NCBI RefSeq assembly: GCF_900104895.1
Contig: NZ_LT629742.1
Location: 3,286,001 to 3,350,000 of the forward strand
Source: Microterricola viridarii
Lineage (GTDB): Bacteria; Actinomycetota; Actinomycetes; Actinomycetales; Microbacteriaceae
Reading direction: 5' to 3'
Length of the DNA stretch: 64,000 bases
Below, piece after piece: positions 1-64,000 of the stretch. How positions within the stretch are numbered: position 1 is the stretch's first letter; each line of letters begins with the position of its first letter. The position numbers and the translations under genes are program-made. The notes below the pieces were generated by a model. The model saw only the letters and a program-made list of their open reading frames with translations, was not told the DNA's origin and did not search any database.

Positions 1-869
1 ATCACGCCGTCGGTGGCGATCTTCTCGCCGGGGCGCACCACGAACTCGTCGCCGACGGCGAGGTCCTCGATCGCGATCTTCGACTCGACGCCGCCGCGCA
101 GCACCGAGACCTCCTTCGCACCGAGCTCGAGCAGGGCGCGCATGGCGGCGCCGGCCTGGCGCTTGGAGCGCTTCTCGAAGTAGCGCCCGGCGAGCACGAA
201 CATCGTCACGCCGGCTGCCACCTCGAGGTAGATGTTGGCGGCGCCGTCGCTCGGCCCGACGGTGAGCTCGAAGGCGTGCGTCATGCCCGGCTCGCCGGCC
301 GTGCCGAGGAACAGCGCGTAGACCGACCAGAGCAGCGCCGACAGGGTGCCGATCGAGATGAGGGTGTCCATGGTGGCCGCGCCGTGGCGCAGGTTCACCC
401 AGGCGGCCTTGTGGAACGGCCAGGCCGCCCAGACGACGACGGGCGCGGCCAGCACGAGTGAGGCCCACTGCCAGTAGGTGAACTGCAGCGCCGGCACCAT
501 CGCGAGCAGGATCACCGGCACCGACAGCACGATGCTGCCGATGAGTCGCTGGCGGAGGCCGCGCAGCTCGGTGTCCTGGCCGGACTCGCCCTCGCCGGCG
601 CCGCCCCGCACGGCGGCCTTCGCTGCTTTCACGGGCACCGCCGCCGTGTACCCGGTCTTCTCGACCTCGGCGATCAGCGCGGCGACGTCGAAGCCCTGCG
701 GCGCGCTCACGCGGGCCTTCTCCGTGGCGTAGTTGACGCTCGCCGAGACGCCGTCCAGCTTGTTCAGCTTCTTCTCGATGCGCATGGCGCAGGAGGCGCA
801 GGTCATGCCGCCGATCTCGAGCTCGACGCTCTCACTCAGTTGCACCGGCTGCTGTTCGGCGGTTGTCAT
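1..869 (-). CDS. copA: Copper-exporting P-type ATPase, N-terminal part (gene runs off the left edge)
   Basis: Membrane P1B-type ATPase that would pump Cu(I) out of the cytosol. About 289 N-terminal residues are visible. They hold one heavy-metal-associated domain with the Cu-binding motif GMTCASC near residue 21, then hydrophobic helices (for example SIVLSVPVILLAMVPALQF) and the start of the actuator domain (VLRGG...IAIEDLAVGDEFVVRPGEK). The CPC motif, the DKTG phosphorylation site and the ATP-binding domain lie outside the window. The ATG at 869 overlaps the stop of the upstream small gene (ATGA), so translation is probably coupled. It is the third gene of a copZ - small protein - copA unit behind CsoR-type palindromes. 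Copper rather than silver or cadmium is inferred from the CASC motif and the copZ neighbour. Confidence 0.93.
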   Translation of the reverse strand, partial: MTTAEQQPVQLSESVELEIGGMTCASCAMRIEKKLNKLDGVSASVNYATEKARVSAPQGFDVAALIAEVEKTGYTAAVPVKAAKAAVRGGAGEGESGQDTELRGLRQRLIGSIVLSVPVILLAMVPALQFTYWQWASLVLAAPVVVWAAWPFHKAAWVNLRHGAATMDTLISIGTLSALLWSVYALFLGTAGEPGMTHAFELTVGPSDGAANIYLEVAAGVTMFVLAGRYFEKRSKRQAGAAMRALLELGAKEVSVLRGGVESKIAIEDLAVGDEFVVRPGEKIATDGV

Positions 870-1042
870 GATGCCCTCCCGGATGCCGCAGGCTGCCCGA
901 TGCCCGCGCTGTGTGTCATGGTCGGCTGCTCGGTCGGGGCGCCGGCGCCCGCCGGGGCGAGCAGCTGGGCGGCGAGGAAGCTCGCGAAGAACAGGGCGAC
1001 GAGCCCGGCCACATAGAGGCCGATCTTCAGCGGGGCGGTCAT
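866..1042 (-). CDS. 58-residue single-pass membrane protein between copZ and copA
   Basis: Small gene starting ATG at 1042 inside the stop of copZ (ATGA) and ending TGA inside the start of copA (ATGA). The double overlap strongly supports real, coupled translation. The protein begins MTAPLKIGLYVAGLVALFF, has one hydrophobic helix (about residues 6-28), then a short Ala/Gly/Pro-rich outside tail with a Thr-Met-Thr-His-Ser stretch. The start resembles the N-terminal anchor of larger actinobacterial heavy-metal-binding membrane proteins that sit between copZ and copA, as I recall that family. Here everything after the anchor is missing. It could be a degenerate remnant or a true small partner of CopA. 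I do not know its function. Confidence 0.72.
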   Translation of the reverse strand: MTAPLKIGLYVAGLVALFFASFLAAQLLAPAGAGAPTEQPTMTHSAGIGQPAASGRAS

Positions 1043-1251
1043 GCCTTCACCCGCGCGGCCGTGTAGCCGGCCTCCTCGACGGCGGCGAGGACGGCCGCGT
1101 CGTCGAGCGGCACGCTCGAGCGGACGAGGAGTCGGCCGGTGGCGGCGGAGACATCAATGGCCTCGACGTCGCTCAGCTGGTCCAACTCGCTCGCAATCGC
1201 GCGCTCACAGTGTGAGCAGGTCATTCCGGTTACCTGGTACTCGGTGTTCAC
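1039..1251 (-). CDS. copZ: CopZ-like copper chaperone (HMA domain protein)
   Basis: A 70-residue cytosolic heavy-metal-associated domain with a beta-alpha-beta-beta-alpha-beta fold. The Cu(I) site is GMTCSHC at residues 8-14. The Cys-Ser-His-Cys form is usual in CopZ-type chaperones, whereas the ATPase domain in this window has CASC. It would hand Cu(I) to the CopA N-terminal domain. The start ATG at 1251 is about 20 bases downstream of the nearer CsoR-type palindrome, so repressor bound there would block this promoter. First gene of the three-gene copper operon. Confidence 0.93.
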   Translation of the reverse strand: MNTEYQVTGMTCSHCERAIASELDQLSDVEAIDVSAATGRLLVRSSVPLDDAAVLAAVEEAGYTAARVKA

Positions 1252-1271
1252 TCTTCTGCACTCCTTTCGGG

Positions 1272-1325
1272 ATACCCCCTAGGGGTATTCTCACCGACAA
1301 GGAACATCATACCCCGCACGGGTAT
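1272..1325. promoter_or_regulatory. Two CsoR-type operator palindromes upstream of copZ
   Basis: Two 17-bp inverted repeats, ATACCCC-CTA-GGGGTAT at 1272-1288 and ATACCC-CGCAC-GGGTAT at 1309-1325, with centres 37 bp apart. The C-tract/G-tract palindrome flanked by AT/TA is the classic operator shape of CsoR-family repressors, which release DNA when they bind Cu(I). No csoR gene lies next to this operon within the window. The only family member seen is the CstR-like protein at 16.6 kb. Confidence 0.8.
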
Positions 1326-1344
1326 TCCCGCGCGGCGCGAACGC

Positions 1345-2010
1345 CTAGCCGAGCGGCTTCCACCCCGTCGGGGTGGTGATGAGCACCCGCTTGCTCTCGG
1401 CCGCGCGGTCCTCGGCGAGCTCGACGAGCGCCTGGCCGACGTTGGCGAACGGCAGCGTGGGCAGCCCGGGCACCGAGCCGACCTTGCCGAGAGGCTTGAC
1501 GGCCGCGGCGGTCAGCGGCGGCGCCTCCTTGAGGTTCACCGGGTAGGCGATGGTGTAGGTGATGCCGGATGCCGGCAGCGCGCGCTCCGCGAGCGCCTTG
1601 TCCTCGAACAGCGGCGCCGTGCCCAACCGATAGACGAGCCGGGCCAGGCCGGAGGCCTGCGCCAGCGTGTCCCCGGCGCCGAACGCCGACACCAGCACGA
1701 AGCGCGGCACGCCGGCCTGCTTCACGGCCGCGGTCATGCGCGGCAGCACGCGCTGCATGAAGTCGATCGGCTTGCGGGAGCCCATGCGGAAGGCCGGGCC
1801 GACGGCGCTGATCACGGCATCCGCGCCCGCGAATGCCTCGACCATCGCTGCCTCGTCCTCGACGCTGCCGACGACGACGCGCACGCCGAGCAGCGGCGGC
1901 ACGGATTCTGGGCGGCGCGCGAATGCGACCACCTCATGGCCGGCTGCGACCGCCGCCAGCAGGGTGTGGCGGCCGATGTTTCCGGCGGCTCCGAGTACGA
2001 CGATCTTCAT
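1345..2010 (-). CDS. NAD(P)H-binding atypical short-chain dehydrogenase
   Basis: A 221-residue Rossmann protein of the NAD(P)H-binding (NmrA/BVR-B-like) family. The N-terminal dinucleotide motif is GAAGNIGRH at residues 7-15. A later YTIAYPVNLKEAPPL segment matches the substrate-side region of this group. The classical SDR Tyr-x-x-x-Lys is not clear, so the protein could be a redox sensor or a reductase with unknown substrate. It starts about 29 bases after the TetR gene on the same strand. The pair is probably one transcript with the TetR protein as repressor of both. Confidence 0.8.
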   Translation of the reverse strand: MKIVVLGAAGNIGRHTLLAAVAAGHEVVAFARRPESVPPLLGVRVVVGSVEDEAAMVEAFAGADAVISAVGPAFRMGSRKPIDFMQRVLPRMTAAVKQAGVPRFVLVSAFGAGDTLAQASGLARLVYRLGTAPLFEDKALAERALPASGITYTIAYPVNLKEAPPLTAAAVKPLGKVGSVPGLPTLPFANVGQALVELAEDRAAESKRVLITTPTGWKPLG

Positions 2011-2039
2011 ATGGTGCTCTCCTTCTGGGATGATTCTGG

Positions 2040-2630
2040 TCAGTGGCCGACGGCGGCTGCGCCGGTGACGGCGGCGAGCGCCTGCAGGCAGAGGCGCGTG
2101 ACGGCGTCGCGGTCGACGCCGCCAGCAGTGGAGGATGCGGCGGCGACCTGCTCGACGAAGCCGAGCCAGCCACCGATCGCGAGGCGCGCGAGCGGGGTGT
2201 CGTCAACCCCGAGGAACTCGACCACCCGCTCGAGCTGCACGGCGTGGTTGCTCGCGGCAATCTCGTGCACGACGGCCGGCGCGGAGGCGCGCGGTACGTA
2301 GAGCTCGCGCAGGCCGCCGCCGCTGGCCGCGAAGTGGTCGAGGTAGGCCCCGAGCGCGCGCTCCAGGTTCTCGCGCGGCGAGAGTACGGGGTCGGGGGCC
2401 GTCGCCGCCAGCAGCACCTCGGCCTCCCGCCGCAGCACGGCGTCCAGCAGCGCGTCCTTGCCCGGGAAGTAGTGGTAGACGAGCGCCCGGGTGACCCCGG
2501 CCTGCTCGGCGATGTCGCGCACGGACACGGCCTCGAAGCCGTCCCGACCGAAGTGCCGGGCGGCCACGCGCAGGATCTGCTCCCGCCGGCCGTCCGGGGT
2601 CAACCGCGCGGCATCCGCCTTGTTTGACAT
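2040..2630 (-). CDS. TetR-family transcriptional repressor
   Basis: A 196-residue regulator with an N-terminal helix-turn-helix at about residues 14-60 (QILRVAARHF ... VSVRDIAEQAGVTRALVYHYF), the signature TetR DNA-binding region. The C-terminal two thirds is an alpha-helical ligand pocket with Ala-rich helices typical of the family. The ATG at 2630 lies inside a perfect 18-bp palindrome, with a second palindrome just upstream, so self-repression is very likely. Its downstream partner is the NAD(P)H-binding protein. The inducer is unknown. Confidence 0.9.
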   Translation of the reverse strand: MSNKADAARLTPDGRREQILRVAARHFGRDGFEAVSVRDIAEQAGVTRALVYHYFPGKDALLDAVLRREAEVLLAATAPDPVLSPRENLERALGAYLDHFAASGGGLRELYVPRASAPAVVHEIAASNHAVQLERVVEFLGVDDTPLARLAIGGWLGFVEQVAAASSTAGGVDRDAVTRLCLQALAAVTGAAAVGH

Positions 2631-2666
2631 GTGTCAAACCTAAAACACTGTTTGACAGCCGTCAAA
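2622..2666. promoter_or_regulatory. Paired TetR operators overlapping the tetR start codon
   Basis: GTTTGACA-TG-TGTCAAAC at 2622-2639 is a palindrome with 8-bp arms. TTTGAC-AGCC-GTCAAA at 2651-2666 repeats the same half-site TTTGAC. Centres are 28 bp apart, nearly the same DNA face as two helical turns plus. The first palindrome contains the ATG of the TetR gene, so binding would block both transcription and ribosome access. Confidence 0.8.
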
Positions 2667-2689
2667 TTGAGCGCGGATGCCGTGCGGCG

Positions 2690-3742
2690 CTACGGCCGCA
2701 GCGACGGCAGGGGCCCTCCCCCGCGGGCGTCGGCCCACAGGTCGACCCCGGCGTCGCCGGCGAAGCCGTCGATCTCGGCGAGCTCCTCCGCGCTGAAGTC
2801 GAGCCGGTCCAGCGCCGCGACGTTCTCCTCCAGTTGGGCGACCCGGCTGGCTCCGATGACGAGGCTCGTCACCCGCTCGTCGCGCAGCGCCCAGGCCAAC
2901 GCCATCTGCGCGAGCGTCTGGCCCCGGCGCCGGGCGATGGCGTCCAGACCGCGGATCCGCGCGAGCGTCGGCTCGGCGAGCATGCCGGCGCCGATCGATC
3001 CGTCAGAGGAGGCACGGGAGCCCTCCGGTACCCCGCCGAGGTACTTGCCGGTGAGCAGGCCCTGGGCCAGCGCGGTGAACCCGATCACGCCGAAGCCCTC
3101 CTCGGCGGCGACGTCGAGCAGCCCCTCGGTCTCGACCCAGCGGTTCAGCATCGAGTAGGAGGGCTGGTGGATCAGCAGCGGGGTGCCGAGCTCGCGCAGC
3201 AGCTCGGCGAGCGCGCGGCTGGCATCCGCCCCATAGGAGGAGATGCCGACGTAGAGGGCCTTGCCAGAGCGCACGGCCCGGTCGAGCGCCGCCGCGGTCT
3301 CCTCGAGCGGCGTGCCCGGGTCGGGGCGGTGCGAGTAGAAGATGTCGACGTAGTCGACGCCGAGGCGGCCGAGCGACTGGTCGAGCGAGGAGAGCAGGTG
3401 CTTGCGGCTCGCCCCGACCCCGTACGGGCCGGGCCACATGTCCCAGCCGGCCTTGGTCGAGATGACGAGCTCGTCGCGGTGCGGGGCGAGGTCGCTGGCC
3501 AGCAGCCGGCCGAAGGCGGTCTCGGCCGCGCCGTAGGGCGGGCCGTAGTTGTTGGCGAGGTCGAAGTGGGTCATGCCGAGGTCGAAGGCGCGGCGCACGA
3601 TGGCCCGCTGCGCGTCGAACGAGCGGTCCTCGCCGAAATTCTGCCAGAGGCCGAGCGAGAGCACGGGCAGCTTCAGCCCCGAGCGCCCGGTGCGGCGGTA
3701 GGTCATGCGGTCGTAGCGGTCTGCAGCGGCGAGGTACGGCAT
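2690..3742 (-). CDS. Aldo/keto reductase (YghZ / L-glyceraldehyde 3-phosphate reductase type)
   Basis: A 350-residue NADPH-dependent TIM-barrel oxidoreductase that reduces small aldehydes. The catalytic tetrad regions are visible: DLANNYGPPYGAAE (Asp, Tyr), VISTKAGWDMWPGPYG (Lys) and IFYSHRPDP (His). The STKAG...WPGPYG segment and the length point to the AKR14/YghZ subgroup, which acts on L-glyceraldehyde 3-phosphate and methylglyoxal. NADPH-site residues lie near the C-terminus (SLVIGASRVAQLEENVAAL). The start ATG at 3742 is followed closely by a second candidate (MTYRRTGRSG at residue 13), which is where most relatives begin. It is transcribed towards the TetR gene but ends before that gene's operators. 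Confidence 0.88.
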   Translation of the reverse strand: MPYLAAADRYDRMTYRRTGRSGLKLPVLSLGLWQNFGEDRSFDAQRAIVRRAFDLGMTHFDLANNYGPPYGAAETAFGRLLASDLAPHRDELVISTKAGWDMWPGPYGVGASRKHLLSSLDQSLGRLGVDYVDIFYSHRPDPGTPLEETAAALDRAVRSGKALYVGISSYGADASRALAELLRELGTPLLIHQPSYSMLNRWVETEGLLDVAAEEGFGVIGFTALAQGLLTGKYLGGVPEGSRASSDGSIGAGMLAEPTLARIRGLDAIARRRGQTLAQMALAWALRDERVTSLVIGASRVAQLEENVAALDRLDFSAEELAEIDGFAGDAGVDLWADARGGGPLPSLRP

Positions 3743-3867
3743 GCCTCCATGCTAGCCACCGCCCGCCGCAGCCCCTCGGATGCCGCGGCCCGACGTCACC
3801 GACCGCGCACCCGGTTCGGTAACGTTGAACCTCCACTGCAGCAGCGGCAGCACAGAAACGAGACAGC

Positions 3868-4854
3868 ATGAGCACTCCCATTCGCATCGGCATCGCCGGC
3901 TACGGCAACCTGGGGCGCGGCGTCGAATCCGCCATCGCCCAGAACGCCGACCTCGAGCTGGTGGGCGTGTTCAGCCGCCGCGACCCGGCCACCGTGCAGA
4001 CCCTCCGGCCGGAGACGGCCGTCTTCGCCCAGGACGAGCTGCCCGCCCGCACCGCCGACATCGACGTGCTGATCCTCTGCGGCGGCTCGAAGAACGACCT
4101 GCCTGAGCAGTCCCCCGAGCTGGCCGCCCTGTTCAACATCGTCGACAGCTTCGACACGCACGCCCGCATCCCGGAGCACTTCGCGGCGGTCGACGCCCCC
4201 GCCCGCGCCGCCGGCAAGACCGCGCTCATCTCGTCCGGCTGGGACCCGGGCATGTTCTCGATCAACCGGGTCTACGGCGAGGCGCTGCTGCCCGACGGCG
4301 ACACCTACACGTTCTGGGGCCGCGGCCTGAGCCAGGGCCACTCCGACGCGATCCGCCGGGTGCCCGGCGTCGCCGGCGGCGTGCAGTACACGATCCCGAA
4401 CGAGCAGGCCGTCGCCGCCGTGCGGAGCGGCGCCCGGCCCACCCTCAACACCCGCGAGAAGCACACCCGCGACTGCTTCGTGGTCCTGGCCGAGGGGGCG
4501 GATGCCGCGGCGGTGCGCGACGCGATCGTGACGATGCCGAACTACTTCGCCGAGTACGACACCACAGTCACCTTCATCAGCGCGGAGGAGCTCGCGCGCG
4601 ACCACGCCGCGATGCCGCACGGCGGCTTCGTCATCCGCAGCGGCAACACCGGCGCGGGCAACTCGCAGGTGATCGAGTACAGCCTGAGCCTCGACAGCAA
4701 CCCTGAGTTCACGGCGAGCGTGCTCGTCGCCTCGGCGCGTGCCGTGCACCGGCTGAACCAGCTCGGACAGGTCGGCGCCCACACCGTGTTCGACGTGGCC
4801 CCCGGTCTGTTCTCGCCGAAGTCGGCCGCCGAGCTGCGCGCCGAGCTGCTCTAG
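3868..4854 (+). CDS. ddh: meso-Diaminopimelate D-dehydrogenase
   Basis: A 328-residue NADP-dependent enzyme of the one-step branch of lysine/diaminopimelate synthesis. It interconverts L-tetrahydrodipicolinate plus ammonia with meso-DAP. The N-terminal nucleotide site is GIAGYGNLGRGVE (residues 8-20). Conserved substrate segments include CGGSKNDLPEQ, VDSFDTH, SSGWDPGMFS, GRGLSQGHSDAIRRVPGV and HGGFVIRSGNTG. Length matches the Corynebacterium enzyme (about 320). It stands alone between the aldo/keto reductase and a terminator-like double hairpin. It makes the D-centre of meso-DAP, but no sequence link to the D-amino-acid-type operon at 23-36 kb is seen. Confidence 0.93.
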   Translation: MSTPIRIGIAGYGNLGRGVESAIAQNADLELVGVFSRRDPATVQTLRPETAVFAQDELPARTADIDVLILCGGSKNDLPEQSPELAALFNIVDSFDTHARIPEHFAAVDAPARAAGKTALISSGWDPGMFSINRVYGEALLPDGDTYTFWGRGLSQGHSDAIRRVPGVAGGVQYTIPNEQAVAAVRSGARPTLNTREKHTRDCFVVLAEGADAAAVRDAIVTMPNYFAEYDTTVTFISAEELARDHAAMPHGGFVIRSGNTGAGNSQVIEYSLSLDSNPEFTASVLVASARAVHRLNQLGQVGAHTVFDVAPGLFSPKSAAELRAELL

Positions 4855-4861
4855 CCCCTTC

Positions 4862-4925
4862 GCGGCCCTCGTTGTGTCTCGCGGCCCCGGGCATACCGGG
4901 GGCCGCGAGACATTTCGAGGGCCGC
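4862..4925. terminator. Nested hairpin downstream of ddh
   Basis: An inner inverted repeat GTCTCGCGGCCCCGG / CCGGGGGCCGCGAGAC (4876-4911) sits inside an outer pair GCGGCCCTCG / CGAGGGCCGC (4862-4871 and 4916-4925). The stem is very stable and has no U-tract. It probably ends or stabilises the ddh transcript before the GyrI-like gene, or is a small dispersed palindrome. Confidence 0.6.
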
Positions 4926-4966
4926 GAGCGGTTTCGGCAGGCTCAGCCAGTGGGCACACTGTCCGT

Positions 4967-5614
4967 ATGAGTTCAGCAGAGAAGCCAGCGGAGAAGTACG
5001 ACGTCAAGCGCGCCCTGAAAGCGCTGTACGCGCCGAGAGCCCGCGACTTCTCGCGCATCGTCGTTCCGCCGCTGCAGTACCTGGCGGTCGACGGGCACGG
5101 CGACCCGAACACCGCTCCCGCCTACGCCGAGTCGATCGAGGCGCTGTACGGGGTCGCGTACACGCTGAAGTTCGCGAGCAAGAAGGCACTCGGCCGCGAC
5201 TTCGTCGTGGCCCCGCTCGAGGGTCTGTGGCGCGCGGCGGATGCCACGGCGTTCACCCGCCGCGACAAGGCGGCGTGGGAGTGGACCATGCTGATTCATC
5301 AGCCCGACTGGGTCACCGCCGAGATGGTCGAGGCGGCGCGCTCCGAGGTGCTCGCGAAGAAGGGCCTCGCGGCGGCCGGTGCGCTGCGCCTGCTGCGGCT
5401 GGACGAGGGCGAGAGCGTCCAGATCCTGCACCTCGGCTCCTACGACGACGAGGCGCCCACCCTGGCGCGGCTGCACGACGAGTATCTGCCCGCGCACGGA
5501 CTGGCCTTCAACGGCGACCACCACGAGATCTACCTGAGCGATGCCCGCCGCACGGAACCCGCCAAGCTGAAGACGATCCTGCGGCAGCCGGTTCGCCCGA
5601 ACGCAGCAGAGTAA
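4967..5614 (+). CDS. GyrI-like small-molecule-binding domain protein
   Basis: A 215-residue protein of the GyrI-like superfamily, the ligand-binding fold also found at the C-terminus of many AraC/MerR regulators. No DNA-binding domain is present, so this is the stand-alone form. Recognisable segments are PPLQYLAVDGHGDPN near the start, YTLKFASKKA, PLEGLWRA and a C-terminal DARRTEPAKLKTILRQPV tail typical of this subgroup. Relatives bind or hydrolyse small toxic molecules, but the substrate here is unknown. ATG at 4967 is preferred over upstream in-frame codons because the family begins near there. It ends at a clear hairpin. Confidence 0.82.
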   Translation: MSSAEKPAEKYDVKRALKALYAPRARDFSRIVVPPLQYLAVDGHGDPNTAPAYAESIEALYGVAYTLKFASKKALGRDFVVAPLEGLWRAADATAFTRRDKAAWEWTMLIHQPDWVTAEMVEAARSEVLAKKGLAAAGALRLLRLDEGESVQILHLGSYDDEAPTLARLHDEYLPAHGLAFNGDHHEIYLSDARRTEPAKLKTILRQPVRPNAAE

Positions 5615-5629
5615 CCCGGAAACGAAAAA

Positions 5630-5657
5630 GAGGCCGGCATCCGAAGATGCCGGCCTC
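5630..5657. terminator. Hairpin after the GyrI-like gene
   Basis: GAGGCCGGCAT / ATGCCGGCCTC with a 6-base loop follows the GyrI-like stop and an A-rich stretch (GAAAAAG). The stem carries two copies of the over-represented GGCATCC/GATGCC motif. It lies between this gene and the tRNA-Ala on the other strand and could serve both directions. Confidence 0.65.
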
Positions 5658-5662
5658 GCGCG

Positions 5663-5735
5663 TGGACCCTAGGAGATTCGAACTCCTGACCTCCTCGATG
5701 CGAACGAGGCGCGCTACCAACTGCGCCAAGGGCCC
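5663..5735 (-). tRNA. tRNA-Ala, anticodon CGC
   Basis: Reading the minus strand, a 73-base cloverleaf starts GGGCCCT and ends AGGGTCC plus discriminator A. All seven acceptor pairs form, one being G-U. The D arm carries GGCGCAGTTGGTAGCGC. The anticodon arm is CCTCG-TTCGCAT-CGAGG, with CGC at positions 34-36. The T arm contains GTTCGAATC. CCA is not encoded. Confidence 0.95.
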
Positions 5736-5807
5736 GTGCGGTTTCCTACGATACCACCGCTCGGCACCCAGAAATGACACCGCCCGCCCGAGACGCGCCG
5801 GAGTGGC

Positions 5808-6047
5808 TCAATTGGTGATGGTCGGCTCCCCGCCGGAATCGTGCTCGCCGACGAAACGGTACGGCACCGGCTCCTCGGTCTCGTGCCCGAGCCGCCAGGT
5901 GCGGGTGATCTTGCCCTCCGGCTCGTCGTATTCCGTCACGATCTCCGGCTGGTAGGAGCCGTTCACGTACTCCAACTCCAGCTCGTCGCCATGGCCGATC
6001 ATGCCCGGGCCGAACAACACGGCGGTGTAGGTCGTCTTCTCGCTCAT
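5808..6047 (-). CDS. Hypothetical 79-residue acidic protein
   Basis: I do not recognise this family. The 79-residue product (starting MSEKTTYTAVLFGPGMIGHG) is acidic, has no membrane segment or signal peptide, and reads like a small beta-rich cytosolic protein (ELEYVNGSYQPEIVTEYD ... ITRTWRLGHETEE). An in-frame ATG at 6047 is preceded by a GAGGTGA ribosome site. Codon use matches its neighbours. It stands alone between tRNA-Ala and the SepX/GlpR-like gene. Confidence 0.7.
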   Translation of the reverse strand: MSEKTTYTAVLFGPGMIGHGDELELEYVNGSYQPEIVTEYDEPEGKITRTWRLGHETEEPVPYRFVGEHDSGGEPTITN

Positions 6048-6190
6048 CGCTCACCTCACATCACGGTTCCGGATGCCGCAGGCCGCCGCATCCGACTGAC
6101 TCCAGACCATACGCCCCTCGGCCCACCCACGGCGAGGGTTCAGCGAACAATCGACCGTGCAGCGGGCGGCGCGGACTGTGCGGCGGGGTG

Positions 6191-7171
6191 TCAGCCGGCG
6201 GCGCGACGGCGGCGCAGCACCGCGTCGAGATCGCCCATGCCGGGCGCCGCGTCGTTGACCATGCCCATCGCGGCGAAACGGCTGGGGATGGCGGGAGCCG
6301 AGGGCGCAGCCGGTGCGGCCGGGCGGGCGAGGGCGGTGACCGTGGCGGCGGGTGCGGCCGTCTCGGCGTCGAGTGCCGCGGCCTTCTCGAGCAGGGCGGC
6401 GCGGGCGGCGGCGCGGCGCAGCTCGGCGGCCGCATCGACGGAGGCCCGGGCGGCCGCGGCGACGGATCCGCGCTCAAGGTAGGCGGGCTTCGGCAACGGT
6501 CGCGGGGTCCAGCTCTGCGGCGCGGAGGCGCGCGGGGCGAACTCGACGGGGGTGAAGCGGGCGGGCGCGGCCGGCGCAGCGGGCGTGGCGCGGGCGATCT
6601 TCGCGGCGACGCGGCCGGCCTTGGCCAGCGAGCCCAGCGTGAAGAAGGCGGCGACGCCGACGACGAGCCCACCGCTGAGCAGCATCGCGGGCCCGCCGAC
6701 GGCGGCCACGATGGCGCCGGCGATCACGGCGACGAGCGAGGCCAGCAGGGCCAGCGCGGTGATGCCGCGCGCCCGGCGCAGGGTGCGCAGCCGAGCGCGG
6801 GCGATGAGAACGGGGTTGGCGGCGACGCGGGCGGCCTCTGCCCGCACCTTCTCGATGCGCAGGGCATCCTCGGCGCGGCGGGTCGTCGCGGCGGCGGCGG
6901 CCTCGGCCTTGACCAGCTCGCGGGCGGCGTTCTCACGCTCCCGCAGAATCTTGGATTGGGTGACGGCCGCCCTGGCGGTCGCCTCGACGGCGATCTGCTG
7001 CGGCGCCTCGGCGGTCTCGGCCAGCGCGCGCAGCGTCTGCTGCAGCCGCACGGCGTTGCGTTCGCTCGTCAGATACTGGCGGCGGTGCAGCCAGGTGGGC
7101 AGCAGGTAGGCAAGCCAGAGCACGGCGGCCGCGGCCACCAATACTCCCCCACCCAGCGCATCTGCACCCAT
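6191..7171 (-). CDS. SepX/GlpR-like actinobacterial membrane protein (cell-division locus)
   Basis: A 326-residue membrane protein. It has an N-terminal transmembrane helix (LVAAAAVLWLAYLLPTWL), a basic LHRRQYLTSERNAVRLQ segment, an Ala/Glu-rich coiled-coil-like region (about residues 40-115), two central hydrophobic helices (LALLASLVAVIAGAIVAA and MLLSGGLVVGVAAFFTLG) and a long Ala/Pro-rich cytosolic tail. This layout and the position after a RimJ-type acetyltransferase and galU match the SepX (Streptomyces) / GlpR (Corynebacterium) locus, where the protein anchors the gephyrin-like Glp and acts in septation. No Glp gene is present here. The family call rests on context and topology, not alignment. 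Confidence 0.65.
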   Translation of the reverse strand: MGADALGGGVLVAAAAVLWLAYLLPTWLHRRQYLTSERNAVRLQQTLRALAETAEAPQQIAVEATARAAVTQSKILRERENAARELVKAEAAAAATTRRAEDALRIEKVRAEAARVAANPVLIARARLRTLRRARGITALALLASLVAVIAGAIVAAVGGPAMLLSGGLVVGVAAFFTLGSLAKAGRVAAKIARATPAAPAAPARFTPVEFAPRASAPQSWTPRPLPKPAYLERGSVAAAARASVDAAAELRRAAARAALLEKAAALDAETAAPAATVTALARPAAPAAPSAPAIPSRFAAMGMVNDAAPGMGDLDAVLRRRRAAG

Positions 7172-7274
7172 AGTCTCTAAATTAGGGGGAATGGTGCATA
7201 CCGCGCGACTAGCGTGGGGCGTGTCTTCAGGTTTTTCCCAGATTGCCCCCGTTCTGGGTGTTCGCCGGCCCCGT

Positions 7275-7928
7275 TCAGCTGCGCGCGCGGGGCAGCGGTT
7301 GAGCGGCACGCCGGGCATCCGCCTCCGGAATCGCCGCGGCATCCATCGGGACGAGCCCGTTCTTCCAGCGCTCCAGCACGCCCCAGCGCAGCTCCTCGCG
7401 CACGAGCGCGAAACAGAAGTGGTCGCGCCAGTCGCCGTCGATGTGGATGTAGCGCCGCCGCAGGCCCTCGTAGCGGAAGCCGAGTTTCTGCACCACCCGC
7501 AGGCTCGGGCCGTTCTCTGGCCGGATGCAGATCTCCATGCGGTGCAGGCCGAGCTGGCCGAAGCAGTAGTCGGTCGCCAGCGCGACCGCCATCGGCGTGA
7601 TCCCCCGGCCGGCGAAAGACTCCGCCACCCAGTAGCCGAGCGTGGCAGAGCCGAGCGAGCCATAGCTGATCGAGGAGACGTTCAGCTGCCCGGCGAGCTG
7701 CCCATCGCATTCGATGACGAAGGGCAGGCCGTGGCCGCCCCGGGCATGCGCCAAGAGATTGCGGATGCCGGAGCGCATGTCGAAGGAGCCGACACCGCCC
7801 GGGCTGGTGGCCTCCCACTTGCTCAGCCAGCTGCGGTTGTCGAGCAGCAACTTCTCGAGTGCGCGCGCGTCACGCAGGCGGATCGGGCGCAGGGTGACTG
7901 CGCCCTCCCGCAGCGTGGGCAGCACCAT
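7275..7928 (-). CDS. rimJ: RimJ/RimL-type GNAT N-acetyltransferase
   Basis: A 217-residue acetyl-CoA-dependent N-acetyltransferase. It starts MVLPTLREGAVTLRPIRLRDARALEKLL, typical of ribosomal-protein alanine acetyltransferases. The acetyl-CoA region reads GSLGSATLGYWVAESFAGRGITPMAVALATDY (Q/RxxGxG/A-like). It also has LHRMEICIRPENGPSLRVVQKLGF and a downstream GLRRRYIHIDGDWRDH segment characteristic of RimJ. It begins 4 bases after galU, so the two are co-transcribed, and SepX/GlpR follows. The actual substrate is not established. Confidence 0.88.
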   Translation of the reverse strand: MVLPTLREGAVTLRPIRLRDARALEKLLLDNRSWLSKWEATSPGGVGSFDMRSGIRNLLAHARGGHGLPFVIECDGQLAGQLNVSSISYGSLGSATLGYWVAESFAGRGITPMAVALATDYCFGQLGLHRMEICIRPENGPSLRVVQKLGFRYEGLRRRYIHIDGDWRDHFCFALVREELRWGVLERWKNGLVPMDAAAIPEADARRAAQPLPRARS

Positions 7929-7932
7929 TGGC

Positions 7933-8826
7933 TCAGGCCAGGTCGCCGACGAACTGCTTGAGCCAGACGCGCAACTCCGGGCCGAGGTCGTCGCGGTCGA
8001 CGGCGAGCTGGACGATGGCCTTGATGTAGTCGAGGCGGTCGCCCGTGTCGTAGCGGCGGCCGCGGAACACGACGCCGTAGACGCCGCCGGTGTTCTCGGC
8101 ATCCGCGGCCATCACCTCGAGGGCGTCGGTCAGCTGGATCTCGCCGCCCTTGCCGGGGGGCGTGTTCTCGAGCACCTCGAAGATCTCGGGCTTCAGCACG
8201 TAGCGGCCGATGATCGCGTAGTTCGACGGCGCTTCCTCGGCGCTCGGCTTCTCGACGAGGCCGGTGATGCGCACGACATCCGGGTTCTCGGTGAGCTCGA
8301 TCGCCGCGGCACCGTACATGTGGATGTTCTCGGGCTCGACCTCGAGCAGGGCGACGATGGTGGCGTTGCGTGCCACCTGCTCGTCGAGCATGCGCTCGAG
8401 CAGCACATCACGGGCATCGATGATGTCATCGCCGAGCAGCACGGCGAACGGGGCGTTGCCGACGTGCATCTTGGCCCGCAGGACGGCGTGGCCGAGGCCG
8501 AGCGGGTCGCCCTGGCGCACGTAGTGCATGTCGGCCAGCTCGGTGGACTCCATCACCTTGGCCAGCCGGGTGGTGTCACCCTTCTTCTCGAGCGTCGCCT
8601 CGAGCTCGGTCATCCGGTCGAAGTGGTTCTCGAGCGCGTTCTTGTTGCGCCCCGTGATCATCAGAACGTCGTGCAGGCCCGCGTTCACGGCCTCCTCGAC
8701 GACGTACTGGATGGCGGGCTTGTCGACGACGGGGAGCATCTCCTTCGGCATCGCCTTGGTCGCCGGCAGGAACCTGGTCCCCATTCCTGCGGCGGGGATG
8801 ACGGCTTTCGTTGCGCGAACACTCAT
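7933..8826 (-). CDS. galU: UTP--glucose-1-phosphate uridylyltransferase
   Basis: Makes UDP-glucose from UTP and glucose 1-phosphate for wall glycans, trehalose and glycolipids. The 297-residue product has the nucleotidyltransferase signature AAGMGTRFLPATKAMPKEML near the start, PAIQYVVEEAV, GLGHAVLRAK, FAVLLGDDIID, GLVEKP and GEIQLTDAL. ATG at 8826 (MSVRATKAVIPAAG) is chosen because homologues start there. An in-frame GTG at 8844 is the alternative, and neither has an ideally spaced ribosome site. First gene of the galU-rimJ-SepX/GlpR unit, divergent from the 5-FCL gene. Confidence 0.95.
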   Translation of the reverse strand: MSVRATKAVIPAAGMGTRFLPATKAMPKEMLPVVDKPAIQYVVEEAVNAGLHDVLMITGRNKNALENHFDRMTELEATLEKKGDTTRLAKVMESTELADMHYVRQGDPLGLGHAVLRAKMHVGNAPFAVLLGDDIIDARDVLLERMLDEQVARNATIVALLEVEPENIHMYGAAAIELTENPDVVRITGLVEKPSAEEAPSNYAIIGRYVLKPEIFEVLENTPPGKGGEIQLTDALEVMAADAENTGGVYGVVFRGRRYDTGDRLDYIKAIVQLAVDRDDLGPELRVWLKQFVGDLA

Positions 8827-8944
8827 ACCGGCAAGCGTACCCACTCCCCCACACGAGCGCGCGACCGCCCTCCGTTCAGGGGGCGGCGTGTCCCGTCTGG
8901 GCGTTCCTCCAGCCCGGTGCAGGCGCAGCGCCTAAGATGGGGCC

Positions 8945-9523
8945 ATGTCCCCCGATCCCACGTTGGCCAAGCGCGCACTGCGCGCGGAGCTCCGCGAGCG
9001 GCGCCAGAACCTCTCGCAGCGCGAGCGCGACATTGCAACGGCCGGGCTGACCGCGAACCTCGAGGCCATCACCACCGACCTCTCCGCCCGGTCCATCTCC
9101 TGCTTCCTCTCCACTCCGATGGAGCCGAACACGCGCCCGTTCATCAACTGGGCCGAAGCGCAGGGCATCCGCGTGCTGTTCCCCATCTCGCGCGACGACG
9201 GCCTGCTCGATTGGACGGTCGGCGAGGAGAGCGTCGAGACCGAGGGCCTCTTCGGCATGCCGGAGGCTGTGGGTGAGCTGCTCGGGCCGATCGCGATCAA
9301 CGATGTCGACCTGATCATCGTGCCGGCGGCATCCGTCGACAAGTCCGGCATGCGCATGGGCTGGGGACGCGGTTATTTCGACAAGACGCTCGGCTCGATG
9401 GAGAATTGTCCTCCGGTGTATGCGGTCATCTTCGACAGCGAGTTCGTTGACGAGGTGCCGCGCGAGCTGCACGACCAACCGGTCAACGGCGTCGTCACCC
9501 CCACCCGCATCGTCAGTTTCTAA
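8945..9523 (+). CDS. 5-Formyltetrahydrofolate cyclo-ligase
   Basis: A 192-residue ATP-dependent enzyme that salvages 5-formyl-THF to 5,10-methenyl-THF. It has the N-terminal KRALRAELRERRQNLS helix and the ATP/Mg segment MRMGWGRGYFDKTL (family pattern GxGxGYYD-like). It also has EPNTRPFINWA in the folate site region and a C-terminal HDQPVNGVVTPTRIV that is almost diagnostic. Divergent from galU, as in many Actinobacteria, and followed by fmdB and mscL. Confidence 0.94.
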   Translation: MSPDPTLAKRALRAELRERRQNLSQRERDIATAGLTANLEAITTDLSARSISCFLSTPMEPNTRPFINWAEAQGIRVLFPISRDDGLLDWTVGEESVETEGLFGMPEAVGELLGPIAINDVDLIIVPAASVDKSGMRMGWGRGYFDKTLGSMENCPPVYAVIFDSEFVDEVPRELHDQPVNGVVTPTRIVSF

Positions 9524-9575
9524 TCCTCTGCCGCACACGCGGCGCCACCCCGCATCCACACAGCACGGAGACTCA

Positions 9576-9881
9576 GTGCCCACCTATTCCTACCGTTGCA
9601 CCGAGTGCGACAACGCCTTTGACATCCACCAGGCTTTCACCGACGACTCGCTGACGGTGTGCGAGGTGTGCAGCGGCAAGCTGCGCAAGGTGTTCAACAG
9701 CATCGGCGTCACCTTCAACGGCAGCGGCTTCTACCGCACAGACTCGCGTTCCGGCGGCAGCTCGCTGCCCGCGGCGCCTTCTTCGACGAACGCCGGCACG
9801 TCCGCACCGGCGGCGGCCGCGCCCTCGGCTAGCGTTTCCAGTGGGCCATCGGCGCCGAAGAGCGCCGCGCCCTCCAACTAA
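9576..9881 (+). CDS. FmdB-type zinc-ribbon protein
   Basis: A 101-residue protein starting GTG at 9576 with a GGAG ribosome site. The first 50 residues form a zinc ribbon with CTEC and CEVC pairs (PTYSYRCTECDNAFDIHQ ... VCEVCSGKLRKVFNSIGVTF), the FmdB regulatory-domain family. The rest is a low-complexity Ser/Ala/Pro tail (SSLPAAPSSTNAGTSAPAAAA). The molecular role of the family is poorly known. The conserved order 5-FCL - fmdB - mscL supports the call. Confidence 0.9.
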   Translation: MPTYSYRCTECDNAFDIHQAFTDDSLTVCEVCSGKLRKVFNSIGVTFNGSGFYRTDSRSGGSSLPAAPSSTNAGTSAPAAAAPSASVSSGPSAPKSAAPSN

Positions 9882-9912
9882 GCCTCGGCCACCGAAAAGG
9901 GGATCGGAACAC

Positions 9913-10335
9913 ATGCTCAAGGGATTCCGCGAATTCATCATGCGCGGCAACGTCATCGACCTGGCGGTTGCCGTGGTCATCGGCGCGGCGTTCACCGGCG
10001 TCGTCAACTCGATCGTCGCCAACCTGTTCACGCCGCTGATCGGGGCAATCTTCGACGCGGAGAGCCTCGATGAGGCGATGATCCTCCCGTTGCCCGGCGG
10101 CGGCGGCCTGAAGTTCGGTGCCGTTCTGGGCTCGATCATCACCTTCCTGATCGTTGCGGCTGTCGTCTACTTCGTCTTCGTGCTCCCCATCAACAAGATG
10201 AAGGAGATGCAGGAGGCCAAGCGCAAGGCGGGCGTCGAAGACGCCGCCGACGTTGCCGCCCCCGTCACCGAGCTTGACCTGCTCACCGAGATCCGCGACG
10301 CGCTCGTGGCCAGCGAGGACAAGCAGCTCCGCTAG
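9913..10335 (+). CDS. mscL: Large-conductance mechanosensitive channel
   Basis: A 140-residue homopentameric membrane channel that opens under membrane tension to release solutes in osmotic downshock. The N-terminal amphipathic helix and TM1 read MLKGFREFIMRGNVIDLAVAVVIGAAF, with the gate region following. TM2 is FGAVLGSIITFLIVAAVVYFVF, and a charged cytosolic helix ends the protein (TELDLLTEIRDAL). Length fits the family. It ends at a strong hairpin at 10352-10387. Confidence 0.96.
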   Translation: MLKGFREFIMRGNVIDLAVAVVIGAAFTGVVNSIVANLFTPLIGAIFDAESLDEAMILPLPGGGGLKFGAVLGSIITFLIVAAVVYFVFVLPINKMKEMQEAKRKAGVEDAADVAAPVTELDLLTEIRDALVASEDKQLR

Positions 10336-10351
10336 CTCTCGCCACACGTAC

Positions 10352-10387
10352 ACGCGCGCCGACCGCCTTCTGGTGGTCGGCGCGCGT
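10352..10387 (+). terminator. Hairpin terminator after mscL
   Basis: Perfect 13-bp stem ACGCGCGCCGACC / GGTCGGCGCGCGT with a 10-base loop directly after the mscL stop. There is no U-tract, as is common for actinobacterial terminators. Confidence 0.7.
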
Positions 10388-10398
10388 GCGTGTGCGGG

Positions 10399-10626
10399 CT
10401 ACCAGTGCGGCGGTTTGTCGGCGCGCAGCCGGGCGTCGTTGGGGCCGGCTGCCGAGGGGCCGGATGCCGCGGCACCCGTGCCCGGCGCATCGAAGACGGT
10501 GTCGGCGTGCAGGATCGGCGACTCCGGGCTCGCGTCGGTTCCGGCCACGGGCGTCAACCGGGAGCGGCGGCTGGTTCCCGGAACCTTCTCCACCCACTGC
10601 CGGGGGCCGGCGTTCTTGTCATTCAT
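10399..10626 (-). CDS. Hypothetical 75-residue protein downstream of the helicase gene
   Basis: Not a family I recognise. The 75-residue product starts MNDKNAGPRQWVEKVPGTSR, is basic near the start and Pro/Ala/Asp-rich later, ends in ADKPPHW and looks largely disordered. It lies 73 bases after the giant helicase gene on the same strand, so it may be the last gene of that transcript. It is convergent with mscL, and the mscL terminator just touches its 3' end. The ATG at 10626 is the best start. Confidence 0.6.
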   Translation of the reverse strand: MNDKNAGPRQWVEKVPGTSRRSRLTPVAGTDASPESPILHADTVFDAPGTGAAASGPSAAGPNDARLRADKPPHW

Positions 10627-10699
10627 CGCTTCCAGCCTACGCGCCCGCCGGACGGGGGTTCCGACAGGCTCGACCGGCGGGCCCACCCAGCGTGCGGGG

Positions 10700-13600
10700 C
10701 TAGCGGGCGGGCGTGAAGCCCAGCACGGCCGCGACGCGGGCCGCGACGGCGTCCGGGTCGCTGAACAGCTCGAAGCTGTGCACGCGCAGGTAGTGCCAGC
10801 CGAGCCGGCGCAGAACCTCGGGCTTCAGTCGCAGCGACTCGCGCAGGCTGGACGTGCCGATGGCGCCATCCGTCTCCACGACGAGCGCGCGCCCCTCGTG
10901 CGAGGCAGCCAGCGCCAGCTTGCCGCGGTGCCCCAGCTCGACCCGGATGCCCATCTTCTGCAGGCGCGCGGCGAGGTCCAGCAGCATCGGCTCGCTGTCG
11001 TCGGGCAGGTGCACCTCCGCCTCGCGGGCCTCCGTCTGGCTGAGCACCTGCGAGAGGGCGAGGATGCCGTGGCGCTGCCTGTCCTCGTCGATGTCCTCCG
11101 GGCGGAAGCAGGAGACGATGTCCATGGCGCGGCGGGCGCGGGTCATGCCGACGGCCAGCAGGCGGTCGCCGCCCGGCTCGCCGAGGGCCCCGAAGTTGGA
11201 GAGCAGGCGCCCGTGCGGGGTGCGGCCGTAGCCGATCGAGAAGATGACCCGGTCGCGGCTCTGCGCCACCGACTGCTCGAGGGTGAGCACGGTGAACGGC
11301 TCGGCACGGTCGCCGAGGATGAAGTCGCTGAGGTCGGTGCGCTTGGCAAAGGCGGCGAGCACCGACTGGTGCACCCGCACCGCGTGCCGGTTGCTGGCGG
11401 TGATCACCATGAGCGATTCCCGTGGCCGGTTCATGGCGTGGTCGAGCACCAGGGCGACGACCTCGGCGACCTCGGCGTCCACGCTCTCCACGGCGCCGGT
11501 GTCGGCATCCGGCATGCCGTGGCCGCCGCTGACGTAGTGCAGCGCCAGGCTGCCGTGCCCGAGGAAGCTGCCCGCCCAGGGCAGCGAGTCGATGCGGCCG
11601 CCGTAGAAGCGGCGGTTCACCAGCTCGGCGAGGTCCTCGCCGCCGGCGCGGTAGCTGCGGGTGAGGGTCAGCGTGGGCAGCAGCTCGCCGAGCCGGGCCA
11701 GCGCAGAGTCGGCGTGCAGCGCGTCGACGGCACTGCGGTTCTCCGGCGTCTGCTCCTCGGCTTGCACGGCCGGGGTCTGGTCGGCCAGCGCGGCCTCGCT
11801 GATGGCCGTCGCGAACGGCGCCGGCGACTGCGTCACCGGGTCGCCGAAGGCCACCAGCTGCTTGCCGCGGCGGATCGCGCCGAGGTTCTCGGCGAAGGTC
11901 GTCGCGCCGGCATCCACCAGCATCACGGTGTCGAAGGCGATGCGGTCGGTGATCTCGGCGACCTCGTAGGGCGAGGCGAGCCAGACCGGTGCCAGCACGC
12001 GGGAGAGGTGCGGTGCCGCGTCGTGCAGCGAGGCGGGCGTCGTGCGCTCGGTGCGCAGCAGCTGGCGCAGCGCGTCGGCCTCCTCCGGCCAGTCGACGAC
12101 GCCGATCTTCCACGTCTCGGCCAGCAGCCAGGCCAGCTGGGCGCCGGACGCCCCGGCGTGCGCCTCGTCGACCAGGCGGAAGTCGGCCTCCAGCCTGTCC
12201 AGCACGTGCGTGTTCGCGTTCAGCAGCGCCTTGTCGTTGCCGAGCATCGACTCGAGCACGGACTGCCACCAGGCCAGCTCCAGCTCGGCGGCGACGGCGG
12301 CCTCCGGAACGTGGCGCTGGGAGAGGTCCATCAGCAGCGGGTCGAGGGCGAGCTCGCGCAGCTGCCCGAGGATCGCGGTGCGCTCCTGCAGGTTGGCGAG
12401 CACCTCGGACTCGGCGGCGAGCCCGCTGAGCGCGCTGGTCAGCTCGCCGATGGGGCGCGAGGCCAGCTGCCTGGCCGTGCCGGTCACGCCGAGGGGCGCG
12501 TCGAGCTTGGCCAGGTCCTCCGCCACCCGGGTGTACGCCACGTGCACATCGGCGATGCCGACGGGCACCTCGGGCGTCGACCCGGCGACCACGTAGCGCT
12601 GCCACAGCGTGCGCTGCTGCTGGATGCGCTTGAGCGAGTCGTTCATGTCTGTCACGTGCACGCCGGGGCGCAGGTACTCCTGGGCGAGCTTCTTCAGCCG
12701 GCGCCGGTTGGCGCCGGACATCTCTGGCGACTCCCGGCGGGGGGACGTCGCTGCGATGACCTCGCCGAGCGGGCGGTCGAACACGGCGGGCTGGAACTTG
12801 TCCAGGCTCTCGCGCATGTCGAGCAGCAGGCGCAGGTAGATGCCGAGCTCCGCCACCGACTCGAACGGGCGCAGCCGGGTCTGCGAGATGAGCGCGTTGG
12901 CGCGCTCCATCAGGCGGGGCAGCTCGACGCGGTCCAGCTGCTTGGCCAGCTCGTGCGTGGCCGTGGCCTCCACCGTCGAGCTGAACGAGGCGCCGTACCA
13001 GGGCGAGTCGCCCGGGCCGTAGCGGAACTCGCCGAGGGCGGCGGCCTTGATCAGGGCGTCGGCGGCCGCGGTACGGTCGTGTGCGAGCGCCTCCAGCGAC
13101 ACCCGGTCGAGGCGGGCGGTCGTCGACGGGGATGTCGGCAGCAGGGCGAGCCTGGCCAGCTCGCCGAGGGCGTCGAGCACCGAGACGCCGAGCGTCGGGT
13201 CCTTGCGGGTGAGTGCCCCGCGGTAGTCGAGCAGCACCTTGCGGAGGCGCACCAGGGCGTCGTCGACCTCGCCGACGCTCGGCTGGGCGGCCTTCTCGTT
13301 GCGGCCGATCGACTGGATGACGTCGCGGCGCAGCGTGCGGCGGGTGACGGCCAGGCCGTTCAGCCCGACCTGGCCGAGCCGGTGCGTGATGCCGTCCAGG
13401 GTGGAGCGGCGGGCGCTCACGACGAGCACGCGTTTGTGCTGGCCGACGAGCGCGCCGAGGGCGTTGACGATGGTCTGCGTTCCACCGGTGCCCGGCAGCG
13501 TCTTGACCACGAGCGAGTTGCCCGCCGCGATCTGGGCGACGACGTTCTCCTGCTCGGCGTCCGCGTCCAGCAGCAGGGTGTCCGTGGCCGGCGGGCGGGC

Positions 13601-14467
13601 GTCCTGGCTGGGCGGCTGCACCGGGGTGTAGGCGGCCTCGATGCCCTGGCGTGCGGCCGGGTTGCCCGCGATCGCGTCGATGACGGGGTGGTCGAGCACG
13701 GCGGCATCCGCCGACATGGTGCTGCCCACCTCGACGAAGGAGGACACGACGAGGCGCGGCATGACGTTGAACCAGGGCAGGTGCGAGGTGAGGCCGCGGA
13801 GCCTGTCGATCACGGGCTGCGGCTTGAAGGCGCCGTTGCTGAGGGCCAGCGCGACGAAGGCGTCGGCGTCGAGCGAGATCTGGAACTGCTCCTGCAGGGC
13901 GCGGGCCAGCGCCGGGTTCAGGTAGGGGGCCCCGGTGAGCTTCAGCTCGTAGTCGCGGCCGTAGCGGCGGATCGCGAGCGGGCGCAGCAGCACGGGGGCG
14001 AGGTACTCCTGGTCGCCGTAGCGCCACTGGGCGAGGCCGATGGCCAGGTGCACCGATTCGAGGCCGCGCATCGAGCGCAGCTCGATGCCGCGCTGGGTGA
14101 TCACGCCGGCGGCGAGGCGGGCGTTGCGCAGGGCCAGCTCGTCGCGGATCAGGCTGGAGAGCATGGTGGTCTTGCCGGTGATGAACTGTGGCAGCCCGCC
14201 GGGGTGGGTTACGCTCAGCTCGATGCGGGTGCGGGTGTTGTCGTCGAAGTGCAGCAGCGGCGAGCGCCCGCCGAGGGCGGCCAGCTCGGTGCGCCAGCGT
14301 TCCCAGTCGTTCTCGGCGATGTTGCCGGCGACGAGGCTCGGATCTCCCAGGCTCACCGTGTGCGGCGACGCTGTGCGGGCAGGGCCGGGCGCGCTCCCGC
14401 CCTCCGTGCCGTCCAGCTCGGACAGGAAGTCTTCTTCGTCGTCGTTCTTCTTATCTACTCGCCACAC
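10700..14467 (-). CDS. Large SF1-like helicase with degenerate Walker motifs and C-terminal nuclease-like domain
   Basis: A 1255-residue protein with the layout of UvrD/Upf1-like SF1 helicases fused to a restriction-endonuclease-type domain. An N-terminal domain (residues 1-300) precedes a P-loop-like LPGTGGTQT around residue 325, where the usual GKT lysine is Gln. The Walker B position reads FDTVMLVDAGATTF, without Asp-Glu. Motif IV-like TLTRSYRAGGEDLAELVN and motif VI VGMTRARRAM are retained. The last 110 residues (ALVVETDGAIGTSSLRESLRLKPEVLRRLGWHY...) resemble DUF559/Vsr-type nucleases. It starts at GTG 14467. ATP hydrolysis is doubtful. A DNA-processing role is inferred only. Confidence 0.82.
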   Translation of the reverse strand: MWRVDKKNDDEEDFLSELDGTEGGSAPGPARTASPHTVSLGDPSLVAGNIAENDWERWRTELAALGGRSPLLHFDDNTRTRIELSVTHPGGLPQFITGKTTMLSSLIRDELALRNARLAAGVITQRGIELRSMRGLESVHLAIGLAQWRYGDQEYLAPVLLRPLAIRRYGRDYELKLTGAPYLNPALARALQEQFQISLDADAFVALALSNGAFKPQPVIDRLRGLTSHLPWFNVMPRLVVSSFVEVGSTMSADAAVLDHPVIDAIAGNPAARQGIEAAYTPVQPPSQDARPPATDTLLLDADAEQENVVAQIAAGNSLVVKTLPGTGGTQTIVNALGALVGQHKRVLVVSARRSTLDGITHRLGQVGLNGLAVTRRTLRRDVIQSIGRNEKAAQPSVGEVDDALVRLRKVLLDYRGALTRKDPTLGVSVLDALGELARLALLPTSPSTTARLDRVSLEALAHDRTAAADALIKAAALGEFRYGPGDSPWYGASFSSTVEATATHELAKQLDRVELPRLMERANALISQTRLRPFESVAELGIYLRLLLDMRESLDKFQPAVFDRPLGEVIAATSPRRESPEMSGANRRRLKKLAQEYLRPGVHVTDMNDSLKRIQQQRTLWQRYVVAGSTPEVPVGIADVHVAYTRVAEDLAKLDAPLGVTGTARQLASRPIGELTSALSGLAAESEVLANLQERTAILGQLRELALDPLLMDLSQRHVPEAAVAAELELAWWQSVLESMLGNDKALLNANTHVLDRLEADFRLVDEAHAGASGAQLAWLLAETWKIGVVDWPEEADALRQLLRTERTTPASLHDAAPHLSRVLAPVWLASPYEVAEITDRIAFDTVMLVDAGATTFAENLGAIRRGKQLVAFGDPVTQSPAPFATAISEAALADQTPAVQAEEQTPENRSAVDALHADSALARLGELLPTLTLTRSYRAGGEDLAELVNRRFYGGRIDSLPWAGSFLGHGSLALHYVSGGHGMPDADTGAVESVDAEVAEVVALVLDHAMNRPRESLMVITASNRHAVRVHQSVLAAFAKRTDLSDFILGDRAEPFTVLTLEQSVAQSRDRVIFSIGYGRTPHGRLLSNFGALGEPGGDRLLAVGMTRARRAMDIVSCFRPEDIDEDRQRHGILALSQVLSQTEAREAEVHLPDDSEPMLLDLAARLQKMGIRVELGHRGKLALAASHEGRALVVETDGAIGTSSLRESLRLKPEVLRRLGWHYLRVHSFELFSDPDAVAARVAAVLGFTPAR

Positions 14468-14563
14468 ACCGACACCCTATTTCCCGCGGGTGGCAAAGCC
14501 GTGCACGTGAGCGGAGTTTCGCTCAAAGACGTCTCCCGGTGAGCGTTCTCCCAGACTGCCCCT

Positions 14564-14578
14564 ATACCCTTGGGGTAT
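14564..14578. promoter_or_regulatory. CsoR/CstR-type operator before the CoA-disulfide reductase operon
   Basis: ATACCC-TTG-GGGTAT, a 15-bp inverted repeat about 19 bases before the GTG start of the reductase and next to its ribosome site (AAGGAG). It has the same arms as the boxes in front of copZ. The CstR-like protein encoded two genes downstream is the natural candidate to bind it. Confidence 0.75.
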
Positions 14579-14596
14579 CCGAAGAGAAGGAGTTCA

Positions 14597-16309
14597 GTGA
14601 GCGAGAACACACCCGTCACCGTGATCGTCGGCGGCGTCGCCGGCGGCATGTCGGCCGCCACCAGACTGCGACGCCTCGACGAAGAGCGACAGATCATCGT
14701 CGTCGAGCGCGGCGAGCACGTCTCGTTCGCGAACTGCGGCCTGCCGTACCACGTCTCCGGCACCATCGCCTCGCGCGGCTCCCTGCTGCTGCAGACCCCG
14801 GCCGCGCTGGCCCAGCGCTTCCGCCTCGACGTGCGCGTGCAGACGGAGGCCGTCGCCATCGACCGCGCCGCCCGCACCATCACGCTGCGCGACGTCGCCA
14901 CCGGCACGGAGACCAGCCAGCGCTTCGACACCCTCGTGCTCTCCCCCGGCGCGACCCCGAACACCCCGGCCGCTCTCGCCGGCGACGCCCGCGTGCACAC
15001 GCTGCGCGACGTGGCGGACCTGGACCGCATCATGGAGAGCCTCGCCGCCACGGTCGAGGACGCCCCGCTGCAGAACGCCGTCGTGCTCGGCGGCGGCTAC
15101 ATCGGCGTCGAGCTGGCCGAGAACCTGGTCGCCCGCGGGCTGTCCGTCACGATCGTGCAGCGCGGGCCGCAGCTCCTCTCGCCGCTGGACGCCGAGATGG
15201 CCGCGCCCTTCGCCGACCACGTGCTCGAGTCCGGTGTGGCCCTGCGCCTCGGCGTCGAGGTCACCGGCGGCGACGCCGAGTCGCTGACCCTCAGCGACGG
15301 CAGCGTGCTGCCCGCCGACCTCGTGTTCTCCGCCATCGGCGTGCGCCCGGCGAGCGGCCTCGCCGCGGAGTCCGGCCTCGCACTCGGCCCACACGGCGGG
15401 ATCCTGGTCGACGAGCTGCACCGCACCTCCGACCCGGCCATCTTCGCCGTCGGCGATGTGGCCGAGAAGACGGATGCCGCCACCGGCGAGCCCCGCCTGC
15501 TGCCACTCGCCGGCCTCGCCAACCGGCACGGCCGCGCCGTCGCCGACACCATCGCCGGCACGGCCACCCCGTCGCCGCGCGCGCTCGGCACCGCCATCGT
15601 CGGCTTCCGCGGGCTGACCGCCGCCAGCACCGGCTGGAACGAGCGTGAGCTGCGCGCCCAGGGCCGCTCGGTCCGGGTCATGCACAGCCACCCGCTCTCC
15701 CACGCCGGCTACTACCCCGGCGCCCAGATGCTCTCGATCAAGCTGATCGTCGACCCGGCCAGCGACCGCATCCTCGGCGCGCAGGCGGTGGGCCGCGACG
15801 GCGTCGACAAGCGCATCGACGTGATCGCGACCGCCATGAGCGCCGGCCTGAGCGCATCCGCCCTGGCCGACCTCGAGCTCGCCTACGCCCCGCAGTACGG
15901 CTCGGCCAAGGACCCGGTCAACCTGCTCGGCTACCTGAACCGCAACCGCGCGGCAGGCACCGACGCCACCCTGCAGTGGCACGAGCTGGAGGCGGCGCTG
16001 GACTCCGGCGCGTTCCTGCTCGACGTGCGGGCGCCCGGCCAGCTGGCCGAGGGCCTGATCCCCGGCGCCACCCACATCCCGGTGGAGCAGCTGCGCGAGC
16101 GCCACCACGAGCTCCCGGCCGGCCGCATCGTCGTGCACTGCCGGGTCGGCCAGGGCGCGCACACCGCCGCCCGGCTGCTGCGCAACCTCGGCCACGACGT
16201 CGTCAACCTCGACGGCGGCTACCTCACCTGGCGCGACGCCCAGCGCTCCCACGCGATCCGCGACAACTCCCCCGTTTCCACCCCGACCCCAGAAGGTGCC
16301 ACACGATGA
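14597..16309 (+). CDS. CoA-disulfide reductase-type flavoenzyme fused to a rhodanese domain
   Basis: A 570-residue FAD/NAD(P)H enzyme of the CoADR-Rhd family, which reduces CoA disulfide, CoA persulfide or polysulfide. The N-terminal FAD site is VIVGGVAGGMSAATRL. The redox cysteine is C47 in VSFANCGLPYHVSG, the single-Cys CoADR signature. A second nucleotide site is VVLGGGYIGVELAENL, and the second FAD segment is IFAVGDVAE. The C-terminal rhodanese domain has active-site C515 (VVHCRVGQGAHTA). GTG 14597 with AAGGAG is chosen; an in-frame TTG at 14570 lies inside the operator. Its stop overlaps the next start (ATGA). Role inferred: persulfide handling under CstR control. Confidence 0.92.
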   Translation: MSENTPVTVIVGGVAGGMSAATRLRRLDEERQIIVVERGEHVSFANCGLPYHVSGTIASRGSLLLQTPAALAQRFRLDVRVQTEAVAIDRAARTITLRDVATGTETSQRFDTLVLSPGATPNTPAALAGDARVHTLRDVADLDRIMESLAATVEDAPLQNAVVLGGGYIGVELAENLVARGLSVTIVQRGPQLLSPLDAEMAAPFADHVLESGVALRLGVEVTGGDAESLTLSDGSVLPADLVFSAIGVRPASGLAAESGLALGPHGGILVDELHRTSDPAIFAVGDVAEKTDAATGEPRLLPLAGLANRHGRAVADTIAGTATPSPRALGTAIVGFRGLTAASTGWNERELRAQGRSVRVMHSHPLSHAGYYPGAQMLSIKLIVDPASDRILGAQAVGRDGVDKRIDVIATAMSAGLSASALADLELAYAPQYGSAKDPVNLLGYLNRNRAAGTDATLQWHELEAALDSGAFLLDVRAPGQLAEGLIPGATHIPVEQLRERHHELPAGRIVVHCRVGQGAHTAARLLRNLGHDVVNLDGGYLTWRDAQRSHAIRDNSPVSTPTPEGATR

Positions 16310-16614
16310 TCGAAATCCAGCCGACCGAACTCGCCGCCATCGACGGCGCCATCATCCTCGACGTGCGCGAGGACCACGAGTTCGCCGAGGTGCGCGCGGC
16401 CACCGCCGTGAGCATCCCCATGAGCCAGTTCGTCGAGCGCTTCGACGAGGTGCCGGCCGACGAGACGCTCTACGTGATCTGCGCGGCGGGCGGGCGCAGC
16501 GCCCAGGTCGCACAGTACCTGGAGCAGCGCGGCTACGAGGCCGTCAACGTCGCAGGCGGAACCGGCGCCTGGGTCGCCGCAGGCCTGCCCACCCTGACCG
16601 GGGCCCCGGCATGA
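16306..16614 (+). CDS. Single-domain rhodanese (sulfurtransferase)
   Basis: A 102-residue rhodanese that moves sulfane sulfur through a cysteine persulfide. The N-terminal CH2-like segment is AIILDVREDHEFAEVRAATAVSI. The active-site loop is CAAGGRSAQ with C59, and the closing signature is GYEAVNVAGGTGAWVAAG. The 6-residue loop size suggests a sulfur rather than phosphate substrate. It overlaps the genes on both sides by ATGA, so it is translated together with the CoADR-rhodanese and the CstR-like sensor. Confidence 0.94.
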   Translation: MIEIQPTELAAIDGAIILDVREDHEFAEVRAATAVSIPMSQFVERFDEVPADETLYVICAAGGRSAQVAQYLEQRGYEAVNVAGGTGAWVAAGLPTLTGAPA

Positions 16615-16910
16615 TCGAGACGCCCGACGACGCCCAGCGTCGCATCCTCAACCGCCTGAAGCGGGCCCGCGGCCAGCTGAACGCCGTGATCGACTCGGTC
16701 GAGCAGGGCGCGGACTGCCGCACCGTCGTCAGCCAGCTCTCCGCCGTCACCGGCGCCCTCGACAAGGCCGGCTTCGCGATCATCTCGACCGCGATGCGCG
16801 ACTGCGTCACCGCGGATGCCGCGGCATCCGCCCCGACCGATGCGGCCGACCCGGCCGCTCAGCCCCTCACCGTCGGCGAGCTCGAGAAGCTGTTCCTCAC
16901 CCTCGCCTGA
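16611..16910 (+). CDS. cstR: CstR-like (CsoR-family) persulfide-sensing repressor
   Basis: A 99-residue all-alpha CsoR-family regulator (RRILNRLKRARGQLNAVIDSVEQGADCRTVVSQL ...). The two cysteines are C36 and C65, 29 residues apart as in CsoR and CstR. Position 61, the third Cu(I) ligand His in CsoR, is Ala here (STAMRDC). Two Cys without the His is the CstR pattern, in which persulfides cross-link the thiols and release the operator. This fits the rhodanese-rich operon and the palindrome at 14564. A 30-residue Ala/Pro-rich tail follows the core. Start ATG overlaps the rhodanese stop. Confidence 0.85.
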   Translation: MIETPDDAQRRILNRLKRARGQLNAVIDSVEQGADCRTVVSQLSAVTGALDKAGFAIISTAMRDCVTADAAASAPTDAADPAAQPLTVGELEKLFLTLA

Positions 16911-16951
16911 TCCATACTGAAACAACGCTCACCCCTCAAGAAAGCGAGCCC

Positions 16952-17350
16952 ATGGCTACCATCGACATCACCGAAGCGACCTTCGACCAGACCATCACCG
17001 AGAACGACATCGTGTTCGTCGACTTCTGGGCCGACTGGTGCGGCCCCTGCCGCAACTTCGCCCCGGTCTACACCGCGGCCTCGGAGAAGCACCCCGACGT
17101 GGTCTTCGCCAAGGTCGACACCGACGCCAACCAGGGCCTGGCTGCCGCCGCGAACATCACCTCGATCCCGACGCTGATGGCGTTCCGCGACAAGGTGCTG
17201 GTGTTCTCCCAGCCCGGCGCACTGCCCGCGAGCGCGTTCAACGAGCTCGTCGACGCCGTCAAGGGCATCGACATGGCCGCTGTGCACGCCGAGATCGCCA
17301 AGCAGGACGCGGCCGAGGCCGCACCCGCCGAGGCTGCACCTGCCGAGTAA
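16952..17350 (+). CDS. Thioredoxin
   Basis: A 132-residue thioredoxin with the catalytic WCGPC at residues 29-33, preceded by VFVDFWAD and followed later by the cis-Pro loop TSIPTLMAF. The C-terminus carries an extra Ala/Glu/Pro tail of about 20 residues (AEAAPAEAAPAE). It lies 41 bases after the CstR-like gene in the same direction and is likely part of the sulfur-stress unit, regenerating rhodanese or CoADR cysteines. General disulfide reduction is equally possible. Confidence 0.93.
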   Translation: MATIDITEATFDQTITENDIVFVDFWADWCGPCRNFAPVYTAASEKHPDVVFAKVDTDANQGLAAAANITSIPTLMAFRDKVLVFSQPGALPASAFNELVDAVKGIDMAAVHAEIAKQDAAEAAPAEAAPAE

Positions 17351-17368
17351 AGCGGGCAGAATGGGGCG

Positions 17369-18361
17369 ATGCGCCTGCCCTTGGTTGAACTGCACCTGCA
17401 CCTCGAAGGAACCCTCGAGCCCGAACTGATCTTCGAGCTCGCGGAGCGCAACGGGGTGCAGCTGCCGTGGCGCTCGCTCGAGGAGCTGCGCGCGCAGTAC
17501 GCGTTCAGCGACCTACAGTCGTTCCTCGACCTGTACTACGTGAACCTCGGCGTCCTGCGCACCCGCGCCGACTTCGCCACGCTGACCACGCGCTACCTGG
17601 AGCGGGCGGCGGCGGCCGGGGTGCGGCACGCCGAGGTGTTCTTCGACCCGCAGGCGCACACCATCCGCGGCGTCGCCCTGGACGACGCACTCGGCGGCGT
17701 GCAGGAGGCCCTGCAAGAGGGCGCGCGCACGCTCGGCGTCAGCAGCAAGCTGATCGTCACGTTCCTGCGCGACCGCCCCGCCGCCGAGGCGCTGGCGATC
17801 CTCCAGCAAATCCTTGCCGGGCCGGTGCCGATCGACGGCATCGGCCTCGACTCGGCCGAGCTCGGCTACCCGCCGGAGCTGTTCGCCGAGGTCTACGCAC
17901 TCGGCCGGGCCGCGGGCCTCCGCCTCGTCGCGCACGCCGGAGAGGAGGGCCCGCCGGCCTACGTCTGGACGGCGCTGGACCTCCTCGGCGTCGAGCGCGT
18001 CGACCACGGCATCCGCAGCCTCGAAGACCCCGCCCTCGTGCAACGCCTTGTCGACGAGCGGATGCCGCTGACGGTCTGCCCGCTCTCCAATGTGCGGTTG
18101 CGCGTCGTCGACACGATCGCCGACCACCCGCTGCCCCGGATGCTGGAGCTCGGCCTCTTGGTCACCATCAACTCGGACGACCCCGCCTACTTCGGCGGCT
18201 ACATCGACGACAACCTGGCGGCCCTGCAGGAGGCCTTCGACCTCAGCGCGGCCGAGCGCGCGCTGCTCGCCCGCAACGGCGTCGAGGCGTCCTTCCTCGA
18301 CCCGGCCGGCAAGGCGGCCCTGTACGCCGACATCGACGCCTGGTTGGCCGCCCAGCCGTAA
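17369..18361 (+). CDS. Adenine deaminase (adenosine-deaminase family, Aah1 type)
   Basis: A 330-residue zinc-dependent TIM-barrel deaminase. The metal site starts HLHLEGTLEPE (residues 9-19). It has HAGEEGPPAYVWTALDLLGVERVDHGI (zinc His, catalytic Glu and His) and INSDDPAYFGGYIDDN (zinc Asp). NSDDPAYFGGY, in place of the T/S-x-DDP-x form of true adenosine deaminases, and the HLHLEGTLEP start are features of adenine deaminases related to yeast Aah1. It would convert adenine to hypoxanthine in purine salvage. It follows the thioredoxin by 18 bases. Confidence 0.85.
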   Translation: MRLPLVELHLHLEGTLEPELIFELAERNGVQLPWRSLEELRAQYAFSDLQSFLDLYYVNLGVLRTRADFATLTTRYLERAAAAGVRHAEVFFDPQAHTIRGVALDDALGGVQEALQEGARTLGVSSKLIVTFLRDRPAAEALAILQQILAGPVPIDGIGLDSAELGYPPELFAEVYALGRAAGLRLVAHAGEEGPPAYVWTALDLLGVERVDHGIRSLEDPALVQRLVDERMPLTVCPLSNVRLRVVDTIADHPLPRMLELGLLVTINSDDPAYFGGYIDDNLAALQEAFDLSAAERALLARNGVEASFLDPAGKAALYADIDAWLAAQP

Positions 18362-18394
18362 CCGCCAGAGCCAGTTGCGCAGTGCCCGTCGCGC

Positions 18395-19411
18395 TCAGAG
18401 CCAGTTTCGCTTCTTGAACACCCAGTAGAGCCCGAAGCCCATCGCCGCCATCAGCCCCACGGCGAACGGGTAGCCCAGGGCCCAGTGCAGCTCCGGCATC
18501 ACGTCGAAGTTCATGCCGTAGACGCTGGCGATGAGGGTCGGGGCGAAGAGGATCGCGGCCCAGCTGGAGATCTTCTTGACCTCCTCGCTCTGGGCGATGC
18601 TCGTCTCGGAGAGGTGGCGCATCTCCTCGTTCTGGCGCTGCCCGACCACCGTCAGGTGCACGGTCAGGGCGTCCTGCAGCAGCTGGCGGTAGGTGGCCAC
18701 CCGGTCACCGATCGGGATGACGTGGTCGAGCACGTCGCGCAGGTGCCGCTGCAGCTCGAGGTCGACGTTGTACTTGTCGACGCCGCCCTGCAATGCCTCG
18801 ATCATCGCGCGCAGCGGGGCGATTCCGCGTTGGAACTCGATCACCTCGCGGGAGAGCCCGAAGATGCGCCGGGAGACGTCGATGGACTCGCTGAACAGCT
18901 CGTCCTCGATCTCGTCGATGTCGTTCTCCAGGCCGGCCACGACCGGGCCGTACTCGTCGACCACCTGGTCGAGCACGGCGTAGAGCACGGCCTCCGGCCC
19001 GAAGCGCAGCAGCTCGGGCGCGCCCTCGAGGCGGCGCCGCACGGCGGCCAGGTCCGGTGACTCCGCGTGCCTGATCGTGATGACGAAGTCTGGCCCGACG
19101 AACATGTGCAGCTCGCCGAACTCGACCTCCTCCTCGGCGTCGAGGTAGCGGGCCGGGCGCAGCACCACGAACAGGCAGTCGCCGTAGCGCTCGAGCTTGG
19201 CCCGTTGGTGCCCGTTCAGCGCGTCGGCGACGGCCAGGTGGTGCAGCCCGAACTCGGCGGCGACGGCGTGAATCTCCTCCGTCGTCGGGCGGTACAGCCC
19301 GATCCAGGCGAAGCCGCCGGACTCGCGCATGTCCTCGAAGGTCTCGTCGAGGCTCTCCGGGGTCTTCACCCTCATGCCGTCGCGGTAGATGCCGTTGTCA
19401 ACCAATGCCAT
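18395..19411 (-). CDS. corA: CorA-family magnesium/cobalt transporter
   Basis: A 338-residue pentameric divalent-cation channel. It has a long cytosolic N-terminal funnel (YGDCLFVVLRPARYLD ... VDEYGPVVAGLENDIDEIEDELF) and two C-terminal helices. The selectivity motif YGMNFD lies near residue 297, at the end of the first transmembrane helix (AILFAPTLIASVYGMNFD). The protein ends with the usual basic tail (GLYWVFKKRNWL). It is convergent with the adenine deaminase gene, 33 bases away, and stands alone. Confidence 0.94.
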   Translation of the reverse strand: MALVDNGIYRDGMRVKTPESLDETFEDMRESGGFAWIGLYRPTTEEIHAVAAEFGLHHLAVADALNGHQRAKLERYGDCLFVVLRPARYLDAEEEVEFGELHMFVGPDFVITIRHAESPDLAAVRRRLEGAPELLRFGPEAVLYAVLDQVVDEYGPVVAGLENDIDEIEDELFSESIDVSRRIFGLSREVIEFQRGIAPLRAMIEALQGGVDKYNVDLELQRHLRDVLDHVIPIGDRVATYRQLLQDALTVHLTVVGQRQNEEMRHLSETSIAQSEEVKKISSWAAILFAPTLIASVYGMNFDVMPELHWALGYPFAVGLMAAMGFGLYWVFKKRNWL

Positions 19412-19498
19412 GGCGTGTTCCTTCCGAGGCGGAGGGAGCGCGCGTCGGGGCGTTCGCCGAACGGAGAGCGGATGCCGCCAGCCCCCAGACTATCGGCG

Positions 19499-20773
19499 CT
19501 ACTCGCCGGGGAACGCCTTCGAGCAGGTGCTCTGCGCGCCCGTCTGGCCGGTGAGCCCCGGCACGACGGGCGCCCCGGTCGCGGCCGGGTCGGTGGGGTT
19601 CGCGGTCGCGCTGGGGTCGGCGGGCGCGCTCGGCTCGGCGGTCGGCGTCTCCCCGCCTCCCTGCAGCTCGACACCGTTGCCCACGGAATCCGGGGCCAGG
19701 CTGAACGCCTGGTCGTTCGCGATCATCGACATAAGCTCGTCGGCCAGGGGTTGCTCCGGCTGCACCTTGCCCGAGAAGTCGGTGGAGTCGACGACGGGGA
19801 ACTGCACGAAGACGACGTTGTCGAGCGGGATGTCCTTGAGACTCAGCGCCAGCGCGATCATCGCGGCCGGCTCGGCCAGCGAGGTCGAGAACGTCATGTG
19901 GTCGGCGGCGACACGGGCCAGGCTGTAGAGCTTGGCCGGGTTGTTGAGCGTGGAATCCGAGCGCACCGTGCGCAGCAGCGAGGCCATGAAGGACTGCTGG
20001 TTCGAGATGCGCGAGAGGTCGCTGCGGTCGCCGATCGAGTAGCGCGTGCGCAGGAACGCCAGCGCCGTGGCACCGGAGATGACGCTCTCGCCGGCGGGCA
20101 GGTCGAGGTTCGCCCCCGGGTCCACGAGCGGCGCCGCCAGGCAGACGGGCACCCCGCCGACGGCGTCGCTCAGGGCGATCACGCCATTGAACGACACGAG
20201 GCCCGCGTAGCCGATGTCGATGCCGGTGACGCTCGAGACGGTGTTGACGATGCACGCCAGGCCGCCGCGCTCGTAGGCGTCGTTGAGCGGCTCTGCCGAC
20301 GTCTCGCCGAAGGTCTCCCCGGTGTCGGGGTTCGTGCACTCCGGCTGCGGGATCACCAGGTCTCGCGGCAGGGTCAGCGCCACCGCGTTCTGGTGGTCGG
20401 CCGACACGTGCAACAGGATGTTCACGTCGTTGAGGGTGGCGTCGCGCACGCCGAAGGCGTCGCCCTGGTTGGCGTCGTTGTCCGTGCCGACGATGAGCAT
20501 GTTGAAGCCGCCCTCGATGGCGCCGATCCCCGGCGGCGGGGGCGGCGGCGTCGAGCCGGGGAGCGAGATGTCGACGGCGTTCGACTTCACCTGGTTGAGC
20601 GTGTCGAAGACCGCGTAGGCCCCGACGGCAGCGGAGGCGATGAGCAGAATGGCGAGCGCGCTGGCCGTGAACTTCACCAGCTCCCGGCCGGGGCTCTGGG
20701 GGCGCTGACGGCCGTGTCGGACGGGTCTCCCCGGCGCGGCTTGCGCCACGTCGTCACCGACCGTCTCACTCAC
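19499..20773 (-). CDS. LytR-CpsA-Psr (LCP) family wall-polymer ligase
   Basis: A 424-residue membrane-anchored LCP protein that would attach wall glycopolymers to peptidoglycan from polyprenyl-phosphate carriers. It has a cytosolic basic N-terminus, one transmembrane helix (ALAILLIASAAVGAYAVF), a poly-Pro linker and then the LCP domain (FNMLIVGTDNDA, ILLHVSADHQNAVALTLPRDL, LNDAYERGG, GYAGLVSFNGVIALSDAVGGV, ALAFLRTRYSIGDRSDLSRISNQQSFM). The Arg-rich RxR...GDxxRxxRQQ-like site is slightly altered (DLSRISNQQ). The C-terminus is Pro/Ala/Thr-rich. GTG 20773 with GGAGGG upstream is preferred over an in-frame codon at 20815. Confidence 0.92.
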   Translation of the reverse strand: MSETVGDDVAQAAPGRPVRHGRQRPQSPGRELVKFTASALAILLIASAAVGAYAVFDTLNQVKSNAVDISLPGSTPPPPPPGIGAIEGGFNMLIVGTDNDANQGDAFGVRDATLNDVNILLHVSADHQNAVALTLPRDLVIPQPECTNPDTGETFGETSAEPLNDAYERGGLACIVNTVSSVTGIDIGYAGLVSFNGVIALSDAVGGVPVCLAAPLVDPGANLDLPAGESVISGATALAFLRTRYSIGDRSDLSRISNQQSFMASLLRTVRSDSTLNNPAKLYSLARVAADHMTFSTSLAEPAAMIALALSLKDIPLDNVVFVQFPVVDSTDFSGKVQPEQPLADELMSMIANDQAFSLAPDSVGNGVELQGGGETPTAEPSAPADPSATANPTDPAATGAPVVPGLTGQTGAQSTCSKAFPGE

Positions 20774-20945
20774 CGCTGGTTCCCTCCGCCATGCCCCGCT
20801 GCATCCGTTAAACATGACAATACAGTTCTCGTCCCCCGTTGCGGCTGTAGATCTGCCGGTCGCTCAGGTGTCGGCAGGGGGAGGATCGCCTAGGGTCGGT
20901 TCTAGGCACTTCCCGGTGCGATCAGCCCGATAGAACGGATCCCCC

Positions 20946-22430
20946 ATGACTTCTCCCCGTGTTGCGCTCAGCGCAGCGGAACTCGACTCCCTCAGCGCCG
21001 ACGTCCTCGTGCTCGGCGCCGTCTCGGGCTCCGACGGCCCCGTGCTGCTCGGCGACGCGCCCGCCGTCGAAGAGATCACCGCCCAGTTCGCCACCTTCGG
21101 CTTCGGCGGCAAGGCCGACGAGCTGCTCCGCCTGCCCACGGAGGACCCGTCGTTCGGCAGCGTGGCCATCATCGGGCTGGGCGCGGATGCCGGCACCGAC
21201 GCGGTGCGGAACGCGGCCGCCTCCGCCGTGCGCCAGCTGGCCGGCGCCGAGTCGCTCGTGCTCGACCTCGGCATCAACAGCGTCGCCGACACCGTCGCCG
21301 CGTTCGAGGGCGCGACGCTCGGCGCCTACGCGTTCAACGCGTTCCGTGGCAAGACGAAGGACGCCCAGAAGCCGACCGCGGCCTCCGTCACCATCCTCAG
21401 CCCGACCGCGGTGCCCGCCGAGGCGCTGGAGCGGGTCGACGTGCTGGCGGATGCCGTCAACTTCGTGAAGGACCTGACGAACACCCCCGGCGCCGAGCTG
21501 TTCCCGGCCTCCTTCGCCGCGGCCGCCGAGCGCGCAGCAGAGGGCCTGCCGGTCACCGTCGAGGTGTGGGACGAGGCTCGGCTCTCCGAGGAGGGCTGCG
21601 GCGGCATCCTCGGCGTCGGCCAGGGCTCCTCCCGCCTGCCGCGCCTGGTCAAGGTGAGCTACAACCCGGCCGGGGCGGCGAAGCACCTCGCCTTCGTCGG
21701 CAAGGGCATCACCTTCGACACCGGCGGAAACTCGATGAAGCCGGCCGACTTCATGCTCACCATGCACCACGACATGGCCGGCGCCGCCACCGTGCTCGCG
21801 GCGACCATCGCCGCCGCCCGGCTGCAGCTGAACGTGCGCGTCACCGCCTGGCTGTGCATCGCCGAGAACCTCGTTTCCAGCACCTCCATCCGCCCGAACG
21901 ACGTGCTGACCATGCGCGACGGCACCACCGTCGAGGTGCTGAACACCGATGCAGAGGGGCGTCTGGTCATGGCCGACGGCCTGGCGCTGGCCAGCGAGGA
22001 GTACCCGGACGCGATCATCGACGTCGCCACCCTCACCGGAGCGGTGATCGTGGCGCTCGGCCGCCGCACCGCCGCGGTGATGGGCGAGACCGGCCTCGTC
22101 ACCAGCGTCGTCGAGGCGGGCCAGACCGCCGGAGAGGCGCACTGGCCGATGCCGCTGCCCGGCGAGCTGCGCGGCCTGCTCGACTCCCGCTTCGCCGACC
22201 TGGCCAACCTCAACCCCTCCGTGCGCGATGGCGGATCACTGCTCGCCGGCGTGTTCCTGCGTGAGTTCGTGGGCAAGACCGCCGACGGCTCCGGCACCAT
22301 CCCCTGGGCGCACCTGGACATCGCCGGCACCGGCACCAACAACGGGGCGGCCTACGGCGTCACCAGCACCGGCGGCACCGGCGCCTCGGTCCGCACGCTG
22401 GTCACCGTGCTGGAGGACTTCGCCGGCTAG
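20946..22430 (+). CDS. pepA: Leucyl aminopeptidase (M17)
   Basis: A 494-residue dinuclear-metal cytosolic aminopeptidase that removes N-terminal residues from peptides. The M17 metal and catalytic segments are GKGITFDTGGNSMKP, MHHDMAGAATVLA and the family signature NTDAEGRLVMADGLA at about residue 333. An N-terminal macro-like domain occupies roughly residues 1-160. The C-terminal WAHLDIAGTG closes the fold. Single gene between the LCP and FMN reductase genes. It could also complete degradation of peptides released by the 23-36 kb system, but no co-regulation is seen. Confidence 0.95.
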   Translation: MTSPRVALSAAELDSLSADVLVLGAVSGSDGPVLLGDAPAVEEITAQFATFGFGGKADELLRLPTEDPSFGSVAIIGLGADAGTDAVRNAAASAVRQLAGAESLVLDLGINSVADTVAAFEGATLGAYAFNAFRGKTKDAQKPTAASVTILSPTAVPAEALERVDVLADAVNFVKDLTNTPGAELFPASFAAAAERAAEGLPVTVEVWDEARLSEEGCGGILGVGQGSSRLPRLVKVSYNPAGAAKHLAFVGKGITFDTGGNSMKPADFMLTMHHDMAGAATVLAATIAAARLQLNVRVTAWLCIAENLVSSTSIRPNDVLTMRDGTTVEVLNTDAEGRLVMADGLALASEEYPDAIIDVATLTGAVIVALGRRTAAVMGETGLVTSVVEAGQTAGEAHWPMPLPGELRGLLDSRFADLANLNPSVRDGGSLLAGVFLREFVGKTADGSGTIPWAHLDIAGTGTNNGAAYGVTSTGGTGASVRTLVTVLEDFAG

Positions 22431-22460
22431 CCGGCACCGGCCGCCGACGGTGTTGCCGCG

Positions 22461-23030
22461 CTACTCGCGCGGCAGCACCGTCAGCACCCGCCGGATGTGG
22501 TCGCGGAACTCGGTCATGAAGTTGGCGAGGAACACCGAGGTGCTCTCGATCAGCACCTCGCCGCTCTCGGCGAACATCTCCGGCGTGTAGTGGATGTACG
22601 CCTCGGGCGCAGTCATCTGGCGGGCGTTGACGAAGCTGAGCACCCCGCGCAGACTCTGCTGCGCGACCGCCGTGCCGATGGAGCCGATGGAGGCGCCGAT
22701 CACCGCGGCCGGGATGTGGTCGAAGGAGTTCTGCCCCCACGGCCGGGATGCCCAGTCGATCGCGTTCTTCAGGCCGCCCGGGATGGAGCGGTTGTACTCC
22801 GGGGTGATGAAGAGCACGGCATCCGAACGGCCGATCGCGTCTTTCAGCGCCCGCGCCTCCGGCGGGAAGTCGGCGTCGTAGTCGGCGCTGTACAGCGGCA
22901 GCCCGCCGATCGGGATCTCCGTCAGCTCCAGGTCTTTCGGCGCGAGCGCCACCAGCGCCTTCGACAGCGTCCGGTTGATAGACGTTGAGGAGAGGCTCCC
23001 CACGAAATAGCCAACCTTGTATGTGCTCAT
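22461..23030 (-). CDS. NAD(P)H-dependent FMN reductase / flavodoxin-fold quinone or azo reductase
   Basis: A 189-residue flavodoxin-like reductase. The FMN phosphate loop is GSLSSTSINRTLSKAL near residue 11. The second FMN loop is TPEYNRSIPGGLKNAIDWASR, which is diagnostic of the NADPH-dependent FMN reductase family (chromate, azo-dye and quinone reductases). GASIGSIGTAVAQQSLR contributes the third side. Likely role is two-electron reduction of quinones or other oxidants; the natural substrate is not shown. It is convergent with pepA. Confidence 0.92.
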   Translation of the reverse strand: MSTYKVGYFVGSLSSTSINRTLSKALVALAPKDLELTEIPIGGLPLYSADYDADFPPEARALKDAIGRSDAVLFITPEYNRSIPGGLKNAIDWASRPWGQNSFDHIPAAVIGASIGSIGTAVAQQSLRGVLSFVNARQMTAPEAYIHYTPEMFAESGEVLIESTSVFLANFMTEFRDHIRRVLTVLPRE

Positions 23031-23417
23031 GGTTACTCCTTCGGCGCCTCAGGGGGCGCGACACGGGGTCATCGTACGCTCGGCGCCTCCGTGCGGCCAC
23101 AGATCGGGCGGCCACGAAATAGGGAGAAAATACCGATGCCCCCGCCTCGACCTCCCCGCAATGCTTGACGGTTGATGGCTTCGCGGCCGGGCCCTCGCCC
23201 GGTGCGCGCGGGATGGTGAGCCGTGCTGAGTGCGACGTTCAAGGGGATGCCGGCCGTGCAGCCCGCTCGGGTTGACTCCCGGGCTTCGGGCGCTGCGCTG
23301 CTCCTTCGTCGCGGCGCGGCCCCCTCCAGCCGACGTGGAGAGAGGCGCGGCCCCCTCCAGCCGACGTGCACCTCCCCGTTGGCTCGAGGGAGCGCCAGCG
23401 GATCCGGCGCAGGGGCC
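23031..23417. other. 387-base gap before the peptide operon's 3' end
   Basis: I see no supported gene here. It holds the promoter region of the FMN reductase and a G+C-rich stretch with two near-identical repeats (23313-23368). A GTTGGCTCGAGGGAGCG element at 23378-23394 recurs, inverted, at 44.85-44.93 kb. The stretch lies after the last gene of the peptide operon and may contain its termination region. Confidence 0.6.
23313..23368. repeat. Two 25-bp direct repeats, 31 bp apart
   Basis: GGCGCGGCCCCCTCCAGCCG followed by ACGTG occurs at 23313-23337 and again at 23344-23368. The core CAGCCGACGTG also occurs in the repeat field at 44.6 kb, so this is one member of a dispersed noncoding repeat group. 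Confidence 0.8.
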
Positions 23418-24563
23418 TCAGGCGGGCCAGACCTCCTGGGTGTCGTGGGTGACGCGCGCCAGGTTCTCCGGGATCGGCTCGACGCCGAGGCCCGGGCCCT
23501 GCGGCACGTCGATGTGGCCATCGCGCAGCACGAACGGCTCGGTGATGTCCTCCCTGTAGAACCGGTCGGAGGCCGAGATGTCGCCGGGCAGCGAGAAGCC
23601 GTCGAGGGCGGCGAGGGCGGCGTTCGCCGCCCGGCCCAGGCCGGTCTCCAGCATGCCGCCGCACCACACGGCCACGCCGTGTGCGCGGGAGAGGTCGTGG
23701 ATGCGCTTGGCCTCGAGGTAGCCGCCGACCCGGCCCGGCTTGATGTTGATGACGGATGCCGCGCCGAGCGTGATGGCGTCTGCCGCATCCTTGGCCGACT
23801 CGATCGACTCGTCCAGGCAGATCGGGGTCGACATGGCCGTGGCGAGCTTCGCGTGCTGCACCAGGTCGTCCTCGGCGAGCGGCTGCTCGATCAACAGCAG
23901 GCCGTAGTCGTCGAGGCGGCGCAGGTGCTGGGCGTCCGCGAGCGTGTATGCCGCGTTCGCGTCGACCTGCAGCAGCACCTCATCGCCGAACTGCTGGCGC
24001 ACGGCGGCGACGGGCGCCAGGTCCCAGCCGGGCTGGATCTTCAGCTTGATGCGCACGTAGCCCTCGTCGAGGTAGCCGCCGACGGCGCCCAGCAGGGCGT
24101 CCACGGAGGGCTGGATGCCGACAGAGACGCCGGCGGGCACCCGGGTGCGGGTGGCGCCGAAGTAGCGGGCAAACGACTCCCCGCGGGCGCGCAGCTCCGC
24201 GTCGAGCACGGCCATCTCGATCGCGGCCTTCGCCATCCGGTGTCCGACGACCTTCTCGAGCAGCGCGCCGACGGTCTCGGCGGTGACCTCGCGGCCCTCC
24301 GCCTGCACCCGGGCGAGCATGGGCAGCAGGTAGAGCTGGATCATGCGCTTGGCGCCATCGATGTACTCGGGCGAGTAGAGCGGCTCGCCGAGTGCGACGC
24401 ACTCGCCCCAGCCGACGACGTCGACCCGGCCGTTCGGCGTCGGCACGCTGCCGGCGACGCGCAGCACCAGAGTGTTGCGCTCGGTCTGGGTGCTGAACGA
24501 GGTGGTGAACGGGGAGACGAGCGGGAGCCTGAGCTCGCGCAGTTCGACGGATTCGATGAGCAT
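23418..24563 (-). CDS. Enolase-superfamily N-succinylamino acid racemase (NSAR/OSBS type)
   Basis: A 381-residue muconate-lactonizing-subgroup enolase. It has a capping domain (TERNTLVLRVAG, GWGECVAL) and a barrel with catalytic lysines in IKLKIQPG (about residues 173 and 175). The three metal-ligand segments are LLQVDANAAYTL, LLLIEQPL and TPICLDESI, followed by VINIKPGRVGGYLEA. Sequence alone cannot separate o-succinylbenzoate synthase (MenC) from N-succinylamino acid racemase. No other men gene is nearby. The direct neighbours are a GNAT and an M20 peptidase, the combination known from Geobacillus for D-to-L amino acid conversion. Last gene of the operon, 3 bases after the GNAT. Confidence 0.85.
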   Translation of the reverse strand: MLIESVELRELRLPLVSPFTTSFSTQTERNTLVLRVAGSVPTPNGRVDVVGWGECVALGEPLYSPEYIDGAKRMIQLYLLPMLARVQAEGREVTAETVGALLEKVVGHRMAKAAIEMAVLDAELRARGESFARYFGATRTRVPAGVSVGIQPSVDALLGAVGGYLDEGYVRIKLKIQPGWDLAPVAAVRQQFGDEVLLQVDANAAYTLADAQHLRRLDDYGLLLIEQPLAEDDLVQHAKLATAMSTPICLDESIESAKDAADAITLGAASVINIKPGRVGGYLEAKRIHDLSRAHGVAVWCGGMLETGLGRAANAALAALDGFSLPGDISASDRFYREDITEPFVLRDGHIDVPQGPGLGVEPIPENLARVTHDTQEVWPA

Positions 24564-24566
24564 GGG

Positions 24567-25361
24567 TTACCTCCGGGTGAAAACGTAGTGGTGTGCGGGA
24601 TCGAATCCGGCGGGGAGCCAGTCCGGCGATCCGAAGAGCGGTTCGAGGGCGCCGCGCAGCGCGCCGCGCCAGGCGCGGGCCGTCGAGGGAGCCTCCAGCC
24701 GCATCCGTTCGATGTCGGCGGGGATCTGCACCACGACCGTGTCGGCGTTGGTCGCGCTGGAGTCGTAGACCGGCCGGCCGTCGGCGTTGGCGAGCAGCAG
24801 CGCTCCGGCGCCGTCCGTGCTGACCGGGGCTGGCCGCTCCGCCGGGTCGAGCGCCCACTCCACGAGCAGCCGGTCGCTCTCATCCCCCGCGTTGATGCCG
24901 TCGGACATGGTGCCGTAGCAGTTGGCGATGTAGCCGCTCAGCGTGGCGCCCAGCGAGTTGAGGTTGAAGTGCGCGTTGCGGGCGATCAGCGGGTCGTAGG
25001 TCCAGCGGATGGTGCCGATTCCGCGTTCCAGGCACCACTCCCGCTGGTGCTGCTTGAGCCGCCGGCCGATCCCGCCGCCGGCGATGTCGGAGCGCACCCC
25101 GGCGATGTGCGAGTGCAGCGCGGAGCCGGCCGGCTCGGCGAAGAAGCCGACGCAGCCGCCCACGATGCGGTCCCCGGCGAAGGCGCCGGACACGTAGTTA
25201 CCGCTGTGCTTCAACGCGATGAGCATCGACAGGTCGAACATGGTGTGTCCCGGCTGCGTTCCCCAGATACTGTCGAAGACCGCCACGAGCTCGGTGAGCT
25301 CCTCGACCGTCGTGAGTGACCGCACCTCGGTGATGACGAGCGCGTCAGCGTGACCCGGCAT
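24567..25361 (-). CDS. GNAT-family acyltransferase, candidate D-amino acid N-succinyltransferase
   Basis: A 264-residue protein of the COG3375-like GNAT group. The N-terminal half has the acyl-CoA fold (ELVAVFDSIWG, HSGNYVSGAFAGDRIVGGCVGFF, GIGRRLKQHQREWCLERGIGTIRWTYDPL, RNAHFNLNSLGATL). ARNAHFN is typical of this group. The C-terminal half (VEWALDP, VVVQIPADIERM, WRGALRGALEPLF) is the extra domain these large GNATs share. In Geobacillus the homologous enzyme uses succinyl-CoA to N-succinylate D-amino acids before NSAR; that function is inferred here from gene order. ATG at 25361 lies inside the end of the M20 gene (17-base overlap). Confidence 0.8.
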   Translation of the reverse strand: MPGHADALVITEVRSLTTVEELTELVAVFDSIWGTQPGHTMFDLSMLIALKHSGNYVSGAFAGDRIVGGCVGFFAEPAGSALHSHIAGVRSDIAGGGIGRRLKQHQREWCLERGIGTIRWTYDPLIARNAHFNLNSLGATLSGYIANCYGTMSDGINAGDESDRLLVEWALDPAERPAPVSTDGAGALLLANADGRPVYDSSATNADTVVVQIPADIERMRLEAPSTARAWRGALRGALEPLFGSPDWLPAGFDPAHHYVFTRR

Positions 25362-26502
25362 GGTTGCCTCCCCCCAGCACAGACTGTACAAGCGCGGCGA
25401 CAAGCGCCGTGCGCGGGGCGAAACCGGCCACCACGGCATGCTCGTTCTCGGCGTGGGCGCCGCCGCCCCAGACGCCGATGCCATCGAGCGTCGGCACTCC
25501 CAGACCCGCGGTGAAGTTGCCATCGGATGCCCCGCCGACGGCGATGCCCCGCAGCTCCGGCAGTCCGAGCACGGTCGCGAGCCGGTGCGCCTCCGCGAAG
25601 AGCGCGGCAGAGGCGCCGGCCTCCAGCGGCAGGCGGTTGATGCCGCCCTCGACGCGCAGGGCGGAGCCGGGCACGGCGGGTGCGATGGCGCGGATGGCCG
25701 CGTCGAGGCGTTCCTGGGCCGCCGCCGAGTGCGAGCGCACGTCGACGGAGACGGATGCCGCGGCGGGCACGGTGTTCGTGGTGGTGCCGATCGCGGCGCG
25801 CGTGGGCACGACGCTGAGGCCCGGCTCGCTGCCGTGCAGCGCGGCGATCGCGATGATGGCGTGGGCGAGCGCGACGCCGGCGTTGACCCCCTTCTCCGGC
25901 TCCAGGCCGGCATGGGCGGCGCGCCCCTCCGCCTCGACCCGGTACAGCGAGACGCCCTTGCGCTCCACCTTCAGCTCGCCGGCATCGCCGCCGGCCTCCA
26001 GCACCAGGGTGGCCAGGGCTCCGGCCGCCGTCTGCTCGATGAGTTCGCGCGAGCTCGGCGAGCCGAGCTCCTCGTCGCCGGTGATCAGCAGGGTCACTCC
26101 GTCGAGGGCGGCATCCCCGCCCCGCTCGCGGAGCAGGCCGAGGGCGTGGATGGCCACGGCCAGCCCGCCCTTCATGTCCACGGCCCCCGGGCCGCGCAGC
26201 ACGCCGTCGGTGACGGCGGCCGGGATGCGCGCCAGCGTGCCGAGCGGCCAGACGGTGTCGTGGTGGCCAAGCAACAGCAGGCGGGTCTCCGCGCCCCAGC
26301 GGGCCAGCACGTGCGTGCTGCCGCCGAGGACGATCTGTTCGGCGCGGGCGCCGAGCCGCTCGGCGAGGAGGGCGGTGACGGCATCCGCGCTGCGCGCGAC
26401 GGCGACATGGTCGGCCGACGGCGATTCCACCTCGATGAGGGCGATCGCGTCGGCCAGGATCTGCTCCAGCCGGTTCTCGGCGGATGCGAGCAGCTCAGTC
26501 AT
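25345..26502 (-). CDS. M20-family metallopeptidase, candidate N-succinyl-L-amino acid desuccinylase
   Basis: A 385-residue dizinc amidohydrolase. Metal and catalytic segments are LLLLGHHDTVWPLG (His, Asp), RGPGAVDMKGGLAVAIHAL (bridging Asp), LLITGDEELGSPSSREL (catalytic Glu-Glu), TLVLEAGG and a final GGGAHAENEHA (His). The dimerisation insert lies between about residues 175 and 285. Relatives include ArgE, CPG2 and DapE. In the NSAR pathway the M20 member removes the succinyl group from the L-isomer only, which drives racemisation one way. Its ATG at 26502 overlaps the S9-S12 gene by 8 bases. Confidence 0.87.
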   Translation of the reverse strand: MTELLASAENRLEQILADAIALIEVESPSADHVAVARSADAVTALLAERLGARAEQIVLGGSTHVLARWGAETRLLLLGHHDTVWPLGTLARIPAAVTDGVLRGPGAVDMKGGLAVAIHALGLLRERGGDAALDGVTLLITGDEELGSPSSRELIEQTAAGALATLVLEAGGDAGELKVERKGVSLYRVEAEGRAAHAGLEPEKGVNAGVALAHAIIAIAALHGSEPGLSVVPTRAAIGTTTNTVPAAASVSVDVRSHSAAAQERLDAAIRAIAPAVPGSALRVEGGINRLPLEAGASAALFAEAHRLATVLGLPELRGIAVGGASDGNFTAGLGVPTLDGIGVWGGGAHAENEHAVVAGFAPRTALVAALVQSVLGGGNHAGSR

Positions 26503-29500
26503 TCGACACCACAGCATCCGATACCTCGGGGAATGCGCGGCTGCCGAAGTGCAGCAGGCGCCCGCCCTCGTGCTCGACCAGCCAGACCCGGGTCCATCCG
26601 GGGCGACCGGCCGCCCCGGCGGCGAGGTGGCCGCCTGCGCCCGGGTGCACGGTGAACTCGGTCGTTCCGGCCATCTCCTCGCGGCCGGACGGGTTCCCGC
26701 CGTCGACGCGGGTGGCCACCAGCGCGCCATCGGTGACGGCCAGCGTGATCTCGGCCGACGCGTCACGGTAGCGCCCGGCGAGGGCTGCGGCGGTCTCGGC
26801 GTCGACGGGCTCGAGTGAGCTCGCGGCGAACGGCGCCGTCATCCGGGCCCCGGCGATGCTCTGGGCGATCTCGGCGAACAGCTCGTCGCTGGCCGCGGTC
26901 ATGAGCCCGCCGTTGGTGAGCAGCACGAAGGCCACCCCCTTCGACGCAATCGCCCGGGCAAACGCCTGCTGGCCGATGGTGCCGCCGTCGTGGCCGTGCA
27001 CGCGCACGCCGTTCCAGTCGTACTGCAGCCAGGACAGCCCCATGATCTCGGCGACGCCCTCGGAGTCGGAGACCTGCTGGTCTTCGAGCATCAGCCGGTG
27101 GCCGGCGGTGCTGAGCAGCCGGGGTTCGGCCGACATCGAGTCGGCCAGGAACGCGAGGACGTCATCGACCTGGGCGCTGATCAGCCCGGCGGGCCGGGCC
27201 GAGGGCACGATGCTGGTCTGCGTGACGGGAGTGGCGCTGCCGCTGCGGGCATCGCCGCCGTGGCCAAGCGCGTGGCGGAACAACATGGTGTCCTCCTGCA
27301 GCATCGTCGTCGCGCCCAGGCCCAACGGCTGGAGGATGCGCTCGGTCACCACCTCGTGCCAGTAGGCGCCGCGCAGCACCTCGATGATGCGGCCGAGCAC
27401 GACGAACCCGGTGTTGCAGTACGACCAGTTGACGCCCGGTGCGAAGTGCGAGGTGACCTCGCCGAGCGAGTCGACGAAGAGCTCGACGCAGTCGTGGCCG
27501 CGGCCGGTGTCCGTGAAGATGTCGCCGTCGATGCCGCTGGTGTGGGTGAGCAGCTGGCGCGGGGTCACGGTGGCGGAGGCGTGCGCGTCTGCGACGGTGA
27601 ATCCGGGCAGTACCGCGCGCACGGGGGCGTCGAGGTCGAGCAGCCCCTCCTCGACGAGCTGCATGATGAGCGTGCCGGTGTAGACCTTGGTGATCGAGCC
27701 GATCTGGAACAGCGTGTCATCCGTGACGGGAACACCGGTGGCCGTGCTGGTGAGCCCGGCAGACACGACGGTGGTCTCCGTTCCGGAGCGGGTGGTGGTG
27801 AGGATGCCGAGGGCGGCACCGGGAATGCCGTACTTCTCGATCACGGTCTCCAGACGGGTCTGCCAGTAGTCCCGCTCGACGGTGGCCGCGGCGGGCGTCG
27901 GCGACAGGTGCCGCTCGAACCAGTCGACCAGGCGGCGGCTGTAGTCGACCCGGTGCGACGGGGGCCCGACCAGCACGAAGGCGTGCGAGCCGCCCGGGTA
28001 GAGCACGAGCTCCGACTCGACGCCGGCGAGCAGCAGCCCACCGTGCCACTGCTCGGCCTGGAGCGCGGGGCAGAGCAGGTCGGCCGCGCCGTGCAGGATG
28101 AGGGTCGGCGCGGTGACCTGATCGACCCGGTCGAGCGGCGACAGCGCGCGCGCCCGGCCGCTGCCGCGACGGAACTCGAGGTGGTCCAGCAGCACGCCGT
28201 CATCCGAGGCCCCGGTGAGGTGGGCGAGGTCGGCCACCAGCCCGCCGGCGACGGCCACCGCGAAGCGGTCGGTGAACGCGGTCAGCGCGCAGGTCATGAA
28301 GCCGCCGTAGCTGTAGCCCGTGACGAGCAACTGGGCCGGGTCGGCGACGCCGTCGGCGACGAGGGCATCGATCGGCTCGAGCAGGTCGGGCAGGTCGGCC
28401 TCGCCCCAGGCATCCTGCACGCCGTTGAAGAAGGCCTGGCCGTAGCCGTCGCTGCCGCGCGGGTTCAGCATGAGCACGGTGTAACCGCGGGCGACGAGCT
28501 CCGCGTGGTGCGGCTGCATGATCGAGGGGGTTCCCGTCCACGCGTTGTGCGGTCCGCCGTGCACGTCCAGCACGAGCGGTCCGGCCTGCGTGAGGGACGG
28601 GTCGCGCAGGGTCCAGCCCTGCACGCGGGAGCCGTCGGAGATGTCGAACCAGCGCTCCTCGGCGACCGGCACGGCGACGCCGGCCAGGGGCGCGCCGAAG
28701 GAGGTGAGCGCCACCGGCTCGCCTCCGGCGATGGGCACCTCGACGATCTCGCCGAAGCTGCTCTCCGTGGCCAGCACCGCGCGGACAGAGCCCTGCGACG
28801 CGGCGAAGCCGGACACCACGCGCTGCGCGCCGCCCAGGATCTTTCGTGCCGGGCCGCCGGCGATGGGCACGGCGTGCAGCTCGGTGGAGCCGCCCTCGCG
28901 CAGGCAGAACAGCACCTCGCCGTCGGCGGTCAGCGTCGGGCGGCCGCCCGGGTAGGCCATGCCGCCCGGCATGACGTTGCGGTCGAGCGCCGCCGTGAGG
29001 CTGACATCGGCGAGGGCCGGGTCCAGGTGCAGCACGATGAGCTCGGCGTTGCGGATGCCGGGGGCCTCCGCCCCGACGGCCAGCACAGCGTCGCCGGCCG
29101 GTGCCCAGAGAAGCGGCGCGTGCACGGCACGCGAGCGGCCGACCGGCAGCGCCGCGGCGGTGCGATCGGTCAGGTCGATGACGAGGACGCGGGTCTCCAG
29201 GGTGCGATCCGCGTCGGCGTCGATCCCGGCGCTGAAGGCCAGCTTCCTGCCGTCCGGTGAGTAGGCGGCCTCCGAGGCGTCCCAGTCGCCATCGCTCAGA
29301 CGGGTCAGGGCGCCGGAGGCCAGGTCGAGCTCGAACAGGTGGGCGCGGGCCGATCCCCGGGCGCCGACGCCGTCGACCTTGTGGCGGAGGCCGCGGGAGA
29401 CGAGGGCGGCAGCGGATCCCCGGGACACGGTCGCGGAGAACGCGACCCGGGTGCCGTCCGGCGAGACGACGGGGACGCCGGCGCCCTGCGGCAGCCGGGC

Positions 29501-29845
29501 CGCGGTGGTCAGGGGGCGAACAGCGCCGCCGTCGGCGTTGATGGCGTGCAGCTGCGCGGTCCCGCTCGCGTCCGGGCGCAGGAACAGCACGTCGCCGGTG
29601 GCGGAGTTCCACACCGGGTTGCTGTCGTTCGGCCCCTCGGTGAGGGCGCGGGCGGCGCCGTCTGCGCCGATCAGCCAGAGCGAGCTGGTGTTGCTGTCGC
29701 TGGCGCGATCGTTCGCCTGGCGCGCGAAAACGGTGCGGCCGGCGGCATCCGTGGCCAGGCCGGCCGGGATGACGACGTCCAGGTAGTCCTCGATCGTCGC
29801 CGGTCGCGGGGCGGCCTGCTGTGCGGGCAAGATCTGGTCATTCAT
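26495..29845 (-). CDS. S9 prolyl-oligopeptidase/acylaminoacyl-peptidase fused to an S12 beta-lactamase-type serine hydrolase
   Basis: A 1116-residue two-enzyme protein. Residues 1-400 form a WD40-like propeller (SPDGTRVAFSATVSRG, YSPDGRKLAFSAGIDA). Residues about 410-660 are an alpha/beta hydrolase with nucleophile S512 in VTGYSYGGFMTCAL, the Asp region (HGAADLLCPALQAEQ) and His in YPGGSHAF. From about 665 a penicillin-binding/beta-lactamase class C domain follows, with SxxK at S717 (IGSITKVYTG), YxN (WSYCNTGFV) and HxG (VHGHDGGTIGQ). A C-terminal beta-barrel-like tail ends the protein. No signal peptide is seen, so it is cytosolic. S12 relatives include D-aminopeptidases and D-Ala-D-Ala carboxypeptidases. 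Tightly overlapped with genes on both sides. Confidence 0.88.
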   Translation of the reverse strand: MNDQILPAQQAAPRPATIEDYLDVVIPAGLATDAAGRTVFARQANDRASDSNTSSLWLIGADGAARALTEGPNDSNPVWNSATGDVLFLRPDASGTAQLHAINADGGAVRPLTTAARLPQGAGVPVVSPDGTRVAFSATVSRGSAAALVSRGLRHKVDGVGARGSARAHLFELDLASGALTRLSDGDWDASEAAYSPDGRKLAFSAGIDADADRTLETRVLVIDLTDRTAAALPVGRSRAVHAPLLWAPAGDAVLAVGAEAPGIRNAELIVLHLDPALADVSLTAALDRNVMPGGMAYPGGRPTLTADGEVLFCLREGGSTELHAVPIAGGPARKILGGAQRVVSGFAASQGSVRAVLATESSFGEIVEVPIAGGEPVALTSFGAPLAGVAVPVAEERWFDISDGSRVQGWTLRDPSLTQAGPLVLDVHGGPHNAWTGTPSIMQPHHAELVARGYTVLMLNPRGSDGYGQAFFNGVQDAWGEADLPDLLEPIDALVADGVADPAQLLVTGYSYGGFMTCALTAFTDRFAVAVAGGLVADLAHLTGASDDGVLLDHLEFRRGSGRARALSPLDRVDQVTAPTLILHGAADLLCPALQAEQWHGGLLLAGVESELVLYPGGSHAFVLVGPPSHRVDYSRRLVDWFERHLSPTPAAATVERDYWQTRLETVIEKYGIPGAALGILTTTRSGTETTVVSAGLTSTATGVPVTDDTLFQIGSITKVYTGTLIMQLVEEGLLDLDAPVRAVLPGFTVADAHASATVTPRQLLTHTSGIDGDIFTDTGRGHDCVELFVDSLGEVTSHFAPGVNWSYCNTGFVVLGRIIEVLRGAYWHEVVTERILQPLGLGATTMLQEDTMLFRHALGHGGDARSGSATPVTQTSIVPSARPAGLISAQVDDVLAFLADSMSAEPRLLSTAGHRLMLEDQQVSDSEGVAEIMGLSWLQYDWNGVRVHGHDGGTIGQQAFARAIASKGVAFVLLTNGGLMTAASDELFAEIAQSIAGARMTAPFAASSLEPVDAETAAALAGRYRDASAEITLAVTDGALVATRVDGGNPSGREEMAGTTEFTVHPGAGGHLAAGAAGRPGWTRVWLVEHEGGRLLHFGSRAFPEVSDAVVSND

Positions 29846-30636
29846 CGGAACATCGGCTCCCCGAGTTGTGGAATCGCGGCCATGAGCTCGCGCGTGTACT
29901 GGTGTTGTGGGTTGTCGATGACGTCGAGCACGGGGCCCGACTCGACGAGTTCGCCGTGCCGCATGACCGCGACGTGGTCGCAGACGTAGCGCACCACGGC
30001 GAGGTTGTGGCTGACGAAGAGCATGGTGAAGCCGAGCTCCCGCTGCAGCTCGAGCAGCAGGTTGAGCACGGCGCCCTGCACCGAGACGTCCAGCGCCGAG
30101 GTGATCTCGTCGGCGAGCAGCACGCTCGGCCCGGCGGCGAGGGCGCGGGCGATCGCGACCCGCTGGCGCTGGCCGCCGGAGAGCACGGACGGGTAGCTGT
30201 CGGCGCGGTCGGCGCCGAGGCTGACGGCGTGCAGCAGCCGCTCGACTTCCCGCGTGCGCGCCGCGCGGCCGCGCCGCGCGCTGCGATCGCGGCGTTCTGC
30301 GGCGCGCAGGGCCTCGCCGATCGACTCGCCGATCGTCATCCGCGGGTCGAGGCAGGAGGACGGGTCCTGGAAGATCATCTGGATGCGGCGGCGGAGCCTG
30401 GCCGTCTCCCCCCTGGCGCCCACGACGTCGACGCCGTCGACCAGGATCCGCCCGGAGCTGGCCTCGACGAGGCCGACGGCGGCACGCGCCAGGGTGGACT
30501 TGCCCGAGCCCGATTCGCCGACGAGCCCCATGATGCTGCCCTGCGGGATCGTCAGCGAGACTCCCTTGACCGCGTGGAAACGGCTCGCGCCGGCGCCGAA
30601 GTGCACGTGGACGTCGTCAAACTCGATGGCGCTCAT
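29842..30636 (-). CDS. Oligopeptide ABC transporter ATP-binding protein (DppF/OppF type)
   Basis: A 264-residue ABC ATPase. Walker A is GLVGESGSGKSTLARA, the Q-loop is MIFQDPSSCLDPRMT, the signature is LSGGQRQRVAIARAL, Walker B is VLLADEITSALD and the switch His is in LLFVSHNLAVV. A peptide-transporter C-terminal segment (HQYTRELMAAIPQLGEP) places it in the OppF/DppF group. The second ATPase half of the importer is encoded by the fused gene just upstream, with an ATGA overlap at each end. Confidence 0.93.
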   Translation of the reverse strand: MSAIEFDDVHVHFGAGASRFHAVKGVSLTIPQGSIMGLVGESGSGKSTLARAAVGLVEASSGRILVDGVDVVGARGETARLRRRIQMIFQDPSSCLDPRMTIGESIGEALRAAERRDRSARRGRAARTREVERLLHAVSLGADRADSYPSVLSGGQRQRVAIARALAAGPSVLLADEITSALDVSVQGAVLNLLLELQRELGFTMLFVSHNLAVVRYVCDHVAVMRHGELVESGPVLDVIDNPQHQYTRELMAAIPQLGEPMFR

Positions 30637-32447
30637 CGCACTGCCTCCAGCGGGCCGGCCGCGAAGGTGGACCGCAGCTGCTCGTCGATCGTGGCGAGGG
30701 GCACCCCGCGCGGGCTCGTCATGGTCGGAACGGCGGCGAGCAGGGCTCGCGTGTACGGGTGGCTCGCGTTGCCGGCGACCAGCTCGCTCGTCTCGATGTC
30801 CTCGACGATGTGCCCCTCATACATGACCAGGATGCGCGTGCAGACGCTCGTGATCACGGCCATGTCGTGCGAGATGAGCAGCAGCGCGGCGCCCGTCTCC
30901 GCCCGCACATCGCCCAAGAGCGCGAGCACATCGCGTTGCACCGTCACGTCGAGCGCGGTGGTCGGCTCGTCGGCGATGATCAGCGCGGGCGCCCCCATCA
31001 GCCCCATGGCGATCATGGCGCGCTGGCGCATGCCGCCGGAGAACTCGTGCGGCAGTTGGCCGGCACGGCGCGCCGGGTCCGGGATGCGCACCTCGCCGAG
31101 CCGGGCGACGGCCTTGTCGTGCGCGGCGCCCTTGGAGAGGCCCTCGTGCAGCCAGCCGATCTCGGCGATCTGCGCGCCGACCCTGAGCGCCGGGTTCAGC
31201 GAGGACATCGGGTCTTGGAACACCATGGCCATGCGCGTGCCGAGCAGCTTCGCGAGCCGGCGCGGCGACAGCTCGGCCGGCCGCACTCCGTCGCGGATGA
31301 TCGGCACGCCGTCGAACTCGACGAGTGCCGCGTCGCTCGAGACCGGGTACTGGGTCAGCTGGGCGACGGCGAGGCAGCTGAGCGACTTGCCGGAGCCCGA
31401 CTCGCCGACGATTCCGACGGCCTCGCCGCGGCGCACCTCGAAGCTGATGCCGTCGACGGCCCGCTTCCAGGCGGAACCGGCCGGAACGGTGACCGCGAGG
31501 TCGCGCACACGCAGCACGACGTCGTCGTGGTTCGAATCTGCGGCGGGCTCTGTCGCGGTGGCCCGGGTGCGGGCGGACGACAGCTTCGGCATCCGCCGCC
31601 CGGTGCCGCGGTGCACGCCGGTGCCGCGGGCGATCGCCTCCCCGGTCACGGTGAACACCAGTCCGGCCAGCACGACGGCGATGCCGGGCGCCAGCGCCGT
31701 GGCCGGGTTCACGAAGATCTTCGAGAGGCCCTCGTTGAGCATGCGGCCCCAGTCGAACTCGGGCGGCTGGATGCCGAGGCCGAGGAACGACAGGCCGGCG
31801 AACGCGATCAGGCCGCCGCCCAGCGAGAGGCTCGCGTTCACGATCAGCGGCTCGCGGATGTTGGGCAGGATGTGGCGGAACAGCAGCCCGGCCTTGGAAA
31901 CGCCCAGGATGCGCGCGGCGTCGATGAACTCGCGCCCGCTGACCGAGGAGGTCAGCGTGTGGGTGAGCCTGGCGTAGGCGGGGGCGATCGCGACCCCGAC
32001 CGCGAGCACGGCGCTGAGCGAGCCCTGGCCGAGCACGATCAGCAGGAAGATCGCCAGCAGCAGGGCGGGGAAGGCGAGGGCGAAGTTCAGCAGCGCGACG
32101 AGGATGCGCCCGGCCCAGCGCGGCATCAGCGCGGGGATCGAGCCGAGGATCACGCCCAGGCTGACCCCGATCGCGACGGCGCCGACGGCCATCAGCACCG
32201 AGAGCCGGGTGGCGACCAGGGTGCGGGCGAAGACGTCGCGGCCGGCGGCATCCGTGCCGAAGATGTGCTCGGCGCTCGGGCCCTTCGACAGGTTCAGCGG
32301 GTCGGACACCGCGGCGGCCTCGCCCCAGATCATGGGCGCGAACAGTGCGAGGCCGAACAACAGCACGAGACCGATCGCGGCGAGGATGCCGAGCGGTGAA
32401 CGCAGTGTTCCGATGATCCAGTGGCTGCGCACGGGCTTCTGGTTCAC
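30633..32447 (-). CDS. Fused peptide ABC permease (DppC type) and ATPase (DppD type)
   Basis: A 604-residue fusion. Residues 1-290 are a DppC-type permease with an N-terminal helix (LGILAAIGLVLLFGLALFAPM), a GTDAAGRDVFARTLVATRLS periplasmic-loop signature and the EAA-like LGVSKAGLLFRHILPNIREPL. After a charged linker, residues 310-604 are an ABC ATPase: Walker A VGIVGESGSGKSLSC, Q-loop MVFQDPMSSLNPAL, signature FSGGMRQRAMIAMGL, Walker B LIIADEPTTALD and ISHDMAVI. The fusion fixes a 1:1 permease:ATPase ratio. The partner subunits are the downstream ATPase and the upstream permease. Confidence 0.92.
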   Translation of the reverse strand: MNQKPVRSHWIIGTLRSPLGILAAIGLVLLFGLALFAPMIWGEAAAVSDPLNLSKGPSAEHIFGTDAAGRDVFARTLVATRLSVLMAVGAVAIGVSLGVILGSIPALMPRWAGRILVALLNFALAFPALLLAIFLLIVLGQGSLSAVLAVGVAIAPAYARLTHTLTSSVSGREFIDAARILGVSKAGLLFRHILPNIREPLIVNASLSLGGGLIAFAGLSFLGLGIQPPEFDWGRMLNEGLSKIFVNPATALAPGIAVVLAGLVFTVTGEAIARGTGVHRGTGRRMPKLSSARTRATATEPAADSNHDDVVLRVRDLAVTVPAGSAWKRAVDGISFEVRRGEAVGIVGESGSGKSLSCLAVAQLTQYPVSSDAALVEFDGVPIIRDGVRPAELSPRRLAKLLGTRMAMVFQDPMSSLNPALRVGAQIAEIGWLHEGLSKGAAHDKAVARLGEVRIPDPARRAGQLPHEFSGGMRQRAMIAMGLMGAPALIIADEPTTALDVTVQRDVLALLGDVRAETGAALLLISHDMAVITSVCTRILVMYEGHIVEDIETSELVAGNASHPYTRALLAAVPTMTSPRGVPLATIDEQLRSTFAAGPLEAVR

Positions 32448-32448
32448 G

Positions 32449-33453
32449 TCACACCTCCTTGATGGTGGAGCGGGGGTCGACGAGTGCGAGCACGATGTCG
32501 ACGATGAGGTTGACGAGCAGCACCATGCCGCCGTAGACGACGACGAGGGTCTGCGCGAGTGGGTAGTCCTTGCCGGTGATCGAGGAGACCAGCGTCTGGC
32601 CGAGACCCGGCCACGCGAAGATGCTCTCGACGAGCACCGTGCCGGCGATGAGGGAACCGAGCATGAGGCCGGCCATGGTCAACGTGGGCGTGAGCAGGTT
32701 CGGCAGGGCGTGCCGCAGGTAGAGCAGGGCGGTCGGCATCCGCTTGGCGCGGGCCGTGCGAATGTAGTCGGCGTCGAGCACGCCGAGCGCCTCCGCCCGG
32801 ACGATGCGCGACAGCGAGGCGATGCCACCGAGGGCCAGCGCGGCGACGGGCAGGATGTAGCTCTCCGGGCCGGTGCGCCCGGCGACGGGAAGCACGGGGA
32901 CCGTGACGGCGAACAGGTAGACGAGGCCGACGCCGAACAGGAACTCGGGGATGACCGCGAAGATGCCGGATGTCGCGGTGTAGCCGATCTCGACCCCCCG
33001 GCGCCGCCCGCCACGGGTGAGCGCGGCGAAGGCGATGCCGATCGGAACGGCGAGGAGCAGCACGACCACGATCGTCAACAGGGCGAGCTCCAGCGTCGCC
33101 GGCAGCCGGTCAGCGATGACCTGCACCACGGGAATGTGCAGCTTGATGGAATCACCGGGGTTGCCGGTGAGGAGGCCGCCGATGAACCGGGTGTACTGCT
33201 CCCAGAGCGGCAGGTCGAGTCCGAGGTGCGCCCGCATCGCCTCGACGACCTCGACGGACGCGTTCAGGCCGACCGCCATGCGCACGGGGTCGCCGGGGAT
33301 CAGCTGCAGCATGAGGAACGCCGCGGTCACGAGCCCCCAGAGAGAGAGAGCGAAGACGCCGAGGCGACGCGCCAGAAACGACGGCCAGCCGCCGCGCGCG
33401 AACCAGGAGGTTCGCGCGCGGACGGCCGGCGTTACAGCGGGAGCAGCGGTCAT
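32449..33453 (-). CDS. Peptide ABC transporter permease (DppB/OppB type)
   Basis: A 334-residue membrane protein with about six helices. It starts with a basic segment then LGVFALSLWGLVTAAFLMLQLIPGDPVRM, the typical DppB N-terminus. It also has LGLDLPLWEQYTRFIGGLLTGNPGDS and the EAA loop ADYIRTARAKRMPTALLYLRHALPNLL. The DppB end region is ESIFAWPGLGQTLVSSITGKDYPL. It starts 4 bases after the binding-protein gene and ends 1 base before the fused permease/ATPase. Confidence 0.94.
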   Translation of the reverse strand: MTAAPAVTPAVRARTSWFARGGWPSFLARRLGVFALSLWGLVTAAFLMLQLIPGDPVRMAVGLNASVEVVEAMRAHLGLDLPLWEQYTRFIGGLLTGNPGDSIKLHIPVVQVIADRLPATLELALLTIVVVLLLAVPIGIAFAALTRGGRRRGVEIGYTATSGIFAVIPEFLFGVGLVYLFAVTVPVLPVAGRTGPESYILPVAALALGGIASLSRIVRAEALGVLDADYIRTARAKRMPTALLYLRHALPNLLTPTLTMAGLMLGSLIAGTVLVESIFAWPGLGQTLVSSITGKDYPLAQTLVVVYGGMVLLVNLIVDIVLALVDPRSTIKEV

Positions 33454-33457
33454 CGTG

Positions 33458-35053
33458 TTACTTGAGCAGGCGCAGCGCCGAACCGACGATCTGCGACCCG
33501 AAGGCGAGCTCGGCGTTCTGCAGGTAGGTCTTCTTCACCGTGTCGGCGAACGGCACGACCGAGGTCTCTGCGAACAGGGCCTTCTCGGCGTCCGCCCACG
33601 CCGAGCACGCCTCGGCGCCGACCAGGCCGGATGCCGTGGCAACGGCCGCGTCGTACTCGGCGTTCTCGATGCCGGAGAAGTTCAGGCCGTCGGCCGGGAC
33701 CGGGCCGGAGAAAAACGGGACGACCATGCTCGGCAGGTTCACGTAGACCGGCTCCCAGGCGACATCCCAGCCGGTGTTGTCGGTGCCGGAGAGCAGCACC
33801 TCGACGGTCTTGTTCGAGTCGCCGCTGGTCAGGGTGACGTCGATGCCGAGCGCGGTCCAGGCCTGCTGGGTGAGGTCGGCGGCGGCGTCGTAGGTGTCGC
33901 CCATGGAGTCGTAGAAGAAGTTCAGGGCCAGCGGCGTGCCGTTCTTGGCACGGGTGCCGTCGGCGCCGAGCTTCCAGCCGGCGGCGTCGAGCGCGGCACC
34001 CGCGGCATCCGCGTCGAAGCTCGGCAGGTTGCCGGTCACGGTGTCGTCGACGCAGGCGCGCGGGTTGGTGGAGACGAGGCTGGTCGAGCGGTGGCCGCGG
34101 CCGCCGGTGATGACGCTGGTGAGGTCGTCGAGGTTCAGGCCCTGCACGAGCGCGGCGCGGACGGCCGGGTCGGACGTCGGGTTCGCCTCGTTGTGGTTGA
34201 AGAACATCTGACCGGCGATCGCACCGCGCTCGGCGGCGTTCAGCCCGGCGGCGTCGAGGCGGTCCTGGTCCGCGCCGGTGACGAGGGCGGCGTTGAGCTC
34301 GCCGGAGAGCAGCTGGTTGGCTGCGGTGCTCTCGTTGGTGACGATGGACACGACGACGGTGGCCGGAACGCCGGGCGTCTCGGAGGTGGTGTCGTCCGGG
34401 CCCCAGGAGTATCCGTCGCGGCGCTCGAAGGTGTAGTGGTCGTTGGCGACGGCCTCGGTGACGGCGAACATCCCGGAGCCCGCGGAGCTGGCGTCGATGG
34501 ACTTCGGGTCGGCGAGGGCGGCGTCGCACAGGATCGGCAGCCGCGCCAGGTTCAGCAGCAGGAACGGTGAGGCGGCAGGGGTCGAGACCGTGACGGTCGC
34601 GCCGTCCACAGCGGCGGCGGCATCGACGGGCACGTACACGCCGCGCAGCGCCGAGCCGTTCGCCTCGTCGGTCACGAAGGAGATGTTGTCGGCGACCGTC
34701 TGCGCGGTGAGGGCGCTGCCATCGCTGCAGGTCACGCCGTCGCGGATGGTGAAACTGGCGGAGGTCGTCGTCTCCTCCCAGCTCTCGGCCAGCCAGGGGC
34801 CGATCTCGCTGGTCTTGTCATCGACGTTGACGAGGAAGTCGTAGCTGAGCATCGCGAGCTGGTGCGTGGGCGAGCCGGCCGTCATCAGCGGGTTCAGCGA
34901 GCCGGGGTCGGCGTTCAGCGACCAGGCGAAGGTGCCGTCGACGACGGGGGCCTGCGAGCCGGACGTGTTCGCGCCCGTGCCGGCGCTGCAGCCGGTGATC
35001 GCGAGGGTCACGCCCGCCGCGATGGCGAGGGGTGCGAGGAGCCGTTTCGTCAT
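33458..35053 (-). CDS. Peptide ABC transporter substrate-binding lipoprotein (SBP family 5)
   Basis: A 531-residue lipoprotein with a signal peptide and lipobox LAITGC (lipid on C22). The family-5 binding fold shows WSLNADPGSLNPLMTAGSPTHQ at the start, LAESWEE and FTIRDGVTCSDGSALTAQTVADN, the peptide/nickel binding-protein pattern. VRAALVQGLNLDDL and WTALGIDVTLTSGDSNKTVEVL are further conserved parts. It captures oligopeptides outside the membrane. First structural gene of the operon, 145 bases after the PucR-type regulator gene. Ligand not known. Confidence 0.94.
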   Translation of the reverse strand: MTKRLLAPLAIAAGVTLAITGCSAGTGANTSGSQAPVVDGTFAWSLNADPGSLNPLMTAGSPTHQLAMLSYDFLVNVDDKTSEIGPWLAESWEETTTSASFTIRDGVTCSDGSALTAQTVADNISFVTDEANGSALRGVYVPVDAAAAVDGATVTVSTPAASPFLLLNLARLPILCDAALADPKSIDASSAGSGMFAVTEAVANDHYTFERRDGYSWGPDDTTSETPGVPATVVVSIVTNESTAANQLLSGELNAALVTGADQDRLDAAGLNAAERGAIAGQMFFNHNEANPTSDPAVRAALVQGLNLDDLTSVITGGRGHRSTSLVSTNPRACVDDTVTGNLPSFDADAAGAALDAAGWKLGADGTRAKNGTPLALNFFYDSMGDTYDAAADLTQQAWTALGIDVTLTSGDSNKTVEVLLSGTDNTGWDVAWEPVYVNLPSMVVPFFSGPVPADGLNFSGIENAEYDAAVATASGLVGAEACSAWADAEKALFAETSVVPFADTVKKTYLQNAELAFGSQIVGSALRLLK

Positions 35054-35178
35054 GTTGCCTCCATCGACGGATGGACCGTCTGTGTTCAGGGTGGGGTGAT
35101 TGCGCTGGTGCTCACTCCATCGTGTCGGAGCCGGAACAGCGAAGCATCGTCGAGTCCGACGAATCGAGACAGAGATCC

Positions 35179-35192
35179 TGTCCGATCCGACA
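35179..35192. promoter_or_regulatory. Candidate operator before the binding-protein gene
   Basis: TGTCCGATCCGACA, an imperfect palindrome (12 of 14 positions match), lies between the PucR-type gene and the binding-protein gene. Related half-sites (GTCCGA, TGTCGGA) occur at about 35154 and 35117. It is a plausible site for the PucR-type regulator; there is no direct evidence. Confidence 0.4.
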
Positions 35193-35198
35193 AGTGGG

Positions 35199-36821
35199 CT
35201 ATCTGCTGCCGGGGGCGGTCGCCGCGAACAGGCGCAGCTGCAGCATCAGGCTGAACCGCATCTCCGGGTCGTCGAGGTCGATCGCGGCGATCTCGCTCAG
35301 CCGGCGCAGGCGGTAGCGGAAGGTGTTCGGATGCAGGCCGAGGCGGCCCGCCGCAGCGCCGACGTCGCCGAACGCGTCGAGCCAGGCTTCCAGCGTCTCG
35401 ACGAGGGAGCCACCGCTGCCGGCATCGTGCTCGCGCAGCACCGCGAGGGGCCCGGTGACCGATTCGCGCTCGGCCGAGAGCGAGTCGGAGAGGCGCAGCA
35501 GCAGTGACTCGACCTGCACCTCCTCCGCGTCGGCGACCAGGCGGCGGCGCGGGCCGCCCGTCGACCAGAGCAGAACACGCAGGGCGCGGTCCGCCCCGGC
35601 GCGGGCACGCTGCAGGCCGGTCACATCGGCCACGGGCGCGCCGAGCCCGATCACCACGGACGGGCCGCGCCGGTAGCGCTCGGCGAAGGTCGTGGCGATC
35701 CGCCGCGCATACTCGGGGCCCGGGTGGCCCTGCGCATGCGGGAGCACCGCGTACACCGTGCCCGCGATCGGGGCGGCGACCGAGAGGGCGTGGATCTGGT
35801 GCAGGTACATGCCGAGCGAGTCGGCCAGGCGCTGCACGGCGTCCTCCTGCGCGATCGAGCTGGTCGCGGTGTCGGTGAGGCCGACGGCGAGCACCGATGT
35901 CGGCGCGGAGCCGTAGCCGAGCCGTTCGGCCGCCTCCTTCGCGCGCACCCCGCCCTCGAGCAGGTCGAGCACCTCGCTCACCCGCAGCCGCCTGGCCGCG
36001 TCGCTGCCCGCGCGCTGCCGGAAGAGGGTGATGGAGGCGACGGCCGCGGCCTCGACGAGCGCCGCCGACTGCATCTCGCTGGGCGGCTCGTCGACGATGG
36101 CCCAGATCGAGCCGAGCAGCTCGCGCCCTGCCCGGATGCGCACGGCCACGCGCGGTCGCACCCCCGGCCCGATCGAGGGCAGGAACACGGGTTGCGCCGA
36201 CCGCTCAATCTGCCGGAACACGCCGGAGCTGGTGAGGATCTTCTCGTAGTTCGACGGCACCTGGTGCCCGAGCACGCTCTGCTTGCGCGCGTCATCACCC
36301 CTGGCCTGGTCGGCAGAGAAGGCGAGGATGCGGTTCGACGGGTTCTCGATGGTGACCGGCCCGCCGACCACCGCGGCGATGGAGTTCGCGAGGTCGAAGA
36401 GATCGGAGTCGGCCGCCGCGGCATCCGCTTCGAGCCCATACCGCGCCGGCTCCGGGGCGTCGACGAAGTAGGAGGCGAGTTGAATCCAGTCGGTGCCGGC
36501 CGGCGCACCGAGCAGGGCGACGCCGGTCGACTCGGCGAGCTGCTGGACCAGCGGGTCAAGACTCACCGGCTCGCGCACGACGAGTGCCAACGCGCCCGCG
36601 GCGGCGCACTCCAGAAGCGCGTCAGCGAGCTGCTCGGCGGTCTGCACGCCCACCCCCAACACGAGGTCGCCCTCCGCGAGCGCCAGCGCGCCGGGTTCGA
36701 GCAGCCGCACTCCCCCGAACTCGCGGGCGTCGAGAGCGACCCCCGGCAGTACGTGGGACAGGTCGAGCCGAGTGATGAGGTCGATCGCCGAGACCCGACG
36801 GGCCCCCAGATGGGCGGTCAC
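35199..36821 (-). CDS. PucR/CdaR-family transcriptional regulator
   Basis: A 540-residue regulator. The N-terminal PucR domain reads ALAEGDLVLGVGVQTAEQLADAL and GALALVVREPVSLDPLVQQLAESTGVALL. The middle is a GAF/GGDEF-like ligand region. The C-terminal PucR helix-turn-helix reads LGLHPNTFRYRLRRLSEIAAIDLDDPEMRFSLMLQLRL, a diagnostic PucR_C2 signature. PucR proteins usually activate nitrogen, purine or amino acid catabolism when their inducer is present. It lies directly upstream of the peptide-import operon and on the same strand, so it is the likely controller. The inducer may be an amino acid or peptide product. Confidence 0.9.
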   Translation of the reverse strand: MTAHLGARRVSAIDLITRLDLSHVLPGVALDAREFGGVRLLEPGALALAEGDLVLGVGVQTAEQLADALLECAAAGALALVVREPVSLDPLVQQLAESTGVALLGAPAGTDWIQLASYFVDAPEPARYGLEADAAAADSDLFDLANSIAAVVGGPVTIENPSNRILAFSADQARGDDARKQSVLGHQVPSNYEKILTSSGVFRQIERSAQPVFLPSIGPGVRPRVAVRIRAGRELLGSIWAIVDEPPSEMQSAALVEAAAVASITLFRQRAGSDAARRLRVSEVLDLLEGGVRAKEAAERLGYGSAPTSVLAVGLTDTATSSIAQEDAVQRLADSLGMYLHQIHALSVAAPIAGTVYAVLPHAQGHPGPEYARRIATTFAERYRRGPSVVIGLGAPVADVTGLQRARAGADRALRVLLWSTGGPRRRLVADAEEVQVESLLLRLSDSLSAERESVTGPLAVLREHDAGSGGSLVETLEAWLDAFGDVGAAAGRLGLHPNTFRYRLRRLSEIAAIDLDDPEMRFSLMLQLRLFAATAPGSR

Positions 36822-36909
36822 GAGATGCCGGCGGCCAGCGGCTGTTGGCGGTCGATCGGCATGGGTTCAATCCTATGTCGGGGAATCACCCGGTCTATGT
36901 GATGCCCCG

Positions 36910-36935
36910 CTTGAAGGCGCGGCGCAGGCTTCAAG
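36910..36935. promoter_or_regulatory. Inverted repeat between pucR and the stress-like operon
   Basis: CTTGAAG - 12 bases - CTTCAAG, perfect 7-bp arms. It lies in the 146-base gap between the divergent PucR-type gene and the plus-strand small-protein/MFS operon. It could be an operator for either, or a leader hairpin of the 44-residue gene that starts 33 bases later. Confidence 0.45.
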
Positions 36936-36967
36936 AGACGGGCAGCGAGACGTGTGGAGGCGTAATC

Positions 36968-37102
36968 ATGGAGCGTGGCGATTTTGCAACTGAGCCGCCG
37001 GAGACGCAACCGCTAGACCTCGCCGAGCTCTTCGAACATCGCGCGAAAGCCGCCGATTCGAGCGTCACCCTGGGCCTCGACGCGGGCACAGACGAGGGCT
37101 AG
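36968..37102 (+). CDS. 44-residue acidic small protein
   Basis: Small gene with ATG at 36968 and a good ribosome site (GTGGAGGCG, about 8 bases upstream). The product MERGDFATEPPETQPLDLAE... is acidic, has no membrane segment, and has a predicted helix PLDLAELFEHRAKAA. An in-frame upstream ATG at 36845 would add 41 basic residues but has no ribosome site. It precedes the MFS gene by 35 bases in the same direction. Family unknown. Confidence 0.5.
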   Translation: MERGDFATEPPETQPLDLAELFEHRAKAADSSVTLGLDAGTDEG

Positions 37103-37137
37103 CCGATGCGGCGGCCCGTTCGGGTTCGGTAGCCACG

Positions 37138-38544
37138 GTGTCCTCCCACGGAGCGGCGCAGGGCATCATGCCGGCGCGGTGGACTCTGGTGCCGCTCGCA
37201 CTGGCCCAGTTCATCTGCTCATTCGCGGGTTCGAACATGAACGTGATGCTCAACGATATGAGCCGCGACCTCGACACGACCGTGCAGGGCATTCAGGTCT
37301 CGATCACGCTGTTCCTGCTGGTGATGGCCGCGCTGATGATTCCCTTCGGCAAGCTCACCGTGCAGCTCGGACGGAAGACCTGCTTCGTGCTCGGCCTCTC
37401 CGTCTACGGGCTCGGCGCCCTGCTCAGCGCGCTGTCGCCGGGGCTCGGGGTGCTCATCCTCGGCAACTCGATTCTGGAGGGGGCGGGCACGGCCCTGCTC
37501 ATCCCCCCGGTCTACATCCTGGTCACCTTGTACTGGACGGGGCTGGCGGACCGGGTGCGCGCCTTCGGCGTGGTCAGTGCCGCCGGCGGGATCGGCGCGG
37601 CCACCGGGCCGCTGATCGGCGGCTGGATCACCGCCGCGCTCAGCTGGCGGGCGGCCTTCCTCTTTCAAGCCCTCGTGATCGTGCTGATCCTCTTCCTCGC
37701 GATGCGCCTGAAAGACCCGCTCCCGAAGGAGCCCGGCCGCCCCTTCGACGTCACCGGAGCGGTGCTCTCCGCGCTCGGCCTGATCATCTTCGTGCTCGGC
37801 ATCCTGGCCGCCGACAACAACCTCCTCTGGTCGGTCGGCCTGATGCTGATCGGCGCCGCGGTGATCGTCGTCTTCTTCCGCTGGGTGCGCAGGCTGGAAC
37901 GGCGGGGGCGCGAGCCGCTGCTCTCCACCGCGCTGTTCCGCAACCGGGTCTCCAACCTGGCCCTCGTGACACAGAACTTCCAATGGCTGCTGCTGATGGG
38001 CACCTCGATGCTCGTCGCCAGCCATCTGCAGGTGGTGCGTCAGTACGACGCGATCGAGACCGGCGTCATCTTCAGCGCCGCCACCCTCGGCATCCTCGTG
38101 TCCTCGCTGTCCGCGTCCTGGCTGGTCCGGCACTTCTCGCAGCGCGCGCTGATCATCTCGGGCTTCCTGGTCACGGGCGTCGGCCTCCTCCTTTTGCTCC
38201 TCGTCGGCGCCGTCCCGGGCGCCTGGCCGTTCGCGCCGGGCCTGCTGGCGATCGGGTTGGGCCTCGGCGCGACGCTCACCCCGAGCGTCAACATCGTCCA
38301 GTCCGCCTTCCCGGAGGAGACGCAGGGCGAGATCTCCGGGCTCTCGCGGAGCGTCTCCAACCTCGGTTCCAGCTTCGGCACCGCGATCGTCGGCACGCTC
38401 CTCGCGCTCACCGCGGTGGGGCCGGCCGACGGCTACCTGGTGGCGATGATTCCGCTACTCGCGGTCGCGCTCGGCGGCGCCGTCGTCGCCGGGTTCCTGC
38501 CCGGGCGCTCGAAATCCCCCTCGAACACAGGAGCATCAGCATGA
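37138..38544 (+). CDS. MFS transporter, DHA2 (EmrB/QacA) drug-export type
   Basis: A 468-residue, about 14-helix proton-antiporter. The first helix region reads PLALAQFICSFAGSNMNVMLNDMSRDL. Motif A is FGKLTVQLGRKTCFVLGLSVY and the motif C region is GAATGPLIGGWITAALSWRAAF, characteristic of exporters. The final helices read LVAMIPLLAVALGGAVVAGFL. GTG 37138 is taken as the start, with ATG 37168 as alternative. Its stop overlaps the next gene's ATG, so it is co-expressed with a GH15 enzyme. The cargo is unknown. EmrB-type drug export is the default, but a sugar or osmolyte role is possible in this context. Confidence 0.88.
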   Translation: MSSHGAAQGIMPARWTLVPLALAQFICSFAGSNMNVMLNDMSRDLDTTVQGIQVSITLFLLVMAALMIPFGKLTVQLGRKTCFVLGLSVYGLGALLSALSPGLGVLILGNSILEGAGTALLIPPVYILVTLYWTGLADRVRAFGVVSAAGGIGAATGPLIGGWITAALSWRAAFLFQALVIVLILFLAMRLKDPLPKEPGRPFDVTGAVLSALGLIIFVLGILAADNNLLWSVGLMLIGAAVIVVFFRWVRRLERRGREPLLSTALFRNRVSNLALVTQNFQWLLLMGTSMLVASHLQVVRQYDAIETGVIFSAATLGILVSSLSASWLVRHFSQRALIISGFLVTGVGLLLLLLVGAVPGAWPFAPGLLAIGLGLGATLTPSVNIVQSAFPEETQGEISGLSRSVSNLGSSFGTAIVGTLLALTAVGPADGYLVAMIPLLAVALGGAVVAGFLPGRSKSPSNTGASA

Positions 38545-40388
38545 ACCGCTACCCCTCGATCGCCGATCACGGTCTGATCGGCGATCTGCAGACGACCGCA
38601 CTGATCGCAACAGACGGCACGATCGACTGGTTCTGCAGCCCGCGCTTCGACTCGCCGAGCATCTTCGCATCGCTGCTGGACCACAGTCGCGGCGGCCACT
38701 TCAGCGCACACCCGCACGACGCCGTCTTCGAGACGAAGCAGCTCTACATTCCCGACACCGCGGTGCTCGTCACCCGGTTCCTCACCGAGAACGGCGTCGG
38801 CGAGCTGATCGACTTCATGCCCGTCAGCTCCGAGGCGCCCAGCACCCGGCACCGCCTCTTCCGGGTGCTGCGCTGTGTGCGCGGCGCCATGGACTTCGAC
38901 GTCGAAATCGCACCCCGTTTCGACTACGGCAGGCAGCAGCACGAGCTGAAGGTCGCCGATCACGGCGTGACGTACACGGCCGGCAACACCCGGATGTCAC
39001 TCAGCCTCATCCGCGAGCCGGATGACGAACGGCTGGCGCGCTGGCAGGAGACGAGCGACGGCGACCTGCACTTCTCGCTGAGCCTGGTGGAGGGACACAT
39101 GCGCGGGGTGGTGCTGGAGACCGGCAGCGAGGCACCCCCGCAAGACGTGCCGGTCGCGACGGCCCAGCGGCTTTTCGATGACACCGTGTCGTACTGGCAG
39201 GACTGGATCAGCCGGTCCACGTACACGGGCCGCTGGCGCGAGGAGATCGACCGCTCGGCGATCACCCTCAAGCTGCTCACCTACTCCCCCTCCGGCGGGC
39301 TCGTGGCCGCGCCGTCCGCTGGCCTGCCGGAGCAGCTCGGCGGCGAGCGCAATTGGGACTACCGCTACACCTGGGTGCGGGATGCCTCCTTCTCCATCAA
39401 CACCCTGGTGCGGCTGGGCTTCCTCGATGAGGCGGCGGCGTTCGGGCGCTGGCTGCGCGACCGCGTGGTGGAGCCGCTGGACAGCGATACCGGCCCGCTG
39501 AACATCATGTACCGGATCGACGGCGACCCGGACCTGCTCGAGGAGATCATCGAGGGCTGGGAGGGGTACCGCGGCTCGTATCCGGCCCGCATCGGCAATG
39601 GGGCGGCCGAGCAGCTGCAACTCGACATCTACGGGGAGGCGATGGATGCCATCTGGAACGCGCACCTCGCCGGGATCGAGTTCGGCCAGGCGGGGTGGCA
39701 GGCCATCTGCGATCTGCTGGACTGGCTGGCCGACAACTGGGACCAACCGGAGGAGGGCATCTGGGAGACCCGCGGAGGGCGCAAGAACTTCACCTACGGG
39801 CGGCTGATGTGCTGGGTGGCCTTCGACCGCGCCATCCGGCTCGCCGCCGCGTACGGCAGACCGGCGCCCGTCGCACGCTGGACAGTGGAGCGCGACGCGA
39901 TCTACACCCAGATCATGGAGAAGGGGTGGGACCCGACGCGGCGAGCGTTCGTGCAGCAGTACGGCGAGCCCGTGCTCGACGCATCGCTGTTGAAGATGCC
40001 CCAACTGGGCTTCATCGCGCCGCGCGACCCGATGTGGCTGGACACGCTGGCGGCCATGGAGACGGAACTCGTGTCAGACAGCCTCGTCTATCGCTACGAC
40101 CCGAGCGCCTCCCCCGACGGCCTGCGCGGCTCGGAGGGCACGTTCTCGCTCTGCACCTTCCTCTATGTCGACGCACTCGCCCGCAGCGGCCAGCTCGCCA
40201 AGGCCCGCATCACCTTTGAGAAGATGCTGAGCTACGCGAACCACCTCGGCCTGTACTCGGAGGAGATCGCGCTGACCGGCGAGCAGATCGGCAACTTCCC
40301 GCAGGCGTTCACGCACTTGGCGCTCATCGACGCCGCCATCACCCTGAACGACCGCCTCGATGAGGCGGCGGCTCGGGGCCGGCACTGA
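38541..40388 (+). CDS. Glycoside hydrolase family 15 protein (trehalase/glucoamylase-like)
   Basis: A 615-residue cytosolic enzyme with an N-terminal beta-sandwich ([29 protein letters not shown]) and an (alpha/alpha)6 barrel. Barrel segments are [58 protein letters not shown] and a late [15 protein letters not shown]. These match bacterial GH15 trehalases and glucoamylases from actinobacteria, with Glu residues in GWEGYRGS and [10 protein letters not shown] as probable acid/base. It would split trehalose or alpha-glucans. It overlaps the MFS stop (ATGA). Confidence 0.92.
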
Positions 40389-40554
40389 CCCGACGCCGGA
40401 CGCCGAGCGCACCGTGCGCGGCGAGAGACTGCCGATGCGGGCACGGGCTCTTTCGCGCGATCGGCATGATGCGGTGCGGCGCGTTCGCGGATGCAATGGG
40501 CTTCCGGCGACGCTGCCGCTCGCCGGACACCCACTGCAGAAGGTTGGAATTCTC

Positions 40555-40893
40555 ATGACTGACAACACCGACGACGCCCCCGTCCTCGACTTGCTCGCCC
40601 GCATGACCGCAGACTCCGTGGAGTCCTCCAGCCTGGACCCGCGGTCCCTGTTCATGGTTCGAGTCGCCGCGCTGGTCGCGATCGGGGCCTCGCCGGTGTC
40701 GTACGCGCTGAACCTTGAGGTCGGCGAGGAGATGGGGTTGAGCGTGGAGGACATCCGCGGGGTGCTCACCGCCATCGCCCCCATCGTCGGCACGGCGCGG
40801 GTCGCTGCGGCGACCGGCAACATCGTCACAGCCCTCGCCGCCGAACTCGAGCTGCTCGACCTCGAGGTCGCCCTGCTCGACGACGAGGAGTAG
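40555..40893 (+). CDS. Carboxymuconolactone decarboxylase-like protein lacking catalytic cysteines
   Basis: A 112-residue all-helical protein related to the AhpD/CMD fold (DPRSLFMVRVAALVAIGASPVSYALNL ... LSVEDIRGVLTAIAPIVGTARVAAATGNIV). There is no Cys at all, so the CxxC-His peroxidatic site of AhpD is absent. A classic decarboxylase or peroxidase role is therefore unlikely. ATG at 40555 follows an AGAAGG-type ribosome site. It lies 166 bases after the GH15 gene and 55 before cardiolipin synthase, same direction. Similar Cys-free proteins are common in actinobacterial stress clusters. Function unknown. Confidence 0.8.
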   Translation: MTDNTDDAPVLDLLARMTADSVESSSLDPRSLFMVRVAALVAIGASPVSYALNLEVGEEMGLSVEDIRGVLTAIAPIVGTARVAAATGNIVTALAAELELLDLEVALLDDEE

Positions 40894-40948
40894 CTTTCGC
40901 CATGCCGAGCGCCAGCGGAGCGGGCTTGCCCGGTTGCGGGGCGCCCGC

Positions 40949-42421
40949 ATGAGCGATCAGCTCACCGTCATCCTGGGCGGCATCTTCCTCGCGCTGGATC
41001 TCGCGATTCGCATCGCGGCGCTCATCATCGTTCCGCGCGGGCGCAAACCGACGGCCGCGATGGCCTGGCTGCTGGCAATCTTCCTCATCCCGTACGTCGG
41101 CATCATCCTGTTCCTGCTCATCGGCAACGCCCGCCTGCCGAAGAAGCGGCGTGAGAGGCAGGCCGAGCTCAATCGGATGATCACGGCCCGGGCCAGCCAA
41201 CTTGACCTCGCCGGGGACCGGTCGAGTTGGCCGGACTGGTTTGCCTCGCTCACCCACCAGAACCAGGAGCTGGGGGCGCTGCCCGCCGTCGGCGGCAATA
41301 CGGCGCTTCTCATCGACGACTACCGCGGGGGCATCGACGCGATGGCCGCCGAGATCGACGCCGCGGCCCGCTTCGTGCACGTCGAGTTCTACATCGTGTC
41401 GTTCGACAACACGACCCGGGGATTCTTCGCGGCGATGGAGCGGGCCGTGCAGCGGGGCGTGAGCGTGCGCCTGCTCGCCGACTATGTCGCCTCCCGGCGC
41501 ACCGCAGGCCAGGAGGAGACCTTCGCCGAGCTGACCCGCATCGGCGTGCAGTGGAGCTGGATGCTGCCGGTGCGGCCGCTGAAGGGCGAGTACTCGCGCC
41601 CCGACCTGCGCAACCACCGCAAGCTCGTCGTCGTGGACGGGCTGGTCGGGTTCGTCGGCTCGCAGAACCTCATCGACCGCAGCTACAACTCGAAGAAGAA
41701 CATCGAGCGCGGACTGCAATGGCAGGAGCTGATGAGCCGGGTGACCGGCCCGATCGTCAGCGCCGTCAACGTGGTCTTCCTCTCCGACTGGTACGTGGAG
41801 ACCGGCGAGCTGCTCGGCGACGAGGAGCTCGTGCCCGCCACCGCGGTGGCCGCCGACAACTCGCCCGATGCCCTCGTCTGCCAGATCGTGCCGAGCGGGC
41901 CCGGCTACGAGGATGAGAACAACCTGCGCCAGTTCCTCACCCTCGTCACCTCCGCCCAGCGGAAGGTGATCATCACCAGCCCCTACTTCGTCCCGGACGA
42001 GGCCATGATGTACGCGATCACCTCGGCCTGCGCGCGCGGCCTGGACGTGCAGCTGTTCGTCTCCGAGATCGGCGACCAGGGTTCCGTCTGGCACGCGCAG
42101 CGCTCGTACTACGACAGCCTGTTGCGAGCCGGTGTGCAGATCTGGCTCTACCCGGCCCCGTTCATCCTGCACTCCAAGCACCTGTCGATCGACGAGGACG
42201 TCGCCGTGATCGGCTCGAGCAACATGGACATCCGCTCCTTCGCCCTGAATGCGGAGGTGACAATGCTGGTGCGGGGCGAGGCCTTCGTCGCTCAGATGCG
42301 GGCGGTGGAGCAGCGCTACCGGGATGCCGGCCGGCGGCTCACTCGCGAGGAATGGCAGAAGGAGCCGGCATCCGCGACGTTCCTGGACGGCGTCGCCCGC
42401 CTGACCTCGGCGCTGCAATAG
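40949..42421 (+). CDS. cls: Cardiolipin synthase (phospholipase D family)
   Basis: A 490-residue membrane enzyme that joins two phosphatidylglycerol molecules into cardiolipin. Two N-terminal helices (LTVILGGIFLALDLAIRIAALI and AWLLAIFLIPYVGIILFLLIG) precede two phospholipase D motifs: HRKLVVVDGLVGFVGSQN and HSKHLSIDEDVAVIGSSNMD. ATG 40949 (MSDQLTVIL) is preferred; a TTG five codons earlier is possible. It closes the MFS-GH15-CMD-Cls run, which looks like a membrane/osmotic stress unit. Confidence 0.93.
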   Translation: MSDQLTVILGGIFLALDLAIRIAALIIVPRGRKPTAAMAWLLAIFLIPYVGIILFLLIGNARLPKKRRERQAELNRMITARASQLDLAGDRSSWPDWFASLTHQNQELGALPAVGGNTALLIDDYRGGIDAMAAEIDAAARFVHVEFYIVSFDNTTRGFFAAMERAVQRGVSVRLLADYVASRRTAGQEETFAELTRIGVQWSWMLPVRPLKGEYSRPDLRNHRKLVVVDGLVGFVGSQNLIDRSYNSKKNIERGLQWQELMSRVTGPIVSAVNVVFLSDWYVETGELLGDEELVPATAVAADNSPDALVCQIVPSGPGYEDENNLRQFLTLVTSAQRKVIITSPYFVPDEAMMYAITSACARGLDVQLFVSEIGDQGSVWHAQRSYYDSLLRAGVQIWLYPAPFILHSKHLSIDEDVAVIGSSNMDIRSFALNAEVTMLVRGEAFVAQMRAVEQRYRDAGRRLTREEWQKEPASATFLDGVARLTSALQ

Positions 42422-42478
42422 CGCCAAGCGGAGCAGCGGCGCCCCATTGGAGCGACTCGCACCCCACCCGACGGGCTG

Positions 42479-42637
42479 TCAGTACCGGTTCAGCGAGGAC
42501 GAGACCTGCTGAGCTTCACGAAGCTCCATGTCATGTTTCCGCAGCGCCGAGAGCACCGCCCCACGGATGATCGCCCACAGAGTCAACAACGTGAGGATCA
42601 CGACGAGGAGCCACCAGGCAACGCTCGCAATCATCAT
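42479..42637 (-). CDS. 52-residue single-pass membrane protein
   Basis: A short minus-strand gene, ATG 42637, product starting MMIASVAWWLLVVILTLL. It has one hydrophobic helix (residues 3-24), then a basic, amphipathic cytosolic tail ending SSSLNRY. Its stop lies 58 bases from the cardiolipin synthase stop (convergent). Codon use and the clean membrane-helix-plus-charged-tail layout support it. No family recognised. Confidence 0.6.
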   Translation of the reverse strand: MMIASVAWWLLVVILTLLTLWAIIRGAVLSALRKHDMELREAQQVSSSLNRY

Positions 42638-42790
42638 CGGTCAGAAACTTGAATCCCCCATGCTCACAAGATAGCCCGGCCTGTGGAGGGAACCGACCCC
42701 CAGAACAGGAGCAGTATCCGAAGGCACATCTTCGAGCGCGCTCTGCGACGCCGAAGCGCGCGGCCGCGCACCATACTCGGTTGAATCAGC

Positions 42791-42865
42791 TGGTGCCCCT
42801 GGAGGGACTCGAACCCCCAACCCTTTCCTTAGGACGGAACTGCTCTTCCATTGAGCTACAGAGGC
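42791..42865 (-). tRNA. tRNA-Arg, anticodon CCU
   Basis: On the minus strand a cloverleaf starts GCCTCTG and ends CAGGGGC plus A, with CCA encoded (42793-42791). The D arm holds TAGCTCAATGGAAGAGC. The anticodon loop GTCCTAA has CCT at 34-36 (reads AGG). The T arm has GGTTCGAGTCC. The anticodon stem has one mismatch at its outer pair (G-A). AGG is a rare codon in this G+C-rich genome. Confidence 0.93.
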
Positions 42866-43031
42866 TGACCCAGAGAGTTTACCGGTTTCTCGATGACGAG
42901 ATCGGCACCCGCGGGGGCCCGGTGTGGCGGGCGCCCGCCGCCAACGGTTCGCGCATGCACTCGCCACGTCGGCGTGAAGCATTTTGCGACCGAGGCCCGA
43001 GCTGGCCTGCGGGCACAGAGCGTTCGCGAGT

Positions 43032-44450
43032 TTAGAAGGGCGGGGTGTCGGCGAAGCGAGCGGGCGGTTCGGGCGCGGATGATGATTCGGAATCCGGTGG
43101 CCCTGTATGGGGCGGTGCATGTTGGATGCGGGACGGTGTGGTCATGTACTCGCGGCCGCCCGGCGAGTTCCACTTCAGGTTCCCGCCGCCGGTCTGCTCG
43201 ACCCGCCACCTGGAGTTGTGCTTGAGCCGGTGGTGCTTCTTGCACAGCACGGCCAGGTTCTCCTCGACGGTCAGCCCGCCGCTCTCCCAGGCCCGGGTGT
43301 GGTCGGTCTCCGAGCGCTCCGCCTTGCGGGTGCAGCCGGGGAACCGGCACGTCTCGTCCCGGTAGAGGATCCAGCGGCGCATCGAGGCGCTCAGCCGGTA
43401 CTGGGTGGGGTCGAGCTGCAGCGGGGTGCCGTCGACCGGGTCGGTGAGGATGCGGTGCAATGTCGGCGCCTGCGCGACGAGCCGGCGGGCCGTGTCGGCG
43501 TCGATCGGGCCGTAGCCGTGCAGCTCGGCCGGCTCCTCGGAGGTGCCGATGAGCGTGTCGATGCCGATGGTGATCTTCGGGACGGCGACGAACACCTCGG
43601 GGCGGGCGAAAGCCAGTGTCGGGATGTGGCTGCTCTCGCCGTCGGACGAGCCAGCGGGGAGGCCGAGCAGCAGCTCGGCGGCGATGTCCGCCTCGAGCTG
43701 GGCGTGCGTGCCCGCGCCGAGGATGCCGTCGGTCAGTTCGCCTGTGGCCTCGTCCGCTGCCACCACGTCTGCCCCCAGCTCGCCGGCCTCGGCGGCCTCC
43801 TTCTGCGCCTCCGTGGCGAGGTCGCCCACCCGGGTGCTGATCGCCAGCGCCTTCTCCGCCTCCAAATACAGGTGCAGCCACGCCATCCCGTCGGCGTCCG
43901 GCTCGAACACCAGCCGCCGGTCGCCCCGGGACTTGGATGCCCGAGCTTCGAGGGCGTCGGGGTGCAGCCGGTCGCGGATCCGGGCAACCGCCTTGTGGAA
44001 TGCGGAGACGTTCATGGTGCGGGCTTTGACCAGGGATTCCCGCTCGAAGCGGGCGTGCAGAGTGGGCGGCAGGAAGACGGCCGCGGCGAGGATCTCGCGG
44101 GCGTGCCGCTGGGTGATGGTGCCGGCTGAGAGCTCGGCCAGCGTGTTGGCGAAGGGGCCGCAGAGCTGCGCGGCCTCATAGATCAGGCCGACCATGGTCC
44201 GCTCGTGCACGCGCAGGATCAGGGCGAGCTCGGCGGTGATGCTGCGCCTCGCGAACTGCTCGTCCAGGGACTGGCGGCCGCCGAGCGGGTCGGCGATCGC
44301 CACCGCCCGGCGCACGGCGGAATCGATCCGCCGGTAGCGTTCCGCCTGCAGCGCACACTCCGCGGAAGCACCCAAGGACAGCTCGGCCAGGTCCGCATCC
44401 AGCACCGGATCGAACCCGGATGCGGGGGCCTGCGGCGGCTGCGTTTCCAT
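43032..44450 (-). CDS. DUF222 domain HNH endonuclease (13E12-type)
   Basis: A 472-residue actinobacterial protein. The N-terminal DUF222 region runs about residues 40-330 (SLDEQFARRSITAELALILRVHERT, ERESLVKARTMNVSAFHKAVARIRD, ITIGIDTLIG). The HNH nuclease domain at about 365-430 reads RDETCRFPGCTRKAERSETDHTRAW and NLAVLCKKHHRLKH, with Cys/His zinc and catalytic His. The tail is Ser/Pro-rich. Such genes are multi-copy in Actinobacteria and have been linked to mobile DNA and transfer, but their role is unknown. It lies next to the repeat-rich gap at 44.5 kb. Confidence 0.9.
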   Translation of the reverse strand: METQPPQAPASGFDPVLDADLAELSLGASAECALQAERYRRIDSAVRRAVAIADPLGGRQSLDEQFARRSITAELALILRVHERTMVGLIYEAAQLCGPFANTLAELSAGTITQRHAREILAAAVFLPPTLHARFERESLVKARTMNVSAFHKAVARIRDRLHPDALEARASKSRGDRRLVFEPDADGMAWLHLYLEAEKALAISTRVGDLATEAQKEAAEAGELGADVVAADEATGELTDGILGAGTHAQLEADIAAELLLGLPAGSSDGESSHIPTLAFARPEVFVAVPKITIGIDTLIGTSEEPAELHGYGPIDADTARRLVAQAPTLHRILTDPVDGTPLQLDPTQYRLSASMRRWILYRDETCRFPGCTRKAERSETDHTRAWESGGLTVEENLAVLCKKHHRLKHNSRWRVEQTGGGNLKWNSPGGREYMTTPSRIQHAPPHTGPPDSESSSAPEPPARFADTPPF

Positions 44451-44617
44451 GACTGAAGCGTCTCACCGACCTCTGACACTGCGAGGCGAAAACAGGCCCG
44501 AATCGGGGCAAATGTGGACAACTTCGGCCGTCGTTACCTGATTGTGACCTTGCGGTGCGGCCGGCGCGGGCGAGTGTTGCGGGTGGGCTCCGGGGCTTCG
44601 CTCGTTCCTCGCTCAGC

Positions 44618-44709
44618 CGACGTGGGGAGGGACGTTCGGTCGACGTGGGGAGGAGAGTTCGGTCGACGTGGGGAGGGGTGTTCAGCCGACGTGGGGATGA
44701 ACGAGGAAC
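44618..44709. repeat. 23-bp tandem repeat, four degenerate units
   Basis: Units begin at 44618, 44641, 44664 and 44687, exactly 23 bp apart, each starting CGACGTGGGGA. Units 1-3 continue into a GTTCGGT/GTTCAGC end. Unit 4 has diverged after 12 bases. The constant period indicates tandem duplication. Confidence 0.85.
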
Positions 44710-44754
44710 GTGGAGAACGGGGCCCGGGGGCGGGTTGGCGAGGCCGGGTCACCG

Positions 44755-44793
44755 GGTCTCGATACGGCGCTGGCGCGCCTACTCGACCAGCGG
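44755..44793. repeat. REP-like imperfect palindrome
   Basis: GGTCTCGATACGGCGC - TG - GCGCGCCTACTCGACC then AGCGG: a long imperfect inverted repeat. Similar elements (TCGATACG ... CTACTCGACCAGCG) are, from memory, scattered through many Micrococcales genomes between genes. Likely a REP-type element or a remnant terminator. Confidence 0.7.
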
Positions 44794-44840
44794 AGGTGGG
44801 CGCGGCATCCGGGCAAGCGAAGCGGCGATGTTGGCTTCGG

Positions 44841-44930
44841 TCGCAAGCTCCCTCGAGCCAACGGGTGCGGTCGCACGCTCCCTCGAGCCAACGCTGCGGT
44901 CGCACGCTCGCTCGAGCCAACGGGTGCGTT
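44841..44930. repeat. 30-bp tandem repeat, three units
   Basis: The core GCTCCCTCGAGCCAACG starts at 44847 and 44877; a variant (GCTCGCTCGAGCCAACG) starts at 44906. Periods are 30 and 29 bp. Each copy is preceded by CGGTCGCA. A single inverted copy of the core lies at about 23.38 kb. The third unit runs to within a few bases of the CHAP gene stop. Confidence 0.85.
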
Positions 44931-44936
44931 CCGGGG

Positions 44937-45989
44937 TTACGGCGGCGGGTAGAGGAAGAGGTCGACTTCGCCGATCGGCACTGTGCGCCGGTGGTACGAG
45001 TGATCGTTGCCCCAGTTGTACTCCTCGAGCACGACGGTGCCGTCACCGGGCACCGACTGCACGTAGGCGACGTGGTTGGCGGTGAACCACGCGACGGCGC
45101 CCGTGATGGGCTCGTAGCTGGTGGTCCAGCCGTTGCTGTTCCACGCGTTGGCCCAGTTGTAGGCGTTGCCGCCGCTCGGGGTCAGCGTCGACCACACCCA
45201 TTTGAACGGCCCGGTCGCACCGGCATCGCGGTTCAGCCGCCAGGCGACGAAGTCCACACACTCGCGGTAGTAGTAGTTCATGGGCGAGAGGCCGCCGCCC
45301 TGGTCGTCGGTCGCCTCCCACGGCCACGGGTAGTCGTCACCTTCTTGGCGCACGCCCGGGGTGGTGTTCGCGCCGGCCCGCACCCGGGCGCTGGCAGCCT
45401 CGGCCGCGGCCAGCTCGGCCGCCTGCCGCTCCGCCTCCGCGGTGAGGCGCTGGATCTCTTCCGCGCTCACGGCGGTGAAGCCATCGCTGGTGACGCTGAC
45501 CTCGGGCGAGAAGCTGGTGATCTTCACGCTCTGGGCGCCGGCCGTGCTCGCCTCGCGGGCGCTGCTCGCCCCGAAGCCCAGCCCGCCGTCTGCGCCGAGG
45601 GCATAAGCCGGCAGCGCCGCGGTCAGGAACAACCCGGGCACGACGGCAAAAGTCACGAGCGAGCGCATGGCGCCGCGACGGGCCTGCTGCGGGCGGCGCG
45701 GCGCGCTGAGCGCCCGACGAAGTGGGGCGGATGCCGCGGCGGCCCGCTGCACGGAGTCGCGCACCGCGCGGCTGAGCTTCGGGTCCGCACGCGGAACCAC
45801 GGGGGCGGCGACTTCCGGAGCGGCATCTACGGACTCGACCAGCACGGGTTCGGCCCCACTGGGGGCAGACGCCGAGGCGGATTCTGCGGCGGCCTCGATC
45901 GCCCACTGCTCGCGCATCGCACGTCTGCTGGGCAGGGCGGCATCCGTGCTCGGCTCACCGTTGAGTCGGCTTGATGCGGGTTCCGTCAC
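44937..45989 (-). CDS. Secreted CHAP-domain cell-wall amidase/endopeptidase
   Basis: A 350-residue exported protein. A long charged N-terminus (about 105 residues) precedes a signal-anchor (SLVTFAVVPGLFLTAALPAYALG). A linker (VKITSFSPEVSVTSDGFTAVSAEEIQ) and a short Ala/Glu coiled coil come next. The C-terminal CHAP domain has catalytic Cys in YYRECVDFVAWRLN, His in TANHVAYVQSV and a Glu/Asn pair in VVLEEYNWGND. It cleaves peptidoglycan cross-bridge or amide bonds. GTG 45989 with AAAGGA upstream. It shares its linker motif with the NlpC/P60 protein at 47.7 kb. Promoter region carries an inverted repeat at 46108. Confidence 0.9.
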   Translation of the reverse strand: MTEPASSRLNGEPSTDAALPSRRAMREQWAIEAAAESASASAPSGAEPVLVESVDAAPEVAAPVVPRADPKLSRAVRDSVQRAAAASAPLRRALSAPRRPQQARRGAMRSLVTFAVVPGLFLTAALPAYALGADGGLGFGASSAREASTAGAQSVKITSFSPEVSVTSDGFTAVSAEEIQRLTAEAERQAAELAAAEAASARVRAGANTTPGVRQEGDDYPWPWEATDDQGGGLSPMNYYYRECVDFVAWRLNRDAGATGPFKWVWSTLTPSGGNAYNWANAWNSNGWTTSYEPITGAVAWFTANHVAYVQSVPGDGTVVLEEYNWGNDHSYHRRTVPIGEVDLFLYPPP

Positions 45990-46107
45990 GCGTGGTCCTT
46001 TGCGGCACGCGAACCGCGACGGCGGGGCGCCGTATTGCGGTGCTGCTGTGCGTCGTGCTGGGGGCTTCGTACAAGTGGAGCCCGGAGGACTCCAACCTCG
46101 CCCACAT

Positions 46108-46121
46108 TACGGGAGCGTAAC
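46108..46121. promoter_or_regulatory. Inverted repeat upstream of the CHAP gene
   Basis: TTACG-GGAG-CGTAA, perfect 5-bp arms, about 120 bases before the CHAP start. Placement suits an operator, but the factor is unknown. Confidence 0.4.
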
Positions 46122-46183
46122 GGCCTTGTCACCCTTTATCTGGGCAACTCTCACCCGCCTGTTGAGGGTTTGCGGGCCCGTGC

Positions 46184-46711
46184 CTACTCGTAGGCGCGGC
46201 TCACTTCCTCGTCGATCTCCTTGTCGTCGACGGCGAGATCCTTCACGGTCACCCTGGTTGCGTGCGTCAGCAGTTTCTGCACCCGGTCACTCTCCGCCGG
46301 GTCGAGGACCAGCACGATCCCGGCGCTCCCGGCATCCAGCGTCTCGCTGATCGCCTCGAGGTCCTTCGACGGCGTCTTGCGCGCGATGTGCCCGGCGATG
46401 GCGCCGACCCCGGCGCCGGATCCCCCGGCCACCAGGAGCGCCCCGCCCAGCGCGACGGCCGGGAACAGGGCTACGGCGAGGCCGCCGGCCAGCCCGATGC
46501 CGAGCCCCTTCCGCACGCCATGGTGCTTGTGGCCGTCGTCGCGCTTCGGGATGGTGAGCTTGCCCTCCATGTCGCGGTTGATGACCGCAGCGTCGAAGGA
46601 GCCGTGCTTGTCGGCCTCGGTGAAGTACTCGTGGATCTTGTCGAAGTCGGCCACGGCCTCCTCCTCGCTCGCGTACTGCGCCGCAATCGCGATGTACGTC
46701 TGGTCGGCCAT
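46184..46711 (-). CDS. DUF1269-like membrane protein
   Basis: A 175-residue protein. The N-terminal half is a small soluble domain (MADQTYIAIAAQYASEEEAVADF ... DAAVINRDMEGKLTI). A Gly/Ala-rich hydrophobic hairpin (GLGIGLAGGLAVALFPAVALGGALLVAGG) is followed by an acidic C-terminal domain (SAGIVLVLDPAESDRVQKLL). This matches the DUF1269 membrane family, often linked to stress responses, with no known reaction. ATG 46711 is chosen. It stands alone. Confidence 0.8.
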   Translation of the reverse strand: MADQTYIAIAAQYASEEEAVADFDKIHEYFTEADKHGSFDAAVINRDMEGKLTIPKRDDGHKHHGVRKGLGIGLAGGLAVALFPAVALGGALLVAGGSGAGVGAIAGHIARKTPSKDLEAISETLDAGSAGIVLVLDPAESDRVQKLLTHATRVTVKDLAVDDKEIDEEVSRAYE

Positions 46712-46838
46712 GTCAAAGCTCCCGTCGTCCCCGGCCGGCGACGCGCGGAGGGCTCGCCGACCGCCAGTGTGAGTGGTCGTTGAGGCGACTCTAGGGTGGC
46801 CGCCCCGCGTCGCCATCACGCACATTGGATGACGCTTG

Positions 46839-47336
46839 CTACGCGGCAGGCTCCAGGAACTCGTCCCATTCGGGCAGCGTCCGCTCGGCAACGCGCAGCC
46901 GCCAGCCGCCCTCCCTGGGCACGTAGGGCGCGAAGCGCAACTGCCACCCCATTTCGACGGGAGTCCTGTCGCTCTTGACGTTGTTGCAGCGCAGGCAGCA
47001 GGCCACCAGGTTCTCCCAGGTGTCACGCCCGCCGCGCGAGCGCGGCAGCACGTGGTCGATGGTGCTCGCCGAGCTGCCGCAGTACGCGCAGCGGTGCTCG
47101 TCCCGCCGCAGCACCCCGCGCCGGCTCACCGGCACCATCCGCCCGCGCGGGAGGCGCACGTAGCGGGTCAACAGGATCACCGACGGCCGATCCCACACTC
47201 CGGACGTCGCCCACACCGGGTGCCCCGTATCGATCTGCAGCACACGCGCCTTGTCGTTCATCACGAGCGCGAGCGCCCGCTTGAAGCTCACAACGGCGAG
47301 CGGTTCGTAGCCGGCATTCAATACGAGCGTATGCAT
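46839..47336 (-). CDS. HNH endonuclease-family protein
   Basis: A 165-residue HNH protein starting MHTLVLNAGYEPLAVVSFKRAL, a strongly conserved actinobacterial form. The nuclease part reads RRDEHRCAYCGSSASTIDHVLPRSRGGRDTWENLVACCLRCNNVKSDRTP: two zinc Cys pairs (CAYC, CLRC), HNH His in IDHV and Asn in ENLVA. Family members are very widespread but their DNA target and purpose are not known. ATG 47336 is preferred over an upstream codon at 47375. Confidence 0.9.
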   Translation of the reverse strand: MHTLVLNAGYEPLAVVSFKRALALVMNDKARVLQIDTGHPVWATSGVWDRPSVILLTRYVRLPRGRMVPVSRRGVLRRDEHRCAYCGSSASTIDHVLPRSRGGRDTWENLVACCLRCNNVKSDRTPVEMGWQLRFAPYVPREGGWRLRVAERTLPEWDEFLEPAA

Positions 47337-47421
47337 GGTCTCCCTCTCGAAGCAGGCTGCACGGCTTGCAGCCATTCGACTCTCCGACGGCGGGAATACC
47401 AGAGCGAGCGTTCAAACAGAA

Positions 47422-47450
47422 AAGGACACCGTCATGATGACGGTGTCCTT
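47422..47450. terminator. Strong bidirectional hairpin
   Basis: AAGGACACCGTCA-TGA-TGACGGTGTCCTT, perfect 13-bp arms with a 3-base loop and A-rich sequence on the left side. Good intrinsic-terminator shape for minus-strand transcripts (U-rich end on that strand: AAGGACACCG...TTTTCTG). Confidence 0.75.
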
Positions 47451-47671
47451 CGATCCACGGCTAGGGCCGGGGCAAGTTTGACTGCTGTGCCTCAGGGCGA
47501 ATAGGCGCTGGGCATCCGTGGTGTGGATGTTCCGTGCCCTGTCCATCGGCTCTCCGAGATTCCTCAACATGTCAGGGCTTCAGGCTAAACCACTTTTTCC
47601 GCAATGAGGCCCCGCAGCACGCCGCATTCTCCACTCGCCACCCAGAGTTCACCCGAGGGGCATGACAAAGG

Positions 47672-47702
47672 GGCGAGCGGATGCCGCCGACATCCACTCG
47701 CC
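47672..47702 (-). terminator. Hairpin after the NlpC/P60 gene
   Basis: GGCGAGCGGATG / CATCCACTCGCC with one mismatch and a 7-base loop, 33 bases past the NlpC/P60 stop, followed on the minus strand by CCCCTTTGTC. Confidence 0.65.
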
Positions 47703-47734
47703 GCTCCCCATCAGAGAGCCCTGACGGGCCTCGG

Positions 47735-48568
47735 CTAAATGCCGATGCGCACGATGTAGTAGTCGCTCGTCCAGATCGGCTGCACCCGCACCGAGGCGCC
47801 CTCGTACGGCGCGTGCAGGATGTTGCCGTTGCCGGCGTAGAAGCCGTCGTGGCCCTCCATGATGACGAGGTCGCCGGGCTGGGCGTCGTCGATCGAGATG
47901 CGGGTTCCCGCCGCGCCCTGGCCGTTCGAGGAGTGCGGCAGCGAGATGCCGAACTGCGCGAAGACGTACATGACGAAGCCGGAGCAGTCGAAGCCGGCCG
48001 GGGTCGCGCCGCCGTAGACGTAGGGAACGCCCTGGTACTGCGAGGCCACACTGTAGACGGAGCCCAGGTCGTAGCTCGGGTAGGCCGGGTTCGCGAGGAA
48101 GTCACCGACCGACGGGCCGGAGTACGACGCGGCATACGAGGTCATCTGTGCGGCAACCTCTGCAGCACGCTCGGACGCGGCCTGGGCCGCCGCGGCGGCC
48201 TCAATGTCGGCCTCGCTGACAGCGTCATAGCCGTCGGCGGACACGGTGATCTTGGCGGCCTGCTTGTCGACCTTCACGTCCTGCGCCTCGGCCTGCTTGA
48301 GCGCGGTGGCAGCGGATGCCGCGAACTGCTGGTCATCCGCGCCGGGCGCGAACGCGTAGGCGGGCAGCGCGATCGTGCCGATCATCCCAAAGGAGAGAGT
48401 GATGACGACTGCGTTGCGCAGGCCCTTGCTGCGGGGCTTGGAGCGCATCGCCTCCGGGGGCATGACCGCCCGGTTTGCGGCTGCAGTGCCGGCCGCGGGG
48501 ACCACTGCACTGCCTGGTGAAGATCTTCTGACTCCTCGGGGGGAGCGCTTAGAACCTAATAGAGCCAA
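47735..48568 (-). CDS. Secreted NlpC/P60 peptidoglycan endopeptidase
   Basis: A 277-residue exported hydrolase. The basic N-terminus (about 48 residues) is followed by a signal sequence (AVVITLSFGMIGTIALPAYAF). A linker contains ITVSADGYDAVSEADIEA and an Ala/Glu coiled coil. The NlpC/P60 domain has catalytic Cys in AGFDCSGFVMYVFAQ, His in EGHDGFYAG and the third residue in ILHAPYEG. It cuts stem-peptide bonds during wall growth. The start is TTG 48568, decided by an excellent GGAGG site 5 bases upstream. The long leader (about 230 bases to the dtxR stop) carries an inverted repeat at 48721. Confidence 0.9.
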   Translation of the reverse strand: MALLGSKRSPRGVRRSSPGSAVVPAAGTAAANRAVMPPEAMRSKPRSKGLRNAVVITLSFGMIGTIALPAYAFAPGADDQQFAASAATALKQAEAQDVKVDKQAAKITVSADGYDAVSEADIEAAAAAQAASERAAEVAAQMTSYAASYSGPSVGDFLANPAYPSYDLGSVYSVASQYQGVPYVYGGATPAGFDCSGFVMYVFAQFGISLPHSSNGQGAAGTRISIDDAQPGDLVIMEGHDGFYAGNGNILHAPYEGASVRVQPIWTSDYYIVRIGI

Positions 48569-48720
48569 AGTTACCTCCGGCGCCCCAGCAGCACTAGGTA
48601 GCTGCCCCGTCCAATGCGCTTACGCGTATTGTTTTCGATTGCAGAGACGGGTCTGGGGGACGTCTGCTCTCGAGTCCATCGACCGGCTTCTGGTCAGTGG
48701 GACTGAACCGAGGTTACCCG

Positions 48721-48739
48721 GTGACTGCCGCAAAGTCAC
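48721..48739. promoter_or_regulatory. Inverted repeat in the NlpC/P60 leader region
   Basis: GTGACT-GCCGCAA-AGTCAC, perfect 6-bp arms, about 155 bases before the TTG start. It could be an operator or a leader hairpin. The spacer is longer than a CRP/GlxR site. Confidence 0.4.
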
Positions 48740-48797
48740 ATCCCGGAGGCGCATTTCTAACAAGTAGATAACGCTTGTCCCGGTGAATACCGCGCGG

Positions 48798-49499
48798 TTA
48801 CTGGGATTGCGCGGTCACAAAAATGTGGATCGCAACCTCGTTCGGCAGCTCCAGTCCGTCGTCGAAACCGTCCACCTTCACCGACACATAGGAGCCGGCG
48901 GCCGAGAATGTGCCCGTCGCACCGGGCATGACGCCCGACTGCTTGAGCTGCAGCAGCAGCTCCGGGTCGAACTGCACGGGCTCGCCGAGGCGGCGGAGCA
49001 CGGCCTGAACCGGCTCCGGGTTGCGGCTGACCAGGTCGACGATGCTCTCGACATCCGTCATGAATGGGGCCGCGGGCGGCTGGCCGAGCTCTTCGAGCCC
49101 GGGAATCGGGGTGCCGTAGGGCGATTCGGTGGGGAATTTGAGGATCTCGAGAAGCTTGCGCTCGACCTGCTCGCTCATCACGTGCTCCCAGCGGCAGGCC
49201 TCGTCGTGCACGAGTTCCCACTCGAGGCCGATGACCTCAGAGAGCAGCACCTCGGCGAGGCGGTGCTTGCGCATCACGTGCACGGCCTTGCTCCGGCCGG
49301 CCTCCGTCAGCTCAAGGTGTCGGTCGCCAGAGACGACGACGAGTCCGTCACGCTCCATACGGGCGATGGTCTGCGACACGGTGGGACCGGAGTGGCCGAG
49401 CCGCTCCGAGATGCGCGCACGCAGAGGAACGATGTTCTCCTCTTCCAGATCAAGGATCGTTCGGAGGTACATCTCCGTGGTGTCGATGAGATCCGTCAT
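48798..49499 (-). CDS. dtxR: DtxR/IdeR-type iron-dependent repressor
   Basis: A 233-residue metalloregulator with an N-terminal winged helix (EMYLRTILDLEEENIVPLRARISERLGHSGPTVSQTIARMERDGLV), a dimerisation/metal domain and a C-terminal SH3-like domain. The metal ligands fall at exactly the DtxR numbers: M10, C102, E105, H106 for the primary site and H79, E83, H98 for the ancillary site. C102 and M10 favour Fe(II) over Mn(II) sensing. It is divergent from serC. Would repress iron uptake genes when iron is replete; targets are not in this window. Confidence 0.95.
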   Translation of the reverse strand: MTDLIDTTEMYLRTILDLEEENIVPLRARISERLGHSGPTVSQTIARMERDGLVVVSGDRHLELTEAGRSKAVHVMRKHRLAEVLLSEVIGLEWELVHDEACRWEHVMSEQVERKLLEILKFPTESPYGTPIPGLEELGQPPAAPFMTDVESIVDLVSRNPEPVQAVLRRLGEPVQFDPELLLQLKQSGVMPGATGTFSAAGSYVSVKVDGFDDGLELPNEVAIHIFVTAQSQ

Positions 49500-49592
49500 T
49501 CGCGCCTCCCCGTTTTTAACTCACGCAGGCGTGCGCGACAAGAAGACGCGCACGCAGGTAACAAGACTACCCGCCCGGCAGGGCACACCTAG

Positions 49593-50717
<1,125 letters not shown>

Positions 50718-50777
50718 CCCATCGAGCGGGCCGCACCAACTTGACGGGCCCGGCCCGCTCGCCACACACTGGCAGTG

Positions 50778-51011
50778 ATGCGATTCTGGTTGAAAGACAG
50801 CGAGCGTCGGCCAGATCCGGCGCCGGCACGGGCCGATGCGCGCAAAGCCGTGCTCGCCGGAACAGGCCTTTGGCTGATCGCACTCGTGCTGTGCCTGGTC
50901 TTCCTGCCGCAGCTGGATGCCGCCGGCTTCGCCTGGTGGCTCGGCTGCGCCGGGTTCGGGGTCGCCCTGGGCGTCATCGGGCTCGTCGTCGTACAGCAGC
51001 GCCGGCGCTAG
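50778..51011 (+). CDS. DUF2530 small membrane protein
   Basis: A 77-residue protein with two hydrophobic helices (VLAGTGLWLIALVLCLVFL and FAWWLGCAGFGVALGVIGLVVV) and a basic end (QQRRR). Size, topology and position beside serC match DUF2530, a family of unknown function conserved in Actinobacteria. It lies 60 bases after serC and ends at a strong terminator. Confidence 0.85.
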   Translation: MRFWLKDSERRPDPAPARADARKAVLAGTGLWLIALVLCLVFLPQLDAAGFAWWLGCAGFGVALGVIGLVVVQQRRR

Positions 51012-51034
51012 CCGGCATCGCCCCTCGGCTCAAC

Positions 51035-51072
51035 AAAAAGTGTCCCAAGACTCTCGTCTTGGGACACTTTTT
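51035..51072. terminator. Strong bidirectional intrinsic terminator
   Basis: AAAAAGTGTCCCAAGA - CTCTCG - TCTTGGGACACTTTTT with T-tracts on both strands. It is shared by the convergent DUF2530 and DUF3027 genes. Confidence 0.93.
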
Positions 51073-51104
51073 TGTGATTCGCCTACGCGGAGCGCGGGAG
51101 GACG

Positions 51105-51953
51105 CTACTTCTCCGAGTCGGACCGATCGTCGTCATCTTCGTCATCGTCGTCGTCGTCGTCGTCCGACTCATCGTCGTCGTCGTCGTCATCCGACTCGTC
51201 ATCGTCGTCATCGTCGTCGTCGTCATCCGACTCGTCATCGTCGTCGTCGTCATCGTCATCCGACTCGTCATCTTCGGCGTCATCCGACTCATCGTCGTCA
51301 TCGTCCGTGGCCGGGACGTCGAGGTGATCGATGTCCAGGCCGTCGATGTCGCCGGCGTGCCGCTGCTGCTGCAGATCGTCGGCGTAGTCGTCGTCGAAGC
51401 CGTCGTCGGTGTCGTCGTCGCCCTCGGCGTCGTCGCCGAACTCGCCATCGAGCTCGTCGCCCTCGTCGTCGGATTCGGCCTGCTCGTCGTCGTGCGACAG
51501 CTGCGCCGCCTGGTAGTCGGCCAGACGCTCAGACCACGGCACCCACTCGGGAGCGAGCAGCGCGTGCTCACCGGGCATGAGCTCGGACTCGAGAACGGTC
51601 GGCTTCGTCTCGTCGCCGATGCGCGAGAGCGTCACGGTCCAGTGCCAGCCCGGGTACCCCGCGAGGCGGCACTCGAACAGCAGGGAGAGCACGTGGTCTT
51701 CTTCGGCGACGTGGCCGATGACACGGCCGATCGTCGCCGGCGCGGTGAAGTCGAGCAGTGCGGCGCGGGCCATGTCGACGGCCGCGAGCAGCACGTCGTC
51801 GGCCACCGGTGCCGGGCGTTCTGCTGCGGGCTCGGCGTCAGGCTCGGCGTCGGGCTCGACGGCAGGCTCGACATCGAGCTCCGCGGTCAGCTCATCGCTC
51901 GTCGCAACGGCCTGCTCTTCGGCCTGCTCTGCGGCATCCGTCTCGCTGTGCAT
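51105..51953 (-). CDS. DUF3027 protein with a long Asp-rich tail
   Basis: A 282-residue protein. After an acidic, Ala/Pro/Glu-rich N-terminus, the DUF3027 domain spans about residues 50-150 (VDMARAALLDFTAPATIGRVIGHV, LFECRLAGYPGWHWTVTLSR, GEHALLAPEWVPWSERLADYQ). The last 110 residues are almost only Asp, Glu and Ser, with runs of Asp broken by ESDD units, encoded by GAC/GAT repeats. Function of the family is unknown. ATG 51953 is chosen, because an upstream TTG at 51989 would overlap the cold-shock gene. Its neighbour is a cold-shock-domain gene, as in other Actinobacteria. Confidence 0.86.
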   Translation of the reverse strand: MHSETDAAEQAEEQAVATSDELTAELDVEPAVEPDAEPDAEPAAERPAPVADDVLLAAVDMARAALLDFTAPATIGRVIGHVAEEDHVLSLLFECRLAGYPGWHWTVTLSRIGDETKPTVLESELMPGEHALLAPEWVPWSERLADYQAAQLSHDDEQAESDDEGDELDGEFGDDAEGDDDTDDGFDDDYADDLQQQRHAGDIDGLDIDHLDVPATDDDDDESDDAEDDESDDDDDDDDDESDDDDDDDDDDESDDDDDDDESDDDDDDDDEDDDDRSDSEK

Positions 51954-51963
51954 GTCGCCCACG

Positions 51964-52344
51964 CTATGCGTCGAGTTCGTCGGCAACACGGCGCAGCATG
52001 GCCGCCGTGGTGGTCGCCTTGTGACCCTCGGGGTACTTGCCGCGACGCAGCTCGGAACCGATGCCGTCGAGCCACTTGATGAGGTCTTCGACGAGCACGG
52101 CCATGTCGTCGGCCTTCCGGCGCGAGGCCTTGGCCAGGCTCACGGGGGCATCGAGCACGCGCACCGAGAGCGCCTGCGCGCCCTTCTTGCCGTCGGCGAT
52201 GCCGAATTCCAGGCGCGTGCCCGGCTTGACAGAGACGCCAGCGGGCAGTGCCGAGGCGTGCAAGAAGACTTCTTGGCCGTCATCTGAGCTGATGAAGCCG
52301 AAGCCCTTCTCGTCGTCGTAGAACTTGACCTTGCCGGTAGGCAT
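51964..52344 (-). CDS. Cold-shock-domain protein with C-terminal extension
   Basis: A 126-residue protein. Residues 1-65 form a cold-shock OB fold with both RNA-binding motifs in altered form (KGFGFISS for RNP1; EVFLHASAL for RNP2). The last 60 residues (RRKADDMAVLVEDLIKWLDGIGSELRRGKYPEGHKATTTAAMLRRVADELDA) are a helical extension not found in CspA, which is about 67 residues. This CspB-like long form is typical of Actinobacteria. It would bind single-stranded RNA or DNA. It starts a short operon with DUF3027. Confidence 0.92.
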   Translation of the reverse strand: MPTGKVKFYDDEKGFGFISSDDGQEVFLHASALPAGVSVKPGTRLEFGIADGKKGAQALSVRVLDAPVSLAKASRRKADDMAVLVEDLIKWLDGIGSELRRGKYPEGHKATTTAAMLRRVADELDA

Positions 52345-52446
52345 ATTGAACCTCACTGAGTGAAAACGCGGGCACACCGAATCGCGGCGTCGTCCAGCTC
52401 TTAGCTTATTGGGTTGCGACGCCTCCTGCCCCGTATCCTAGAGATT

Positions 52447-52722
52447 GTGAGCCCGCAGACACCCGAACCATCTCAGCGCCTCGAGCGCGTATTCGCCTAT
52501 ATGGTCGCCGCTGTCGTCGGGGCCTCAATACTCGCCTTCATCGCCGTGATGATCGGCACAGCAGCCGGGGCCGGAGCCGATGACGGTTTCAGCCAGGGCG
52601 TCTGGCCGTTCGTGTTCATGTTCCCGCTCATCGGCCTGCCGATCGGTTTTGTCCTGATCATCGCCCTCATGGTGGTCTCCAGCCTTCGCCGCAGCCGTGC
52701 GGCTCGAGAGAACAAACGGTAG
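52447..52722 (+). CDS. Small two-helix membrane protein
   Basis: A 91-residue protein starting GTG 52447. It has a short Gln/Pro/Glu-rich N-terminus, two hydrophobic helices (YMVAAVVGASILAFIAVMIG and WPFVFMFPLIGLPIGFVLIIALMVV) and a basic end (SLRRSRAARENKR). It ends 5 bases before the helicase-associated gene, so it is co-transcribed. No function known. Confidence 0.8.
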   Translation: MSPQTPEPSQRLERVFAYMVAAVVGASILAFIAVMIGTAAGAGADDGFSQGVWPFVFMFPLIGLPIGFVLIIALMVVSSLRRSRAARENKR

Positions 52723-52727
52723 CGACC

Positions 52728-54671
52728 ATGCTCTCCCTCGCCGCACGACTTCGCGCACTCACCGATGAGCAGTTGGCGGCGAGCCTCGCCCTGCGCGAGT
52801 TCCCCGTCGCGGGGGTGCGTGACTACTTCGACCTCGCCGAGGCCCTGCTCGCCCCCGAGTCGGTCCACGCCGCCCTGGCCACGCTCGATCGCACCAGGCT
52901 GGCCGTGCTGGCGGTGGCGGGCGATCTCATCGCCGAGGCCACCCCGGCGACGGATGTCGCCTCGAGCGCCGACACCGCCGGTGGCCTCCTGGTCGCCGCG
53001 GATGCCGCGGCATCCGCCTCGGCCATCGCCGACCGGCTCTCCGAACTTGGCCACAGCGCCGTCGACGCCGCGGAGGTGCGCGCGCGGGCCGAACGCCTGC
53101 ACGAACTGCTGCTCGGCACGTTGAGCGAGAGCGCCGACGGCGAGGTGCAGTTCGCGCCGTTCGCCGCGGTCAGCGAGCAGTTGCGCGCCTGGCCCGCGTC
53201 CGGGCTGCCCAGCACCGCCGAGCTCGCCTCCCCGACACCGGCCAACGCCGACGACTCCCTCGTCGCCGCGGCCAGCAAGCCGAGCGCCGAGACCGCTCGC
53301 GACCGGCTCGCCGCCGAGCACGCATTCAGCTCCACCGCGGTCGTCGCCGAGCTCGTCGCCGCGCTCATCCTGGACCCGGCCCGTGAGCTGGCCCGTGGCG
53401 GGCTGTCACTGCCCGACGCCAAGCGCCTCGCCCTGGCGGCGGGGATCGCCTTCGAAGAGGTCCCGCGCTTTCTCGGACTCGCGGAGCGCGCGGCGCTGGT
53501 CGAGCGGGAGGGCGCCCTCTGGCAGCACAGCGACGCCGGCGAGGCCTGGTTGCACGGCAACGCCGCACAACGCTGGCGCACCCTGGCCGAGGCGTGGCTG
53601 GGCGGGCTCGCCACCGATGTGCGTGCCCTGCTGGCGGAGCGCGCGCACGGCCCGTGGGGCGACTCGTTGCAGACCGCGGTGAGCTGGATCTTCCCCGCCG
53701 CCGGCGACACTCTGCAGCAGCGCATCGATGACCGCACCGCCGAGGCGGAGCTGCTCGGCATCACCGCCGACGGCGAGCCGAGCGCGGCCGGCAGCGCCCT
53801 GCTCGAGCAGGACGGCGCCGCCGCCGAGCTGGTCGTGGCCGACCTGCTGCCGCCCGAGGTGTCCACCGTGTACCTGCAGCAAGACCTGACGGCGGTGGCG
53901 CCCGGCCCCCTGACGCCGAGCGTCGACGCGCGCCTGCGCACCATGGCCGAGGTCGAGAGCCGCGAGCTGGCCTCGAGCTACCGGGTCACCGCGTCATCCA
54001 TCAACCGCGCCCTGGCCGCCGGCGAGACGGCCGAGAGCATCCTCTCCTTCCTCGCCTCGATCTCGCTCACCGGGATTCCGCAGCCGCTGGACTACCTCGT
54101 CACCGAGTCGGCCGCGCGCTACGGCCGGCTGCGGGTGGGCCCGGCCGACGACGAGCTGTTCCAGAGCGCGATCCGCTCCGAGGACGTCGCGCTGATTCAC
54201 ACGGTGGCCGTCGACCAGGCGCTCTCGGCCTTCGGGCTGCAGCAGGGCGGGCCGCACCGGCTGCTCAGCCGCTTCGCGCCCGAGCAGCTGTTCTGGGCCC
54301 TCAGCGACGCCCGCTACCCGGTCGCGCTCGAGGACGCCGGCGGCGACGTCGTGCACCTCACCCGGCGCCGGCCGCCGCGCGCCGAGGTTCCGGACCCCGT
54401 CGACCCCCTGCCCGGGCTGATCGCGGCGCTGCGCGACTCCGACGCCGACACCGCGCCGACCGGCCAGGCCTGGCTGGCCCGGCAGATCGACCTGGCTATC
54501 CGCTCCAAGCACGCCCTCGTGGTGAGTGTGCGGATGCCGGGCGGCGAGGTCTCCGACTACCTTCTCGAACCGGCCAGCGTCGCCAACGGACGCCTCCGCG
54601 CCCGCGACCGGCGGGCCGACATCGAGCGCACCCTGCCCCTGTCCAGCATCGCCGCCATCACCACCGCCTGA
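52728..54671 (+). CDS. Helicase-associated (helicase C-terminal-3/XPB-N-like) protein
   Basis: A 647-residue protein found beside XPB helicase genes in Actinobacteria (compare the Rv0862c/Rv0861c pair). The N-terminus reads LAARLRALTDEQLAASLALREF, followed by Ala-rich winged-helix-like repeats. The C-terminal domain (VSTVYLQQDLTAVAPGPLTPSVDARLRTMAEVESRELASSYRV...; YLVTESAARYGRLRVG) is the helicase_C_3 / XPB-Ssl2-like domain. No Walker A or DEAD box is present, so it is not itself an ATPase. It probably partners with XPB in DNA repair or RNA-polymerase displacement. It is 47 bases upstream of the XPB gene. Confidence 0.86.
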   Translation: MLSLAARLRALTDEQLAASLALREFPVAGVRDYFDLAEALLAPESVHAALATLDRTRLAVLAVAGDLIAEATPATDVASSADTAGGLLVAADAAASASAIADRLSELGHSAVDAAEVRARAERLHELLLGTLSESADGEVQFAPFAAVSEQLRAWPASGLPSTAELASPTPANADDSLVAAASKPSAETARDRLAAEHAFSSTAVVAELVAALILDPARELARGGLSLPDAKRLALAAGIAFEEVPRFLGLAERAALVEREGALWQHSDAGEAWLHGNAAQRWRTLAEAWLGGLATDVRALLAERAHGPWGDSLQTAVSWIFPAAGDTLQQRIDDRTAEAELLGITADGEPSAAGSALLEQDGAAAELVVADLLPPEVSTVYLQQDLTAVAPGPLTPSVDARLRTMAEVESRELASSYRVTASSINRALAAGETAESILSFLASISLTGIPQPLDYLVTESAARYGRLRVGPADDELFQSAIRSEDVALIHTVAVDQALSAFGLQQGGPHRLLSRFAPEQLFWALSDARYPVALEDAGGDVVHLTRRRPPRAEVPDPVDPLPGLIAALRDSDADTAPTGQAWLARQIDLAIRSKHALVVSVRMPGGEVSDYLLEPASVANGRLRARDRRADIERTLPLSSIAAITTA

Positions 54672-54718
54672 GCGCGGCAGCCACGCACACTCAGCCGGGC
54701 CGCGTAGACTCGGCGGTT

Positions 54719-56377
54719 ATGTCGGATGGCCCCCTGATCGTTCAAAGCGACCGCACAGTTCTGCTCGAAGTCGCGCACCCCCTCGCCGAAGACGCCCGGC
54801 ACGACCTGGCGGTGTTCGCCGAGCTGGAGCGCGCGCCCGAACACATCCACAGCTACCGGATCACCCGACTCGGCCTGTGGAACGCCCGCGCCGCCGGCCA
54901 CGACGCCGAGGACATGCTCGCCACGCTCGAGCGGTACTCGAAGTTCCCCGTTCCGCAGACGGTCTCGATCGACATCGTGGAGACGGTCGGCCGCTACGGC
55001 CGCCTCGTCATCGAGCGCAACGCCGACGGCGAGCTGGTGCTGCGCTCCTCGGATGTCGCCGTGCTCACCGAGGTCGCGAACGCGAAGAAGATCGCGCCGC
55101 TCCTGATCGGCCACCCGAGCCCGGACACGTTCAACATCGAACCGTGGGCGCGCGGCGCCCTCAAGCAGGAGCTGGTCAAGCTCGGCTGGCCCGCGGAGGA
55201 CCTCGCCGGCTACACGCCGGGCACGCCGCATCCGATCGACCTGGCCGAGGACGGCTGGGCGCTGCGCGACTACCAGCAGAAGGCCGTCGACAATTTCTTC
55301 GCCGGCGGCTCCGGCGTCGTCGTGCTGCCCTGCGGCGCGGGCAAGACGCTGGTCGGCGCCGGCGCCATGGCCACCGCCAAGACGAACACCCTGATCCTGG
55401 TCACCAACACCGTCAGCGCACGGCAGTGGCGCGACGAGCTGTTGCGGCGCACCTCGCTCACCCCCGAGGAGATCGGCGAGTACTCCGGGCAGGTGAAGGA
55501 GGTCAAGCCGGTCACCATCGCGACCTACCAGATTCTCACCGCCAAGCGGAAGGGCGAGTACGCCCACCTCGCGCTGCTCGACGCCATGGACTGGGGCCTC
55601 GTGGTCTACGACGAGGTGCACCTGCTGCCGGCCCCGGTGTTCAAGCTGACCGCCGAGTTGCAGGCCCGCCGCCGGCTCGGCCTGACGGCGACGCTGGTGC
55701 GCGAGGACGGCCGCGAGAGCGATGTGTTCTCGCTGATCGGCCCGAAGCGCTTCGACGCCCCGTGGAAGGAGATCGAGGCCCAGGGCTTCATCTCCCCCGC
55801 CAACTGCTTCGAGGTGCGCATCGACCTGCCGCAGCACGAGCGGCTGAGCTATGCGGCGGCGGCGGATGACGAGCGGTACCGCCTGGCCTCGACGGCCCCG
55901 GCCAAGCTCGGCGTCGTCAAGCAGCTGGTCGCCAGGCACCCCGGCGAGCGCATCCTCGTGATCGGCCAGTACCTCGACCAGATCGACGAGCTCTCCGACG
56001 CCCTCCGGGCGCCGAAGATCACCGGGGCGACCCCGGTCGACGAGCGCGAGCAGCTGTTCCAGGCGTTCCGCGAGGGATCGATCGAGGTGCTCGTGGTCTC
56101 CAAGGTCGCCAACTTCTCGGTGGACCTGCCCGAGGCGACGGTGGCCATCCAGGTGTCCGGCTCGTTCGGCTCCCGGCAGGAGGAGGCCCAGCGCCTCGGC
56201 CGCCTGCTGCGACCGAAGGAGTCCGGCCTGACCGCGAGCTTCTACTCGCTGGTCGCGCGCGACACCGTCGACCAGGACTTCGCGCAGAACCGTCAGCGCT
56301 TCCTCGCCGAGCAGGGCTACAGCTACACGATCCTCGACGCGCACGCACTGGACGCAGCGGAGACCGACGCCGCATAG
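54719..56377 (+). CDS. XPB-type DNA repair helicase
   Basis: A 552-residue SF2 helicase related to human XPB and Mycobacterium Rv0861c. An N-terminal damage-recognition-like domain (residues 1-170) precedes the helicase core. Core motifs are RDYQQKAVDNF (Q-like), VLPCGAGKTLVGAG (I), VVYDEVHLLPA (II, DEVH), LGLTATLVREDGRESD (III and the XPB RED motif) and QEEAQRLGRLLRPK (VI). The RED motif separates DNA with 3'-5' polarity in XPB. It likely acts with the upstream partner protein in nucleotide excision or transcription-linked repair. Confidence 0.95.
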   Translation: MSDGPLIVQSDRTVLLEVAHPLAEDARHDLAVFAELERAPEHIHSYRITRLGLWNARAAGHDAEDMLATLERYSKFPVPQTVSIDIVETVGRYGRLVIERNADGELVLRSSDVAVLTEVANAKKIAPLLIGHPSPDTFNIEPWARGALKQELVKLGWPAEDLAGYTPGTPHPIDLAEDGWALRDYQQKAVDNFFAGGSGVVVLPCGAGKTLVGAGAMATAKTNTLILVTNTVSARQWRDELLRRTSLTPEEIGEYSGQVKEVKPVTIATYQILTAKRKGEYAHLALLDAMDWGLVVYDEVHLLPAPVFKLTAELQARRRLGLTATLVREDGRESDVFSLIGPKRFDAPWKEIEAQGFISPANCFEVRIDLPQHERLSYAAAADDERYRLASTAPAKLGVVKQLVARHPGERILVIGQYLDQIDELSDALRAPKITGATPVDEREQLFQAFREGSIEVLVVSKVANFSVDLPEATVAIQVSGSFGSRQEEAQRLGRLLRPKESGLTASFYSLVARDTVDQDFAQNRQRFLAEQGYSYTILDAHALDAAETDAA

Positions 56378-56392
56378 CGGACGCGGCCGCCG

Positions 56393-57105
56393 CTAGCCGG
56401 CGCGCTCGTAGCGCAGCAGCAGCAGGTCGTCGGCGGGGTAGGCGTGCAGCAGCCGCATCCGCCGTGGGGCCTCGACCACGCCCCGGGCGATGCGCCCGGC
56501 CTCCCCGCCGAGCAACAGCGGGCTGAGGCTCAGGCAGAGCTCGTCGACGACGTCCGCGGCGATGAGTTCGCCGAAGAGGTGCGGCCCGCCCTCGCAGAGG
56601 ATCTGCGGCATCCCCCGCTCCGCCAGGGCTTGCACGAGCAGCTCCGGCTCGACCGAGACCTCGCCGCAGTCGATCACCTCGGCGACCTCGGCGAGCGCCC
56701 GCCGCCGCTCGGCCGGGGCCGCCGCGTGGGTCAGCACCAGCGGGCGCACCACGGCCTCGGCGAAGAAAGGATGCTCCGGCGGCAGGTCGAGCGACGACGA
56801 CACGACGGCAAGCGGCGGCTGCTCGCTCAGCCAGTTCTCCTCCCGCCAGGTGATGGCCTCCGCGGGGAGCTGCATGCCGCCGTACCCCTCTGTCCTCACC
56901 GTGCCGGCTCCAACCACGATGACGTCGGCGAGGGTGCGCAGCACCGTCATCGCCGCCCGGTCTGCCGCATTGCCGAGTCCGCCGCTTCGCCCCCGCGAGT
57001 CGCCGCCCCATCCAAGCTCGCCACGAAGTTCACTCGCAGGCGCGGTGCCATCCGCTCCGGCAGTGCGTAGGCCTCGAAGAGCTGTCGGCTCGACGGCCCG
57101 GTCAC
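56393..57105 (-). pseudogene. RibD C-terminal-domain (pyrimidine reductase family) gene with an apparent frameshift
   Basis: The gene should start at GTG 57105, 6 bases after folP, with GAGGAAA as ribosome site. That frame encodes SRQLFEAYALPERM...LRVNFVASLDGAATRGG, the normal start of this reductase family. It then loses frame at a five-base G run (plus-strand C at 56990-56994). The rest continues in another frame as RSGGLGNAADRAAM ... VGAGTVRTEGYGG ... QILCEGGPHLFGELI, the NADPH-binding core. One extra G would restore TRGG-RSGGLGN. Either a true disruption or a sequencing error. A shorter in-frame product would lack the substrate-side VASLDG segment. In a folate operon it might act as a dihydropterin or dihydrofolate reductase; not shown. 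Confidence 0.75.
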
Positions 57106-57111
57106 GTTTCC

Positions 57112-58059
57112 TCAATCATGAACATTGAACTCCCCCAAGTTGTGCTTCAGATGGTGTGGCGCCCGTAGGCCCAGTATGGCCTCAGTCATCCGCACGGAGG
57201 CGACACTTTGGGTAACGTTATGCATCCGCACGATGCGGGCGCCGGCCAGGATGCAGGCGACCATCGCGGCGAGGGAGCCCTCCACCCGCTCCTCCCGCTG
57301 CGCGTTGATGCTCTCGCCGATGAAATCCTTGTTCGAGACGGCGACGAGAACCGGGTGTCCGAGCGCCGTCAGCTCGCCGAGCCGCCGGGTGATCTCCAGG
57401 CTCTGCAGCGTGTTCTTGTTCAGGTCGTGGCCCGGGTCGATGACGATGCGCTCCTCCGGCACCCCCAGAGAGATCGCCAGGTCGACGCGTCGCAACAGGA
57501 AGTCGGCGACCTCGGTCATCACGTCGTCGTAGTGCGGGCGCGGGTACTGCGTGCGCGGGCTGGCCAGGCTGTGCGTGATCACCAGGGTGGCGTCGCTGTC
57601 GGCGACCACCTCGGCCAGCTCCGGGTGGTGCAGGCCCGTCGTGTCGTTGACCACCGTCGCCCCGGCCGCGATTCCGCGCCGGGCGACCTCCGGCTGGAAC
57701 GTGTCGACGGAGATCACGCAGTCGGATGCCGCGCGGAGCGCCTGCACGACGGGCAGCACGCGTGCGCACTCCTCCTCGACGGGCAGCTCCGGCCCGGGCG
57801 AGAACGGCACCCCGCCGATGTCGACCCAGTCGGCGCCGGCTGCCACCGCCGCCAGGGCGGCCTGCACGGCGCTCTCCAGCGCGAAGGTCGCGCCCCGGTC
57901 GTAGAAGGAGTCCGGGGTGCGGTTCACCACCGCCATCACGGCCACCTGGCGCGAGAAGTCGAAACGCCGGTCGCCGATCTGCCGCAGCGGATGCCGCAGC
58001 GTCGGCTGCGGGAAGCCCGAGCCCGCCGGTGGGGCGGGGCGGACCCCCGGGAGGCTCAC
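57112..58059 (-). CDS. folP: Dihydropteroate synthase (FolP-like)
   Basis: A 315-residue TIM-barrel enzyme joining p-aminobenzoate to hydroxymethyl-dihydropterin pyrophosphate. Signatures are VMAVVNRTPDSFYDRG (pterin-phosphate loop 1), GADWVDIGGVPFSPG, ISVDTFQPEVARRGIAAGATVVNDTTG, IVIDPGHDLNKN and a late RIVRMHNV. FSPG, where the canonical enzyme has an R or T-x-P-G form, marks a divergent group (FolP2-like), so a second canonical copy may exist elsewhere. GTG 58059 overlaps the stop of the FAD reductase (GTGA). Confidence 0.9.
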   Translation of the reverse strand: MSLPGVRPAPPAGSGFPQPTLRHPLRQIGDRRFDFSRQVAVMAVVNRTPDSFYDRGATFALESAVQAALAAVAAGADWVDIGGVPFSPGPELPVEEECARVLPVVQALRAASDCVISVDTFQPEVARRGIAAGATVVNDTTGLHHPELAEVVADSDATLVITHSLASPRTQYPRPHYDDVMTEVADFLLRRVDLAISLGVPEERIVIDPGHDLNKNTLQSLEITRRLGELTALGHPVLVAVSNKDFIGESINAQREERVEGSLAAMVACILAGARIVRMHNVTQSVASVRMTEAILGLRAPHHLKHNLGEFNVHD

Positions 58060-59336
58060 GCCGTGACCCCGGCGCCGCCGGGCACCCCGGACAGCAGCGA
58101 ATCGAGCGGCACGGCGGGGTCGGCCAGCCGGGCGGCGTCCACCTGCACCTCGTCGCGGATCAGCGCCTGAACGGTCTCGTTCACGTCCCACACGTTGACG
58201 TTCATGCCGGCAACCACCCGGTCCTCCCGCAGCCAGAAGGCCAGGAACTCCCGCTTCTCGAGGTCGCCGCGCAGCACCAGCTCAGCCCCATTCATCAATA
58301 TGCCGTAGCCGGAATACTCCATGCCGAGGTCGAACTGGTCGGTGTAGAAGTACGGGATCTTCATGTACTCGACCCGCCTGCCCGCCATCGATCCGCCTGC
58401 GGCGAGGCCGGCGTCTCTGGCCGTGGCCCAGTGCTCGACCCGCAGCGAGCGCGCGATCACGGGGTGGAACACGTTCGCAACGTCGCCGGCCGCGTACACG
58501 TCGGGGTGTGAGCTGCGGAAGCCCTCGTCGACGACGATGCCGTTCTCCACGGTGAGGCCTGCTGTCTCGGCGAGCTCGGCGTTCGGCAGGGAGCCGATCC
58601 CGACAACCACGACATCTGCAGGGATCAGCTCGCCGTCCTCCATCCGCACCCCGGTGGCCACCCCGTCGCTGCCCTCGATAGCAACCACCGAGCTGGAGTT
58701 GCGGAGGTCGACGCCGTTGGCCCGGTGCAGCGCATCGAACACCATCCCGATCTCCGGCCCGATCGCGTACTGCAGCGGCACGGCTTCCCGCCCGAGCACC
58801 GTGACGTCGTTGCCGTAGCCGCGGGCGGCGGACGCCGTCTCCAGGCCGATCCAGCCCGAGCCGATGATCACGACCCGTCGGCCGCCGGGCGCGAGTGCCG
58901 CGGCGAGCGCCTCTGACTCGCCGACTGTGCGCAGGTAGTGAACACCGGCCAGCTGCGCACCCGGGCCGGGGAAGCGGCGGGAGCGGGCGCCGGTGGCGAA
59001 GAGCAGCTTGTCGAATCCCACGACGCCGCCACCACCGAGGGTGAGGCTGTGCGCCTCGATCGAGAGCCCGGTCGCCGCCTGGCCGCGCAGCACGCGGATG
59101 TCGTGCTCCTCGTACCAGCCGTCGTCGTGCACGAAGATGCTCGAGCGCTGGGCGCTGCCGATCAGGTACTCCTTCGAGAGCGGCGGGCGGATGTACGGGT
59201 ACTCCGCTTCCCCGGCGATGATGCTCACACGGCCGGTGAAGCCGGCATCCCGCACGCCCTCTGCCGCACTCGCGGCGGCCAGGCCGCCGCCGATGATCAC
59301 GAAGTGGTCCCGCTCGCCGGAATCCAACATGCTCAT
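58056..59336 (-). CDS. FAD-dependent ferredoxin-NAD(P)H reductase-type oxidoreductase
   Basis: A 426-residue two-dinucleotide-fold flavoprotein of the rubredoxin/ferredoxin reductase family. FAD site: FVIIGGGLAAASAAEGVRDAG. IRPPLSKEYL and LLFATGARSRRFPG follow. NAD(P)H site: RVVIIGSGWIGLETASAARGYG. Second FAD segment: VYAAGDVANV. A C-terminal reductase_C domain follows (FYTDQFDLGMEYSGYG). It starts 2 bases after folE and overlaps folP, so it is an integral part of the folate operon. Its electron acceptor is unknown. Confidence 0.9.
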   Translation of the reverse strand: MSMLDSGERDHFVIIGGGLAAASAAEGVRDAGFTGRVSIIAGEAEYPYIRPPLSKEYLIGSAQRSSIFVHDDGWYEEHDIRVLRGQAATGLSIEAHSLTLGGGGVVGFDKLLFATGARSRRFPGPGAQLAGVHYLRTVGESEALAAALAPGGRRVVIIGSGWIGLETASAARGYGNDVTVLGREAVPLQYAIGPEIGMVFDALHRANGVDLRNSSSVVAIEGSDGVATGVRMEDGELIPADVVVVGIGSLPNAELAETAGLTVENGIVVDEGFRSSHPDVYAAGDVANVFHPVIARSLRVEHWATARDAGLAAGGSMAGRRVEYMKIPYFYTDQFDLGMEYSGYGILMNGAELVLRGDLEKREFLAFWLREDRVVAGMNVNVWDVNETVQALIRDEVQVDAARLADPAVPLDSLLSGVPGGAGVTA

Positions 59337-59338
59337 GA

Positions 59339-60001
59339 TCAGTTCCCTTCCTCCAGGGCGGCCCCGATGCCGCTCAACGTCAGAAACTCGGCCCTGGCCG
59401 CGCGGTCGCTGCGCAGCTCGCCGTGCCAGGCGCTCGTCGTGGTGCGGGTGCCGGAGACCCTGACGCCCCGTGCCGCCATGCACTGGTGCTCCGCCTGGAG
59501 CACAACGCCGACCCCGCGCGCGCCGAGCTCCTCCTGCAGCCAGTCCGCCACCTGCTGGGTGAGACGCTCCTGCACCTGCAGCGCGCGGGAGAAATACTCG
59601 AGGATCCGCGCGAGTTTGGAGAGGCCGATGATGCGCTCCCCCGGCAGATAGCCGATGTGCGCCGTGCCGTGGAAGGGCAGCAGGTGGTGCTCGCAGAGAG
59701 AGGTGAATGGGATGTCGCACACCAGCACGAGCGAGTCGTAGCCGGCCTCGTTCTCAAAGGTCGTCGCGGTGAACTCACTCGGCGTGAGCATCTCGATGAG
59801 GGCGTCCGCCACCCGGCGCGGGGTGTCGGCGAGATGCGGGGCATCCGGGTCCCGGCCCAGCGCCTGCAGCAACTGGGCCACCGCCGCTATCGCCTGTTCG
59901 CGATCCGGCGCGGGCCGTGCCGCGACCGCGTGCACGATGCCGCGCTCCGGCGAGTCCTCGTCATCGAACGCGGTGACAAGAGCGGCATTCTGTCTGGGCA
60001 T
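59339..60001 (-). CDS. folE: GTP cyclohydrolase I
   Basis: A 220-residue zinc enzyme that converts GTP to dihydroneopterin triphosphate, the first step of pterin/folate synthesis. The zinc and active-site segments are FTSLCEHHLLPFHGTAHIGYLPGERIIGLSKLARILEYFSRALQVQERLT and VLQAEHQCMAARGV. The N-terminal 30 residues are variable. First gene of the folE - FAD reductase - folP - RibD-C unit. It is divergent from the winged-helix regulator across a palindrome-rich 179-base gap. Confidence 0.95.
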   Translation of the reverse strand: MPRQNAALVTAFDDEDSPERGIVHAVAARPAPDREQAIAAVAQLLQALGRDPDAPHLADTPRRVADALIEMLTPSEFTATTFENEAGYDSLVLVCDIPFTSLCEHHLLPFHGTAHIGYLPGERIIGLSKLARILEYFSRALQVQERLTQQVADWLQEELGARGVGVVLQAEHQCMAARGVRVSGTRTTTSAWHGELRSDRAARAEFLTLSGIGAALEEGN

Positions 60002-60128
60002 CGTGTCCCTTTCCCTGCGTAGGGCCTCGGGCTGAGGCTAGATCGCTCGGTGGCACTCGTCAATGGCCCGCGCATGCTGCTGCCTGCCGACCACGGCGCA
60101 CCCGCCGTCTATAACCGTCTGTCCCGAG

Positions 60129-60163
60129 AATAGATCGCAAAAAGTCTTGCGTCAAGATCTATT
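60129..60163. promoter_or_regulatory. Nested palindrome between folE and its divergent regulator
   Basis: Outer arms AATAGATC (60129-60136) and GATCTATT (60156-60163) enclose CGCAA / TTGCG inner arms. It is A+T-rich against a G+C-rich background and lies 18 bases before the regulator's ATG. Best candidate operator for that regulator, controlling both directions. Confidence 0.7.
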
Positions 60164-60180
60164 TGTTTTAGAATTGGGGC

Positions 60181-60864
60181 ATGCCACCACCGCCACCACC
60201 CCTGCCCGAGCGCATCAGCGCGGTAGCCGTTCTGGATGACCCGGCCCGCCGCGCGCTCTACGAGCTGGTCGCCCAGAGCGCACAGCCGATCGGCCGCGAT
60301 GCCGCGGCCGCGGCGATCGGCCTCAGCCGCAGCACGGCGGCCTTCCACTTGGACAGGCTGGCCGAGGCTGGCCTGCTCGCCGTCGAGTTTCGGCGCCTCA
60401 GCGGCAAGACGGGCCCGGGATCCGGCCGCCCGGCCAAGTTGTACAGCCGCGCCGCCGGCGAGCTCAGCGTCAGCCTGCCCGCCCGCCACTACGACCTCGC
60501 CGGGGAGCTGATGGCGGCGGCCATCGGCGAGTCCAGCGCGAGCGGCGAGCCCGTGCTCGAGGCGCTGGCCCGCGTCGCCGCACAGGCCGGGCGCGCGATC
60601 GGGGCGGGATCCGACGACCTGGGCAGTGCGCTCGAAGCGAACGGGTTCGAACCGCGGGAACAGGGCGATGGCGGGATCGTGCTCGGCAACTGCCCGTTCC
60701 ATCGGCTTGCCCAGGCGCACACCGCCGTGGTCTGCTCGCTGAACTATCAGCTGCTCTGCGGCGTTGCGGAGGGCGTCGGCGACACGGCCCACACGATCAT
60801 CGCCGACCCGGATGCCGGCGAGTGCTGCGTCCGCGCGGTCCCCGGCGCGGACTCCCCTCAATAG
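60181..60864 (+). CDS. Winged-helix regulator with a cysteine-rich C-terminus (COG2345/SufR-like)
   Basis: A 227-residue predicted ArsR-like regulator. The N-terminal winged helix reads VLDDPARRALYELVAQSAQPIGRDAAAAAIGLSRSTAAFHLDRLAEAGLL. The C-terminal part holds Cys in LGNCPFHRLAQ, AVVCSLNYQLLC and GECCV. This arrangement resembles SufR-type proteins, which bind a [4Fe-4S] cluster and sense iron-sulfur or redox state. The exact ligands are inferred. It is divergent from the folE operon with a palindrome at 60129 in between, so it probably controls folE and itself. Confidence 0.85.
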   Translation: MPPPPPPLPERISAVAVLDDPARRALYELVAQSAQPIGRDAAAAAIGLSRSTAAFHLDRLAEAGLLAVEFRRLSGKTGPGSGRPAKLYSRAAGELSVSLPARHYDLAGELMAAAIGESSASGEPVLEALARVAAQAGRAIGAGSDDLGSALEANGFEPREQGDGGIVLGNCPFHRLAQAHTAVVCSLNYQLLCGVAEGVGDTAHTIIADPDAGECCVRAVPGADSPQ

Positions 60865-60905
60865 ACACACAGGAAAGCTACAGCTAACGCGCAGATACTG
60901 TGACC

Positions 60906-61595
60906 ATGACCGATGGACCTCGCATTCTCATTGTTGACGACGAGCCCAACATCAGGGATCTCCTCACCACCAGCCTGCGCTTCGCCGGCTTCGCCGTGCG
61001 CGCCGTCGGCAACGGCGCCCAGGCGATCTCCGCGGTGCTGGAGGAAGAGCCAGACCTGATCATCCTCGACGTCATGTTGCCCGACATGAACGGGTTCGGC
61101 GTGACCAAGCGCCTCCGCTCGGCCGGATACACGGCCCCCATCCTCTTCCTCACCGCGAAGGACGACACGGAGGACAAGATCACCGGCCTCACCGTCGGCG
61201 GCGACGACTACGTGACCAAGCCGTTCAGCCTCGACGAGATCGTGGCTCGCATCAAGGCGATCCTGCGCCGCACCATGCACGCGGAAGAGGACGCCATCAT
61301 CCGCACCGGCGAGCTCACCATGGATCAGGACACGCATGAGGTCCTGGTCGGCGACGAGCCGATCGAGCTCTCCCCCACTGAGTTCAAGCTGCTGCGCTAC
61401 CTGATGCTGAACCCGAACCGGGTGCTCTCCAAGGCGCAGATCCTCGACCACGTCTGGGAGTACGACTTCAACGGCGACGCCGGCATCGTGGAGAGCTACA
61501 TCTCCTACCTGCGCCGCAAGCTGGACCAGCACTCCAGCGAGCCGCTGATCCAGACGAAGCGCGGCTTCGGCTACATGCTCAAGTCCAAGGGCTGA
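60906..61595 (+). CDS. OmpR-family response regulator
   Basis: A 229-residue two-domain regulator. The receiver domain has acidic residues at 11-12 (LIVDDEPN), phospho-acceptor D55 (LIILDVMLPDMNG), Thr in LFLTAKDD and Lys in YVTKPFSLDE. The OmpR winged-helix DNA-binding domain reads LSPTEFKLLRYLMLNPNRVLSKAQILDHVW and VESYISYLRRKLD ... IQTKRGFGYML. ATG 60906 is taken; a GTG two codons earlier is possible. Cognate kinase follows 85 bases downstream. Closest in style to TcrA/MprA/TrcR-type actinobacterial regulators. Signal unknown. Confidence 0.95.
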   Translation: MTDGPRILIVDDEPNIRDLLTTSLRFAGFAVRAVGNGAQAISAVLEEEPDLIILDVMLPDMNGFGVTKRLRSAGYTAPILFLTAKDDTEDKITGLTVGGDDYVTKPFSLDEIVARIKAILRRTMHAEEDAIIRTGELTMDQDTHEVLVGDEPIELSPTEFKLLRYLMLNPNRVLSKAQILDHVWEYDFNGDAGIVESYISYLRRKLDQHSSEPLIQTKRGFGYMLKSKG

Positions 61596-61680
61596 GACCT
61601 GCCCGGCCCGTTGCCCGCGCCGAGCGGCCTGAGGAGCAGCCCGGCTGTTGCTCAGGCTGTCTTCATAGACTGAAGGCCTC

Positions 61681-63381
61681 ATGCACCAGTCACTCTCCGA
61701 ACGTTGGAACCGCGTCTCGTTGCGCACCAAAATCACCGGTGTGACGGTGCTGATGCTCACACTCGGCCTGCTGGTTGCCGGCATCGGCACGATGACGATG
61801 CTGCGCGTCTACGTGCTCGCCCAGATGGATGCCCGGCTCGCCACGACCGCGGCGTCGCAGAGCACCATCGAGCAGCTCGTCACCGTCAGCTGCGAGCCGA
61901 CGCTCAACACCACGCGCGAGCGCATGTCCTCCGAGTACTTCGTCGCGATCTTCGACGACTCCGGAAAGCTCTGCAACTACAACTGGAAGGACCGCCCGGC
62001 CGAGGAGCTGCCGGTTCCCACCTTCCCGCTCGACCTGGCGACGATGATCAAGGCCGAGGGCCGGGTCTTCGACCTGACTGACAAGCTGGACAACACCACC
62101 TTCCACGCCGTCGCCGTGCCGGTGACCCTCAACAATGGCCCAGACGGCACCATGGGGGTCGCCCTCGTCGCCGTCTCGCTCGCGGAGACCGAGAAGACCC
62201 TCGCCACGTACCTGTCGATCTTCCTGGGCTTCGGCGTCGGCGTCATCATCCTCGGCGCCCTCATCACCCGGATGCTGGTGACCAGCACCTTCGCGCCACT
62301 GCGCGAGGTGGAGCGCACCGCCGCCGCCATCGCCGACGGAGACTTCAGCCAGCGACTCGGCGGGGCCACCCCGAACACCGAGGTCGGCCGGCTGAACCGC
62401 TCGCTGAACACCATGCTCAACCGCATCGACCGGGCGTTCAAGGACCGCGCCCGCACCATCGACCAGATGCGTCGTTTCGTCGGAGACGCCAGCCACGAGT
62501 TGCGCACCCCGCTCGTGTCGGTGCGCGGCTACGCGGAGCTGTACCGGATGGGCGCGCTGCAGACCCCGGAAGAGGTCGCGCAGGCGATGGAGCGCATCGA
62601 GAAGGAGGCCATCCGCATGGGCGGGCTGGTCGAGGACCTGCTCGAGCTGGCACGCCTGGACGAGACCAAGCCGCTGGCGCTGGCCCCCGTCGACCTCGTG
62701 CCGCTGGCCAGGGATGCAGCGCTGGACGCGATGGCGTCCTCGCCCGGCCGCACCATCACCGTGCTCACGCCCCCGCCCGCCGAGCGCGCCAACACCGGCG
62801 AAGTCGCCCCGGTGCTCACCCACCCCGCCGCGCCGGAGGGCGTCAGCAATGCCACCGGCCCGATCGCCTTCGCCGGCGCCACGCTGGCCAGGCTGCGCAG
62901 CCGCAGGCCCCGGCGCCCCGGCGCCGAGACCCCGCTCAGCGCGGCCATCACGGCGGGGCCGATCGAGGACGCGCGCTCCGTCATGGTCTTGGCCGAGGAG
63001 AACAAGATCCGCCAGGTCTTCACGAACCTGCTCGGCAACGCGATGCGCTTCACCCCGGTGGAGAGCCCCATCGAGATCAGCGTGAGCCTGGACCGCAACA
63101 CCGAGCGCGCCTCGTTCGCGATCATCGACCACGGTGAGGGCATCCCGCCGCAGATCCGGGAGAAGATCTTCCAGCGCTTCTGGCGTGCCGACACCTCCCG
63201 CGCCCGGGAGACCGGGGGCAGTGGCCTCGGCCTGGCCATCGTGTCCTCGATCGTGGCGGCGCACAACGGCACCGTCGACGTCGTGGAGACGCCGGGCGGC
63301 GGCGCCACGTTCCGGGTCAACCTGCCGTTGGCCGACTCGGCCGCCGCGCCGAAGACGGTCACCCCCGCCGAGACTCGCTAG
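61681..63381 (+). CDS. Sensor histidine kinase with an insertion in the catalytic region
   Basis: A 566-residue kinase. TM1 is VTVLMLTLGLLVAGIGTM, an extracellular sensor domain spans about residues 45-175, and TM2 is YLSIFLGFGVGVIILGALI. A HAMP domain (TFAPLREVERTAAAIADGDFSQRL) follows. HisKA carries H272 in VGDASHELRTPLVSVRGYAEL. The ATPase domain has the N-box NKIRQVFTNLLGNAMRFTP, G1 DHGEGIPP, F-box and G2 GSGLGLAI. Between HisKA and the N-box is a Pro/Ala/Arg-rich segment roughly 70 residues longer than usual. It pairs with the upstream OmpR regulator. Confidence 0.93.
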   Translation: MHQSLSERWNRVSLRTKITGVTVLMLTLGLLVAGIGTMTMLRVYVLAQMDARLATTAASQSTIEQLVTVSCEPTLNTTRERMSSEYFVAIFDDSGKLCNYNWKDRPAEELPVPTFPLDLATMIKAEGRVFDLTDKLDNTTFHAVAVPVTLNNGPDGTMGVALVAVSLAETEKTLATYLSIFLGFGVGVIILGALITRMLVTSTFAPLREVERTAAAIADGDFSQRLGGATPNTEVGRLNRSLNTMLNRIDRAFKDRARTIDQMRRFVGDASHELRTPLVSVRGYAELYRMGALQTPEEVAQAMERIEKEAIRMGGLVEDLLELARLDETKPLALAPVDLVPLARDAALDAMASSPGRTITVLTPPPAERANTGEVAPVLTHPAAPEGVSNATGPIAFAGATLARLRSRRPRRPGAETPLSAAITAGPIEDARSVMVLAEENKIRQVFTNLLGNAMRFTPVESPIEISVSLDRNTERASFAIIDHGEGIPPQIREKIFQRFWRADTSRARETGGSGLGLAIVSSIVAAHNGTVDVVETPGGGATFRVNLPLADSAAAPKTVTPAETR

Positions 63382-63537
63382 CCCGGCCGCGCGGCTGCCG
63401 CGACCGCGCCTGCTGTGCACAGCGGCGCCAGCGGCATCCGTTCTGCACAGCGCCCGCTGCGGGCACCCGGCGCCCCCTGCGCCCGCCTAGCCTCTTTGCA
63501 GGGCGGTCCTCCGGTGCCGCCAGGACAGGAGCAGAGC

Positions 63538-63828
63538 ATGTCGCAGTTCAGCGTCGACAGCGAGCAGATCATCGCCACCTCGAACGTGGTGCAGGCCGGC
63601 ATCGAGCGGCTGCGGGCGGAGGCGCACAGCCTCACCGCGCAGGTGACCAACCTGCAGGGCGCCTGGGCAGGGCAGGCCTCGAGCGCGTTCCAGGCCGCCG
63701 CGGGCGACTGGCGCACCATGAACCTCCAGGTCGACGCGACGCTCGCCGCGCTGGCCCAGTCGCTGGGCTCGGCCGGCGCGCACTATGCCGAGATCGAGCA
63801 GGCCAACGCCCGGTTGTTCCTGCGCTAG
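63538..63828 (+). CDS. WXG100-family small secreted protein (EsxA-like)
   Basis: A 96-residue helical-hairpin protein with the central turn WAG (WxG motif) in LQGAWAGQASSAFQAAAGDW. Two flanking amphipathic helices each span about 40 residues. Length and motif fit WXG100 type VII secretion substrates. No EccC, EccD or partner is present in the window, so its secretion is inferred only. Its stop overlaps by 3 bases the stop region of a convergent partial gene. Confidence 0.9.
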   Translation: MSQFSVDSEQIIATSNVVQAGIERLRAEAHSLTAQVTNLQGAWAGQASSAFQAAAGDWRTMNLQVDATLAALAQSLGSAGAHYAEIEQANARLFLR

Positions 63829-64000
63829 CTCACCGCGCCGTTGAGGTTGGCGACGATGGCCGCAGCGAAATCGGCGATGTTGTCGCGGCCTACACGGATG
63901 TCGACACCTTCCGGATACATGAACTGATCCGGCAGGTAGGCCGTGAGGTTCAGTTGAATCCAGTTGCCGCCGAAACGGATGTCGGCGGTGCAGGCCTCCT
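63825..64000 (-). CDS. C-terminal part of an unidentified protein (runs off the right edge)
   Basis: Fifty-eight codons on the minus strand end in TAG at 63827-63825. The visible end reads EACTADIRFGGNWIQLNLTA and later YLPDQFMYPEGVDIRVGRDN. It looks like a folded beta-rich globular domain. I do not recognise the family. It is convergent with the WXG100 gene and may be a related secreted or lipoprotein partner. Codon use matches neighbours. Confidence 0.65.
   Translation of the reverse strand, partial: EACTADIRFGGNWIQLNLTAYLPDQFMYPEGVDIRVGRDNIADFAAAIVANLNGAVS

Follow-up and report, generated by a model that had tools for sequence, protein, structure and literature searches.

A Microterricola viridarii operon that joins a GNAT-racemase pair to a peptide-type importer and an S9-S12 peptidase fusion, with a predicted role in the catabolism of D-residue peptides

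Introduction

What do N-succinylamino acid racemases (NSARs) do in nature, and where do their D-amino acids come from? To our knowledge, there is little physiological evidence on either point. In 2006 Sakai and colleagues reportedly described a Geobacillus pathway in which a GNAT acyltransferase, an NSAR and an M20 hydrolase irreversibly convert D- to L-amino acids. The same three kinds of enzyme are encoded in one transcription unit (23418–26502) within a 64,000-nt stretch of Microterricola viridarii contig NZ_LT629742.1 (the window, whose coordinates are used throughout). What is new here is that the known pathway shares its operon with a peptide-type ABC importer, a fusion of S9 and S12 peptidases and a PucR-type regulator. 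A search of the open-licence literature found no description of this full combination, an absence that is not proof. The gene content suggests that the operon is probably catabolic and serves peptides containing D-amino acids.

Organization of the operon

The nine genes predicted in the initial annotation are all present on the minus strand within 23418–36821 (Table 1). They encode the PucR-type regulator, a family-5 ABC importer, the S9-S12 fusion (confirmed by PF00326 and PF00144 in one chain), an M20 hydrolase that proved to be CPG2-like, the GNAT and the NSAR-type enolase. The tight coupling claimed earlier for the whole set extends from the substrate-binding protein (SBP) gene through the NSAR gene, with gaps of at most 4 bases or overlaps; the PucR gene stands apart, 145 bp ahead of the SBP gene. 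From the coordinates, the junctions are gaps of 4 bases (SBP-DppB), 1 base (DppB-DppCD) and 3 bases (GNAT-NSAR) and overlaps of 4 bases (DppCD-DppF and DppF-S9S12), 8 bases (S9S12-M20) and 17 bases (M20-GNAT), the last given a GNAT start at 25361 picked by eye from the ribosome-binding site. Inside the PucR-SBP gap, a likely promoter/operator region, we saw by eye a TCGTCG-4-CGACGA inverted repeat.

Table 1. Features of the operon, in window coordinates.
Feature	Length	Position	Strand	Basis
PucR-type regulator	540 aa	35199..36821	-	PF13556 1.2e-21, PF17853 3.3e-8
Gap before SBP gene	145 bp	35054..35198	-	likely promoter/operator region, predicted from sequence
Substrate-binding lipoprotein, family 5	531 aa	33458..35053	-	NCBIfam family-5 models and solved relatives
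ABC permease, DppB/OppB type	334 aa	32449..33453	-	PF00528 1.9e-32, PF19300
Fused permease-ATPase, DppC-DppD type	604 aa	30633..32447	-	PF00528 at 98-274, PF00005 at 332-497
ABC ATPase, DppF/OppF type	264 aa	29842..30636	-	PF00005 4.4e-34
S9-S12 peptidase fusion	1116 aa	26495..29845	-	PF00326 1.5e-34, PF00144 1.3e-54
M20 metallohydrolase, CPG2-like	385 aa	25345..26502	-	1cg2 1.3e-30
GNAT acyltransferase with C-terminal extension	264 aa	24567..25361	-	predicted fold; position upstream of NSAR
NSAR-type enolase-superfamily racemase	381 aa	23418..24563	-	1sja 4.5e-148

The importer has the complete make-up of a peptide/opine/nickel transporter (a family-5 SBP, two permease domains and two ATPase domains), as proposed earlier; to that description we add that the second permease and the first ATPase are one fused protein. 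The SBP, with the lipobox ITGC (identified by eye), matches the NCBIfam TIGR04028, NikA and CntA models, every one under its cut-off. Its closest solved relative, 6lu2, bears no title beyond 'substrate binding protein', and NikA comes next. None of the nearest solved relatives is a D-peptide protein, and the best has no peptide in its name.

A predicted N-succinylamino acid racemase

The enolase had been assigned to the NSAR/OSBS type, and a score of 496.5 bits to the Amycolatopsis NSAR 1sja together with conserved active-site residues upholds the assignment and predicts racemase activity. The Ala-Glu epimerase 1jpm and the muconate enzyme 3i4k scored 114.6 and 124.6 bits, respectively, and the 1jpm score rules out a dipeptide epimerase. 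The protein has residues K173/K175, D201, E226, D251, K275 and R278, with K175, K275, D201, E226, D251 and R278 at the 1sja positions. We take K175 and K275 to be the catalytic lysines, D201, E226 and D251 to be the metal ligands and R278 to be the equivalent of R266. All of these are shared with the Amycolatopsis NSAR (1sja, 7s8w) in a full-length match, from which the window enolase differs by about 12 residues inserted in its N-terminal domain. It also keeps the R that the alignment shows changed to Q in 7s8w.

The sole NCBIfam model to match the enolase above its cut-off is TIGR01928, o-succinylbenzoate synthase (294.5 bits, cut-off 200.65), which speaks for a menaquinone MenC in an accidental neighborhood. 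This explanation has next to no chance of being right and is already contradicted by a separate MenC in the same genome (470 bits, cut-off 288), whose neighbors are MenA, MenB, MenD and isochorismate synthase; this second enzyme rules out a MenC role for the operon enolase. The initial annotation had named the lack of any other menC as grounds for abandoning its proposal, and the point does not apply because the separate MenC sits in the menaquinone cluster. Furthermore, none of the other eight operon genes is a men gene.

The acyltransferase and the M20 hydrolase

The acyltransferase gene is predicted with high confidence to encode a GNAT fold: the model (pLDDT 91.8) matched GNAT-fold structures, with PA4866 first. 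For this protein, labelled COG3375-like in the initial annotation, family databases gave a weak match to Pfam Acetyltransf_1 and none in NCBIfam, and neither sequence nor profile searches found a PDB relative at E <= 0.01. The protein aligns with the Lysinibacillus GNAT encoded beside an NSAR (28% over 270 columns, 3e-33; the Geobacillus protein lay outside the comparison). According to the accessible part of PMC8762209, the GNAT of Sakai et al. (2006) yields N-acetyl- and N-succinyl-D-Phe/Tyr/Trp.

The key residues of the M20 hydrolase (H80, D82, D109, E144, E145, E169 and H350) are invariant across 17 aligned sequences, and its closest solved relative is carboxypeptidase G2. Like the known pathway, the Lysinibacillus relative brings the three enzymes together (POT transporter-M20-GNAT-NSAR), and the window NSAR falls in the characterized subfamily. 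In contrast, the CPG2-like window M20 is only remotely similar to the Lysinibacillus M20 beside GNAT-NSAR (25% over 185 columns, E 2e-4, pairwise and with the Geobacillus protein outside the comparison). As a query against the Deinococcus and Sulfitobacter-type regions read, it retrieved no relative.

The S9-S12 peptidase fusion

The fusion comprises a propeller, an S9 domain, an S12 domain and a C-terminal beta domain. Its S9 catalytic residues (S512, D589 and H621) and the S12 residues S717-x-x-K720, Y809-x-N811 and H952 (motifs SxxK, YxN and HxG), eight in all, are identical in 15 of 15 aligned fusions. The predicted model is moderate (pLDDT 73.6, pTM 0.58) and was therefore applied to the S9 fold alone. 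A fold search placed it nearest to the S9 peptidases 8wt1 and 5yzo (TM-score 0.85 of the S9 part against 8wt1, by target length). These carboxypeptidases/acyl-peptide hydrolases share its propeller, alpha/beta-hydrolase and intact triad, whereas the chain of the window protein also includes an S12 domain. The S12 part matches the solved enzymes 4y7p (2.3e-31) and 1ei5 (2e-13) and has the SxxK, YxN and HxG motifs of the family S12 alkaline D-peptidase and D-aminopeptidase, from which it differs in being fused to an S9 peptidase; the motif residues match those given for D-aminopeptidase in the accessible part of PMC3347556. Its nearest solved relative is IS11, not a D-peptide protein but an esterase, described in the part of its report available to us as a carboxylesterase with no apparent enantio-preference. 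The fusion was placed in the cytosol because inspection by eye found no signal peptide.

Could these enzymes break down N-acylated or ordinary L-peptides instead, the S9 part working like an acylaminoacyl-peptidase, the M20 as a carboxypeptidase and the NSAR on by-product N-acyl-amino acids? Acylaminoacyl-peptidases are among the S9 relatives, the M20 resembles carboxypeptidase G2, and NSAR-family enzymes accept N-acetyl amino acids too (PMC8142540, in its accessible part). We consider this unlikely, as it leaves unexplained the tight pairing of GNAT with NSAR and their recurrent M19 and D-aminoacylase-like partners.

Conservation in Actinomycetota

Conservation of the nine-gene order in the family, raised in the initial annotation, was found for eight genes: SBP-DppB-DppCD-DppF-S9S12-M20-GNAT-NSAR recurs in two other genera (L033 and L034) at 39-65% protein identity, while PucR (37-38% identity) lies at the opposite end, after NSAR. 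The full gene combination is not peculiar to the M. viridarii genome. One alignment (A2) was taken without row L009.

Among the best 80 of 582 loci with a GNAT relative, a sample that leans to close relatives and counts Nonomuraea, Streptomyces and Amycolatopsis many times, NSAR occurred in 72, PucR relatives in 47, M20 in 46, S12 in 45, DppB in 42 and S9 in 21. All components were found in 15 of these 80, and in 11 SBP-DppBCDF-S9-S12-M20-GNAT-NSAR were collinear on one strand, PucR aside (two of the 11 with an inserted M19 gene). The same best 80 held M19 dipeptidases in 19 loci (15 directly upstream of M20 or GNAT) and D-aminoacylase-like amidohydrolases in 10 (nine directly upstream; seven of the 10 in Amycolatopsis). 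Queried in the same way, a small control of 20 random 20-kb actinobacterial regions from three genomes matched only DppF (5) and S12 (1). The kept gene order and this small control rule out chance co-location.

Class-A-like serine hydrolases, present in 17 of the best 80 loci, cluster here together with S12 enzymes, and many of the carriers among those 80 are genera that we take to be known for antibiotics. Both observations fit a resistance or detoxification role, in which the operon would destroy D-residue peptide antibiotics rather than feed on peptides in general. Such a role seems quite improbable. The complete recovery of L-amino acids (racemase and M20) and the importer suit nutrition better, and import ahead of cytosolic degradation would bring the drug into the cell. 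Moreover, carrier taxonomy is no test of it, because carriers were picked as best matches.

In a sample of 296 genomes of the phylum, GNAT and NSAR occurred together in 47, GNAT alone in 6 and NSAR alone in 2; for 46 of the 51 NSAR matches the gene immediately upstream, on the same strand, is GNAT (median gap 46.5 bp). We checked the neighbors of 40 of the 46 adjacent pairs (40 of the 45 candidate regions besides that of our own genome, with G553, G563:C337, G458, G479 and G511 left out), and found operon-type M20 near 3, S12 near 3, M19 near 1 and DppB near none. Importer and peptidases are therefore rare near these pairs, and the operon would be an elaboration of the GNAT-NSAR core. One genome of another family (G334) has NSAR, PucR, GNAT, S9-S12 and S12 together, and its 19.9-kb region yielded no operon-type M20 or close importer. 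Recurrent neighbors of the pair across the phylum sample included no clear pathway partner, as judged with a crude ORF caller that gave some clusters resembling antisense artefacts.

Other phyla, plasmids and mobility

GNAT relatives were found in 45 plasmid records, 19 of them from Deinococcus (mostly D. radiodurans), and we read 14 regions hand-picked for variety. Three Deinococcus plasmids carry NSAR-GNAT-permeases-SBP-S12-amidohydrolase. In D. ficus the order is NSAR-GNAT-permease-permease-SBP-S12-amidohydrolase-M19-S12; the arrangements in D. psychrotolerans and on one D. QL22 plasmid resemble it, except that the stretch read shows no M19. The regions read in D. radiodurans and on a second D. 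QL22 plasmid have NSAR, GNAT and a small SBP, and no peptidase. Pseudosulfitobacter has M81-Opp ABC-NSAR-GNAT, and on two Sulfitobacter plasmids the GNAT-NSAR pair adjoins an amino-acid ABC importer. The enolase-type gene is annotated menC in 13 of the 14 regions.

The whole operon is also found on a Streptomyces linear plasmid, and a relative with 96-97% identical flanks is without it. Silent-site divergence was lower in the operon than in its flanks, in a comparison that left out 'left608', probably not a real gene, which opposes the contrast (65% identity, with differences at 11.8% of fourfold sites). As a whole, the operon behaves like a cassette moving within the genus.

Across the phylum the pair mostly lacks importer and peptidases, and on the two Sulfitobacter plasmids it adjoins an amino-acid importer. 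The true role might then be scavenging of free D-amino acids, with importer and peptidases as recent, loosely linked additions. This strikes us as very unlikely: the window genes overlap or nearly touch, complete and collinear sets recur among the best 80 of 582 loci as counted above, and the three Deinococcus plasmids hold a similar combination of functions.

A proposed pathway for D-residue peptides

The proposal that D-residue peptides are imported and their D-amino acids converted is partly supported: the NSAR type, the GNAT-NSAR pair and the recurring D-type enzyme families argue for it, and the ligand, acyl donor and chirality are predictions. Enzymes whose families usually handle D-residue substrates (S12, M19 and D-aminoacylase-like) recur beside GNAT-NSAR in Actinomycetota and on the three Deinococcus plasmids. 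As a prediction from gene content, the D-amino-acid reading survives comparison with other genomes.

Short peptides, for which the initial annotation suggested peptidoglycan or D-peptide antibiotics as possible sources, would enter through the family-5 importer and be trimmed by the fusion, with L-residues as the predicted targets of S9 and D-residue bonds as those of S12. The GNAT may N-succinylate (or N-acetylate) the freed D-amino acid, and the putative NSAR would racemize the product. The M20 is proposed to hydrolyze the N-acyl-L form only, and conversion from D to L would therefore be one-way. We advance the M20 step tentatively, because the Lysinibacillus M20 is distant, carboxypeptidase G2 is the nearest solved relative and the window M20 retrieved no homologue from the Deinococcus and Sulfitobacter-type regions. 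PucR presumably controls the operon.

Within this best explanation, the predicted core is the GNAT-NSAR pair, and importer and D-hydrolases are interchangeable add-ons. The core recurs in Actinomycetota, Deinococcota, Alphaproteobacteria and Bacillota. It could, more tentatively, belong to a modular and mobile system, as yet without a name, that feeds on D-residue peptides and in which a fixed core is combined with varying importers (Opp ABC, POT or amino-acid ABC) and D-hydrolases (S9-S12, S12, M19, D-aminoacylase-like and perhaps M81), the S9-S12 fusion serving as a dual-chirality peptidase.

As an enzyme tool, the fusion is a new candidate for cleaving peptides of mixed D/L composition. The findings also suggest that genes annotated menC may serve in the use of D-amino acids and not in making menaquinone. 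With an NSAR tied to an importer and D-type peptidases in one unit, the question of the natural role of these racemases becomes testable.

Operon Organization and the NSAR-Type Enolase

The nine genes of the operon are transcribed in the order PucR regulator, family-5 substrate-binding lipoprotein (SBP), permease (DppB), permease-ATPase fusion (DppCD), ATPase (DppF), S9-S12 peptidase fusion (1116 aa), M20 metallohydrolase (385 aa), GNAT acyltransferase (264 aa), and N-succinylamino acid racemase (NSAR)-type enolase (381 aa). The initial annotation described one tight operon behind PucR. This holds from the SBP gene onward, where neighboring genes overlap or stand at most 4 bp apart, but the PucR gene lies 145 bp upstream of the SBP gene and is not translationally coupled to it. 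Short repeats on either side of the coupled genes are listed with the other features in the table.

Coordinates of the operon and associated features
Feature	Location	Strand	Description
Operon	window 23418-36821	minus	nine genes
Interval between PucR and SBP genes	window 35054-35198		6-bp inverted repeat without mismatch, TCGTCG-GACT-CGACGA, noted by eye; possible operator
Interval directly downstream of NSAR gene	window 23031-23417		two 25-bp copies of a short GC-rich direct repeat, noted by eye
Segment absent from G182	window 23258-36882
DNA at the operon site of G182	L179:3237-6976		3.7 kb of other DNA
DNA at the operon site of G129	L180:3575-3827		nearly empty, about 250 bp
Last 1-kb operon piece	window 36001-37000		89% identity to G230
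Pseudosulfitobacter M81/MlrC gene	L189:1-1496		beside Opp importer, NSAR, and GNAT

Comparison with solved structures bears out the annotation of the enolase as NSAR/OSBS-type. It matches Amycolatopsis NSAR (1sja) over its full length (496.5 bits), with far lower scores for Ala-Glu epimerase (114.6 bits) and muconate enzymes (124.6 bits at best). The arginine changed in 7s8w is kept, as are the catalytic lysines and metal ligands. A separate MenC in the Microterricola viridarii genome (470 bits, cut-off 288) has MenA, MenB, MenD, and an isochorismate synthase as neighbors, so the operon enolase is not needed in that role.

Conservation of the Gene Order

Full-length relatives of the S9-S12 fusion were found in 4 of 299 Microbacteriaceae genomes, M. 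viridarii included (one of these matches, in G230, is listed with one internal TGA), and in 2 of 396 Actinomycetota genomes at E ≤ 1e-100, again counting M. viridarii. Part of the annotated nine-gene order extends to related Microbacteriaceae: the two family matches in other genera keep the order from SBP to NSAR (39–65% identity), with PucR (37–38%) located after NSAR; an additional S12 gene precedes the SBP gene. The phylum match (G334) groups NSAR, PucR, GNAT, S9-S12, and S12, with neither an operon-type M20 nor a close importer within the 19.9 kb read.

A scan of named genomes queried with the GNAT yielded 582 relatives, of which we took the best 80; this selection and the repetition of some genera mean that the sample favors close relatives. 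Among these best 80 loci, NSAR was present in 72 (71 within 3 kb) and PucR in 47. Peptidase genes comprised M20 (46), S12 (45), S9 (21), and M19 dipeptidase (19), importer genes SBP (31), DppB (42), DppC (38), DppD (34), and DppF (43), and other hydrolases a D-aminoacylase-like amidohydrolase (10) and a class-A-like serine hydrolase (17). The class-A-like serine hydrolase genes (Beta-lactamase2) stood near the cluster singly or in pairs in these 17 loci (L043, L044, L064, L073, L077, and others). NSAR, GNAT, M20, S9, S12, and an importer gene (at least 45% identity) co-occurred in 15 of the best 80. The full SBP-DppBCDF-S9-S12-M20-GNAT-NSAR series was collinear on one strand in 11, two of them with an M19 gene inserted between DppF and S9, and the S9-S12 fusion was in frame and stop-free in 14. 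Twenty random 20-kb regions, used as a control, contained DppF in five and S12 in one, with no match to any other query.

A Widespread GNAT-NSAR Core

In the phylum sample of 296 genomes, 53 had the GNAT (E ≤ 1e-40), 49 had NSAR (E ≤ 1e-90), and 47 had both (Fisher p 2e-45, a statistic that ignores shared ancestry). The GNAT gene lay within 1 kb of NSAR in 46 of 51 NSAR matches, in all 46 upstream on the same strand. We inspected the neighbors in 40 of these regions (L139–L178), M. viridarii being among the six left out; in most of the 40 the pair stood without importer, peptidases, or operon-type M20. Near the pair were operon-type M20 (3 regions), S12 (3), S9 (1), M19 (1), PucR (3), and DppF (4), and none of the 40 had SBP, DppB, DppC, or DppD. 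From these counts, GNAT-NSAR is a widespread core, and the importer, peptidases, and operon-type M20 are additions confined to a minority of GNAT-NSAR loci.

GNAT relatives also occurred in 45 plasmid records. In 13 of the 14 regions read, the NSAR gene adjoined the GNAT or was one gene away (the exception was a Microbacterium plasmid), and in 5 of the 14 a D-type hydrolase (S12, M19, or D-aminoacylase-like) stood beside NSAR. In 13 of the 14 (L184, L186–L197), the NSAR-type gene is annotated as menC (o-succinylbenzoate synthase), 12 of these with a menaquinone GO term, although its neighborhood points toward the use of D-amino acids.

A Streptomyces linear plasmid carries the whole operon, S9-S12 included, and an Arthrobacter plasmid carries SBP, S12, M19, PucR, M20, S12, GNAT, and NSAR. 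Deinococcus ficus has the series NSAR-GNAT-permease-permease-SBP-S12-amidohydrolase-M19-S12; the same core recurs in D. psychrotolerans and on one of the D. QL22 plasmids, together with S12 and a gene annotated as D-aminoacylase. These three regions list no ATPase gene and gave no match to the operon-type M20. In D. radiodurans and on the other D. QL22 plasmid, the set is NSAR, a small SBP, and GNAT, with no peptidase. Priestia combines an amidohydrolase with GNAT and NSAR, and two Sulfitobacter plasmids an amino-acid ABC transporter with NSAR and GNAT. Pseudosulfitobacter has an M81 peptidase, Opp ABC, NSAR, and GNAT; the M81/MlrC gene, of the microcystinase C family, is a possible link to cyclic D-residue peptides. 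Lysinibacillus and a record labeled Stenotrophomonas share a POT transporter, M20, GNAT, and NSAR. The gene order of the latter (S. rhizophila CP031730, L196) is identical to that of L. fusiformis (L186), and the agreement extends to HflX, PutP, and siderophore genes. This Stenotrophomonas record resembles Bacillaceae DNA and is perhaps mis-assigned.

Possible Mobility Within the Genus

Of the five genus genomes compared, two have the operon, M. viridarii and G230. G182 lacks it between flanks that are 96–97% identical in DNA; its replacement DNA holds a 957-aa ORF with a secreted look by eye. Between M. viridarii and G230, the 1-kb operon pieces apart from the last are 92–97% identical and flank pieces 74–91%. 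Differences at fourfold-degenerate sites are 10–16% in the eight structural genes, 22% in PucR, and 26–40% in flanking genes, a baseline of three genes only (a fourth ORF was dropped). The simplest reading of these sequence comparisons is that the operon is a cassette exchanged within the genus.

A Predicted Pathway for D-Residue Peptides

The best-supported reading of the gene content is that D-residue peptides would be imported and trimmed by S9-S12, and that the products would be N-acylated by the GNAT, racemized by NSAR, and hydrolyzed by M20. The GNAT of Sakai et al. 2006 is described as forming N-acetyl- and N-succinyl-D-Phe, -Tyr, and -Trp (as cited in PMC8762209), and a Geobacillus kaustophilus NSAR/L-succinylase pair is described in use for amino acid production (PMC7431475).

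The operon M20 is carboxypeptidase-G2-like (1cg2, 1.3e-30), with metal-binding and catalytic residues invariant across 17 sequences. Its similarity to the Lysinibacillus M20 is remote, and no counterpart was seen in the plasmid regions of several other phyla; both points count against the pathway. A sequence search for a PDB relative of the GNAT found none. Its confident predicted model (pLDDT 91.8) best matches PA4866/phosphinothricin-acetyltransferase-like enzymes of about 150–190 residues; judged by these lengths, its last ~80 residues probably lack a counterpart there. The S9 and S12 catalytic sets of the fusion are both intact and identical in 15 of 15 aligned fusions, and the fold of the S9 half resembles those of two S9 enzymes, carboxypeptidase 8wt1 and Deinococcus peptidase 5yzo. 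The nearest PDB relative of the S12 half is the esterase IS11, which also counts against the predicted pathway, and the next is alkaline D-peptidase. IS11 is reported to show no apparent enantio-preference, although benzyl (R)-2-hydroxy-3-phenylpropionate was the ester it preferred (PMC9972953).

Genes directly upstream of M20 or GNAT also bear on the substrate. In the best 80 of 582 named loci, this position held an M19 dipeptidase in 15 (PF01244, 7e-83 in L043), with 3id7 and dipeptidase 1 as closest solved relatives; M19 enzymes cleave L-D dipeptides. In 9 of the 80 it held an amidohydrolase closest to N-acyl-D-glutamate deacylase and D-aminoacylase; 7 of the 10 amidohydrolase-bearing loci in this sample are from Amycolatopsis. 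Of the sequence evidence, the recurrence of M19 and D-aminoacylase-like families beside the core speaks most strongly for D-residue substrates. D-residue peptides are the predicted ligands of the SBP, with peptidoglycan, antibiotics, or other compounds as candidate sources.
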